From positions 1 to 45,686 of the forward strand of contig NZ_JABEQJ010000037.1 of assembly GCF_014174255.1 (NCBI RefSeq): 45,686 nt of DNA, given 5' to 3'. Origin of the DNA: Gluconacetobacter sacchari (lineage in GTDB: Bacteria; Pseudomonadota; Alphaproteobacteria; Acetobacterales; Acetobacteraceae). The notes under the pieces are model-generated. The model was not told where the DNA came from. It did no database searches and saw only the letters and a program-made list of their open reading frames with translations. A program made the translations under genes and the position numbers. This document shows, one piece after another, positions 1 to 45,686 of the stretch; position 1 is the first letter of the stretch, and every line of letters starts with the position of its first letter.

Positions 1-1
1 C

Positions 2-505
2 GTGCGGGCGCGGGCAGGGGCAGGGGCAGGGGCACGGGCACGGGCGCCGGATATCGTCGCCGGCGCGGATGCCGGGCTGGCGCGGGCCGAGGTGCGGGCG
101 CTGGCCGATCGTGGCGCGCTGGCGGACGCGCGGGCCTGCTGCCGCGCGGCGCTGGCCGTGCATCCGCTGGATGCCGGGCTGCATTTCCTCTCGGCCGTGC
201 TGGCGGAGGATATCGGCACCGCCGAGGATGAATTCCGGCGCACCCTCTATCTGGATCGCGACCATGTCATGGCGCATGTCCATCTGGCCCGGCTGCTGCG
301 CGACGGCGGCGCGGCGGAGGATGCCGGGCGGATGCTGCGGCAGGCCCGCGCCCTGCTGTGCCGCCTGCCGCCGGACGCGCCGGTGGCCGACGGGAACGGG
401 CTGACCGTCGCCGGGCTGTCGCGGCTGGTCGGCGGGGACGGGGTGGCGGAGGATGGCGGCGTGCCGGGCGACCGGCTGCCGACGCTGGCGCGGGGCGTGT
501 CCTGA
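2..505 (+). CDS. CheR-type methyltransferase, C-terminal TPR part (5' end outside window)
   Basis: This is the tail of a longer gene that starts before the window; the catalytic methyltransferase domain is not visible. What remains is an Ala/Gly/Arg-rich linker (about residues 1-16) and a helical TPR-like region (about 30-125). The ending has the pattern LPPDAPV...GLTVAGLSRLV, which I associate with CheR proteins carrying C-terminal TPRs, such as WspC. Such proteins methylate chemoreceptor glutamates using S-adenosylmethionine, and the TPR part is thought to mediate protein contacts. It is the first visible gene of a same-strand operon with cheW, a receptor, cheA and cheB, which is the main support for the call. 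Confidence 0.72.
   Translation: MRARAGAGAGARARAPDIVAGADAGLARAEVRALADRGALADARACCRAALAVHPLDAGLHFLSAVLAEDIGTAEDEFRRTLYLDRDHVMAHVHLARLLRDGGAAEDAGRMLRQARALLCRLPPDAPVADGNGLTVAGLSRLVGGDGVAEDGGVPGDRLPTLARGVS
5..46 (+). repeat. hexanucleotide tandem repeat inside cheR
   Basis: About seven copies of a six-base unit (C/G)GGGC(A/G) run head to tail. In the cheR frame they encode an alternating Ala-Gly / Ala-Arg linker just before the TPR part. The unit length is a multiple of three, so copy-number change would alter linker length without breaking the frame. Confidence 0.75.
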
Positions 506-561
506 GCGGCCGGGAGGGCGGGCCGGACCCGGAGGGGCGCGCCGCGCTCTATGCCCGGCGG

Positions 562-1050
562 GTGATGGCGGAGCGCGCGCGGCTGCTGGCCGGGCGGGGG
601 CGGGCGCCCGCCCCCGAGGCCGGACGGCGGGCGGCGGTGATCCTGGAGGTCGGCGGGCAGGTCCATGCCATCGACCTGCATCACGTGCTGCGCATGGCCG
701 AGCCGGCCTGGAGCGCCATGCCGCGGCGGCCCGACTGCCCGGCGTCGGTGCGGGGGGTCTATGGCTATGTCGGCCTTCTCTATACAGTGATCGACCTGTC
801 GGTTCTGCTGGGCGGGGCGCCGATGGAGCATGCCGGGGCCATGGCGCTGATGCGCCCGGTGGCCGGCCTGCCGGTGGCGCGGATCGCGCTGCTGGCCGGG
901 CGGACGCTGGGGGTGGAGGATGTCGTGGATGCGCCGGCCGCCGCGCCCGCCCACCCGGTGGCGACCCACCCGGTGGCCGCCCTGGGGGACGGGCGGCTGG
1001 TCACGGTGCTGGATCCCGCCCGCCTGTTCGCGCGTCCTTTCGGAGTCTGA
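562..1050 (+). CDS. CheW-like coupling protein
   Basis: A CheW domain begins near VILEVGGQVHAID and runs to the end of the protein (LVTVLDPARLFA). CheW proteins link receptors to the kinase CheA at the membrane. The frame is open back to a GTG at 358, inside cheR, but the sequence before the GTG at 562 / ATG at 565 is low-complexity Arg/Gly-rich and looks non-coding. I therefore place the start at 562 or 565; a start overlapping the cheR stop near 502 on a rare CTG is also possible. The gene ends 6 bases before the receptor gene, so the two are surely cotranscribed. About 162 residues is a usual CheW length. Confidence 0.8.
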   Translation: MMAERARLLAGRGRAPAPEAGRRAAVILEVGGQVHAIDLHHVLRMAEPAWSAMPRRPDCPASVRGVYGYVGLLYTVIDLSVLLGGAPMEHAGAMALMRPVAGLPVARIALLAGRTLGVEDVVDAPAAAPAHPVATHPVAALGDGRLVTVLDPARLFARPFGV

Positions 1051-1056
1051 CCTGTC

Positions 1057-2739
1057 GTGACAATTGCCAATCGTCTTCTGTTCGGGTTCGGGGTCGGCGT
1101 TCTGCTGATGGTCTCGATCGGGGTCTACGCGCTGGGGCAGATCCGCAATGTCCGCGACGAGATGACGGTGATCGTGACCCGCGACCTGCTGGTCTATCGC
1201 CATCTGAACCATCTGCGGGTGCTGGAGAACGACCAGGTGGCGCGGCGGCTGTCGATGCTGTCGCACTATTATGCGCGCGACTACCAGAAGGACCCGGCGA
1301 TGCTGGATGCCGCGATCGCCGACTGGACCGGAATCGACCGGCAGGCGGAGGATACGCTGGTGCAGGCGATGGCCGCCGCCGGCCAGGCCGACGACGAGGC
1401 GCGGATCGACGCGCGGCGCGCCATGTTCGCCACCATCTCGGCCCGGCTGCATGAGGCGCTGGACCAGGCGCGGCGGAACGCCGAGGCGTCGGCGGACCTG
1501 TTCGCGGCGTTTCGCCAGAACGACGACGCGGCGGTGCGCCAGCAATCGGCGCGGCTGGATACGCGCGACCAGGCGATCGACCGGCTGATCTCGGATGCCG
1601 GGACCACGCTGGATGGCGGGGTGCAGGCCGGGGAGACCCAGAGCAGCGCGCTGTACGAATTCAGCCGCCGGTCGCTGATCCTGGGGCTGGGGGTGGCGGT
1701 GATCGTCGCGCTGATCGTCACCTTCTGGACCCGGCGATCGATCCTGGCGCCGCTGGCCGCGCTGATGCGGGTGATGGAGCTGGTGGGGCAGGGCGACCTG
1801 TCGACCCGCGTGAGCGTCGGCGGGTCGCGCGGCGGACGCGACGAGTTCGAGCGCCTGGCCGCCGGGCTGAACCGGATGATGGACGGGTTGCGCGAGATCG
1901 CGCAGCAGAGCCGCGAGGCCACGCGCAACCTGGATGCGGCGGTGGCCGATATCCGGGCCTCCGCCCAGCAGCAGGCGGCGAGCGTGGAGGAGCAGTTCGC
2001 CGCCGTGCAGGAGACGGCGGCGACGGTGGACCAGATCACCCATTCCGGCGCCCAGATCAGCAAGCGCGCGCGGGAGGTGATCTCCTCGGCCGAGACCATC
2101 GTGCATAGTTCGGCCAGCGGGCTGGAGGCGGTGGAGGAGACCGCGCGGGCCATGGAGCGCACCCAGGAGGGCGCCGAGGCCGTGGCCTCGAACATCGTGG
2201 CGCTTTCGGAACGCACGGATGCGATCAGCGAGATCATCACCGCCGTCAACGACCTGTCGGAGCGCTCGCACCTGCTGGCGCTGAATGCCGCCATCGAGGC
2301 CGCCGCCGCCGGCGAGCACGGGCGGTCGTTCGCCGTGGTCGCGGCCGAGATGAAGATCCTGGCCGACCAGTCGCGCGACGCCACCCAGCATGTGCGCGCG
2401 ATCCTGGGCGACATCCAGCGCGGCATCAACACCTCGGTCATGCTGACCGAGGAGGCGGTCAAGCGGGTGTCGGCCGGCAAGGAACGGACCGATATCGCCT
2501 ATCGCACCATCGAGCGCATGACCGGCGGGATCGAGGAGGGGGTGCATGCCTTCCAGCAGATCGTCGCCTCGACCAACCAGCAGCAGATCGGCATCGAGCA
2601 GGTGATGACCGCGTTGCAGAGCATCCGCCAGGCCAGCCAGCAGACGGCGGCGGGGACGCGCAACCTGGAGGCGTCCGCCAGCAACCTGGGCAGCCTGTCG
2701 CACCAGCTCCTGGCCATTTCCGCGCGCTACCGGACCTGA
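1057..2739 (+). CDS. methyl-accepting chemotaxis protein
   Basis: A 560-residue chemoreceptor starting at GTG 1057. Membrane segment 1 spans about residues 6-27 and a helical periplasmic sensor of the four-helix-bundle type about 28-203. Membrane segment 2 lies at about 204-226 and a HAMP domain at 228-285. The cytoplasmic signalling coiled coil carries the conserved hairpin tip (SERSHLLALNAAIEAAAAGE). It would sense a ligand outside the inner membrane and control the CheA encoded just downstream. The last residues do not form a CheR-binding pentapeptide that I recognise, which fits the dedicated CheR in the operon being delivered by its TPR part. Ligand unknown. Confidence 0.93.
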   Translation: MTIANRLLFGFGVGVLLMVSIGVYALGQIRNVRDEMTVIVTRDLLVYRHLNHLRVLENDQVARRLSMLSHYYARDYQKDPAMLDAAIADWTGIDRQAEDTLVQAMAAAGQADDEARIDARRAMFATISARLHEALDQARRNAEASADLFAAFRQNDDAAVRQQSARLDTRDQAIDRLISDAGTTLDGGVQAGETQSSALYEFSRRSLILGLGVAVIVALIVTFWTRRSILAPLAALMRVMELVGQGDLSTRVSVGGSRGGRDEFERLAAGLNRMMDGLREIAQQSREATRNLDAAVADIRASAQQQAASVEEQFAAVQETAATVDQITHSGAQISKRAREVISSAETIVHSSASGLEAVEETARAMERTQEGAEAVASNIVALSERTDAISEIITAVNDLSERSHLLALNAAIEAAAAGEHGRSFAVVAAEMKILADQSRDATQHVRAILGDIQRGINTSVMLTEEAVKRVSAGKERTDIAYRTIERMTGGIEEGVHAFQQIVASTNQQQIGIEQVMTALQSIRQASQQTAAGTRNLEASASNLGSLSHQLLAISARYRT

Positions 2740-2749
2740 CGGCCAGCCC

Positions 2750-4855
2750 GTGGAGGCCCTGCGACAGGAACTTCTGGCGGTCTTCGATGCCGAATATCGC
2801 GACCATCTGCGGGTCGTGCGCGATATCCTGGCCGGCGGGGCGGTCGAGGGGCGTGCGGTCAGCGAGATCTTCCGGCGGGTCCATTCGCTGAAGGGGGCCG
2901 CGCGCGTGGTCGAGCGCGCCGATATCGAGACCATCGCCCACGCGCTGGAGGGGCGGCTGTTCCGCCTGCTGGAGGAGCACCGGCCGGCGGGGGCGGACGA
3001 TCTTGCGGCGATCGGCGCCGCGATGGACCAGATCGACGCCCGGATGCAGGACGCGCCGGAGGCGGCGGAGCCCGGCGGGGCCGCGCGCGACGAGGGGGGC
3101 GCGGGAGCCGTGGCCGATGGCTCCGGGGCCGACAGCTACGTGCAGGTGCCGGCGTCGCGGCTGGATGCGCTGGTCGGCGTGGTGCAGGACATGATGGGCA
3201 TCGCCGAGCGGCAGGACCGGCTGTGGGCGGACCTGGAGGACCTGGCCGCCGCTGCCCGGCGGACCGGGCCGGCCGGCGACCCGGCGGCGGAGCTGGCGCG
3301 GCTGACCCGCGCGCTGTCGGCCCTGTCGCACGAGCGGGGGCGGATCGCGGGGCAGGCCGACCGCGCCATGATGCGCCTGGACGAGGAGGTGCGGGCGGTG
3401 ACGCTGGTGCCCGCCGGTACCGTCTTCGGCTCGCTGTCCGGCATGGTCCGGCAGATCGCGCGCGAGCATGGCGGCGGCGAGGTGACGGTGCGGCTGCTGG
3501 GCATGGATGTGCGGGCCGACCGGCGGGTGATGCAGGCGCTGCGCGACCCGGTGATCCATCTGCTGCGCAATGCCATCGTGCATGGGCTGGAAAGTGCCGA
3601 TCGGCGCGAAGCGGAGGGCAAGCCGGCGCGGCCGGTCCTGACCCTGTCGGTGCGGATGCTGGGCGTGCGGCTGCTGGTGTCGGTCTGCGACGACGGGCGG
3701 GGGCCGGACCTGGAGGCGATCGCCGCGCGCGCCATCCGGCAGGGGCTGATGCAGCCGGACGATCCGCGCCTGCCCGAGACGCTGCTGGCCCTGGTGTTCG
3801 CGCCCGGTTTTTCCACCCGGGCGGCGGCGGACCGGCTGGCCGGGCGGGGCATGGGGCTGTCGGTGGTGGCCGAGGCGGCGCGGGCGCTGCACGGGACGGC
3901 GCGCATGGAGGCCGGCCAGCCCTGGGGGACGGTGGTGACGATGGCCGTCCCGGTCTCGCGCCGGCAGCGCACGACGCTGGTGGTCGAGGCCGGCGGCATG
4001 ACCATCGGGCTGCCGGGGCGGGTGATCGAGCGGCTGGCGCGGGTGCGGCAGGCCGATATCCGCATGGCCGACGGCCGCGCCTATTTCACCCTCGACCGGC
4101 GGCGCGCCCCGGCGGGGGAGGCCGGGGGCGACGCGGCGCTGGTGCCGGTGGTACCGCTGGCGGCCTTTCTGGGCCGGCCGGAGGCGGCGCTGCCGGTGCA
4201 TGGCGGGGCGCTGTCGGTCGTGGTGCTGGGCATGGCGGATGGCGGGTGCTGCGCGTTCGCCGTCGACCGGATGCTCGAGGTGCGGATCCTGCATGTGTCC
4301 GACGCCGGGGCGGTGGGGCTGGACAGCGCGCTGATCCCCGGGGTCGGCTGGCCGCGCGGCGACCGGCCGGTCTTCGTCCTCAACCCCGACACGCTGCTGG
4401 AGCGGTGGCGGAAGGCGGGGGCCACCGGCGGGCATTTCGACGGTGCGGCGGACGCGGCGCGGGAGGCGCGCGCGCCGGCCCGGCGGGTGGCCACCGTCCT
4501 GGTCGTTGACGATTCGATTACCACACGGACTCTCCAGAAGACGATCCTGCAGACCCACGGTTATGATGTCCTGCTGGCGACGGACGGGGTGGAAGCCCTG
4601 TCGCTGCTGCATCGGTCGCCGCGCCGGATCGATGTGATCGTGACGGATGTGGAGATGCCGCGCATGGATGGGTTCGCATTGCTCGACGCGGTCAGGTCGG
4701 ACCCCGGACTGTCGCGGATTCCGGTGGTGCTGATGACCTCGCGCAACGAGGAGGCCGATATCCGGCGCGGGCTCGATGGCGGGGCGCGGGCCTACGTCAC
4801 CAAGCAGGGATTCGAGCAGGGCGAATTGCTGGACATCATCCGGGGCGTGCTGTGA
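2750..4855 (+). CDS. cheA: hybrid chemotaxis kinase CheA with C-terminal receiver
   Basis: A 701-residue CheA/receiver fusion. Order: N-terminal HPt domain with the phosphorylatable His45 in RRVHSLKGAAR; a dimerisation helix region (about 125-230); an ATPase domain with N box HLLRNAIVHGLE, G1 box DDGRGPD and G2 box GRGMGLSVV; a CheW-like domain (about 400-560); and a receiver domain (about 580-701) with VVDDS, phospho-acceptor Asp633 in TDVEMPRMDG and a lysine in YVTKQG. The separate CheY/CheB-binding P2 domain of classical CheA is not obvious. CheA-receiver fusions are typical of WspE, FrzE and Che3-type systems that do not drive flagella. GTG start; its stop overlaps the cheB start by 4 bases. 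Confidence 0.92.
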   Translation: MEALRQELLAVFDAEYRDHLRVVRDILAGGAVEGRAVSEIFRRVHSLKGAARVVERADIETIAHALEGRLFRLLEEHRPAGADDLAAIGAAMDQIDARMQDAPEAAEPGGAARDEGGAGAVADGSGADSYVQVPASRLDALVGVVQDMMGIAERQDRLWADLEDLAAAARRTGPAGDPAAELARLTRALSALSHERGRIAGQADRAMMRLDEEVRAVTLVPAGTVFGSLSGMVRQIAREHGGGEVTVRLLGMDVRADRRVMQALRDPVIHLLRNAIVHGLESADRREAEGKPARPVLTLSVRMLGVRLLVSVCDDGRGPDLEAIAARAIRQGLMQPDDPRLPETLLALVFAPGFSTRAAADRLAGRGMGLSVVAEAARALHGTARMEAGQPWGTVVTMAVPVSRRQRTTLVVEAGGMTIGLPGRVIERLARVRQADIRMADGRAYFTLDRRRAPAGEAGGDAALVPVVPLAAFLGRPEAALPVHGGALSVVVLGMADGGCCAFAVDRMLEVRILHVSDAGAVGLDSALIPGVGWPRGDRPVFVLNPDTLLERWRKAGATGGHFDGAADAAREARAPARRVATVLVVDDSITTRTLQKTILQTHGYDVLLATDGVEALSLLHRSPRRIDVIVTDVEMPRMDGFALLDAVRSDPGLSRIPVVLMTSRNEEADIRRGLDGGARAYVTKQGFEQGELLDIIRGVL

Positions 4856-5936
4856 CCGGCCGGGCCGGGCCGGGGGTGCGGGTGCTGGTGGTCGAGGATT
4901 CGGCGGTGGTCCGGCATGTGCTGGCCCGGCTGATCCGCGACGATCCGCGGCTGGAGCTGGTGGAGGCGGTGGAAACCGCCGAGGAGGCGCTGCGCCTGGT
5001 GCCGCTGCTGCGGCCCGACGTGATCTCGATGGATGTGCGGCTGCCGGGCATGGACGGGCTGGAAGCCACGCGGCGGATCATGGCCGAGTGCCCGACGCCG
5101 ATCGTGATCGTCAGCGATTCCTCGACCGATCCGGCGCTGCGGATCTCGATGAACGCGCTGCGGTCCGGCGCGCTGTCGGTGGTGCAGAAGCCGGCCGGGT
5201 GGCCGGTGGATGCCGCCGGGGGGCGCGCGATCGCGACCCAGCTTTACATCATGAGCCAGGTGCCGGTGATCCGCCATCGGCTGCACTATGGCGCGGTGGG
5301 GCCGGCGGTCGAGGCGCCGCCGCCGCCGCGCCTGCGTCCGCGCCTGATCGGCATGGCGGCGTCGACCGGCGGGCCGCAGGCTTTCTCGCACGTCATGGGG
5401 GCGCTGCCGGCCGGCTTTCCGTGGCCGATCCTGCTGGTGCAGCATATGGGCGCCGGCTTCATGGAAGGATTCGCCGCCTGGCTGGACACCCAGACCCGGC
5501 TGTCGGTCGGGCTGGCCCGGCAGGGGGATGTCATGCGGCCGGGCCATGTCTATGTCGCGCCGGCCGAGGCGCATCTGACGCTGGGGGCGGGCGACGAGAT
5601 CCGGCTGAACCATGCCCCGCCCGTGGGGGGGCAGCGGCCGTCGGCCAATGCGCTGTTCGCGTCGATGGCGCGGGTGGGGGCGGGGGCGATCGGCGTGCTG
5701 CTGACCGGCATGGGCGAGGACGGGGCCGTGGGGCTGCGCGACATGCGCCGGGCGGGCGGATATACGATCGCCGAGGACCGGAGCACCGCCATCGTGCATG
5801 GGATGCCCGGCGCCGCCGAGCGGATCGGCGCCGTGTCGATCAGCCTGCCGCTGGAGCAGATCGCGCCGCATCTGGTGGCCATCGCCTCGGCCGTGCCGCG
5901 GCTGCCGCTGGCCGCGGGGATGGAGGGGAGGCGGCC

Positions 5937-5940
<4 letters not shown>
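4852..5940 (+). CDS. cheB: chemotaxis methylesterase CheB
   Basis: A 362-residue CheB with an N-terminal receiver (phospho-acceptor Asp61 in MDVRLPGMDG, Lys in VVQKPAG) and a C-terminal methylesterase domain. The catalytic triad is visible: Ser171 in AASTGGPQ, His198 in LLVQHMG and Asp290 in TGMGEDGA. It removes methyl groups from (or deamidates) receptor glutamates when phosphorylated by CheA, giving adaptation opposite to CheR. The GTG start at 4852 overlaps the cheA stop (GTGA), and its own stop overlaps the next gene in the same way, showing translational coupling. Confidence 0.94.
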
Positions 5941-7801
<1,861 letters not shown>

Positions 7802-7805
<4 letters not shown>

Positions 7806-9727
7806 GCGGCCGGCCCGTCGTGCTGCTGGTCGATGACGAGCCCGAGATCCTGGTCGCGCTGAGCGACCTGCTGGAGGACGGCTTTACCATCCTGTCCACC
7901 ACCTCGCCGGTCGAGGCGCTGGAGATCCTGGCGCGGCGCCGCGATGTCGACGTCATCGTCTCGGACCAGCGCATGCCCGAGATGGGCGGCGACGTGATGC
8001 TGGCCCGCGCGCGGGGCATGAGCGACGCGCAGGCGATCCTGCTGACCGGCTATGCCGATATCGGCGCGGTGGCGGCGGCGCTGAACCAGGGGCGGATCTC
8101 GTTCTATTCGCACAAGCCATGGGATGGCGATGCGCTGCGCGCGATGGTGCTTCAGGCGGCGCATCGGCACATGCTGGAAGGCGAATTGCAGACCGAGCGG
8201 ATGCTGCTGCGCGGGTTGCTGGCGAATCTGCGTGCCGGGCTGGCCTTCAAGGACCCGGAGGGGCGGTTCATCCGGATCAACGGCAATGCCGCCGCCTTCT
8301 ATGGCCGCGACGAGGCCGATTGCCTGGGCCGGCGGGAGGAGGATCTGTGCGACCCCGCCCTGTTGCCGGCGCTGCGCGCGGCCGAGGGCCGGCTGGATGC
8401 CGAGGGCCGGGACGAGGAGGTGATCCCCGTGCCCGGCCCCGGCGGCAGCGTGGCGTGGCGGGAGTTCACCCGCGTGCGCCTGGGCCTGAATGCGCGGGGC
8501 GAGGCCTATTCGGTGCTGATCAATCGCGACATCACCCGCCAGCGCGAGATGGAGGCCCGCCTGCGCCAGGCGGAAAAGATGCAGGCGCTGGGCACCATGG
8601 CCGGCGGGATCGCGCATGATTTCAACAATCTGCTGACGGCGGTGATGGGGTCTCTGGAACTGGCCGTCGATATGGGCGACGGGCTGGACGAGCGCACCAC
8701 GCATCTGCTGGGCAATGCGATGGGGGCCGCGCGACGGGGGGCCGACCTGACGCGCCGGTTGCTGAATTTCAGCCGGCCACGGGACCTGAGCCTGAATCCG
8801 GTCGATGTGAATGCCCTGTTGCTTGGCATGCGCGACCTGCTGGTCCAGGGCGTGACCGCGCGGCGGCGCGAGGGTGGGGCGTCGCGGCCGCCGGTCGAGA
8901 TCGTGATCGCGGAGGTGGACCCCGCCGGCGAGGTGCCGATGGTGCGGACCGATGCCGGGCAACTGGAACTGGCGCTGCTGAATCTGTGCCTGAATGCCAG
9001 CGACGCCATGCCGGATGGCGGCATGATCGGGCTGTCGACGCGTGTGGCGCGGCTGGAGGCGCCGGCGGCCGAGGACGGGGACCTGCCGCAGGGCGAGTAT
9101 GTGGTGGTGTCGGTGGCCGACCAGGGCACCGGCATGGCGCCGGAGACGCTGGCGCGGATCTTCGAGCCGTTCTTCACCACCAAGGATGTGGGGCGGGGGA
9201 CGGGGCTGGGCCTGTCGATGATCTATGGTTTCGTGCGGCATGCGGGCGGGGACGTGCGGGTGGCCAGCGCGCCGGGGGAGGGAACGCGGGTGGATCTGTA
9301 CCTGCCGGTGCATCGCTGCCCGGCGGCCGACTTCGATCGGCCCGAGGCGGCGGGGCCGCCGCCCGTCCGCCGGGGGCTGCGCGTCATGGTGGTGGATGAC
9401 GAGGACACGGTCAGGACCGTGACGGCCGGTTTCCTGCGCGGCATGGGGCACGAGACGATCGAGGCGGACGGCGGCGAGGAGGCCCTGGCGCGGATCGCCG
9501 CGCTGGCGCCCGGCCAGCCCGACCTGGTGGTGCTGGACGTCATGATGCCGAAAATGGGCGGCGAGGAGGTGGCGCGACGGATCGGCGCGCTGCGCCCGGG
9601 CACCCGGATCCTGTTCCTGACCGGCTATGCCGACAATGCCGTGCTGCCCGAGGATGCGCTGGTGCTGCGCAAGCCGTTCACCCAGGCCGAATTGTCGGGG
9701 CATGTCGCCCGCGCCATGGGGGCGTGA
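7802..9727 (+). CDS. REC-PAS-histidine kinase-REC hybrid sensor kinase
   Basis: A 641-residue cytoplasmic protein with no membrane segment. The N-terminal receiver has VDDEP, Asp55 in [17 protein letters not shown] and the HKPWD lysine, a style common in HupR-like and HD-GYP-linked receivers. A PAS domain follows (about 135-255, with [14 protein letters not shown]). The HisKA domain has His272 in [10 protein letters not shown], and the ATPase has [16 protein letters not shown] and [10 protein letters not shown]-terminal receiver carries Asp579 in [10 protein letters not shown] and Lys in LRKPF. It could pass phosphate between CheA, the preceding kinase and an output encoded elsewhere. It is the last gene of the operon, overlapping the previous stop by 4 bases. 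Confidence 0.92.
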
Positions 9728-9749
9728 AGGGCGGGGCTGCCGCCCGGGC

Positions 9750-9777
9750 CTTGTCCTGCGGCGCGAACGGCCTATTT
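9750..9777 (+). promoter_or_regulatory. predicted RpoH (heat-shock) promoter of hslVU
   Basis: CTTG at 9750-9753, a 17-base spacer and CCTATTT at 9771-9777 match the alphaproteobacterial heat-shock pattern CTTG-N17/18-CYTATNT exactly. Transcription would begin near 9784, only a few bases before the hslV ATG at 9787. No ribosome binding site is visible, so the mRNA may be nearly leaderless. Confidence 0.72.
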
Positions 9778-9786
9778 CTGTCAGCT

Positions 9787-10377
9787 ATGCAGAACGTACA
9801 CACAACCCCCCATGATCCCGTCGGCTGGCACGGAACGACGATCCTGTGCGTGCGCCGTGGCGCGCAGGTGGCGATGGCCGGCGACGGACAGGTGACGCTG
9901 GGCGCCACCGTCATCAAGGGCAATGCCCGCAAGGTGCGGCGGATCGGCCCGGCCGGGACCATCCTGGCCGGTTTCGCCGGTGCCACGGCCGACGCCTTTA
10001 CCCTGCTGGAACGGCTGGAGGCCAAGCTGGAACGCTTTCCCGACCAGCTCGAGCGCGCCTGCGTCGAACTGGCCAAGGACTGGCGCACCGACCGCTACCT
10101 GCGCCGGCTGGAGGCGATGATGGCGGTGGCCGACCTGGACCGCTCCTTCACCCTGACCGGCAACGGCGACGTGCTGGAGCCGGAGGATGGCATCATCGCC
10201 ATCGGCTCGGGCGGCAATTATGCCCTGTCGGCCGCCCGCGCGCTGGCGGAGGTCGACGGGCTGTCGGCCGCCGAGATCGCGCGGCGGGCGATGCGGATCG
10301 CCGGCGAGATCTGCGTCTATACCAACCATTCGGTGATCCTCGAGACGCTGGGCGAGCGGGGCGGGGAGGAATCGTGA
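9787..10377 (+). CDS. hslV: ATP-dependent protease proteolytic subunit HslV
   Basis: A 196-residue HslV (ClpQ) peptidase. The short propeptide ends before the Thr-Thr pair (residues 17-18, [11 protein letters not shown]); Thr17 is the expected N-terminal nucleophile after processing. The signature regions [21 protein letters not shown] and [14 protein letters not shown] are present. It forms a two-ring dodecamer that degrades proteins unfolded by HslU. ATG 9787 is chosen because the sequence from 9724 to it holds a heat-shock promoter rather than protein-like sequence. Its stop codon shares one base with the hslU ATG. Confidence 0.96.
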
Positions 10378-11693
10378 TGGATATTCCCAACCATTCCCCG
10401 CGCGAGATCGTCTCGGAACTCGATCGCTTCATCATCGGCCAGGGCGACGCGAAGCGGGCGGTGGCCATCGCGCTGCGCAATCGCTGGCGGCGGGCGCAAC
10501 TGGCCGAGGGCATGCGCGACGAGGTGGTGCCCAAGAACATCCTGATGATCGGGCCGACCGGCTGCGGCAAGACCGAGATCGCCCGCCGGCTGGCGCGGCT
10601 GGCGCAGGCGCCGTTCCTGAAGGTCGAGGCCACGAAATTCACCGAGGTCGGCTATGTGGGCCGCGATGTCGAGAGCATCGTGCGCGATCTGGTCGAGGTG
10701 TCGCTGAACATGCTGCGCGACCTGCGCCGCCGCGACGTGCAGGCGCGCGCCGAGCAGGAAGCCGAGAACCGGCTGGTCGACGCGCTGGTGGGCGAGGGGG
10801 CCTCGGCCGATACCAAGGGCAAGTTCCGCCGCATGCTGCGGGCCGGCGAACTGGAGCAGAAGGAGGTCGAGATTTCGGTCGCCGATGCCCAGGGCGCCCC
10901 GGGCATGGGCGAGATGCCCAACATGCAGCCCGGCACCGTCATCAATTTCACCGACATGATGAAGGGGCTGATGAACCGCGTGCCCCAGCGCCGTCGCATG
11001 ACCGTGGCGGCGGCGCGCGAGGCGCTGACCCGCGAGGAAGCGGACAAGATGCTGGACAACGACGCCCTGGTCGGCGAGGCCGTGGCGCATGCCCAGGATC
11101 ATGGCATCGTGTTCCTCGACGAGATCGACAAGGTCTGCGCGCGGTCGTCGGAAAGCGGGTTCCGGGGCGGCGACGTGTCGCGCGAGGGCGTGCAGCGCGA
11201 CCTGCTGCCGCTGATCGAGGGGACCACGGTTTCGACCAAATATGGGCCGGTGAAGACGGACCATATCCTGTTCATCGCCTCGGGCGCGTTCCATATCGCC
11301 AAGCCGTCGGACCTGCTGCCGGAATTGCAGGGGCGGCTGCCGATCCGCGTGGAACTGTCGCCGCTGACGCGCGAGGACCTGCGCCGCATCCTGACCGAGC
11401 CGGAACATTCGCTGCTGAAGCAATATACCGCGTTGCTGGGGACCGAGGGGCTGGACCTGGGATTCTCGGACGACGCGGTGGATGCGCTGGCGGAACTGGC
11501 GGCCGACATCAACGAACGGGTCGAGAATATCGGCGCCCGGCGGCTGGCGACGGTGCTGGAGAAGCTGCTGGAGGACGTGTCCTTCACCGCGGCGGACCGT
11601 TCGGGCCAGGAGGTGCGGATCACCGCCGCCGACGTGCGCGAGCGGGTGGCGCCGCTGGCCAGGAAGGGCGACCTGAGCCGCTTCATCCTCTGA
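10377..11693 (+). CDS. hslU: ATP-dependent protease ATPase subunit HslU
   Basis: A 438-residue AAA+ unfoldase (ClpY). Walker A is GPTGCGKT (residues 59-66), the pore-loop region GYVGRDVES follows at about 91, the helical I-domain insert spans about 110-240, and Walker B is IVFLDEIDK near 248. The sensor regions and C-terminal GDLSRFIL tail, which docks into HslV, are intact. It unfolds substrates with ATP and feeds them to HslV. ATG 10377 overlaps the hslV stop by one base; a GTG at 10374 is an alternative start. Heat-shock regulation is expected through the promoter ahead of hslV. Confidence 0.97.
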
Positions 11694-11778
11694 AAATGCG
11701 CGGCCGGGTGGGCTTCAAGCCGGCGGGGATGTGGCTTAGTCTCCGCCGGATGTTTGTCTGTTGCGTCAGGTAGCCTTG

Positions 11779-12222
11779 ATGACCGATCCCTTCGTCACGC
11801 CCCGGGACGATACCGCCGCCGCCGCCATCGCCGCCATCGGCGAGGAGCTGGACCTGTTCGATGACTGGATGCAGCGCTACCAGTACATCATCGAGATGGG
11901 CCGCGCGATGCCGCCCTTTCCCGACGCATGGCGGGACGACGGCCATCGCGTGCCCGGCTGCCAGAGCCAGGTGTGGCTGGAGATGACCGAGCGGGACGGC
12001 GTGCTGTTCTTTGCCGGCGCGTCGGACGCCGCCATCGTGTCGGGCCTGGTGGCGCTGCTGCTGCGGGTCTATTCGGGGCGGCCGGCCGAGGAGATCCTGG
12101 CGACCGATCCGGGATTCCTGCGCGAGCTGGGGCTGGTGCAGGCCCTGTCGACCAATCGCGGCAACGGGGTGGAGGCGATGGCGCGCGCCATCCGGCACGC
12201 CGCCGCGCAGGTCGGGGCGTAG
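11779..12222 (+). CDS. sufE: SufE-like cysteine desulfuration protein
   Basis: A 147-residue SufE family protein. The active cysteine is Cys61 in HRVPGCQSQVW; SufE accepts persulfide sulfur on this residue from the cysteine desulfurase SufS during iron-sulfur cluster assembly. The domain spans nearly the whole protein. ATG 11779 is preferred over an in-frame TTG at 11761 because MTDPF is the usual type of N terminus. It stands alone, 85 bases after hslU, and is convergent with the next gene, whose stop is about 20 bases away. Confidence 0.93.
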   Translation: MTDPFVTPRDDTAAAAIAAIGEELDLFDDWMQRYQYIIEMGRAMPPFPDAWRDDGHRVPGCQSQVWLEMTERDGVLFFAGASDAAIVSGLVALLLRVYSGRPAEEILATDPGFLRELGLVQALSTNRGNGVEAMARAIRHAAAQVGA

Positions 12223-12241
12223 GCGCGCGCCGGCTTCCGCC

Positions 12242-13159
12242 TTATTGGTCGGTCGCGGGTTCGGCGTCGGCGTCGTACAGCACCTGCAGGACCACGCACC
12301 AGGGATAGCGCGGATCGTAGCTGTGGCCGGCGGCATCGGCCAGCCGGCCGTCCGGCCCGACCGGCACGTGGGTCAGCGCCACCGCGTCGTCGACATTGCC
12401 GCCGATGATGCTGATCTGGCGGCCGAAGGGCTGGCCGTTCTGGCCGGTGGCGACCACGATGCCGCAATGGGCCGGAAAGCCGTAGCGGGTCGGCAGGTCG
12501 GCGAAGCGGACCGATTTGCTGGCGGCGCGCCCGACGCAGATCAGGTCGCCCAGCGCCGGGGCGTAGGTGGCCGGGTCGTGGGCGCGGACGCCGCTTTCGG
12601 TGCCGGAGGCGGCGGCGTTGATATAGGTCGAATGGTTGGGTGAGTAGGCGAACCGATCGTTCGCGCCGGCCACCCGCATGACGTAGGAAATGAAGGCCGC
12701 CGACCAGGCGAAGGTCGCGTCATGGACGTAGTCGGTGACCGCGCCGGTGGTGTCGTGCTTGCCTGTCCAGGCGACCTCGCTCTCGCCCGGGTCCTGGCCG
12801 ATCCACCAATATTCGCCGATCCGCTGCCACAGGCCGGGCATGCGTTCCGGCTTGACGGATGCGCTCTGGGCCTCGGGGCGCAGTTCGGGGTCGTCGTCAT
12901 CGACCGGCTGGCCGAACAGCCGCCATTCCCGCATCGCGATCGCCGCCGCGTCCTGGCGGTTGAAGGGCTCGAAATTGCGGCTGGCGAAGTCGGGAACATG
13001 CTCGTCCACCACCAGGCCGCCCTGGCCGGCCGCGTATTGCGCCGACGGCGTGCGGGCCGCGTGGGGGGACGGATAGCGGGGGGCGCAGGCGACGAGGAAC
13101 GCCAGGGGCGCCATCATGGTCAGGGTGCGTGAGGCCGTCAGGGCAACCTTGCGCGACAT
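12242..13159 (-). CDS. DUF2272 domain lipoprotein
   Basis: A 305-residue exported protein. The N terminus has a hydrophobic signal and a lipobox-like FLVACAP, so Cys25 is probably lipidated. The rest matches the DUF2272 pattern as I know it: FAWSAAFISYVMRVAG, then YSPNHSTYI, GDLICVGR and FPAHCGIVV. The cysteine in FPAHCGIVV and nearby histidines hint at an NlpC/P60-like fold, but this is not shown. It faces the aldo/keto reductase gene across a 306-base divergent gap. Function unknown. Confidence 0.8.
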   Translation of the reverse strand: MSRKVALTASRTLTMMAPLAFLVACAPRYPSPHAARTPSAQYAAGQGGLVVDEHVPDFASRNFEPFNRQDAAAIAMREWRLFGQPVDDDDPELRPEAQSASVKPERMPGLWQRIGEYWWIGQDPGESEVAWTGKHDTTGAVTDYVHDATFAWSAAFISYVMRVAGANDRFAYSPNHSTYINAAASGTESGVRAHDPATYAPALGDLICVGRAASKSVRFADLPTRYGFPAHCGIVVATGQNGQPFGRQISIIGGNVDDAVALTHVPVGPDGRLADAAGHSYDPRYPWCVVLQVLYDADAEPATDQ

Positions 13160-13465
13160 TGCTTCGCTTCTCCATCCAGCGCTGGCCGGCGGGTGTCACG
13201 CGCGTGGCGCCGGCTGTCCCATCCATAGGACGCGACGGGCGGCGGGAAAAGAGCCGCCGGTGGAGGGCGGGGCCGCGCGGGAGCCCTCGCTCACGGGAAC
13301 GGCACCAAATATGAAATGCTTTTTCATTGTCGCGCGGTGGGTTCGGGCGCCCCATGTCGCATGACGGCTCGTCCGTCGCTTGCATACGAGGGAAAACTTG
13401 GCCGGGGCGGCTTGCCGCTCCGGTCCTTTTTTGCGTCTTGTCCCGATCGCAGGAAGGAGCATGTC
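13160..13465. promoter_or_regulatory. divergent intergenic region with a 17-bp inverted repeat
   Basis: No gene is seen in these 306 bases. The DUF2272 gene and the aldo/keto reductase gene diverge from here. An inverted repeat ATGAAA-N5-TTTCAT lies at 13311-13327 and may be an operator. The reductase has a strong ribosome binding site, AGGAAGGAG, at 13451-13459. I could not assign a confident -35/-10 pair. Confidence 0.4.
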
Positions 13466-14449
13466 ATGCCGATGGAAACCATTGCCGTTGCGGGTATTCC
13501 TTTTCCAGTCTCGCGCATTGCGCTGGGCACATGGGCGATCGGCGGCTGGATGTGGGGCGGTGCCGACGACCGCCAGGCCATCGCCACGATCCACGAGGCG
13601 CTGGAACTGGGCATCAGCCTGATCGATACCGCGCCGGTCTATGGCTTCGGCCATTCCGAGGAGGTGGTGGGCCAGGCGCTGGCGGGGCGGCGCGACAAGG
13701 TGGCCATCGCCACCAAGGTCGGGCTGGACTGGAAGGACGGCAAGCCGTTCCGCAACAGTTCCGCCGCGCGCATCCGCCGGGAAATCGAGGATTCGCTGCG
13801 CCGGCTGCGCACCGACCGGATCGACCTCTACCAGGTTCACTGGCCCGACCCGGCCGTGCCGCTGGACGAGACGGCGCGGGTGCTGGAGGACCTGCACCGC
13901 GAGGGCAAGGTGCTGGCGCTGGGGGTGAGCAATTTCTCCGTCGCGCAGATGGAGCAGTTCGGTGCCGTGGCGCCGCTGGCCGCCGTGCAGCCGCCCTATA
14001 ACCTGTTCGAGCGCGCGATCGAGGCCGATATCCTGCCCTGGTCGGCCGCGCATGGCCTGGCCGTGCTGGCCTACGGGCCGCTGTGCCGGGGGCTGCTGTC
14101 GGGCAGGATGAACGCCGCCAGCCAGTTCGGGCGGGACGACCTGCGGAGTGCCGACCCGAAATTCCAGCCGCCGCGCTTTGCCCAGTATCTGGCGGCGGTG
14201 GCGGCGCTGGAGGCCTTCGCGACGGAACGGTTCGGGCGGTCGGTGCTGGCGCTGGCGATCCGCTGGGTGCTGGACCAGGGGCCGACCGTCGCGCTGTGGG
14301 GCGCGCGCAAGCCAGAGCAGATCGCGGGGATCGACCAGGCATGCGGCTGGACGCTGTCGAAGGCGGACAAGGCGGAGATCGACCGCATCCTGGCGGCCCA
14401 TGTCACCGACCCGGTGGGGCCGGAATTCATGGCACCGCCGGGCGGCTGA
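13466..14449 (+). CDS. aldo/keto reductase
   Basis: A 327-residue NAD(P)H-dependent oxidoreductase of the aldo/keto reductase superfamily (TIM barrel, cytoplasmic). The catalytic tetrad is Asp54 and Tyr59 in LIDTAPVYGFG, Lys84 in AIATKVG and His125 in YQVHWPDP. The cofactor-binding C terminus (WGARKPEQIAGI) is present. It reduces an aldehyde, ketone or sugar; the substrate cannot be told from sequence. ATG 13466 follows AGGAAGGAG by 6 bases; an in-frame ATG lies two codons further on. It is a single gene ending at a hairpin shared with the convergent neighbour. Confidence 0.93.
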   Translation: MPMETIAVAGIPFPVSRIALGTWAIGGWMWGGADDRQAIATIHEALELGISLIDTAPVYGFGHSEEVVGQALAGRRDKVAIATKVGLDWKDGKPFRNSSAARIRREIEDSLRRLRTDRIDLYQVHWPDPAVPLDETARVLEDLHREGKVLALGVSNFSVAQMEQFGAVAPLAAVQPPYNLFERAIEADILPWSAAHGLAVLAYGPLCRGLLSGRMNAASQFGRDDLRSADPKFQPPRFAQYLAAVAALEAFATERFGRSVLALAIRWVLDQGPTVALWGARKPEQIAGIDQACGWTLSKADKAEIDRILAAHVTDPVGPEFMAPPGG

Positions 14450-14472
14450 GGGGCCTTGCGGGCGGCAGACGT

Positions 14473-14490
14473 TCAGGCGGTTCCGCCTGA
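14473..14490. terminator. hairpin between convergent genes
   Basis: TCAGGCGGTTCCGCCTGA is a perfect 18-base palindrome that can form a tight hairpin. It lies in the 52-base gap between the ends of the aldo/keto reductase and the 160-residue exported protein gene. There is no long T run, so it is a candidate bidirectional terminator or mRNA stabiliser rather than a textbook one. Confidence 0.5.
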
Positions 14491-14501
14491 CCGGGTGCCG
14501 C

Positions 14502-14984
14502 CTAGCCCCGCGAGAAAAACTCCTGATAGGATTTGGACTTTCCTTCGGGCGACTTGCCGATGCCCCAGCGCATCAGCGTCTTGCCGTTATCCTTCAACTG
14601 CCAGATCGCGCCGACGATGACGTCGCCGCCCTTCAGTTCCAGCAGTTCGATCTGGTCGTCGCCCAGCCGCCGGACCCGCACCGTGTCGTAGCGCGCGCTG
14701 CCCGTCAGCGGATACGGCTTGCCATCCATCACGGCATCGAAATCGATGACCATCGGTGGCTTGCCCTTCGCCGTGTCGTTCACCGAATGATAGATCATGT
14801 GATCCTGACTGAACGTTACCTGAATGCGCAGGCTCATCTTCCCCGTGGGGAAATTGCCGTCGCTCCATGACGAGCGGATATTGTCGTTCACCCAGCTACC
14901 CGCGAAGCCGCCGGGAGGTGCCGCAAGCGCATGCGACGCCATGCCGAGCAAGCCGATGGCGCATAATGTCCTGATGGCCTTCAT
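14502..14984 (-). CDS. exported protein of unknown function
   Basis: A 160-residue protein with a clear signal peptide (about residues 1-22, cleavage after SHALA). The mature part is rich in predicted beta strands (MSLRIQVTFSQD, IELLELKGGDVIVGAIWQL), as in small lipocalin-like or ligand-binding periplasmic proteins, but I do not recognise a family. ATG 14984 is chosen because GGAAAG lies about 9 bases upstream; an ATG three codons earlier is possible. It follows the acylase gene by about 20 bases on the same strand and probably belongs to the receptor-acylase operon. Confidence 0.78.
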   Translation of the reverse strand: MKAIRTLCAIGLLGMASHALAAPPGGFAGSWVNDNIRSSWSDGNFPTGKMSLRIQVTFSQDHMIYHSVNDTAKGKPPMVIDFDAVMDGKPYPLTGSARYDTVRVRRLGDDQIELLELKGGDVIVGAIWQLKDNGKTLMRWGIGKSPEGKSKSYQEFFSRG

Positions 14985-15004
14985 TGTCGTCATCTTTCCG
15001 TGCA

Positions 15005-17125
15005 TCAATGGAGTTGGTCGATATATTCGACGTGCTTTTCCACCTCGTGGCGCGTCAGCCACAAATCGCGCAGGGTCTTGCTGCTGAGGTAGGAAAGCTG
15101 GTCGCTGCGGTGGGGCGATCCCGGCTGGCTGGAATTGCCGTAGCTCAACAGGCCCTTTGCCTTCATAGGGGTCGAGAAGCTGACCAGCGAAACCCAGGTT
15201 TCGCCATGGAACGGTGTCCGCTCGCCGTCTTTCATCGGCCCCCAGGTGATGGTCCGGAAAATGCCGGTATTGCCGAAGCCGCCATTGCCGGGCAGGTTCA
15301 CGTCGTTCAGGTGAAAGCGTGACACCTCGCCGAAGGGCCGATCGATCGCGCCATAGAGCCGCCTGGTCTCCACGGCGGCCCGTGCCAGCAGGTCGACCGC
15401 CTGTGCCGGCGACTTCAGGCCCGCCGGGGTATGAATCGGGTCGTCGAGAGACCAGGGCGTGGCGAAATTGCCGAAATCGGCGAATTTCGGCCCCATGAAC
15501 AGCCGGGCCCAGGTCTCGAACAGCAGGGCGCCCCGGCTGTCGGCGTTGTCCGCCCCGTCCCACGCACGCAGTACCCGCACCGCGTCCTTCACGTCGCGGC
15601 GCTGGTCGGACGCGGCGGCGGCCAGCAGATCGGGCAGCACGCGCTGCGCCAGCAGGGCATGCGTATTGAGCTTCCTGGACACGATCTCGTCGAACGACAT
15701 CCTGTCCGTGCCCGCCAGCATCGTCGTCGACATCTGGGCGCGGAACGACATCGGCCCGGTCACGGCGACATAGGCCGGATATGCCTCGGGGTACAGGACG
15801 CGCGGATAGGTCGACACCCATGGCGGGTCGTTGGCGTTCTGCACGAAACCGCTGGGCGGATCGATGACCTTCGGAAGGTCCTCGTAGGCGACGATGTTCC
15901 GGGGGATGGTGCTGGATCGGTCTCCGGGAACGAAGCCGTTCCAGTAAGTGAAGTCGCCTTCGTCATGTTTCGGCAGGATGCCGTTGTCGAGATACATGAT
16001 GTGGCCGTCATGGTCGGCATAGACGATGTTGAACATCGGAATCTGCAGCCTTTTCAGCGCCGCCTGGAACTGGTCGAAATTATGCGCCAGCGCCATGTCC
16101 CAATATTGCCGGATCATGCCCGGGCGATCCAGCCCCGCGACATACAGGGCGAACGGACGCCCGTCGGCCTGCCTGAAGACCGGCCCCTGGACGGCATATT
16201 CCTGCACGAAGCTCTTCGTCGCCATCGTGCCGTCCGGCTGCCGGACCTTGTAGGACAGGGTCTTCGTCGTGAAGGCGTGTTTCCGGCCGTCGAGCCGGTA
16301 GCCGTCGCCGTCGGGCGTCAGCGTATAGCGGACCGCGCCCAGGATCGTGTTGACGGTGTTGGTAAAGGCGACATCCCTGGTGAAGGCGAAGCGCAGGACG
16401 GGCAGCCCGACCTGCGTCGCGCCGTAAATGCTGAATCCCGGCCCGTTGAGCTGGGCTTCGTAATAGGTGAAGAAGGCCGTGCCCCACGGCAGGTGCGGGT
16501 TGGCCAGCAGGACGGCGTGGCCGTCGGTCGTCCGCGAGGGGGCGATCGCCCAGGCATTCGACCCGCCGGCCTTGCGCGCGGGCGGGTCGCCCAGCATCTT
16601 CTGCTCGGCGGCGATATAGACATAGTTCATCAGCCGCAGGGCATGCGCGATGACATCGACGCCGCTGACCGGCAGAACGGGCTTGACGTCGCTGGCGATC
16701 TCGTCCGGATGGCGCGCGGCGTAATCGTTGATTCCCCGCGCGAATTCATCCATGTCCTTGCGGAAATCGGGCGTCTGCCACGCATACCATTGCCTGGCGC
16801 GGTCATAGACGCCGTTGGCCAGAAGCCAGCGGTCGGAATCTTCCTCCTTCGCGCCCCAATATTCCGCCGCGCGTCCCCGGGCGGTTCCATACAGGCGCAG
16901 CACGATGTTGGCGTGGCTATGTGCCTGCGCCCATCCGAAACCATAGAACGCGCCGGCTTCGGTCCTGGCATAGACATGCGGCACGCCGAACGTGTCCCAC
17001 AGGATCTCGCCCTGGTCCGCCCTTTCGGTCGCCGGGGCGGCCCATCCCTGGCTGCCGACAGCCAGGGAGGACAGGGCGGCGCCCAGATAGAGGGCGATTT
17101 TCAGTCTTCTGGGAAAGCAACGCAC
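15005..17125 (-). CDS. penicillin acylase family N-terminal-nucleophile hydrolase
   Basis: A 706-residue exported amidohydrolase. The signal peptide covers about residues 1-30 (cut near GWAA). In this family the precursor cleaves itself so that a serine becomes the N terminus of the large subunit; here Ser189 in [13 protein letters not shown] fits. [17 protein letters not shown] and [16 protein letters not shown] are further conserved blocks. Length and layout fit periplasmic acylases that cut acyl-homoserine lactones, aculeacin-type lipopeptides or siderophore precursors (PvdQ/QuiP relatives). The GTG start at 17125 follows AGGAGA. It lies 60 bases after a TonB-dependent receptor gene on the same strand, so its substrate may be the imported compound. 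Substrate unknown. Confidence 0.9.
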
Positions 17126-17185
17126 GCATATTCTCCTGAACGCTCACTCTGCTCATTCTGTTCACGGTGCCCCGTGCCTGGCACG

Positions 17186-19735
17186 TCAGAAATTCACGCC
17201 GACGCGGCCGTAGTAATATCCGCCGGTAAAGCCGAAGGGCGATGTGCCGGGATACTGACCCTGGCCCAGCGACGCATTGTAGAGTCCGTTGGCGGTCGGA
17301 TACTGGTTGAACAGGTTGTTCGCGCCGAACCCGACATTGACGAATCTGTTGATGTTCCAGGTAATGTCCATGTCCACGATCAGCCGCGGCCCGAAACGGC
17401 GGTCCTGCGACGCGCTGTTCTGCAAGATCGTATAGCCGCCATAGCGCGTCACCCGCGTGTTGAGCACCACGGGCCCCCACGTCCACACATTCATCAGCGA
17501 CAGTTTCGTCCGGGGGATGGCCTTGGTCAGGTAGCCCTGCGACAGGCGGTCGAACAGCACGTAGCCCGAACCGAGGGAGGCAAGCTGCGCGGGATTGGCC
17601 TTGATGTTGGAAATGACCGTCTGGTTGTAGTTCCAGCCCAGATTCCACTGCATCTGGCCGGCCGGCCCCACATCGTGGTGATAGGTCGCGACGACATCGA
17701 TGCCGCGTGTGCGGGTATTGATCGCGTTGGTGTAATATTGCGCGCTGATATCCGAAGCCAGGCCGTTCGCCACCAGGATCCGCGAGACCGCCGGCCCGGT
17801 CAGCGTGCTGGTCAGGGCGATGCGGTTGTTGACCTCGATCTGGTAGGCATCGAGGGTGATCGCCAGCGGGCGGAAGGGCTGGAGCACGAAGCCGGCGCTC
17901 ATGTTCTTCGAGGTTTCGGGGTGCAGGGGCGTGGCGCCCAGCGCCCGGGCGGCGGGCGAATTCACGGGGAGCGTCTTGATCTGCAACAGGGTCAGGTCTT
18001 CATTGACCAGACGGAACTGGCCCGTCGTCGAGGCATAGAGCTGCTGCGCCAGCGACGGGGCGCGAAAACCGTTGCTGAGCGTCCCGCGGATCGCGAGCCA
18101 TTTGGTGACGGCGTAGCGCATGGTGGCCTTGCCGATTCCCGAATTGCCGCTGGCATCGTCATAATGTTCGAACCGCCCGGCCAGGCCGATCGTCAGGGAT
18201 TTCACCGGGTCCCACGCCAGGTCGGTATAGGCGGCCATGTTGTTGCGCTGCATGAAGCCCGCGTCGGACGGCGTGAAGCCGGGGGCGCCGTTCGCGCCGG
18301 GGGCGACCAGCGCGCCGTGATTGCGATACGTACCGGCGGCATAGCTGGCCGGATCGCCCGCCTCCACCCGGTAGGTTTCCAGACGGTGCATGATGCCGAG
18401 CGAGGTTTGCAGGTTGCCCAGGATCTTCCACCCCCGCGTCACGTCGAACGTATTGACCCATTCGGTGGATTGCAGCGTGCCGACATAGAAGGACAGGGGC
18501 GATGCCGGGCCCAGGCTGGCATTCAGGGTCTGGTCGGCCGTCTGCCGGGCGCGGTCTTCGCCGAAGCTGGAACTGAGGTCCCAGTTCCAGCCCAGTTGCC
18601 TGCCCCTGAGCCCGGCCGCGAACTGGTAATCCTGTTCATGGACGACGACGCGGGGACGGAAGCCGTCGGGGAAGAATTGCGGCAGGGAATTGACGTTGTT
18701 GGGCGCGCGATAGCTGTAATTCAGGTCGGAATCGCGCAGCCCGTAGCTGCCGAACGTATAGAACGTCACCGGGCCGAAATCATATTCGCTGTTATAGCCG
18801 ACCAGCACGCCGCGCTGCGGCATCAGGCCGTAATTGGTGGTCACCAGGCGGTCGGCCGTTGCCTCGCGCGGGTCGGGCTGGCCGTTGATCTTGTTGTAGA
18901 GCTGGACGGATTTCGCGATCGGGTTCGCCCGGTTCGACGCGAGCTGCTTCTTGAGATCGATGGAAACGTTGAGAAAGCCCTGCGAACCCAGCTTGATCCC
19001 GCCATTGGTCAGCCATTGATATTGCTGCCCGTCTCCACGGTCCATATTGGCGCCGGTGGTGAAGCTCGACGAGCCGCCATTGGCCTTCTTCTTCAGGATG
19101 ATGTTGATGACGCCCGCAATGGCGTCCGACCCGTACTGCGCGGCCGCGCCGTCGCGCAGAACCTCGATATGGTCGATTTCCGACGGCGGAATCATGTCGA
19201 GGTCGGTGGGCACCGAACCGTTATAGAGCGATGAGACCGCGTTGATCAGCGACGTCTTGTGCCGGCGCTTGCCGTTGACCAGAACCAGCATCTGGTCGGG
19301 GTTGAGCCCGCGCAGGCCGCCGGTCGCGATGATGGTCGACGTGCCGCCACCGGCGCGATTGGGCGAATTGAACGACGGGACCAGCGTGTTGAGCTGGGAA
19401 ATGACGCTGGCCTTGCCGGTTTCCAGAAGCTCCTTGCTCCGGATCACGTCGATCGGGGTCGAAGAGTGCAGGGCCGTTCGCTGCACGCCACGATTGCCGG
19501 TTACGACGACGGCTTCTCCGCCATCGGCGGGGGCGGACGGCCCGGGGCGGGCTTTCGCCGAACGGATTGCCGCCGTGGCGCCGCTTTTTTTGTCCATCGT
19601 GAGCGTGGGGGAGGGCACGGACTGGCCGTATGCCGCACCATCGAGCCCCATGAGAGCCACTGCCATCGTGAGTCCCAGAGACAGGGGCGCGCGCAAGGTG
19701 GGTTCGGTATTCGACACGATGATTATCTTTCCCAT
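17186..19735 (-). CDS. TonB-dependent outer-membrane receptor
   Basis: An 849-residue TonB-dependent transporter. A signal peptide ends near AAYGQS, a TonB-box-like EAVVVTGNR follows at about 75, and the plug domain (about 80-195) includes LRGLNPDQMLVLVNGKRRH and IEVLRDGAAAQYGSDAIAGVIN. The remainder is a 22-strand-type barrel ending in an aromatic residue (GRVGVNF). It imports a large or scarce substrate across the outer membrane using TonB energy. The YGSDAIAGVINI style plug is common in receptors for carbohydrates and plant compounds as well as siderophores. ATG 19735 is chosen; an in-frame TTG at 19747 is possible. First gene of a unit with the acylase and the small exported protein; divergent from the MocR-like regulator. 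Confidence 0.93.
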   Translation of the reverse strand: MGKIIIVSNTEPTLRAPLSLGLTMAVALMGLDGAAYGQSVPSPTLTMDKKSGATAAIRSAKARPGPSAPADGGEAVVVTGNRGVQRTALHSSTPIDVIRSKELLETGKASVISQLNTLVPSFNSPNRAGGGTSTIIATGGLRGLNPDQMLVLVNGKRRHKTSLINAVSSLYNGSVPTDLDMIPPSEIDHIEVLRDGAAAQYGSDAIAGVINIILKKKANGGSSSFTTGANMDRGDGQQYQWLTNGGIKLGSQGFLNVSIDLKKQLASNRANPIAKSVQLYNKINGQPDPREATADRLVTTNYGLMPQRGVLVGYNSEYDFGPVTFYTFGSYGLRDSDLNYSYRAPNNVNSLPQFFPDGFRPRVVVHEQDYQFAAGLRGRQLGWNWDLSSSFGEDRARQTADQTLNASLGPASPLSFYVGTLQSTEWVNTFDVTRGWKILGNLQTSLGIMHRLETYRVEAGDPASYAAGTYRNHGALVAPGANGAPGFTPSDAGFMQRNNMAAYTDLAWDPVKSLTIGLAGRFEHYDDASGNSGIGKATMRYAVTKWLAIRGTLSNGFRAPSLAQQLYASTTGQFRLVNEDLTLLQIKTLPVNSPAARALGATPLHPETSKNMSAGFVLQPFRPLAITLDAYQIEVNNRIALTSTLTGPAVSRILVANGLASDISAQYYTNAINTRTRGIDVVATYHHDVGPAGQMQWNLGWNYNQTVISNIKANPAQLASLGSGYVLFDRLSQGYLTKAIPRTKLSLMNVWTWGPVVLNTRVTRYGGYTILQNSASQDRRFGPRLIVDMDITWNINRFVNVGFGANNLFNQYPTANGLYNASLGQGQYPGTSPFGFTGGYYYGRVGVNF

Positions 19736-20072
19736 TTTGTTATGCAAACGCGGAGTGATCTATTTTTTATAAGAAGATATTATTTCTTTATTTCCGGGAC
19801 GTTTTCAATTTCTCGTATCATGTTCCTGGTTATTGTTTCCATTATTCTGAAGGAACAGCCAGCAGCATGTATCGGCTGTCACATATTATTATAATATCGA
19901 AACAAGTTGGCGGGCGTCAGTGCGGGCATGGATCGGAATCCTGGCGGGATGGCGACTGGGACGGGGGACGGGGGCGGTGATCGTGTGGTGTGTAACAGGA
20001 TTAAGGCAATGCTCGACGCCGATGACAAATGATATTACGTTATTGTACATTAATTATGGAGTTTAACGAATC
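19736..20072. promoter_or_regulatory. AT-rich divergent control region (receptor / MocR-like regulator)
   Basis: No gene is seen. The sequence is much richer in A and T than its surroundings. A perfect 15-base palindrome ATATTAT-T-ATAATAT lies at 19883-19897. A TATTGTACA word at 20041-20049 recurs at 26188-26196 in the other divergent gap of the island. These may be binding sites for the regulator or AT-rich promoter elements. Confidence 0.5.
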
Positions 20073-21407
20073 TTGGAGTGGAATACGGAGTGGTTCGTGC
20101 AGCGGCTGCACGACCGGTCGGTTCGCGGGCTGGTACGGCAGCTCGCCGCGCTCGTTCAGTCGGGCGCGCTGCCGGTCGGCACGCGGCTGCCCGCGATCCG
20201 CGATCTGGCCTATGCGCTGGAGATCAGTCCGGCGACGGTGTCCATCGCGTGGGGGCAGTTGCGCCGGCGCAGCATGATCGACGGGCGCGGCCGCTCGGGC
20301 ATGTTCGTGATCGGGACCTCCATCGCGCCCCGGCCGGTCCGGCGTACGGCGAGTGTCGGGCTGGCGCACATGCCGTTCGACCTGACCTCGTACACGCCCG
20401 ACGTAACGCTGCTGCCGTCCCTTGCATCGGCTTTCGCCGCGCCCGACCGCACCCCCAACCTGAACGTCAACGACGACGAGGCCATCGTGGAGAGCCTGCG
20501 CGCCGTCTCCGCGGACTCCTGGCCGTATGACGCCGAGGATTTCATGGGGTGCGACGGTGGATATAGCGGCCTGTACGACACGCTGCATGCGCTGGTGCCG
20601 CCGGGATCCATTGTGGCCGTCGAAGACCCCACGCCGATGCGCGTTCTCGATATCCTCGACCATCTCGGCGCCTCCATTCTGCCGGTGCGCAGTGACCTCC
20701 ATGGTCCCATGCCCGACTCCCTGGAGCGCGTGGTGGCGCGGGGGGCCGTGGCGGTCTATCTGCATCCCGGACTGAACGCGGTGACGGGCCGGACCGTGCC
20801 GCGATCGCGGCTGGAAAGCCTGGCCGCGATCATGACCGCCGCGCCGTCGGCCTGGATCATCGAGGACGATCCGCTGTCGCGCTTCAATCCCTTTCCGTCG
20901 GGCAGCCTCGGGGCGTGGTGCCCCGATCGCGTCGTGCATATCCGATCGCTGTCGGCCTTTTTCGGGCCGGACCTGCGTGTCGGGATCATTTCGGCGACGG
21001 CCCGGATCATTCGCGAGATCTGCGCGTTCCGCAGTTTCGGCCCCGGTTGCCCCAGCCGCCTGTTGCAGTCCGCCGCTGCCTGGATGGCCGGCGATGCGGA
21101 AACCACCCGTATCGTCGCGCATGCGCGGCAGGTCTATGCCCAACGCCGCGCCTGTCTGGCCGAGGCGCTGGCGCGACTGGGCCATGATGCTGGTCCCGGC
21201 TGCGGTTTCAGCCTGTGGCTGCCGGTCCGCGAGCAGAAGGCGGCGCTCGCCTGCCTGGCCCATAACGGCATCCGGGTGACGGAAGGCAGCAAATGCTCGC
21301 CCTCCGGCCAGCCGCATATCCGCCTGTCCTTTTCGCATCTGGTTTCGGACCAGGAGTGGCTGGCCGGCCATCTGGTCGCCGCCGGCCTGCTGACGAAGGA
21401 AGCGTGA
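20073..21407 (+). CDS. MocR/GntR-type regulator with degenerate aminotransferase domain
   Basis: A 444-residue fusion of a GntR winged helix (residues about 12-80, GTRLPAIRDLAYALEISPATVSIAWGQL) with a fold-I aminotransferase-like domain (about 95-440). MocR regulators normally bind pyridoxal phosphate through a lysine in an S-x-S-K-x-x-x-P-x-L-R-x-G motif. Here the motif reads SLSAFFGPDLRVG, with Ala295 in place of lysine. EDDPLSRF likewise has Pro where family members have EDDY. The domain may therefore bind another ligand. The start is probably TTG 20073, with TGGAG 11 bases before it; upstream in-frame ATGs are absent. It is divergent from the receptor-acylase unit and is its likely local regulator. 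Confidence 0.85.
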   Translation: MEWNTEWFVQRLHDRSVRGLVRQLAALVQSGALPVGTRLPAIRDLAYALEISPATVSIAWGQLRRRSMIDGRGRSGMFVIGTSIAPRPVRRTASVGLAHMPFDLTSYTPDVTLLPSLASAFAAPDRTPNLNVNDDEAIVESLRAVSADSWPYDAEDFMGCDGGYSGLYDTLHALVPPGSIVAVEDPTPMRVLDILDHLGASILPVRSDLHGPMPDSLERVVARGAVAVYLHPGLNAVTGRTVPRSRLESLAAIMTAAPSAWIIEDDPLSRFNPFPSGSLGAWCPDRVVHIRSLSAFFGPDLRVGIISATARIIREICAFRSFGPGCPSRLLQSAAAWMAGDAETTRIVAHARQVYAQRRACLAEALARLGHDAGPGCGFSLWLPVREQKAALACLAHNGIRVTEGSKCSPSGQPHIRLSFSHLVSDQEWLAGHLVAAGLLTKEA

Positions 21408-21428
21408 GGCGGGGGTGGCGGCTTTCGC

Positions 21429-22727
21429 CTACAGGTCGTCCAGCAACGGCTTCTGTCCTTCCCGGCCCGCAATCAGGCAGAACCCCGCGCCCAGAAGCCC
21501 GAGCGCGCAGGGCACGGCAAGGGCCGCGCCCCAGCTCGCGCCATGGCCGAGCATGCGCGAAATGAGGATCGGCATGCTGCCGGCCGCGACATTGCCCCAG
21601 AACCCGGTCCAGCCCACGACGACGCCGCTGAAACGGCGCGTCAGTCCCTGGGCGAGCGACCAGATCGCGACCTGGCACATGCCCAGGGCCGCAAGCGCCA
21701 CGCACAGCAGGGTGATGGCGGCCAGGTTGCTGTCGCAATAGGCGGCGGCCTCCAGCGACAGGGCGCTGAGCGCCGCCCCCGCCGCCCCGAAGACGGCGCG
21801 TGCCTTGAAGGGCGAGCCGCTGCGGCGCAGGATCGCATCGCTGGCGAAGCCGCTGGCCACGACCGACAGGTAGAGACAGAGCCATGGCAACGCGAAGACC
21901 CATCCCATGGCGTTGTAGGAAAGATGGCGCGCCGACATCAGATAATGCGGCAGGTTGACATGGTAGAAGGACTGCATGGACAGCGCGCAGAAATAGAAGG
22001 CGCCGATCGCCCACAGGCGCGGCGAGCACAGGAGCGTGGCGAACGCGCGGCGTGACAGGCGTGGCGGATCGTCGCGCGGGCCGCGATAGGGGCCGTCGCG
22101 ATAGACCAGCAGCCAGAGCGTGCTCAAGACAAGGCCGACCACGCCGAACATGTGCAGGCAATGCCGCCAGCCGATCAGCGTGACGGCCTGGGTTGTCAGC
22201 GGGCCGGAGAGCGTGGAGCCGAAATACAGACAGCCCAGCAGCACGGCGTTGCCGCGCGAGCGTTTCGCCGGGGCGAACCAGTCATGCACCGCCGTGACGC
22301 TGGCGCTCCAGTCCGCGGCCTGGAACGTGCCCATGGCGATGCGAAAGACGAGAAAGCTGACGAAGCCGGAGGCCCACGGCATGCCGATCGTGACCGCCGA
22401 CCACGCCATGCAGGCCCACCCCAGGGTCCGGTGCGGCCCCAGGTGGCTGACCAGCCAGCCACTGGGCAACTGCATGATCGCGTAGCTCCAGGTCAGCGCG
22501 GCGATCACGGTCGAAACCTGGACGTAGTCCAGCTTCAGGGCATTGCCGATCATGGGCGCGGCCAGCGCGAAGCTGTTCTTGTCGAGCGCCATCATGATGT
22601 TGATGGGAACGACCAGTCCCGCCATCACCAGCCACGGGCGCGTGGCGGCGCCGGCCGGATCGCCCCCCGCCATCCTGCCGCGCGCGGCGGCGCCGGGGTC
22701 CGCGGGGCAGTCCTCGGCCATCGTCAT
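21429..22727 (-). CDS. MFS transporter, anion:cation symporter type
   Basis: A 432-residue inner-membrane permease with about 12 predicted membrane segments. The first contains VPINIMMALDKNSFALAAPMIG, and the loop after segment 2 has the MFS signature GWLVSHLGPHRTLG. The pattern fits the anion:cation symporter family (phthalate, hexuronate and aromatic acid permeases). ATG 22727 is chosen because GAGGG lies upstream and the preceding in-frame stretch back to 22835 is not protein-like. Last gene of the hpaC-hpaB-cupin-DUF2848-MFS strand; it would bring an organic acid, perhaps an aromatic one, into the cell. Confidence 0.87.
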   Translation of the reverse strand: MTMAEDCPADPGAAARGRMAGGDPAGAATRPWLVMAGLVVPINIMMALDKNSFALAAPMIGNALKLDYVQVSTVIAALTWSYAIMQLPSGWLVSHLGPHRTLGWACMAWSAVTIGMPWASGFVSFLVFRIAMGTFQAADWSASVTAVHDWFAPAKRSRGNAVLLGCLYFGSTLSGPLTTQAVTLIGWRHCLHMFGVVGLVLSTLWLLVYRDGPYRGPRDDPPRLSRRAFATLLCSPRLWAIGAFYFCALSMQSFYHVNLPHYLMSARHLSYNAMGWVFALPWLCLYLSVVASGFASDAILRRSGSPFKARAVFGAAGAALSALSLEAAAYCDSNLAAITLLCVALAALGMCQVAIWSLAQGLTRRFSGVVVGWTGFWGNVAAGSMPILISRMLGHGASWGAALAVPCALGLLGAGFCLIAGREGQKPLLDDL

Positions 22728-22940
22728 CGCATCGATATCCCTCTTCAGCCGGCCCCGTTGCAGCCCCGTTCCATTCTTGCCGGTCGAGAGCGGTTTGAAA
22801 ATGGGCTTCGGTGCTGTCGGCTGCATTCCGCTCACCGCGCGCAGGCGCCGAGGCGGCCGGCCGGTTCCGGCATGGAGGGCTCTGCCGGGCGATATGCGGC
22901 GCGCGCCTGATATCGACGCGCGGGCGGGTCAGGCCACGTG

Positions 22941-23621
22941 TCAGGCCACGACGGGAAGCGCGCGGACGGTATAGGAATGGGAGATCGTGCGGCCCAGGAC
23001 CGGGTCGTGCAGTTCCATCGCGAAATATCCCGACGGCCGGATGCCGCCGCGGACGGGGACCGTGCCGCAGAGCATGGCGGAGCCCGGAGCGAAATCCAGC
23101 GTCGCGGGCAGGCCGGACAGGAGGTCCGTCGGCCGCTTCAGCAGGGCGACGCTGCCTTCCTGATACAGGACGCGCTGCCCACCCTCGTCAATCCACGCGC
23201 GCAGTACGAGCTTGTCCCAATGGTCTCGCACATCCTCCCAATGCCACAAGCACGTGGCCAACGGCTTGGCGCAAAGCTGCTTCGACAGCGCGATGCCCAC
23301 GGTTTCGGCCTTTCGGTCGGTATGGTCGGATGCCAGGCCAATCCATAACCCGTCCGCCATCGCCACCAGAAGCGGTTCCACTTCGCCCGACGTGTCCGGC
23401 CCGAGGACGTCGACATGGTCGTCCTGACTCAGCAATGCGTTCGCCACCCGATAATAGACGGGCACCGACGACGGGCGCGGAACGCCGATCGCCTCGAGCT
23501 CCTGGATATGGTGCTCGATGGCGGCGGCGTCGCGCCCCGCCCAGCCGGCGACCACAAGGCGTTCGATATCCATCCCGACCACGTCCGATCGGCCGTTCCG
23601 CGCGCGCGTGAATTTCAACAT
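22941..23621 (-). CDS. DUF2848 family protein
   Basis: A 226-residue cytoplasmic protein. Conserved blocks that I associate with DUF2848 are visible: VVAGWAGRDAAAIEHHIQEL, SDHTDRKAE, SKQLCAKP, HWDKLVLRAW and MLCGTVPVRGG. The C-terminal block resembles the fumarylacetoacetate hydrolase fold (GT-x-x-x-x-G), which would suggest a hydrolase or decarboxylase acting on a ring-cleavage product; this is a guess. ATG 23621 follows AGGAAT. An 11-base direct repeat (GTCAGGCCACG at 22928-22938 and 22940-22950) straddles the stop codon. The gene sits between the cupin and MFS genes in one operon. Confidence 0.78.
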   Translation of the reverse strand: MLKFTRARNGRSDVVGMDIERLVVAGWAGRDAAAIEHHIQELEAIGVPRPSSVPVYYRVANALLSQDDHVDVLGPDTSGEVEPLLVAMADGLWIGLASDHTDRKAETVGIALSKQLCAKPLATCLWHWEDVRDHWDKLVLRAWIDEGGQRVLYQEGSVALLKRPTDLLSGLPATLDFAPGSAMLCGTVPVRGGIRPSGYFAMELHDPVLGRTISHSYTVRALPVVA

Positions 23622-23653
23622 GCCATATTCCTGATTACTGTATGGAAATATTT

Positions 23654-24034
23654 CTATGCCGGGTCGTAATAGTGAATTTCCAGAAGAAGGCACCCTCGTT
23701 CCGACTTGAAGGGACCATGGACGGCGCCGGGCGGGCGGCAGGCATATGTGTTTGGCGGGAAAGGTTCGCCCCCGTGCCCGTTTTCGTCGTTGCCGACCGT
23801 CAGGTCCCCGGAGATCAGATAGACTTCCTCCCAATAATCATGCACGAACGGCCGCTTGGTATAGACGCCCGGGGCGAAACGCAGCAGCCTTGTCCGGCTG
23901 CCCGTCCTGGCGACTTCGTCCAAGCTGCCGGACAGGATCTTTTCCTGTACATCTTCCTTGTACGCCGCCGGCTGTACCCAGCCTGCGTCCATATCCAGCG
24001 TATGGAATTCCTTGTGTTCCTTGGTGACGGCCAT
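23654..24034 (-). CDS. ChrR-like cupin domain protein
   Basis: A 126-residue single-domain cupin. Motif 1 reads RPFVHDYWEEVYLISGDL: one His and the Glu are kept, but the usual His-x-His is His-x-Tyr. Motif 2 is YACRPPGAVHGPF with the conserved His. It could bind a metal and act as a dioxygenase or isomerase, or serve as a non-catalytic sensor domain. It lies 27 bases after the monooxygenase gene and 32 bases before the DUF2848 gene, implying a step in the same pathway. Confidence 0.8.
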   Translation of the reverse strand: MAVTKEHKEFHTLDMDAGWVQPAAYKEDVQEKILSGSLDEVARTGSRTRLLRFAPGVYTKRPFVHDYWEEVYLISGDLTVGNDENGHGGEPFPPNTYACRPPGAVHGPFKSERGCLLLEIHYYDPA

Positions 24035-24061
24035 AGCGTATCGTCCTTTCTTGATAGGGGG

Positions 24062-25495
24062 TCAGTAGGAGGCCAGCATGCGATCGACGACGCCGGTCGC
24101 CCGATCCCAGTCGAACGTCCTGAACGAGTGGTTTTTGGGAACGAAGCTGGCGCCGGCGTAGAACATCTCGTACTGGGTGTGGCGCGACGCGAATTCCGAT
24201 CCGATGCAGTCCCATGCCAGTTTGAAGAATTTGACGCGATCGGCGGCGTCCATGACGGGCGATGCCTGACTTCTGGAAATCCATTTCATTATTTCAGGAT
24301 TTTCCATATCCTCCACCGACGACGGCAGCATGATGACGCCGCCGCCGGACAGCGTGCGCAACTGTTCGATGAAGCGCGGGTACAGCGTCTGCGTAATGGC
24401 CTGCGCGGCGTAGAGGCTGTGTCGATCCGGGATGAAATAGGGCCCGTAATGGCTGCCCTTCACCTCCATTCCCGCGACCATGGCATCCAACATGCCGACA
24501 TCAGCCGCGAGCTGACCGAGAATTTCCCGGACCTGCGGGAAGCGCTCGGTCCCGTTAACCTGCGCGATCTTGCGTCCGAGGCCGACGAGGAAGGTCAGCT
24601 TCGTCTTGAGGCGGATCATCGCCTGATAATTCTGATAAACATGGGCCGGCGTCGCAAAGAACTGCTTCGCACAGAGCGCCCTGTCATTGTGAACGAATAC
24701 GCGCTCCCACGGCACGGTCACGTTTTCAAAAACCAGGACGGCGTCGTTCTCGTCGAACCGGCTGGCCATCGGGCTGTCGAACACGCAACCGGCATGCTCC
24801 TCGTAGGACTTCCGCGACAGGATACGCAATCCGGTCGCGTTCATCGGCAGAACCGCGGAGAACGCCAGCGCTTCCTCGCCCGGTGCCAGCGGCTGGATAC
24901 AGGTCACCAGGACCTCGTTGGCCATGACGCCTCCGCTGGCCAGCATCTTCGCGCCGTCGATGACGATGCCGGACGGACCCTGATCGACCACCGACGCCGC
25001 GATCCGCCGGGGCGACGGGCTGTCCGGATCGGCCAGCTCGCCCTGCGGATTGATGATGACATAGGTCAGGAACAGATCCGCCTCGCTGGCGTGGCGATAG
25101 TAATCGGCCAACGCCCCGGCGCGGGCCGTATCGGCCTCGGCGAAGACATCCAGCCCCATATACATGCCGGCAATGCACGACGCCACATGATCCGGCGAGC
25201 GGCCGAAAAAGCCGGCATGCTGCATACCCCAGAATTCGAGCGCCTTGCGTCGCTCGACCAGGTCCGCATGGCTGCGCGGCAACTGCCAGATGCGATTGAT
25301 CGGTACGCCGCCCTCGTTCAGGCATGTCATCAGGTCGCGGTTCCGCTCGTCCCACGCGGTATCGTACAGGGTACAAACCGTATCGATCGAGCGGCGGAAC
25401 GCCTGATGTTCCGTCACGTCGGAGACGAGGCCACCGTTGATATAGACCGAACGCCCATCGCGGAGGCTCTCCCTATGTTGCCGGCCAGTCTTCAT
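24062..25495 (-). CDS. HpaB-family FADH2-dependent monooxygenase
   Basis: A 477-residue protein of the 4-hydroxyphenylacetate 3-monooxygenase oxygenase family (acyl-CoA dehydrogenase fold; relatives include PvcC and chlorophenol monooxygenases). The N-terminal YINGGLVSDVTEH and AFRRSIDTVCTLYD, the central LTYVIINPQGE, the VTVPWERVFV segment and the C-terminal HTQYEMFYAG region fit the family. It would hydroxylate a phenolic ring using O2 and reduced FAD supplied by the flavin reductase encoded 99 bases upstream. ATG 25495 follows GGGGAGAGGG. The true substrate cannot be told from sequence, so I give no symbol. Confidence 0.88.
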   Translation of the reverse strand: MKTGRQHRESLRDGRSVYINGGLVSDVTEHQAFRRSIDTVCTLYDTAWDERNRDLMTCLNEGGVPINRIWQLPRSHADLVERRKALEFWGMQHAGFFGRSPDHVASCIAGMYMGLDVFAEADTARAGALADYYRHASEADLFLTYVIINPQGELADPDSPSPRRIAASVVDQGPSGIVIDGAKMLASGGVMANEVLVTCIQPLAPGEEALAFSAVLPMNATGLRILSRKSYEEHAGCVFDSPMASRFDENDAVLVFENVTVPWERVFVHNDRALCAKQFFATPAHVYQNYQAMIRLKTKLTFLVGLGRKIAQVNGTERFPQVREILGQLAADVGMLDAMVAGMEVKGSHYGPYFIPDRHSLYAAQAITQTLYPRFIEQLRTLSGGGVIMLPSSVEDMENPEIMKWISRSQASPVMDAADRVKFFKLAWDCIGSEFASRHTQYEMFYAGASFVPKNHSFRTFDWDRATGVVDRMLASY

Positions 25496-25594
25496 GATTT
25501 CCCTCTCCCCTGGTACAGACCGCGACCGGGCGGAGCCCGATCGGCTATGCATAACGTGCTGAAAAACAGATTGCAGTGAAACGCGGGCAGGATT

Positions 25595-26071
25595 CTATTC
25601 GAGAAGTTTCCTGTATTCGCTTGAAAAAAATAGAAGAGGCTTTCGTCCCTCATTGAAGGCCGCATCGGTGACGCGCACGACGAACAGGGCATGGTCACCC
25701 ACTTCCTGCGTCATGAAGGGTTCGCAATGCAGAGCGGCCAGCGCGCCGGCCAGGCGCGCGACGCCGCTCTCCATCATGGAGTCCAGGGCGGCCTGCCGCA
25801 CCGAGGCGTCGGACGGACGCCCGAACAGGTCGGACAGTTCCCGATGATCCTCGGCCAGGACGTTGATCACGAACACGCGGCATTCACGAAATTTGACTCC
25901 TGCATAACCATTTTTTTTCACGCTGAAGACAACGAGGGGTGGATCGAGCGACACGGTGTTGAACGATGTGGCCGTGAGCGCGGTCCGCTCTCCCTGATCG
26001 TCGGTCCCGACAATGACGGTGACTCCCGTCGCGAACTGCCCGAACACCTTCCTGAAATGCTTCGAATCCAT
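25595..26071 (-). CDS. HpaC-like flavin reductase
   Basis: A 158-residue flavin reductase of the HpaC/DIM6-NTAB type. FRKVFGQFATGVTVIVG at the start, TALTATSFNTVSLDPPLVVFSV (FMN/FAD site) and the GDHALFVVRV segment are characteristic. It reduces free flavin with NAD(P)H and passes it to the monooxygenase encoded downstream. The gene contains a T8 run on the + strand (25908-25915) but its frame is intact. It is the first gene of the catabolic operon. A TTGACA promoter overlapped by a 19-base palindrome lies just upstream, so it is probably repressed until an inducer appears. Confidence 0.9.
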   Translation of the reverse strand: MDSKHFRKVFGQFATGVTVIVGTDDQGERTALTATSFNTVSLDPPLVVFSVKKNGYAGVKFRECRVFVINVLAEDHRELSDLFGRPSDASVRQAALDSMMESGVARLAGALAALHCEPFMTQEVGDHALFVVRVTDAAFNEGRKPLLFFSSEYRKLLE

Positions 26072-26098
26072 GGCCGTGTCGCGTGTCCATTATGTTGA

Positions 26099-26134
26099 TA
26101 GCTTTCTTTAAAAGCTAAATTGGCGACGTGTCAA
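26099..26134 (-). promoter_or_regulatory. promoter and operator 1 of the monooxygenase operon
   Basis: On the minus strand a perfect TTGACA (26129-26134) is followed after 16 bases by TTTAAA (26107-26112). The -10 lies inside the palindrome TAGCTTT-N5-AAAGCTA (26099-26117). Transcription would begin near 26100, about 29 bases before the flavin reductase ATG. A repressor on this palindrome would block RNA polymerase. Confidence 0.62.
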
Positions 26135-26236
26135 CGAAAATGTGGCGGTACTGGAACGAATGGACTGAAGCCGGTTTCCTTGAATCATATTGTACAAAAA
26201 CATTATTTTTTTCATTCCTTATCCGTATTATTTCAG

Positions 26237-26297
26237 TTGACAAACGCACGGCGCTGCGCCTCATAATGCCGACCATGGTAGCTTTCTTTGAAAGGTA
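26237..26297 (+). promoter_or_regulatory. promoter and operator 2, facing the second receptor operon
   Basis: A perfect TTGACA (26237-26242) is followed by CATAAT (26262-26267) with a long 19-base spacer. Just after the expected start point lies TAGCTTTCTTTGAAAGGTA (26279-26297), which differs from operator 1 at only two of 19 positions. The two copies lie 180 bases apart. The nearest convincing downstream gene starts at 26768, so the leader would be nearly 500 bases. Confidence 0.5.
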
Positions 26298-26767
26298 TTT
26301 TATGGGCGCCCAGGGCTTGTCCATCAGCCGTCTTGCAGGGCGGAGGCTCGTGCTTTCCACGGCTTTCGTCATCGATGGCGGTCGCCCGGCCCGCATTCGT
26401 ATCGATGTCGCGACCGCGCGGGCATGGACGTCCGTCAGAGGCGGTATCTTGAACGATTGCCGCCACCGCCAAGCCGAATACGCTTCGATCAAGGCCCCGC
26501 GAGCAATTCGAAACCTCTCCATGCGCCATCGGCGCGCGGGAGGGAGATTCCGGCCCTTCGGAAAAACGATGCGGACAGAAAAATTATTACAAACAAAAGA
26601 GAAAACTACGTCACGTAATCATACGAATAAAACGACCAAATATGTAATATATGAAAAATCGAACGAGTGATTCGGCCGAGAATATCATCGACCATTTAGA
26701 ATGATCCGAGTTGATTCAATAATGAATGCCAGGCGCGATCCTCTCGACACCGGAAGGGCCCACAATA
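26298..26767. other. long leader / intergenic region without a convincing gene
   Basis: The first 270 bases are GC-rich and the rest AT-rich. A frame from ATG 26302 to 26670 follows AAAGG but encodes an Arg-rich, then Lys/Thr-rich sequence with no recognisable family, so I do not call it. An 11-base palindrome TACGT-C-ACGTA lies at 26607-26617. The GC-rich part may be a remnant of a lost gene or a structured leader. Confidence 0.4.
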
Positions 26768-29191
26768 ATGTCCTACTACTCTCGACGTATCAGCAAGCTG
26801 TGTCTTCTCTCGACGTCGGCACTTTTCCTGCTGAATCCTTATGCGGGGAATGCGCGTCCCGTCGACAAGGCCGTGGCGTCCGGTCACAAGGTCGGACAGA
26901 AGACCGTACCGTCATCCACGCGCAGGAACCCGGTGCCGGACGCGGAGGAAGTGACCGTCTCCGGATTTTCCCGCACCGTCAAGGGCGGGGGTGGTGTGCT
27001 CATTACGAATGCGCCCAAGAATATCGAGGGCGTATCCCGGGACTATATTTCCCGACAAAGCGGGGCGTCCACCGCGGTTGATCTGATCAAGTACCAGCCC
27101 AGCCTCAACAGTTCGACGACCGATTCATCGGGCATGATTGGCGGGCAGTTGATCAGCCGGGGGCTTTCGGACGCCGACATGGCCATCACGGTCGATGGGG
27201 TCGCACCCAATTCCGGGGCCGGGCATGCCACGCAGAATTTCGAAACCGAGGATACACAGAGCGTTCAATACACGCCCGGTCCCGTCGACCTGGCCCTGCC
27301 GATTACCAGCGCGGCGATCGGCGGCCTGGAGCAGTCGCCGATCATGCCGGCGTCGAAAGCCGGCGGTTTTACGGACTTTTCATATGGGACGAACAATTTG
27401 AGCCGCGAGTATATCCGGCTCGAATCCGGGGAGATCGGCAACTCCGGCATCAAGGCCTTCTATTCCATGTCGCATTCCCACGCGCGCAACTGGCAGGGCG
27501 CCGGCACGGGGAATCGCATCCATATGGATTTCGGCGCCTATATCCCCGTTGGGCGTTCTTCATTCCTGCGTCCCCTGGTGTCATGGAACTACCAGAGCCC
27601 GGTGGCCGTTCCAAAGCAGCCCACCGCAACCCAGTTCCATGACGACAAGAACGGCAGGGCGGGCGGCGACAGCTACCATCTTACGTCGTTCTACGATCCG
27701 TCCAACCCGGGCCTGTATTATGCCACCAATCAATATCGGTATAATCAGATCCAGGCCGATATGCCCGTTCATCTGAACATCACGTCGCTGCTTGATATCG
27801 ATATCAAACCCTATCTGGCGTATCAGAGCGGGCATTGGAACATGGGCGGGGGGGCGTTCATCGGACCGACCGGCACGGTCGGCGGCCAGTCCGTTCCGCT
27901 GAGTGTCGGACCGGCCGGGCCGATCCTGACCTCGCCCGTTCCTGGAAGCAGTACCTGGAATAACAGCGGCCCCAAGGGCGGCGTCGTTGCCGAGACGACC
28001 TGGCATGTCGCGCGCAATGCACATGTCAATGTCGGGTACTGGTATGAGCAGTACCACGATAATCAGCGCTGGGTGGATTCCGTGCTCAACGCGGACGGCT
28101 CGGTCCCCAATCCCGACAATCTGGCGCGGGCCCTGTTTGTACGGACCGGCGACGTATCCTATAAATATACATTCAATATCACGCATGCGGCGAGCGTCAT
28201 CAATGCGTTCTTCGTGCAGGGCCGATGGTCCGGCCTGGAAAACAGGCTGAACATCGAAGGCGGCGTGAAGGTCGTCCATGAAACACTCGGCAACGACCAG
28301 GTTTCGAACGGAACGTCCACGACGCAAAGCATCACGTCGCCGATCCCGCAGATTCTCATGTCCTACAAGATCGATCGGAACGATCAGGTCTATGTGAATG
28401 GTTCTGGAAACTTTCGACTTCCGGACCCCGGCAGCCTGGCGAAATTCTATGACGCCAGTACGGGCACCTATGTCGGGACGCAGTCCAATCTGAAACCGGA
28501 ATATGTTATCTCCGAGGCGGTCGGATTCAGGCATAACGGGAAATATATCTATGCGAACGTTGAATTTTTCAATTACTCCATAACGAATCGTTTGATTTCC
28601 ACCAATGTGAGCATTGGCGGGACGGCTGTGCCCGCGACCATCAACGGCGGCAACCAGACATCTCGCGGCGTGGATGTGACCCTGTCCGGGCGACGGGTAT
28701 ATGGCTTTACGCCCTATGTGAGTTTCGAATATCTGCATGCTACGGAGGATTCAAACATCCAGACGACCGCCATTGACGGTTCCCCGGACTATCTGCGGAC
28801 CAAGGGCAAGCGTGCTGTTCAGGCGCCGCGTTATACGGCCAATTTCGGCTTGAACTATGACGATGGCGTCTTCTTTGGCGATCTCGGGCTTCATTATAAC
28901 AGCTCCCAGTATGCCTCGTTCATGAATGACGAGAAAATGCCGGGTTACTTTACCGACTCGCTGGGAATTGGCGTCAGGTTCAAGAATTTTCAATATTTCA
29001 AGGCGCCCGTGTTTAAGTTGAACCTGAATAATATCACCGGATCTTTTCTGAGGACCGGCGTTGCCAGTGTCATTAACAATGCCCGCCAGACGGTGGGGGT
29101 GAATGGAAATTTGATAGCGTCGTCCGGTGCCGCGACTTACTATCTTTACCCGAGATTCAATATTACGGGCACCATCTCGACCGCTTTCTGA
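26768..29191 (+). CDS. TonB-dependent outer-membrane receptor
   Basis: An 807-residue transporter. The signal peptide covers about residues 1-30 (LCLLSTSALFLLNPYAGNA). A TonB-box-like EEVTVSGF lies at about 62, then a plug with STAVDLIKYQPSLNS, GGQLISRGLSDADMAITVDG and VDLALPITSAAIGG. The long beta barrel ends in YPRFNITGTISTAF with a terminal Phe. The plug is unlike that of the other receptor in this window, so the two probably carry different molecules. ATG 26768 follows GGAAGGG and starts directly at the signal peptide; an in-frame ATG at 26726 lacks a ribosome binding site. It lies 24 bases before the esterase gene, implying import of that enzyme's substrate or product. Confidence 0.9.
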   Translation: MSYYSRRISKLCLLSTSALFLLNPYAGNARPVDKAVASGHKVGQKTVPSSTRRNPVPDAEEVTVSGFSRTVKGGGGVLITNAPKNIEGVSRDYISRQSGASTAVDLIKYQPSLNSSTTDSSGMIGGQLISRGLSDADMAITVDGVAPNSGAGHATQNFETEDTQSVQYTPGPVDLALPITSAAIGGLEQSPIMPASKAGGFTDFSYGTNNLSREYIRLESGEIGNSGIKAFYSMSHSHARNWQGAGTGNRIHMDFGAYIPVGRSSFLRPLVSWNYQSPVAVPKQPTATQFHDDKNGRAGGDSYHLTSFYDPSNPGLYYATNQYRYNQIQADMPVHLNITSLLDIDIKPYLAYQSGHWNMGGGAFIGPTGTVGGQSVPLSVGPAGPILTSPVPGSSTWNNSGPKGGVVAETTWHVARNAHVNVGYWYEQYHDNQRWVDSVLNADGSVPNPDNLARALFVRTGDVSYKYTFNITHAASVINAFFVQGRWSGLENRLNIEGGVKVVHETLGNDQVSNGTSTTQSITSPIPQILMSYKIDRNDQVYVNGSGNFRLPDPGSLAKFYDASTGTYVGTQSNLKPEYVISEAVGFRHNGKYIYANVEFFNYSITNRLISTNVSIGGTAVPATINGGNQTSRGVDVTLSGRRVYGFTPYVSFEYLHATEDSNIQTTAIDGSPDYLRTKGKRAVQAPRYTANFGLNYDDGVFFGDLGLHYNSSQYASFMNDEKMPGYFTDSLGIGVRFKNFQYFKAPVFKLNLNNITGSFLRTGVASVINNARQTVGVNGNLIASSGAATYYLYPRFNITGTISTAF

Positions 29192-29215
29192 AAAACTTCT
29201 GGAGAGGCATCGATA

Positions 29216-31030
29216 ATGCTGAGGTATTTTTTCATACTGTCTCTGACCGTTTCGGTATCGGGGTATGCGTTCGCGGGTGAGACCGCAGGAAAAACCCCGT
29301 CGTTCCAAGGCAGGTGCTCGGCATTCGTTGGCCGGCATGCGGCGGGTGGTTTCGATTACACCGTCACAAAGGCGTATTTCGGCGGCAGGAACGCGGCAAT
29401 CAATGTGCGTCCCGCCACGGATGTCGGCGCGACCGGAACGGCCGCGGCGATTCCGGTCACGCGCGATATGTGCCTGCTTAAAATAACGATCGGTCCCGGC
29501 GCGAACAATGGTCCGAACGAGCCGTCCACCTCTCGGGGAATCGGCCTGGAGGTGTGGGTGCCGTCGCCGGCCGACTGGAACCAGCGTTACCTTGGGGTGG
29601 GGGAAGGTGGCTATGCCGGCCTGCCGGACGTTCAGGATACGAACGCTCTGAGTGTCATCGGTCAATCGGCGCTGCGCGCCGGCGAAGACGGCTTCCTGAC
29701 CGTCAACTCGGATGACGGGCACTCGGCCGGCGGTGGCAGTGACGGGAGTTTCGCGTTTCGCCCGAACGGAAAGCTGAACTGGCCGCTTCTCGAGGACTGG
29801 GCGTATCGCAGCCTCCATATGATGGTGCTGGCCGCGCACGATATCGCGCGGAACTTTTACGGACGTGAACCGAAATTTTCCTACTGGAGCGGAGGGTCGA
29901 CCGGTGGCCGCGAGGGCCTTATGCTCGCGCAACGTTATCCCCATGACTATAACGGTATCATTAGCGCCTATCCGGCGATAAACTGGCCCAGCTTCGTGCC
30001 GTCCATTATGTGGCCACAGGTGGTCATGAACCGTGATCTCGGGCATCCGATATCGCCGGGGAAGCTCGAACTGGTAACACAGCGCGCGATTGCGGCGTGC
30101 GATACCTTCATTGCCGGCAGGCATGATGGTTACATCAGTGATTTGGCGTCCTGCCACTATGATCCGGTAGGCGACACCGGACTTCTCTGCCCGGAATCGA
30201 AGGGTGGCAGCGATTCATGTCTGACGAAGGGCGAGGCCGTCGCCGTCGACAAGATCTGGTATGGACCGACGATCGACGGGAAGGCGATTTCTCCCGGGTC
30301 GGATAACGGGTTCGAGCCTTCGCTCAGTCTCGGTCATCTATGGTACGGATATAACCGGGGCGTGGTCCTGTATAATTCGCCGCTGACCTATGGAGTCGGA
30401 CCCGCCGGCGTCACGCCCTTCACCATCGGCGCGCATTGGCTGGCGATTGCCGCCGGCGATCCGGCATTGGCCGACAGATCGCTGAAAAGCGGCTCCGTCC
30501 TGGCGCGCGATGGCTGGAAGACTCTGGGCTATTCGGGCGATAAATCGTTTTCGAGCGTCTTTATCCGGTCGTTGCAGCAATTCGGGTCGATGAACGGAAC
30601 GGATAGCGTCGACCTGAGGGAGTTCTACAAGGCGGGTGGCAAGATCATTCATTGGCACGGCCTGGCCGACAATCAGATTCCGGTGGGCGGATCGGTTAAT
30701 TATTACGAGCGTGTCGCGGACGCCTTTGGCGGATTCGACAATATCCAAGGCTGGTATCGCTTTTTCCTGGCGCCGGGCCTGGGGCATGGGCGCACCGGGG
30801 CTGCCGGGCTGCATCCTCCGGTGCCGGGCGGGAATGCGAATGACGGGTTTGGCATCAACTATGCCATTCTTCCGGCTCTTGAGCGGTGGACCGAGGCTGG
30901 TGTCGCGCCTGCCGTGATCCATGTCTCGAGAAAAGACGATGCCGAAGGGGAACGTTTCTGGTGTCCTTACCCCGCGCAACTGACGGTTGGCGGCGCGAAA
31001 ACGGCCTTCACCTGCTCAGTCGGCCGGTGA
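29216..31030 (+). CDS. tannase/feruloyl esterase family hydrolase lacking the CS-D-HC disulfide
   Basis: A 604-residue exported alpha/beta hydrolase; signal peptide about 1-20 (cut after YAFA). The catalytic triad is readable: Ser228 in WSGGSTGGREG, Asp485 in HGLADNQIP and His524 in APGLGHGRTG. In the tannase/feruloyl esterase family the residue before Ser and the one after His are cysteines joined by a disulfide. Here both are glycine (227 and 525). The fold and triad still support ester cleavage, for example of aromatic acid esters, in the periplasm or outside. GGAGAGG precedes the ATG. It is cotranscribed with the receptor 24 bases upstream. Confidence 0.88.
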   Translation: MLRYFFILSLTVSVSGYAFAGETAGKTPSFQGRCSAFVGRHAAGGFDYTVTKAYFGGRNAAINVRPATDVGATGTAAAIPVTRDMCLLKITIGPGANNGPNEPSTSRGIGLEVWVPSPADWNQRYLGVGEGGYAGLPDVQDTNALSVIGQSALRAGEDGFLTVNSDDGHSAGGGSDGSFAFRPNGKLNWPLLEDWAYRSLHMMVLAAHDIARNFYGREPKFSYWSGGSTGGREGLMLAQRYPHDYNGIISAYPAINWPSFVPSIMWPQVVMNRDLGHPISPGKLELVTQRAIAACDTFIAGRHDGYISDLASCHYDPVGDTGLLCPESKGGSDSCLTKGEAVAVDKIWYGPTIDGKAISPGSDNGFEPSLSLGHLWYGYNRGVVLYNSPLTYGVGPAGVTPFTIGAHWLAIAAGDPALADRSLKSGSVLARDGWKTLGYSGDKSFSSVFIRSLQQFGSMNGTDSVDLREFYKAGGKIIHWHGLADNQIPVGGSVNYYERVADAFGGFDNIQGWYRFFLAPGLGHGRTGAAGLHPPVPGGNANDGFGINYAILPALERWTEAGVAPAVIHVSRKDDAEGERFWCPYPAQLTVGGAKTAFTCSVGR

Positions 31031-31186
31031 GACACCATATCGTCTGCCATGACGGCAATCATGACGGCGATCGTTGCCCCGCCGCGGCGCGGCGGGCAGG
31101 GGAGATCGGATGAAATCGTGCCTGGGGCAGCCCTGGGGCGCTCCTGGCGCATCCGAAGCGGAAACAGGATGGAGGACAATCGAGCC

Positions 31187-32551
31187 GTGACGCAAATGCC
31201 CCCGCAGACGATTCATTCCGCTGCCCAGGCGCTGGCGGAAGGGCGGACGACCAGCCGCGCACTGGTCGAGGACGCGCTGGCCCGTATTGCCGATCCGGAC
31301 GGCGAAGGCGCGCGAACGTTCATGGGCGTGCATGCGCGCACCGCGCGCGCCCGGGCCGATCATATGGATGCCTTGCGGAAAAACGGCCATGCGCCGTCCG
31401 CGTTCGCCGGGCTGCCGATGTCGGTCAAGGACCTGTTCGACGAGGCTGGAGCCGTCACGCGCGCGGGTTCGCGCGTGCTGGATGGCGCGGCGCCCGCCGT
31501 CAGCGACGCACCCGCTCTCGCGCGGCTGAATGCGGCGGGCATGATCTCCATCGGCCGGACCACGATGACGGAGTTCGCGTTTTCCGGCGTGGGGATCAAC
31601 CCCCATTATGGGACCCCCGCCAATCCTTGGCGACGGTCCGAGAGGCGCGTGCCCGGTGGTTCCTCATCCGGGGCGGCCATATCGGTCACCGATGGAATGG
31701 CCTTCGTCGGTATCGGCACCGATACGGGAGGATCGTGTCGTATTCCCGCCGCCCTGACCGGGCTGGTCGGCTTCAAGCCGACCGCATCGCGTATTCCCCG
31801 CACCGGCATGGTCCCGCTGTCGTCAACGCTCGATTCGGTCGGCAGCATAGCGCGCAGCGTCGCCTGTTGCTGGACGGTCGACAGCCTGATGGCCGGTGGC
31901 GGCGCGCGTCTCCAGGATGCGCCGAGTGGTATGCTCGGGGCGTCGCCGAGGCTGGGTGTGCTGAGTACGTACGTTCTGGATGGGATGGACGAGACGGTCG
32001 GGCGTACATGGGAGGCATGTCTGAGCCGTCTCGCGGCTGGAGGGGTGTCTCTTGCCGATGTCGCCTGCCCTGCGTTGAACGATCTCGCGGAGGCCAACAG
32101 CAAGGGCGGCTTTCCTGCGCCCGAGGCGCTGGCCTGGCATTCGCCACTCTTACGGACCCGTCACGCTGAATACGATCCGTTCGTCCTGCGTCGAATATTG
32201 CGCGGCCAGGAACAGAGTGCCGTCGACTACATCACTCTCATGGAGACGCGGGCGCGTATCATGCGGCGGGCCGGGGACTGCCTGGATCAGTATGATGCAG
32301 TCATCATGCCGACGGTTCCGATCGTGGCGCCTCGCCAGGACGCATTGACCGATGACGGTGTCTATGCGGCGACCAATTTGAAGTTGCTGCGCAATTCGAC
32401 GGTTGTCAATTTCCTCGACCGCTGCGCCATCACGATTCCGTGTCATAGCCCGGGCGAAGCGCCCGTCGGCCTCATGCTGATGGGGCGCCATCATGAAGAC
32501 GCGGCCCTTCTGCAGATCGCAGCGCAAGTCGAACGTGCCCTTGCATCCTGA
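31187..32551 (+). CDS. amidase signature family hydrolase
   Basis: A 454-residue cytoplasmic amidase. The Ser-cisSer-Lys triad is visible: Lys81 in PMSVKDLFD, the Ser cluster 159-161 in VPGGSSSGAA and the nucleophile Ser183 in GTDTGGSCRIPAALTG. Members hydrolyse amides or transfer ammonia in tRNA amidation; the lack of gatB/gatC neighbours and the context argue for a catabolic amidase. GTG 31187 is preferred, with GGAGG at 31171-31175; ATG 31169 and ATG 31196 are alternatives. It lies downstream of the esterase on the same strand after a 156-base gap and is convergent with the MarR gene. Confidence 0.88.
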   Translation: MTQMPPQTIHSAAQALAEGRTTSRALVEDALARIADPDGEGARTFMGVHARTARARADHMDALRKNGHAPSAFAGLPMSVKDLFDEAGAVTRAGSRVLDGAAPAVSDAPALARLNAAGMISIGRTTMTEFAFSGVGINPHYGTPANPWRRSERRVPGGSSSGAAISVTDGMAFVGIGTDTGGSCRIPAALTGLVGFKPTASRIPRTGMVPLSSTLDSVGSIARSVACCWTVDSLMAGGGARLQDAPSGMLGASPRLGVLSTYVLDGMDETVGRTWEACLSRLAAGGVSLADVACPALNDLAEANSKGGFPAPEALAWHSPLLRTRHAEYDPFVLRRILRGQEQSAVDYITLMETRARIMRRAGDCLDQYDAVIMPTVPIVAPRQDALTDDGVYAATNLKLLRNSTVVNFLDRCAITIPCHSPGEAPVGLMLMGRHHEDAALLQIAAQVERALAS

Positions 32552-32561
32552 ACCTTGTCGC

Positions 32562-32580
32562 GGCGGGGGCAGCGCCCGCC
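32562..32580. terminator. hairpin between amidase and marR
   Basis: GGCGGG (32562-32567) and CCCGCC (32575-32580) can pair around a 7-base loop in the gap between two convergent genes. There is no T run, so terminator function is tentative. Confidence 0.4.
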
Positions 32581-32614
32581 GTCTTATGACGGGCTGGTGC
32601 CCGCGCCATGCCCT

Positions 32615-33190
32615 TTATTCGCTCAAAAAATCCATGAGCGTCAGTGATGCCTGTGCCCCCGATATCAACTGCGACATGGTACGGGCCAGTTCGATCATCT
32701 GGTCGCGGGAGATATCGCGGAATATCGTATCGTTTACCGGCACCTGTACCTCCGCCAGGCGGGCGAGCAATTCCCTGGCCTTGGGAGTCACCGACAGGAT
32801 CACGCGCCGACGGTCCTTTGCGTTGGGGACCTTCATGACCAGACCCGATGCGGTCAACTTGTTGACCGCGATCGTTACAAACGCGCCGCTGAGGTTGAGA
32901 TGCTCGGCGAGTTGCGCGATGCCGATGCCATCACTTTCCATGTGAGCGATCGAGATCAGTGCCGTGTATTGCGTGCCGCTCAGGCCGATATGACGGCCCA
33001 GTCGCTCCCGGTTCGCCTGAATCAGGGTTGAAAATGCCAGCAATCGATGCAGCATCTCACGAAAAAGGCGATCGGAGCCGTTCACCGTGAGTTCAGAACG
33101 CGACACCGTCAGCGGCGATGTGGGACGATCGGACTTCATCTCGATAATATCGCTGACAGCATTCAGTGTTTGATTTCTGATTTTCTTCAT
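32615..33190 (-). CDS. MarR family transcriptional regulator
   Basis: A 191-residue MarR protein. The winged helix-turn-helix spans about residues 85-150, with IAQLAEHLNLSGAFVTIAVN as the recognition region and the wing NAKDRRRVILSVT. The flanking helices form the dimer interface. The N-terminal 40 residues are an unusual extension. MarR proteins often sense phenolic or aromatic acids and repress the genes for their breakdown, binding palindromes of 16-20 bases. The twin 19-base palindromes at 26099 and 26279 are natural candidate targets, but this pairing is inferred. It sits at the right end of the island, next to an IS remnant. Confidence 0.92.
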   Translation of the reverse strand: MKKIRNQTLNAVSDIIEMKSDRPTSPLTVSRSELTVNGSDRLFREMLHRLLAFSTLIQANRERLGRHIGLSGTQYTALISIAHMESDGIGIAQLAEHLNLSGAFVTIAVNKLTASGLVMKVPNAKDRRRVILSVTPKARELLARLAEVQVPVNDTIFRDISRDQMIELARTMSQLISGAQASLTLMDFLSE

Positions 33191-33252
33191 CGCCCTGCTT
33201 CAAAACTCATGGTCTACACCGCGCACAATTCGGAATAAATTTCTTGACGCCC

Positions 33253-33804
33253 TTATGGATTACGCTTTTGATTTTCATAATCATGCCGTATCCTGAAGCT
33301 CGCCTTATGTTGATCTGTCCACGATGACTGGCCTGTTGTAGTAGTTGATTCGTGCCTCCGATGCCAGCCTGAGCAAGACGAGAGTTCCTCATCCATCGTG
33401 CGCGCCAGGCGCCACGACAGCGCCCTGCGCGTCGCCCAGTCCATGATCGCCACGAGGTAGAGAAAGCCCCGCCTCGTGGGAAGATGCGCGATGTCGGCAC
33501 ACCAGACCTGGTTGGGCCGGTCGATGACCAGATCCCGCAGCAGATACAGATATTGCCGATGCTTCGGACGGGGCGCACTCTTGCACGGCTTCTGGTAGAT
33601 CGCCCGCAGCCCCATCATCGCCATGAGTCGGTGAACCCGCTTGCGGCCAGGCACAGTTCGCCATTCTCTTCGGTGACCGCTTCGCACGCACCACCGTCTG
33701 ATCAACAACGTGAGCAACGCATCGCACACGAAATTCCTGACAGTCCCCTGCTCCGTGCTATTGAGCACGCATGTGAGATTTGGACCTGACCCGCAGATCA
33801 CCAT
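33253..33804 (-). pseudogene. truncated IS3-family transposase (OrfB remnant)
   Basis: The middle of this frame is a clear IS3-family DDE integrase: KRVHRLMAMMGLRAIYQKP, then RPNQVWCADIAHLPTRRGFLYLV and AIMDWATRRALSWRLARTMD. Only the first catalytic Asp (in WCADI) survives; the region with the second Asp and the Glu is gone, replaced after TMDEE by unrelated sequence. The N-terminal part before KRVHRLM also does not align well, suggesting a frameshift or second break. No orfA and no convincing terminal repeats were found. It is a dead insertion-sequence fragment marking the edge of the island. Confidence 0.82.
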
Positions 33805-33974
33805 ATCGGCTGGCGGCTTCCGGAAAGCGCCGCGTTCAAAGGCCTGACAGAAGACCGCATTCGATCACACGCTCAACGGGTCAGAAACTTCTTGCACTAC
33901 GGACGGCAACCACAGAAGCAGCTACGATCCTTATTCCCTTTTTGATTCGAACATTCGATGGGTCCGGTCTCCGC

Positions 33975-34647
33975 ATGGTGTATTTGGATATTTTTCTTTT
34001 TCTCTTATTGATTTTTTATCCAACGGCATGGCTGAGACGTACTTTGGCGTCGAGTGGAATGGTATTTCCTTTTGCAAAACGATTTATTTTTGTTTCTATT
34101 GCCATGTTAATTATTTCCGGAAGGTCGGAGGGCTATTTCCAGAAAATTATCGTTGATTATGATGATAGTTTAATTTTTTTATATTACTGTATGGTTGGCT
34201 TTGTGGAAGAACTCGCGAAGACGGCTGGGGCTATTTTTTTATTGCGTAGCGTAAATTTTAGAGAAATCTGTTCCCAACAGTTTCAATGTTTCCTGGGGGT
34301 CGGGTATTTTTTTTGGATTATTCGAAGGAGTTATACGCATTGTGGCAGTGGCGAGTATGTCTGGTAGTGGCAAAGCATTTATCCTATCGCAAAGCATACC
34401 TTTTGGCATAGACATTCATATGTCCTTAATCATTCAGGATGCTCTTGGTGTCTATATTGCCTTCTGTAAACCTCATATGTGGAAATATGCCGTATCAATC
34501 ATCATTAAGGCATGCCTTGAGCATGCGGGGTTCGATTCTTTTTATTGCGAGGACCCGCTAAAAATATATGATACTATTTTTTATTATATTCCTGTTCTGT
34601 TAATTTTTACCGTGTCCTCATCTATATTTTATTTTGCATGCGGTTAA
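33975..34647 (+). pseudogene. PrsW-like intramembrane protease, frameshifted at a T8 run
   Basis: Two overlapping open frames encode the halves of one membrane protein. The first runs from ATG 33975 to 34367 and the second is open up to 34647. Dropping one T from the eight Ts at 34307-34314 joins them as ...GVGYFFGLFEGVIRI... into 223 residues. The joined protein shows the three motifs of the PrsW/glutamic protease family in order: EELAK, FGLFEG and HAGFD, within hydrophobic segments. The DNA is strikingly AT-rich compared with its neighbours, suggesting foreign origin. The shift may be a real mutation, slippage-based switching or a sequencing error. No good ribosome binding site is seen. Confidence 0.65.
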
Positions 34648-34877
34648 ATCTTCCTTTTTGATGGCGTCCATCGGGTCTTTTATATCAATATCTTGTATTG
34701 TTATATCTATTATTTTCGCGGGGCATATAAATTTGCCGCGGATCGGCAAGAGACTGGGAGCAGATGAACGGGAATGCATGCACGTTCCTCGGCTGGGCCT
34801 CAGTCAGGGCTGATGATACCAAAGCTCCGTCAGATCACACCATGATCGTGGATGGACTCCTCAGAAAGGCAGGTCTT
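34648..34877. other. intergenic region between PrsW-like remnant and lutC
   Basis: The first 90 bases are AT-rich and the rest of mixed composition. No gene, tRNA or clear att-like repeat is visible. It marks the return to the high-GC chromosome. Confidence 0.4.
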
Positions 34878-35498
34878 TCACGTAGGGGCAGAGCCACCCC
34901 GATCTTCCTGCTGGGGTACGAAGCAGACGGCCAGGCTTCTGACGCCCTGGGCGCCGCGGATCAGGACGCCCTGGATGTCGGCGGTGGCGGAGGGGCCGCT
35001 CATCAGCACGCCGTAGCGGGCGGTGTGGAATTCGGGGCGCAGATAGGCCGTGTGCATGTTGGCCGTGATCTGCGTCGGGTCGAGCAGGACCACCATGTGC
35101 TGGGTCAGGTGGGCGAGGGCGTTGAGGCGGAGTTGGGCCTCGCTGAGGAAGATCGAGCCGGTTTCGGCGATGCCGAAGGCGGCGCGGACGATGGTGAGGT
35201 CGACCGGCTCGGCGGAGCGGGGGGTGGGCAGGTCTTCGATCCGCACCGTGCCGGTGGCTTCGGGCACCAGCGAGCAGATCATCAGGCCGGGTTGGGGGAA
35301 GCGGCGGGCGATGGCCTGGTCCAGCGTCTCGCCGGGCTGGCGGTCGAGCAGGGTGCCGCCCATCTGGGCCAGGCTGGCGGCGAAACGTTCCGGGCTGGCG
35401 TCGGCGTCGCCCAGTCGGGCCGGGTCCGGCAGGGGGTGCGCGGACGGGTCGGGGCCGTTGCGGCGCAGGGTGGCCAGGATGGTGTCGCGGGCGCTCAT
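34878..35498 (-). CDS. lutC: LutC, LUD-domain lactate utilization protein
   Basis: A 206-residue LUD-domain protein. The N-terminal MSARDTILATLRRN and the core block VRAAFGIAETGSIFLSE ... LTQHMVVLLD, then SGPSATADIQGVLIRGAQG, are typical of LutC/YkgG. With LutA and LutB it forms the iron-sulfur L-lactate dehydrogenase complex that oxidises lactate to pyruvate. Last gene of lutABC, 4 bases after lutB. Confidence 0.93.
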   Translation of the reverse strand: MSARDTILATLRRNGPDPSAHPLPDPARLGDADASPERFAASLAQMGGTLLDRQPGETLDQAIARRFPQPGLMICSLVPEATGTVRIEDLPTPRSAEPVDLTIVRAAFGIAETGSIFLSEAQLRLNALAHLTQHMVVLLDPTQITANMHTAYLRPEFHTARYGVLMSGPSATADIQGVLIRGAQGVRSLAVCFVPQQEDRGGSAPT

Positions 35499-35502
35499 CG
35501 TC

Positions 35503-36915
35503 TCATGTTTCCGCGTTGTCGAAGGGGGCGGGTTTTGCCGCCGGGCGGTTGCGGCGGTACCAGGTGTGGAAAGTTTCCTTGACCGGCTGAGGAAGTTCGC
35601 GATTCCTTCCCCAGGGGTTGAGCCAATTGTACAGCGCGAAGCGGGGCAGGGTGGACAGCGCGCTCTCGGCGCCGGCGATGGCGGCGCGGTAGAGCCCGGG
35701 CTGGCCCATCAGCTTGCCGGCCATGTGCATGATCTCGCGTTTCACGAACGGCATCTGGTGGTGGTCGACCAGGACCTGGCGCCATTTGAAAAGCTGTTCG
35801 TGGATGTTGATCTTGACCGGGCAGACATTGGTGCAACTGCCGTTGAGCGTCGAGGCGTAGGGCAGGGTGCTGTATTTCCGTTCGTTGAAGGTAGGGTCGA
35901 TGATCGCGCCGATCGGGCCGGAATAGACCGCGCCATAGGACAGGCCGCCCGAGCGGCGATAGACCGGGCAGGTGTTCATGCACGCGCCGCAGCGGATGCA
36001 TTTCAGCGAGGTCCAGAAATCCGCCATGCCCAGCCGGGCGGAGCGGCCGTTGTCGACCAGGATCACATGCATCTCGCCGCCATCCTGCGGGCCGCGGAAA
36101 TGGCTGGTATATTGGGTGATGGGCGAGCCCAGCGCGCTGCGCGACAGCAGGCGGATGAACACGCCGAGGTCGGCCATGCGGGGGACCACGCGCTCGATGC
36201 CGATGGTGGCGATATGCACGCGGGGGACGGTGGCGCTGAGGTCGGCATTGCCCTCGTTGGTGCAGACGACGAAGGTGCCGGTTTCGGCGACGAAGAAATT
36301 GCCGCCGGTCATGCCCGCGTCGGCATGCAGGATCACCGGCCGGGCGGCCAGGCGCTGGGCCTCGGCAAGCTGGTGCGGGTCGTCGGCGTCGGGGTCGGTG
36401 CCGTAGGCGCGGGCGAAGATGCGCGCCACGTCGCCGGTCAGTTTATGCACCGACGGCACGACGATGTGGCTGGGCATCTGGTCGTCGAGCTGCTGGATGC
36501 GTTCGCCGAGGTCGGTCTCGGTGACGGTGACGCCGCGGGCCGCCAGATAGGGGCGCAGGTCGCATTCCTCGGTCACCATCGACTTGCTCTTGATGAGCGT
36601 CGTGGCACCGCGCGCGTCCAGGATTTCGGCGACGATGCGGTTATGCTCGGCGCCGTCGGCGGCCCAGTGTACGTGGATGCCGTTGCGACGGGCGTTGCGC
36701 TCGAATTGTTCGAGATAATCGGCGAGGTTCGCCAGCACGTGTTCCTTGATGGCCGAGGCGCGGGCCCGCAGGTCCTGCCATTCGGGCAGCAGGCGCATCT
36801 GGGCGTCGCGCTTCTGGCGCATGTCCCACAGCCGGGCATCGTGGAAGTCCAGATGCGGCGCGTCGGCGATGAAGGCGGTGGCGGCGGCGGCGTGGTCGAC
36901 GGGCTTCCGCTTCAT
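35503..36915 (-). CDS. lutB: LutB, iron-sulfur lactate utilization protein
   Basis: A 470-residue protein with an N-terminal LUD domain (SKSMVTEECDLRPYL, GGNFFVAETGTFVVCTNEGN) and two [4Fe-4S] motifs: CIRCGACMNTCPVYR and, further on, NGSCTNVCPVKI. The C-terminal tail of about 80 residues is typical of LutB/YkgF. It should carry electrons within the LutABC complex at the membrane. ATG 36915 overlaps the lutA stop by 4 bases (ATGA), so translation is coupled. Confidence 0.94.
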   Translation of the reverse strand: MKRKPVDHAAAATAFIADAPHLDFHDARLWDMRQKRDAQMRLLPEWQDLRARASAIKEHVLANLADYLEQFERNARRNGIHVHWAADGAEHNRIVAEILDARGATTLIKSKSMVTEECDLRPYLAARGVTVTETDLGERIQQLDDQMPSHIVVPSVHKLTGDVARIFARAYGTDPDADDPHQLAEAQRLAARPVILHADAGMTGGNFFVAETGTFVVCTNEGNADLSATVPRVHIATIGIERVVPRMADLGVFIRLLSRSALGSPITQYTSHFRGPQDGGEMHVILVDNGRSARLGMADFWTSLKCIRCGACMNTCPVYRRSGGLSYGAVYSGPIGAIIDPTFNERKYSTLPYASTLNGSCTNVCPVKINIHEQLFKWRQVLVDHHQMPFVKREIMHMAGKLMGQPGLYRAAIAGAESALSTLPRFALYNWLNPWGRNRELPQPVKETFHTWYRRNRPAAKPAPFDNAET

Positions 36916-37661
36916 TGCCGGGCTCCGTTCAGGATCTCGGCGATGTGAATGAAGCGGATGTCCACCCGGTTGCGCTCGGCGCAGCCCTGCTGGTGCATCA
37001 TGCACGAGGAATCGGCCGAGACGATGTAGTCGGCGCCCGCCTGCCGGTGGTCGCGGACCTTGTCCAGGCCCATGCGGGCCGACACCGCTTCCTCGGACAC
37101 CGAGAAGGTGCCGCCGAAGCCGCAGCATTCGTCGGGCCGCGCCGGGGTGGCGAAACGGATGCCCCTGATGCCGGACAGCAGGGCCATCGGCTTGGAAAAG
37201 GCGGGCTCGCCCAGTTCGGACATGCTGGCGGTGCGCAGCGCGCGCAGGGTCGAGCAACTATTGTGCAGCCCGACCGTGTGCGGAAATTCCGCCCACGGGA
37301 AATCGCGCACCTTCAGCACGTCGTGCAGGAATTCGACCAGTTCGTAGGTGTTGGCGCGGACATGGCGTACGGCGTCGGTCTGCGCGATGGCGTCGAAATG
37401 CGCGCGGACGTGATGGGCGCAGCTTCCGGACGGCATCACGATCGCGTCGAAGCCGGCGAAAAGCCGCACGAACAGGGCCTCGGCCGCCGCGGAGTCCGAG
37501 ACGCAGCCGGCATTGGTCATCGGCTGTCCGCAGCAGGTCTGCTCCTGCGGGTAGGTGACGTCCTGGCCCAGCCGTTCCAGCAGTTCGAGCGTCGCGATGC
37601 CGACGGCGGGATAGAAGGCGTCGATATAACACGGCACGAACAGGCCAATCTTCATTCGCAT
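36912..37661 (-). CDS. lutA: LutA, CCG-domain lactate utilization protein
   Basis: A 249-residue protein with two cysteine-rich CCG domains: EQTCCGQPMTNAGC (about residues 42-53) with PSGSCAHHVR, and PDECCGFGGTFSV with SADSSCMMHQQG. These bind the unusual iron-sulfur clusters of heterodisulfide-reductase-like subunits. First gene of the lutABC operon. GGGGGAGAGA precedes ATG 37661; a second in-frame ATG lies two codons on. Confidence 0.94.
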   Translation of the reverse strand: MRMKIGLFVPCYIDAFYPAVGIATLELLERLGQDVTYPQEQTCCGQPMTNAGCVSDSAAAEALFVRLFAGFDAIVMPSGSCAHHVRAHFDAIAQTDAVRHVRANTYELVEFLHDVLKVRDFPWAEFPHTVGLHNSCSTLRALRTASMSELGEPAFSKPMALLSGIRGIRFATPARPDECCGFGGTFSVSEEAVSARMGLDKVRDHRQAGADYIVSADSSCMMHQQGCAERNRVDIRFIHIAEILNGARQ

Positions 37662-37695
37662 CGGTCTCTCCCCCTTCGGCGCCGGCCGTCATGAT

Positions 37696-37754
37696 GGACC
37701 GTTTCCCGGTCCGCGGACAGGGGAGTGTTATAACAAGATGCGGCGCCCGCTCAA
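37696..37754 (-). promoter_or_regulatory. lut promoter with overlapping palindromes
   Basis: On the minus strand TTGAGC (37749-37754) is followed after 16 bases by TATAAC (37727-37732). Around and after the expected start lie GTCCGCGGAC (37709-37718, perfect palindrome) and GGACCG-N5-CGGTCC (37696-37712, inverted repeat). They are candidate operators for a lactate-responsive regulator; no such regulator gene lies in this window. Confidence 0.5.
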
Positions 37755-37774
37755 CCGGCGGGTCCGACCGGGTG

Positions 37775-38140
37775 TCACTCGCTGTCGGGGCGGTCGCCGG
37801 GCTTGTTGCCGGTGATCTGGATCCAGGCCCCCCTGACGACCATGCAGTTGGCGTACGCGCTCTTCATGCGTCGGAACTGGTTGCCGCCGCCGCCGCTGTT
37901 CGTCATCGCCGGCGAGGTGTTTATCGCCATGTTGGCCGAGGCGTCGGTCTGGCAGAACGCGTCGGCCGAGCGGTATTCGTCGCTCTCGCGGTCCATGATC
38001 GCCTGGTACCCGGAAATGGAGCCGTAGATCGAATGTTCCCTGTGGGTACGGGCATGGCCGGTGCCGGCGATGGCCAGCGCCCCGGCCAGCGCCCCGGCCA
38101 ACGGCGGAAGCAGGCGGCTTGTGTCGATGCGGATGCTCAT
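37775..38140 (-). CDS. small exported protein of unknown function
   Basis: A 121-residue protein with a signal peptide (about 1-31, cut near TGHA). The mature part contains two cysteines (AFCQTD and ANCMVV) that could form a disulfide, and a Gly/Asn-rich stretch (TNSGGGGNQ). No family recognised. ATG 38140 is chosen because the signal peptide starts there; the frame upstream of it is not protein-like. It lies upstream of lutA on the same strand, with the lut promoter between them. Confidence 0.65.
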   Translation of the reverse strand: MSIRIDTSRLLPPLAGALAGALAIAGTGHARTHREHSIYGSISGYQAIMDRESDEYRSADAFCQTDASANMAINTSPAMTNSGGGGNQFRRMKSAYANCMVVRGAWIQITGNKPGDRPDSE

Positions 38141-38213
38141 GGTCGTGGTCCCTGTCTGGTGCCGCATCCTATCGCGCCGCGTGCGGGATGGCAGCCCCGC
38201 GCGCCGGCTTACA

Positions 38214-38242
38214 TTGACCGTCCGGCGGTGGCTCCCCATTAT
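38214..38242 (+). promoter_or_regulatory. predicted sigma-70-type promoter of cbpA
   Basis: TTGACC (38214-38219), a 17-base spacer and CATTAT (38237-38242) form a good vegetative promoter about 65 bases before the cbpA GTG. No heat-shock pattern like the one ahead of hslV was found here. Confidence 0.55.
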
Positions 38243-38307
38243 TTCAGGCAAGAGCGTTTGCCCGATCGGGTATATGTCGCGTCCAGCCAGGGAGAAGACG
38301 CAGAACC

Positions 38308-39225
38308 GTGAGTACCGACCCGTACGAGATCCTGGGGCTGTCGCGCAGCGCCAGCCAGGACGACATCCGCAAGGCTTATCGCAAGCTGGCCAAGAAATTT
38401 CATCCGGACCTCAATCCGGGCGACAAGGTGGCCGAGGAGAAATTCAAGGCGATCGGCTCGGCCCACGCGCTGTTGTCGGATGCCGAGCAGCGGGCGCGAT
38501 TCGACCGGGGAGAGATCGACGCGGCGGGCCAGGAGCGCGGTTTCGCGCCCGGGGGCGGCGGCTATCGCGACCATGCGGAGGGGCCGCAGGGGTTCCGCTA
38601 TTCCGCCGGCGGGTTTTCCGAGGACGATCTGGGCGACATGTTCGGCTCGATGTTCGGCCAGCAGCGCGGGTTCCGCCGCCGGCCGCAGGGGCCGGCGCGC
38701 GGCGATGACCGGAATTTTTCGCTGACCGTCAGTTTCGAGGATGCGGTCAATGGCGGCACGTCGCGCGTCACCCTGCCGGGCGGCGGCACGCTGGATGTGA
38801 AGATCCCGCCCGGGATCGAGGACGGGCAGGTGATGCGCCTGCGCGGCAAGGGCGGCGAAGGGCATCAGGGCGGACCCGCCGGCGATGCGCTGATTACCAT
38901 CAGCATCGCCCCCAGCGCGCTCTTTACCCGGGATGGCGACGACCTGCGCATGACCCTGCCCGTGGGCTTGAAGACCGCCGTGACGGGCGGCCCGATCAAG
39001 GTGCCGACGCCGGGCGGATCGGTGTCGATGAACGTTCCGGCCCGGTCCGATACCGGCAGCGTGCTGCGCCTGCGCGGCAAGGGCGTGAAGGCCCATGGCG
39101 GACGGGAGGCGGGCAGCCTCTACGTGACCTTGCAGGTGAAAATCGGCCCGGTGGACGCGGCGCTGGAGACTTTCCTGAAATCCTGGACCCCACCGGGCGA
39201 GGCGTCGGGGGGAGGGGCCGCATGA
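38308..39225 (+). CDS. cbpA: DnaJ-type co-chaperone, CbpA-like
   Basis: A 305-residue J-domain protein. The J domain (about 1-68) has [20 protein letters not shown] and the HPD motif in [11 protein letters not shown], which stimulates DnaK ATPase. A Gly/Phe-rich linker follows (about 75-130), then two beta-barrel client-binding domains with [20 protein letters not shown]. The zinc-finger of DnaJ is missing, so it belongs to the CbpA class. GTG 38308 follows GGAGAAG. The stop overlaps the cbpM start by 4 bases. Confidence 0.92.
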
Positions 39226-39560
39226 TCACGATCGAAGCCCTGTGCGTGCGGGTGGGCAATGTCAGCACCGTCGAGATCCAGCACTGGATCGACAGCGCGT
39301 GGCTGCGGCCCGCGGGCGAGCCGGGGGCCTATGTCTTCGATGACATCGACGTGGCGCGGGCGCGGCTGATCGCCGAGCTGACGGGCGAGCTGGGGATCGG
39401 GGAGGACGGCATGCCGGTGGTGCTGTCCCTGCTGGACCAGCTCTACGATGCGCGGCGGCAGATGCTGCGCCTGCGCGCGGCGCTGGACCGGCCCCAGGCC
39501 GCCGACCTGCGCGCGCGCCTGTCCATGCTGCTGGGCGTGTCGGACGACGCGCGGGGGTAG
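39222..39560 (+). CDS. cbpM: CbpM-like chaperone modulator
   Basis: A 112-residue protein of the CbpM/MerR-like type, encoded directly after a CbpA-like gene as in known pairs. [17 protein letters not shown] and [17 protein letters not shown] resemble the MerR-like helix pattern of CbpM, followed by a C-terminal helix ([14 protein letters not shown]). CbpM binds the J domain of CbpA and inhibits it. It overlaps cbpA by 4 bases. Confidence 0.82.
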
Positions 39561-39587
39561 AGGGGCCGGCGGTGTTGGGCGCGGCGC

Positions 39588-39932
39588 TCAGTCGTCGCGG
39601 CTGAGGGGGAGCGTGACGGTCTGGCCGGGTCTGGTGCCCTTGATCGTCAGGTCGGCGCTGTTGGCCGAGACCAGGTGCAGCGTGACCAGCGGGTCGTGGC
39701 CCGGGGATTGCAGCGCGTCCTTGCCGTGCGGGGCGAGCGTGACCTGGTGGGGGGCGTAGCTGCGCAGTTCGTCGGGCAGGGTGACCGGCACCTGGCCGTG
39801 CGCGTCGGGGGCGCCGACCACCACCGGCGAGAGGCCCATGGCCGCCCATTGGCCGGTAAAGGGGCTGGCGGCATGAGCCCGCGTGGCGGACAGGGCCAGC
39901 AGGGCCGCGGCAAGGGCATAGAAGCGTGGCAT
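39588..39932 (-). CDS. small periplasmic protein of unknown function
   Basis: A 114-residue protein with a clear signal peptide (about 1-21, cut after ATRAHA). The mature part, with QVPVTLPDEL and TVTLPLSRDD, looks beta-rich; no family recognised. It lies 40 bases after the HlyD-type gene on the same strand, as the last gene of the efflux unit. Confidence 0.65.
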   Translation of the reverse strand: MPRFYALAAALLALSATRAHAASPFTGQWAAMGLSPVVVGAPDAHGQVPVTLPDELRSYAPHQVTLAPHGKDALQSPGHDPLVTLHLVSANSADLTIKGTRPGQTVTLPLSRDD

Positions 39933-39972
39933 GAATGGACTCTCCGGGTCGGTCGCGTTCCTGGGCGGGACC

Positions 39973-40977
39973 TTACTGCGTCCGGCCCGTGTCCGACAGG
40001 GGGGCGGCCGGGATGCCGTGCCGCGCGGCGTTGGGCGGCCTGGGGCGGGGCAGGAACGGGTTCAGCCCGTCGAACAGCGCGTGCCATGACAGTGGCGGGC
40101 GGTGGCCGTCGGGCAGCACCATCGACACGCCGGCCGTCATGCCGGCGGCCAGGGTCAGCCCGGCGGGCATGGTGTCGATATGGATGCGCACCGGAATGCG
40201 CTGGGCCAGCCTGACCCAGGTATAGACCGGGTTGACCGACGGCAGGCCCTGGGTCGCGCGTTCGGCGTTGGTCGAGGAAATTCCGCGCGTGATGCTTTCC
40301 ACATGGCCCCACAAGGGGGTCGGCGCGCCCATCAGGTCGATGCGCATCAGGGCGCCGCGATAGAGGCCGCGCAGCCGCGTTTCCTCGAAATAGCCGTCGA
40401 CCCAGTAGGAATCGGCATCGATCACCTGGATGTCGGACACGCCGGCGGTCGCATAGTCGCCGACCCGCATCGTCAGGTTGGTGACATAGCCGTTGACGGT
40501 GCTGCGGATGCGGGTGCGGTCCAGGTTGATGCGGGCCTGCGACAGGGCGGCCAGGGCCTCGGCATACTGGGCCTTGGCCTGTTCGGCCACGGCTTCGAAC
40601 TGCTGCTTTTCCTCGGCCGAGGCCGAGGCGGAGGAGAGTTGCTGCCGGCGCTGGTGCTGGGCCAGGCGCAGGGTCATGTCGGCCCGGCGCTCGTTGACGC
40701 GGGCCGTGGCCTGGGCCACCGCGACGCGGAAATCGAACGGATCGATGCTGTACAGCACGTCGCCGCGACGGACGTACTGGTTGTCGGCGACCTGGATCTC
40801 CATGATCTGGCCCGATACGCGGGGGGCGATATTGGCTACCTGCACGCGCACCTGGCCGTTCCGGGTCCAGGGGGCGGCGGTGTAATAGTGCCAGAGTGCC
40901 AGCAGGACGACCGTGGCGAGGGCGAGGATGGCCAGGGTGGTGGCTATCCGCATGACCGTGCGGGCGCGCTGGAACAC
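39973..40977 (-). CDS. HlyD-family membrane fusion protein (AaeA-like)
   Basis: A 334-residue periplasmic adaptor anchored by one N-terminal membrane segment (about 8-30). A barrel-sandwich/lipoyl part (NIAPRVSGQIMEIQVADNQYVRRGDVLYSID), a coiled-coil hairpin (about 85-145) and a beta-barrel region (VDGYFEETRLRGLYRG) follow. Such proteins link an inner-membrane pump to an outer-membrane channel. Its neighbours are a DUF1656 gene and an FUSC pump gene, the layout of AaeXAB, which exports p-hydroxybenzoate in enteric bacteria. Confidence 0.9.
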   Translation of the reverse strand: MFQRARTVMRIATTLAILALATVVLLALWHYYTAAPWTRNGQVRVQVANIAPRVSGQIMEIQVADNQYVRRGDVLYSIDPFDFRVAVAQATARVNERRADMTLRLAQHQRRQQLSSASASAEEKQQFEAVAEQAKAQYAEALAALSQARINLDRTRIRSTVNGYVTNLTMRVGDYATAGVSDIQVIDADSYWVDGYFEETRLRGLYRGALMRIDLMGAPTPLWGHVESITRGISSTNAERATQGLPSVNPVYTWVRLAQRIPVRIHIDTMPAGLTLAAGMTAGVSMVLPDGHRPPLSWHALFDGLNPFLPRPRPPNAARHGIPAAPLSDTGRTQ

Positions 40978-40989
40978 CGTCAGACCCTT

Positions 40990-41184
40990 CTACAGCAGGA
41001 AGACATAGAGCCCGACCAGGCAGATCAGGATGCCGAATTCGGCCAGCGGCACGTTCCACAGCCGCTTCTGCACCATCCGGCTGGCCAGCAGCGGGCGCAG
41101 CGCCATCAGGGTGAGGACCGCCAGCACGGCATCGACCAGGAAGGAGGCGATCTCGACCCCCGCGATCGTGACGGTCGGCGTCAT
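40990..41184 (-). CDS. DUF1656 small membrane protein (AaeX-like)
   Basis: A 64-residue inner-membrane protein with two hydrophobic segments (about 12-30 and 46-63) and the EIASFLVDAVLAVLTLMALRP motif of DUF1656. It always neighbours HlyD and FUSC genes; its role in the pump is not known. It overlaps the FUSC stop by 4 bases and precedes the HlyD gene by 12 bases. Confidence 0.88.
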   Translation of the reverse strand: MTPTVTIAGVEIASFLVDAVLAVLTLMALRPLLASRMVQKRLWNVPLAEFGILICLVGLYVFLL

Positions 41185-43247
41185 GGCGCGGCCTCCGGCG
41201 GGGGCAGGATGCCGTAATGGCGCAGCGCCCGCGCGTTGCGGTCCAGCAGCCGCGCCGCGCCGAACAGGCCCGAGACGGCACCGAGCAGCGTTTCGCGATC
41301 GGCGGGAGGCAGGTGGCCGGCCGCCGCCAGCAGGTGGGCGGCCTGGTCCAGCAGGCGGCCGGCGGCATCGGGGCCATGCAGCGCGCGCAGCATGGCCTGG
41401 GTGCGGGCCACCTGTCCGGCCACCGCCGGGATGGCGGCGGCGCGCGCCAGGTGCCGGCGGGCCCGCGCGAGCGCGCCGTTGAGGTCGCCGAGCGACACGA
41501 TGCGGTCGAACACGCGCAGCGTGGCGGGTTTCCGCGGCAGGTGGCCCGTCCAGGTGCGGGCCTGGAGCAGGCGGTCATATTGCCGGCTGATCAGCGCCGG
41601 ACTGGCGATGTCGCCCCGGCCGATGAATTGCCGCCGCAGGGTCGTCGCGACCGCCGACGCGATCCGGAACCGCCGCCGCCGGGCGGAGGGCGGCGCCAGC
41701 GTCAGCGCGAAGAACAGGATGACCGCCGAGAGCATGTAATGGAGGTTGCGGTCGACGAACTGCGTCGGGTCGTAATTATGGACATTGTCCAGCCCCAGCA
41801 CGATGAAGAAGAAGACGCCGAAATTCAGTCCGACCGGCATCAGGCGCGGGTGGATCAGCAGCAGGCAACCGGCGAAGATGACGGGCGCCAGCATCAGCGC
41901 GAGGAACGGCAGGCCCGAGCCGTAGGGCAGGATGCGCGTGTCGAGCACCATGGCGCAGACCGTGGAGAGCGGAACGCCGACCAGCGCCCCGATGCCGAAG
42001 GCGCGGGTGTCGAACGTGGTGATCGACAGGGTGAGGATGGTGGCGACCTGCAACAGCGTGGTCGTCGTCCCCGGCAGGCCGCCGAGCACGCAGATAAGCG
42101 CGGCGGCGGCGAAGCCCGTCATGACCGGTGCGCCGTTCAGCAGCGCCAGCACCGGGTCCTGCTGCCGGGCGATGCGCACGTCCCGCGCGACGCGGGGCGC
42201 CGCGCGGCCTTCCTCCAGCGTGCGGATGCCGTCGCGGACCCAGCGCCCGTAGGACAGCAGCGCCATCGTGCGTTCGATCAGATAGGCCTCGGCCGGCGTC
42301 GGCGGGGCGTCGGCGGGCGCGGCGTGCAGCAGGTCGTTCAGGGCCTGGCGGGCCGCGTCCTCGTCGGCGAAGGGCGTGCCGTCGCCGAAGCGGCGGCGCA
42401 CGGCGGCCAGGATGGCGGGCCGGACCGCGCCGGCCGGCAGCACCCCGCCGATCGCGCGGCTGCACGAGATCATGTCCAGCATCGCGACCATCGCCGAGCG
42501 CGCGCCCGTCATCCGCAGGGCGCTGTCGGCCAGTTCGGTGCGGGCGAAGGACACCTGGCTGGTCAGCGCCATGATCCGGGCCGCCAGGTCCAGCCAGGCG
42601 CCGTCGTCGGGCGTGGCCCGCCCGTTGACGGCGTCGTGGGCGATCTGCCCGACCTCGGCCGCGCCGCGGCGCAGTCCGGCGGCCAGCCGGTGCCAGGCGG
42701 TGGGCGAGCCGGTCACGTCATTGACGATCGCGATCGAGACGATGCCGATCATGATGGCGGAGACGCGAAAGATCGCGACGGTGAAGACGTCTTCCGGCCG
42801 GTCGATGCAGCCGATGCCGATGATCGCGACCGTGTATCCCGCCAGCAGCGCGCCATAGGCGCGGAAATCGCGCGCCAGCGTGCCGAGGACCACGCACAGC
42901 CCCAGCCACAGCGCCACGCCGCCCAGGAACATGATCCGATCCTGCCCGAAGGCGGCGACCAGCCCGATGGCCACCACCGCCCCCGCCAGGGTGCCCGCCA
43001 TGCGGTACAGCGCCTTGGAGAGGATCTGCCCGCGCAGGGGCTGGCTCAGGATCATGACCGTGACGCCGGCGCTGGCGGGGGAGTCGATCTGCAACCAGAA
43101 GGCCGCGCCCAGGGCGAGCATGACGGCGGCCCAACTGCGCAGGCAGAAGGCGATGCTGCCCGGCGGCAGCCATGTCGGCCGGGCCGCCGGTTGCCGGAGC
43201 CGGCGCGCGCCCGCCATGCCCGTGCCACCCTGTTCCATCGCCGTCAT
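41181..43247 (-). CDS. FUSC-family efflux pump (AaeB-like)
   Basis: A 688-residue inner-membrane protein with two sets of hydrophobic segments (about 24-170 and 370-510) separated and followed by cytoplasmic helical parts, the FUSC/aromatic acid exporter layout. PLRGQILSKALYRMAGTLAG and GLPGTTTTLLQVATIL are typical core segments. With the DUF1656 and HlyD proteins it should pump out organic or aromatic acids. ATG 43247 (MTAMEQGG) is chosen; the frame continues to 43337 without a convincing start. First gene of its unit. Confidence 0.88.
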   Translation of the reverse strand: MTAMEQGGTGMAGARRLRQPAARPTWLPPGSIAFCLRSWAAVMLALGAAFWLQIDSPASAGVTVMILSQPLRGQILSKALYRMAGTLAGAVVAIGLVAAFGQDRIMFLGGVALWLGLCVVLGTLARDFRAYGALLAGYTVAIIGIGCIDRPEDVFTVAIFRVSAIMIGIVSIAIVNDVTGSPTAWHRLAAGLRRGAAEVGQIAHDAVNGRATPDDGAWLDLAARIMALTSQVSFARTELADSALRMTGARSAMVAMLDMISCSRAIGGVLPAGAVRPAILAAVRRRFGDGTPFADEDAARQALNDLLHAAPADAPPTPAEAYLIERTMALLSYGRWVRDGIRTLEEGRAAPRVARDVRIARQQDPVLALLNGAPVMTGFAAAALICVLGGLPGTTTTLLQVATILTLSITTFDTRAFGIGALVGVPLSTVCAMVLDTRILPYGSGLPFLALMLAPVIFAGCLLLIHPRLMPVGLNFGVFFFIVLGLDNVHNYDPTQFVDRNLHYMLSAVILFFALTLAPPSARRRRFRIASAVATTLRRQFIGRGDIASPALISRQYDRLLQARTWTGHLPRKPATLRVFDRIVSLGDLNGALARARRHLARAAAIPAVAGQVARTQAMLRALHGPDAAGRLLDQAAHLLAAAGHLPPADRETLLGAVSGLFGAARLLDRNARALRHYGILPPPEAAP

Positions 43248-43502
43248 GGGTCTCCGTCCCGTTTGCGGATGGCGGACTATGGCGGGTGGCGGCGCGCCGG
43301 ATATGTCCCGGCCGCGACAAACCGTATCAGGCGGCATGGGGCCGGAGGCGCGGAAACGGCGAGGTCGCGGAAGATGCCGGCTGGAAAAGGAAAGTTCTTT
43401 CCGGCGCGTGCCGGCCGGCCGCCGCCGGGCGGCGACGATGGCTGATATGCGCCTGCCTCATGTCCCTCTGGCCGCCCGGGCCGGATCGGGCGATAAGGGG
43501 GC

Positions 43503-44639
43503 ATGCGCCTGCTTCACACCTCCGACTGGCAGATCGGCAAGGTCTTCCGCTTCGCCGACGACGAGATCCTGCCCGTTCTGCAACAGGAGCGGCTGGAGGC
43601 GATCGGCCGGATCGGCCGGCTGGCCCGTGCCCAGGGGGCGGAATGCGTCCTGGTGGCGGGCGACCTCTACGACCATCTGCGCCCGTCGGAACGCACCTTG
43701 CGCCAGCCGGTGGAGCGGATGCGGCAATTTCCCGACCTGCGCTGGCATCTGATCCCCGGCAATCACGATTTCAACGAACGGGACGGGGTGTGGGACCGGC
43801 TGGTCCGCACCGGCCTGCCGGACCATATCGTGCCGCACCTGGCCCATGCGCCGGCCCCGCTGGACGCGGCGGGCACGGCATGGGTGCTGCCGGCCGGGCT
43901 GGGGCATCGGCATGTCATCGGCGATCCGACCGGCTGGATGGACGGGGCGGCCACGCCGGAGGGCGCGATTCGCGTGGGGCTGGCGCACGGGTCGGTGCGC
44001 AGTTTCGGCGAGGAGGCGCCGGGCCATAACCTGCTGGCCATCGATCGGGCGCGGCGGGCCGGCCTGTCCTACCTGGCGCTGGGCGACTGGCATGGCGCCA
44101 TGCGGATCGATGCCCGCACCTGGTATTCCGGCACGCCGGAAGTGGACGGGTTCGATGTGGGCGGGGCGGGCGGCGGCCAGGCGCTGCTGGTGACGCTGGA
44201 CGGGCCGCGCGCCGAGCCGGTGGTCGAGGCCCATGCGGTCGGGCGGTTTCGCTGGGCGCGGGAGCAGGCAACGCTGACCTGTGCCGAGGATATCGCGGCG
44301 CTGGAGGGGCGGCTGCGCGCGATCGATCCCGACGATCCCAGCCGGGTGCTGGTCTGGCTGGCCGTGAGCGGGGCGCTGGGGCTGGCGGACCTGGAGGCCT
44401 GGCAGGCGCGGATCGTGGACGGGCTGGGTTCGGCGCTGCGGCTGCTGCGGGTCGACGGCGCGCCGGGACTGGCGCCGTCATCGGACGATCTGGAGGCGTT
44501 CGGGCCGGGCGGCGCGGTGCGGGCCGCCGCCGAGACCCTGGCGCGCCAGGCCGGCGAGGGAGAGGAGCCCGCGCGGGCGATCGCGGCGGCCGCGCTGCAA
44601 CGGCTGTATCTGCTGGCGCGCGACGGAGGGGCGGCATGA
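43503..44639 (+). CDS. SbcD/YhaO-like DNA exonuclease subunit
   Basis: A 378-residue calcineurin-like metallophosphoesterase. Metal-binding motifs are visible: SDWQIG (residues 7-12), VAGDLYDH, GNHDFNE, AHGS and LGDWHGA. The layout resembles SbcD/Mre11 and, more specifically, the YhaO protein of Bacillus. It would cut DNA as the nuclease subunit of a complex with the ATPase encoded next. ATG 43503; its stop overlaps the next ATG by 4 bases. Confidence 0.9.
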   Translation: MRLLHTSDWQIGKVFRFADDEILPVLQQERLEAIGRIGRLARAQGAECVLVAGDLYDHLRPSERTLRQPVERMRQFPDLRWHLIPGNHDFNERDGVWDRLVRTGLPDHIVPHLAHAPAPLDAAGTAWVLPAGLGHRHVIGDPTGWMDGAATPEGAIRVGLAHGSVRSFGEEAPGHNLLAIDRARRAGLSYLALGDWHGAMRIDARTWYSGTPEVDGFDVGGAGGGQALLVTLDGPRAEPVVEAHAVGRFRWAREQATLTCAEDIAALEGRLRAIDPDDPSRVLVWLAVSGALGLADLEAWQARIVDGLGSALRLLRVDGAPGLAPSSDDLEAFGPGGAVRAAAETLARQAGEGEEPARAIAAAALQRLYLLARDGGAA

Positions 44640-45686
44640 TCCTGCGGGGGCTGGAAGTCGAGCAGGTCCGCCGGTTCGGCGATGCGGTGCGGCTGACGGG
44701 CCTGGGGCCCGGGATCAATCTGCTGGGGGCGCCGAACGAATTCGGCAAATCGACCCTGCTGGCGGCGCTGCGCGCGGTGTTCCTGCTGCCGCACGGCTCC
44801 AGGGCGGGGCCGGTTGCCGCCCTGCAACCCTATGGCGGAGGGGCGCCGCGGATCGCGGTCGATTTCACGCTCGACGGGTGTGACTGGCGGCTGGAAAAGC
44901 GCTTCCTGCACCGGGCGTTCGCCCGGATGGAGGGCGGGGGCGCGCGCCTGGACGGCGACGCCGCGGAGGCCCGGCTGCACGCGCTGCTGGGGGTGGAGGG
45001 CAGGCGTGGCGCCGAGGCGGTCGGCCTGCTGAATGCGCTGTGGGTGACGCAGGGGCACAGCCTGGTGCAGCCCGATCTGTCGGACCCGGCGCGGGCCACC
45101 ATCCGGTCCTGTCTGGAGGCCGATCTCGAGGCCATGACCGGCGGGGATGCCGCCGGCCGCGTGCTGTCGCGCGTGTCGGCCGACCTGGCGGTGCTGCTGG
45201 ATGGGCGCGGCAACCCGCGCGGCCGCTTTCGCGCGGCGATCGAGGCTGGGCAGGCGGCGGCGGCCGAACTGGCGCGGCTGGACGGCCGCCGGCAGGCGCT
45301 GGAGGACGATCTGGGCGCGATGGCCGACCTGCGGCGCCGTCTGGCGCATGAGGACGATGCCGACCGGCGGGAGAAGGAGCGCGCCGACCTGGCCGAGGCG
45401 GGCCGGGTGCGCGACCGGCTGCGCGATTACGATGCCCGCGACCGGGCCGCGCGGGCGGAGCGCGACCATGCCGTCGCCCGGCTGGGGGTCGCGCGGCAGG
45501 ATGTGGGCCGCCGCGCGGCGTGGGAGCGCGATCTGGCGGCCGGAACGGCGCGGGCGTCGGCCCTGGAATCCGCGTTCGGGGAAGCGCGGGAGGCGCATGC
45601 GGTGGCCGGCGCGGCGCATGCCGCGCGGCTGGAGGCGGTGCGGGCGGCGGACGAGGCACGCCAGGCGGCGCGCCGGGCGCTGGACC
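44636..45686 (+). CDS. SbcC/YhaN-like ATPase, N-terminal part (runs off the window)
   Basis: The first 350 residues of an SMC-like ATPase; no stop appears before the window ends. The Walker A motif is GAPNEFGKSTLL (about residues 34-45), followed by a head region with LNALWVTQGHSLVQPD. From about residue 200 a long Ala/Arg/Glu/Asp-rich coiled coil begins. The 4-base overlap with the nuclease gene shows they act as one complex in DNA end processing. It is partial at its 3' end, so the second half of the ATPase head cannot be seen. Confidence 0.85.
   Translation, partial: MILRGLEVEQVRRFGDAVRLTGLGPGINLLGAPNEFGKSTLLAALRAVFLLPHGSRAGPVAALQPYGGGAPRIAVDFTLDGCDWRLEKRFLHRAFARMEGGGARLDGDAAEARLHALLGVEGRRGAEAVGLLNALWVTQGHSLVQPDLSDPARATIRSCLEADLEAMTGGDAAGRVLSRVSADLAVLLDGRGNPRGRFRAAIEAGQAAAAELARLDGRRQALEDDLGAMADLRRRLAHEDDADRREKERADLAEAGRVRDRLRDYDARDRAARAERDHAVARLGVARQDVGRRAAWERDLAAGTARASALESAFGEAREAHAVAGAAHAARLEAVRAADEARQAARRALD

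Follow-up and report, generated by a model that had tools for sequence, protein, structure and literature searches.

Gene content of the locus

The window (the whole 45,686-nucleotide stretch of Gluconacetobacter sacchari DNA that was analysed) contains two divergent gene arms, each presumably an operon, and two candidate operators in the spacer between them (Table 1). The leftward arm starts with a gene for an HpaC-like flavin reductase, followed by those for an HpaB-type monooxygenase, a DUF2848 protein and a transporter. The rightward arm encodes a TonB-dependent receptor, a tannase/feruloyl esterase family protein and an amidase. The HpaB and flavin reductase proteins stay under the curated HpaB/HpaC equivalog cut-offs; therefore, the substrate of the pathway need not be 4-hydroxyphenylacetate.

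Two genes for potential regulators flank these arms. The protein encoded beyond the rightward arm contains a MarR winged helix-turn-helix domain, with both Pfam profiles above their cut-offs, and from the MarR fold we take the sequence HLNLSGAFVT to be its recognition helix region. Beyond the leftward arm lies the gene for a MocR-like protein, in which a GntR part is joined to an aminotransferase part.

An integrase-core (rve) frame at 33253-33804 adjoins marR, which suggests that the remnant of an insertion element marks the right edge of the island. Elsewhere in the window there is a second leftward receptor pair, consisting of a TonB-dependent receptor (17186-19747) and a penicillin amidase family protein (15005-17125). 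Proteins with LUD/4Fe-4S and cysteine-rich domains are encoded at 35503-37661; they resemble the products of a lactate utilisation operon.

Table 1. Genes and candidate regulatory features of the two divergent arms, in coordinates of the window.
Feature	Position	Strand	Evidence and remarks
MocR-like GntR/aminotransferase protein	20073-21407		
MFS transporter	21429-22835	-	Pfam MFS_1
DUF2848 protein	22941-23834	-	Pfam DUF2848, 261.2 bits; start codon uncertain
HpaB-type flavin monooxygenase, oxygenase component	24062-25552	-	Pfam HpaB_N and HpaB; under NCBIfam HpaB equivalog cut-offs
Flavin reductase (HpaC-like)	25595-26071	-	Pfam Flavin_Reduct, 122.7 bits; first gene of the left operon
Operator 1 (candidate)	26098-26118 (core 19-mer 26099-26117)	none	ATAGCTTTCTTTAAAAGCTAA; over the expected -10 of the leftward flavin reductase promoter
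TTGACA, -35-like, leftward promoter	26129-26134	-	11 bases from operator 1
TTGACA, -35-like, rightward promoter	26237-26242	+	36 bases from operator 2
Operator 2 (candidate)	26278-26298 (core 19-mer 26279-26297)	none	GTAGCTTTCTTTGAAAGGTAT; just downstream of the expected rightward start
TonB-dependent receptor	26726-29191 (alternative ATG at 26768)	+	Pfam TonB_dep_Rec_b-barrel and Plug; first gene of the right operon
Tannase/feruloyl esterase family protein	29216-31030	+	Pfam Tannase, 254.7 bits
Amidase	31049-32551	+	Pfam Amidase; NCBIfam NF005460, 613.9 bits (cut-off 447)
MarR-family regulator, proposed repressor	32615-33190	-	Pfam MarR_2, 41.2 bits (cut-off 27); MarR, 34.5 bits (cut-off 24.6)

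Twin palindromes and promoter geometry

A sequence-only reading of this DNA had drawn attention to twin 19-base palindromes at the two divergent promoters. Both are present where that reading had placed them, the left copy being TAGCTTTCTTTAAAAGCTA and the right copy TAGCTTTCTTTGAAAGGTA, and they differ, as it had said, at two positions (12 and 17). Its description of them as near-palindromes is also accurate: each consists of 8-base arms around a 3-base centre, with one mismatched pair. As the mismatched pairs fall at different positions in the two copies, the pooled consensus is the perfect palindrome TAGCTTTC-NNN-GAAAGCTA, and each copy is one mismatch away from it.

The palindrome is rare at a strict threshold. 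In 100 dinucleotide shuffles of the window, no match with up to three mismatches was obtained. In the 4.83 Mb genome, the twin sites are the sole matches to the 16-position consensus at two mismatches or fewer, with none for the reversed control. At three mismatches or fewer there are 3 places for the consensus and 11 for the reversed control, so a scan of the own genome with this consensus discriminates at the tight threshold only. The contigs 12, 30 and 54 of genome G064 and contig 117 of G139 carry identical CAGCTTTC-N3-GAAAGCTG palindromes, three in the former genome and one in the latter; perhaps these are a repeated element unconnected with the twin-site operator.

A perfect TTGACA had been claimed for each site, and this holds: one faces left, towards the flavin reductase gene, and the other right. 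The -10 boxes are poor, and a consensus promoter scan reports neither the leftward nor the rightward promoter. Placement of the palindromes at or just past the -10 thus holds when distances are counted from TTGACA, which puts operator 1 at roughly -18 to +1 and operator 2 at roughly +7 to +25, but no -10 box can be recognised by consensus; because these boxes are unconvincing, the position of the sites relative to the -10 is given by the TTGACA distance. A long leader (26303-26725), about 430 bases or, with the later ATG, 470, separates operator 2 from the TonB receptor gene; it does not clearly resemble the shorter one in the related locus L182.

The candidate operator in related genomes

Relatives of the island were gathered by three routes. 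Searches with the flavin reductase yielded 74 loci. Searches with the MarR protein covered the family (150 genomes in one search, 397 in another) and 385 genomes of the class. Further loci came from plasmids, and 53 wider stretches around MarR matches were taken (13, 20 and 20). After a gene filter, 57 loci were left, from which three close kin of the window (L182, L183 and L033) and 13 near-duplicates were removed to give a set of 41. In the genus of the window, MarR (E ≤ 1e-15) and HpaB (E ≤ 1e-80) are found in the same 3 of 14 genomes, making the island patchy at this level; one of the three, G388, is apparently the genome that carries the Nguyenibacter vanlangensis locus L033, as the contig number and coordinates of the MarR match are the same. 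Annotated plasmid loci contain a recurrent set of flavin reductase, HpaB, cupin or DUF4437, amidase, DUF2848, branched-chain amino acid ABC transporter and MarR genes; the organism of one plasmid record with this set is marked as unverified.

All 6-base half-sites with gaps of 0 to 12 bases (13 × 4096 patterns) were enumerated without bias in the regions that precede the marR, flavin reductase and hpaB genes of the 41 loci. The top pattern was ATAGCT-N9, present in 11 loci with at most one mismatch, and the second was TAGCTT-N7, present in nine and tied with the GC-rich CGGCGC-N5. ATAGCT-N9 and TAGCTT-N7 are one site, ATAGCTT-N7-AAGCTAT (21 bp with the outer pair), which is a better form of the operator than the 19-mer. 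Operators 1 and 2 of the window differ from it at one and two of the 14 positions, respectively.

At three mismatches or fewer, the site is present in 16 of the 41 loci, while 400 permuted half-sites gave a mean of 0.54 and a maximum of 11; at two or fewer, these values are 10 of 41, 0.035 and 3. By gene, 10 of 41 marR genes, 7 of 16 flavin reductase genes and 3 of 31 hpaB genes have the site upstream, compared with 7 of 837 other open reading frames. Single sites serve both marR and flavin reductase in L127 and L129, and G053 and G015 have one exact 14/14 match apiece, in the marR locus. Conservation of the palindrome in relatives had been set in advance as one point on which the proposal could fall; it is conserved, upstream of flavin reductase/hpaB or marR genes, in other genera, in other families and in betaproteobacteria. 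Four loci of one genus (L132, L189, L192 and L196) show another kind of tandem arrangement, in which a pair of operator-like sites precedes hpaB at a spacing of 77-78 bases.

The site is not universal. In 25 of the 41 loci, no match at three mismatches or fewer was found ahead of any of the three genes. These 25 include L128 and L185, whose MarR proteins share the helix core and are encoded near hpaB. In L184, the MarR protein (9303-9899) is 66% identical to that of the window and has a similar recognition helix, HIHLSGAFVT; no flavin reductase or hpaB match lies within the 20 kb of this locus, and there is no site close by.

These data bear on the reading that the twin sites are chance palindromes or duplicated sequence with no regulatory role. 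Palindromes as such are common, as the upstream regions of the relatives yield 336 to 437 gapped ones for each gap length, and loose genome scans yield noise. With the 14-position pattern derived from the relatives, the own genome has 4 places at two mismatches or fewer and the reversed control 10, the two extra places lying within a long open frame and among uncertain short frames, respectively. Across 18 genomes scanned at three mismatches, the reversed control was commoner in 10 and equal in 1. Against this reading stand the empty window shuffles, the lack of a third genomic match to the 16-position consensus at two mismatches or fewer, and the retention of the site across genera at the same genes, and we consider it extremely improbable.

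Candidate regulators of the twin sites

The sequence-only reading had named the MarR protein as the simplest candidate for binding the sites, and the distribution of regulators favours it. Genes for MarR and MocR were searched for across the loci. Among 26 operator-bearing loci (the 16 positives of the 41 plus 10 added ones, so not independent, since the added loci include L182, L033 and near-duplicates), a MarR orthologue was found for every one: 22 in the locus itself and four (L033-L036) elsewhere in the genome. In three of these four, the coordinates fit a position 10-12 kb downstream of the flavin reductase gene on the same contig. As MarR was the query for most loci, this co-occurrence is partly ascertained; for the operator-bearing loci found through the flavin reductase (L033-L036 and L083), MarR is nonetheless present in five of five genomes, independently of the MarR query. 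A MocR-like match occurs in one of the 26, and it is weak (27% identity). MarR orthologues, rather than the MocR-like protein, thus travel with the site, which supports MarR as the likely regulator; we judged the MocR-like protein a less probable one.

The recognition helix gives a further indication. Loci with MarR proteins of the helix class LSGAF have the operator in 13 of 20 cases and the others in 3 of 20 (Fisher p 0.003), for a class picked post hoc from the alignment and with kinship ignored. This count includes 40 of the 41 loci, and the class rule omitted L083, which has the operator, and L184, which has none, both with the helix HIHLSGAFVT.

The inverted repeats are present and conserved at promoters, and their tie to MarR is drawn from co-occurrence. 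The sites could be real but read by another regulator, either the MocR-like protein or one encoded elsewhere, with MarR merely accompanying the genes. The presence of the MocR-like gene within the window would fit such an arrangement, as would L140, where MocR finds a weak match and a GntR gene lies close, and so would the window's own marR, which has no operator upstream. The near-absence of MocR from the operator-bearing loci argues against it, and so does the presence of the operator upstream of marR in about a quarter of the 41 loci. These include L136, in which a perfect 14/14 operator starts 42 bases before the extrapolated MarR start in a 20 kb locus without any hpaB or flavin reductase match. 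We regard another regulator as unlikely. MarR remains the preferred reader of the sites; given the lack of a site upstream of its own gene, autoregulation by the twin-site operator is not seen in the window, while it is likely elsewhere.

Conserved twin layout and proposed mechanism

The divergent layout with two sites, each with its TTGACA, recurs in L182 (genome G376) and L033 (Nguyenibacter), both congeners, and in L083 (Komagataeibacter intermedius), so that operators 1 and 2 both have counterparts in all three. As L182 and L033 are near-identical in the spacer, these amount, with the window, to three independent lines and not four. The distance between operator starts is 180 bases in the window, 175 in L182 and L033, and 176 in L083. 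On the flavin reductase side, the gap between TTGACA and operator is 11 bases in the window and 9 in the three others; on the opposite side it is 36 in the window and L083, and 34 in L182 and L033. When the window was aligned by blastn with the spacers of L182, L033 and L083, mainly the operators aligned and little else. The flavin reductase operators of two more loci have a TTGAC motif close by, 11 bases away in L140 and 10 in L034. For 16 operators, hand-picked at one per locus, TTGAC occurs within 60 bases on a side in 5, compared with 247 of 4800 random places.

The right-hand genes of L083 differ from those of the window. According to Pfam, they start with an OprB-family porin and include two permeases of the branched-chain amino acid type and two ABC ATPases, instead of the TonB receptor. 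The left-hand genes of L083 end with those for a cupin-like protein, DUF2848 and MarR.

The sites are rare, they are conserved together with the promoter geometry, and they co-occur with the MarR lineage, including at marR genes elsewhere. We think it probable, on these sequence comparisons, that the twin 19-mers are operators for a homodimer of the MarR protein, which would repress both arms and be released by a compound of the pathway. Without inducer, one MarR dimer would sit on the -10 region of the promoter for the flavin reductase, hpaB, DUF2848 and MFS transporter genes, and a second at the start of the TonB receptor, tannase and amidase transcript, keeping both arms shut. A dimer at either position is expected to block RNA polymerase, and for this reason we read the system as MarR repression of both arms that a ligand would relieve; direct binding, and repression rather than activation, are inferred. 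The pathway compound, probably an aromatic substrate or an early catabolite, would free MarR from the DNA, and uptake, ester cleavage and hydroxylation would then be induced jointly.

The spacing of the sites invites a different reading, in which MarR binds both as an activator or cooperatively, for instance by forming a DNA loop, and the pair is the functional unit. It is near-constant in four genomes (two of them near-identical) whose spacers are otherwise dissimilar, and some MarR proteins do activate, according to the available text of PMC4737184. However, by TTGACA distance the sites lie on the -10 region or close after the start, as in simple blocking, and a phased loop would have to accommodate spacings of 180 and 175 bp, which are about half a helical turn apart. 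Looping between the twin sites is not favoured on this account, and activation or cooperative binding by the pair seems quite unlikely to us.

Beyond simple repression of the two arms by MarR, a broader picture can be drawn, which is possible but doubtful. In it, a so far undescribed MarR regulon, spread horizontally over alpha- and betaproteobacteria, would control an aromatic pathway of flavin reductase, HpaB, DUF2848 and amidase. Acetic acid bacteria would have kept the operator pair and its spacing, with the pair acting cooperatively, and would have swapped the uptake genes, an OprB porin and ABC importer taking the place of the TonB receptor and esterase.

Comparison with known systems

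Among the matches listed in a literature search, there was no paper on this operator, on the gene cluster, or on DUF2848 with or without MarR, and the accessible parts of a paper on SlyA offered no site for comparison. The pairing of the MarR lineage with ATAGCTT-N7-AAGCTAT appears to be uncharacterised, while the type of switch is itself ordinary and the mechanism conventional. In several proteobacterial orders, this MarR lineage accompanies one and the same catabolic gene cluster, and the site provides it with a concrete candidate operator. The site makes the regulon, the inducer and the pathway directly testable, and the operator/MarR pair could become a sensor part.

The auxin degradation repressor IadR/MarR_73 of Variovorax (PMC9613470) is, as far as the available text goes, similar in being a MarR repressor at a plant-aromatic catabolic locus that is released by its substrate. 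Sequence similarity is weak, at 29.4 bits to PDB entry 7kfo, and the terms 'flavin', 'hydroxyphenylacetate' and 'amidase' are absent from the main text of that paper. An auxin (iac/iad) locus was set aside for this weak similarity and the absence of the enzyme names from the main text of the auxin-degradation papers.

As a MarR protein tied to a 4-hydroxyphenylacetate pathway, with a pair of sites at the hpaG1 promoter of Yersinia, HpaR resembles the system proposed here; hpaBC of E. coli W is under the activator HpaA (excerpts of PMC7180172). The window MarR scores 29.5 bits with the HpaR profile (TIGR02337), for which the cut-off is 121.2, and the HpaR site given in those excerpts, TTAA-N4-TTAA, is not found in the twin sites, which follow ATAGCTT-N7-AAGCTAT.

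CouR of Rhodococcus jostii RHA1 represses hydroxycinnamate catabolism; its box, cATTGA-N5-TCAATg, covers the -35, and a single copy acts on two divergent promoters (PMC4737184, in the text available). CouR-like regulators have hydroxycinnamoyl-CoA as their effector. Both systems would employ a MarR dimer and one type of inverted-repeat box at several aromatic catabolic promoters, divergent ones included, and in both the -35 is of the TTGACA type and the boxes would overlap elements of the promoter. Unlike in the CouR arrangement, each promoter described here has its own site, located at the -10 or the start, and the enzymes differ; the window operator does not match the CouR box, as the half-site is different. 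Going by the accessible portions of these papers, CouR and HpaR are the closest described systems in their logic, with operators that are different from ATAGCTT-N7-AAGCTAT.
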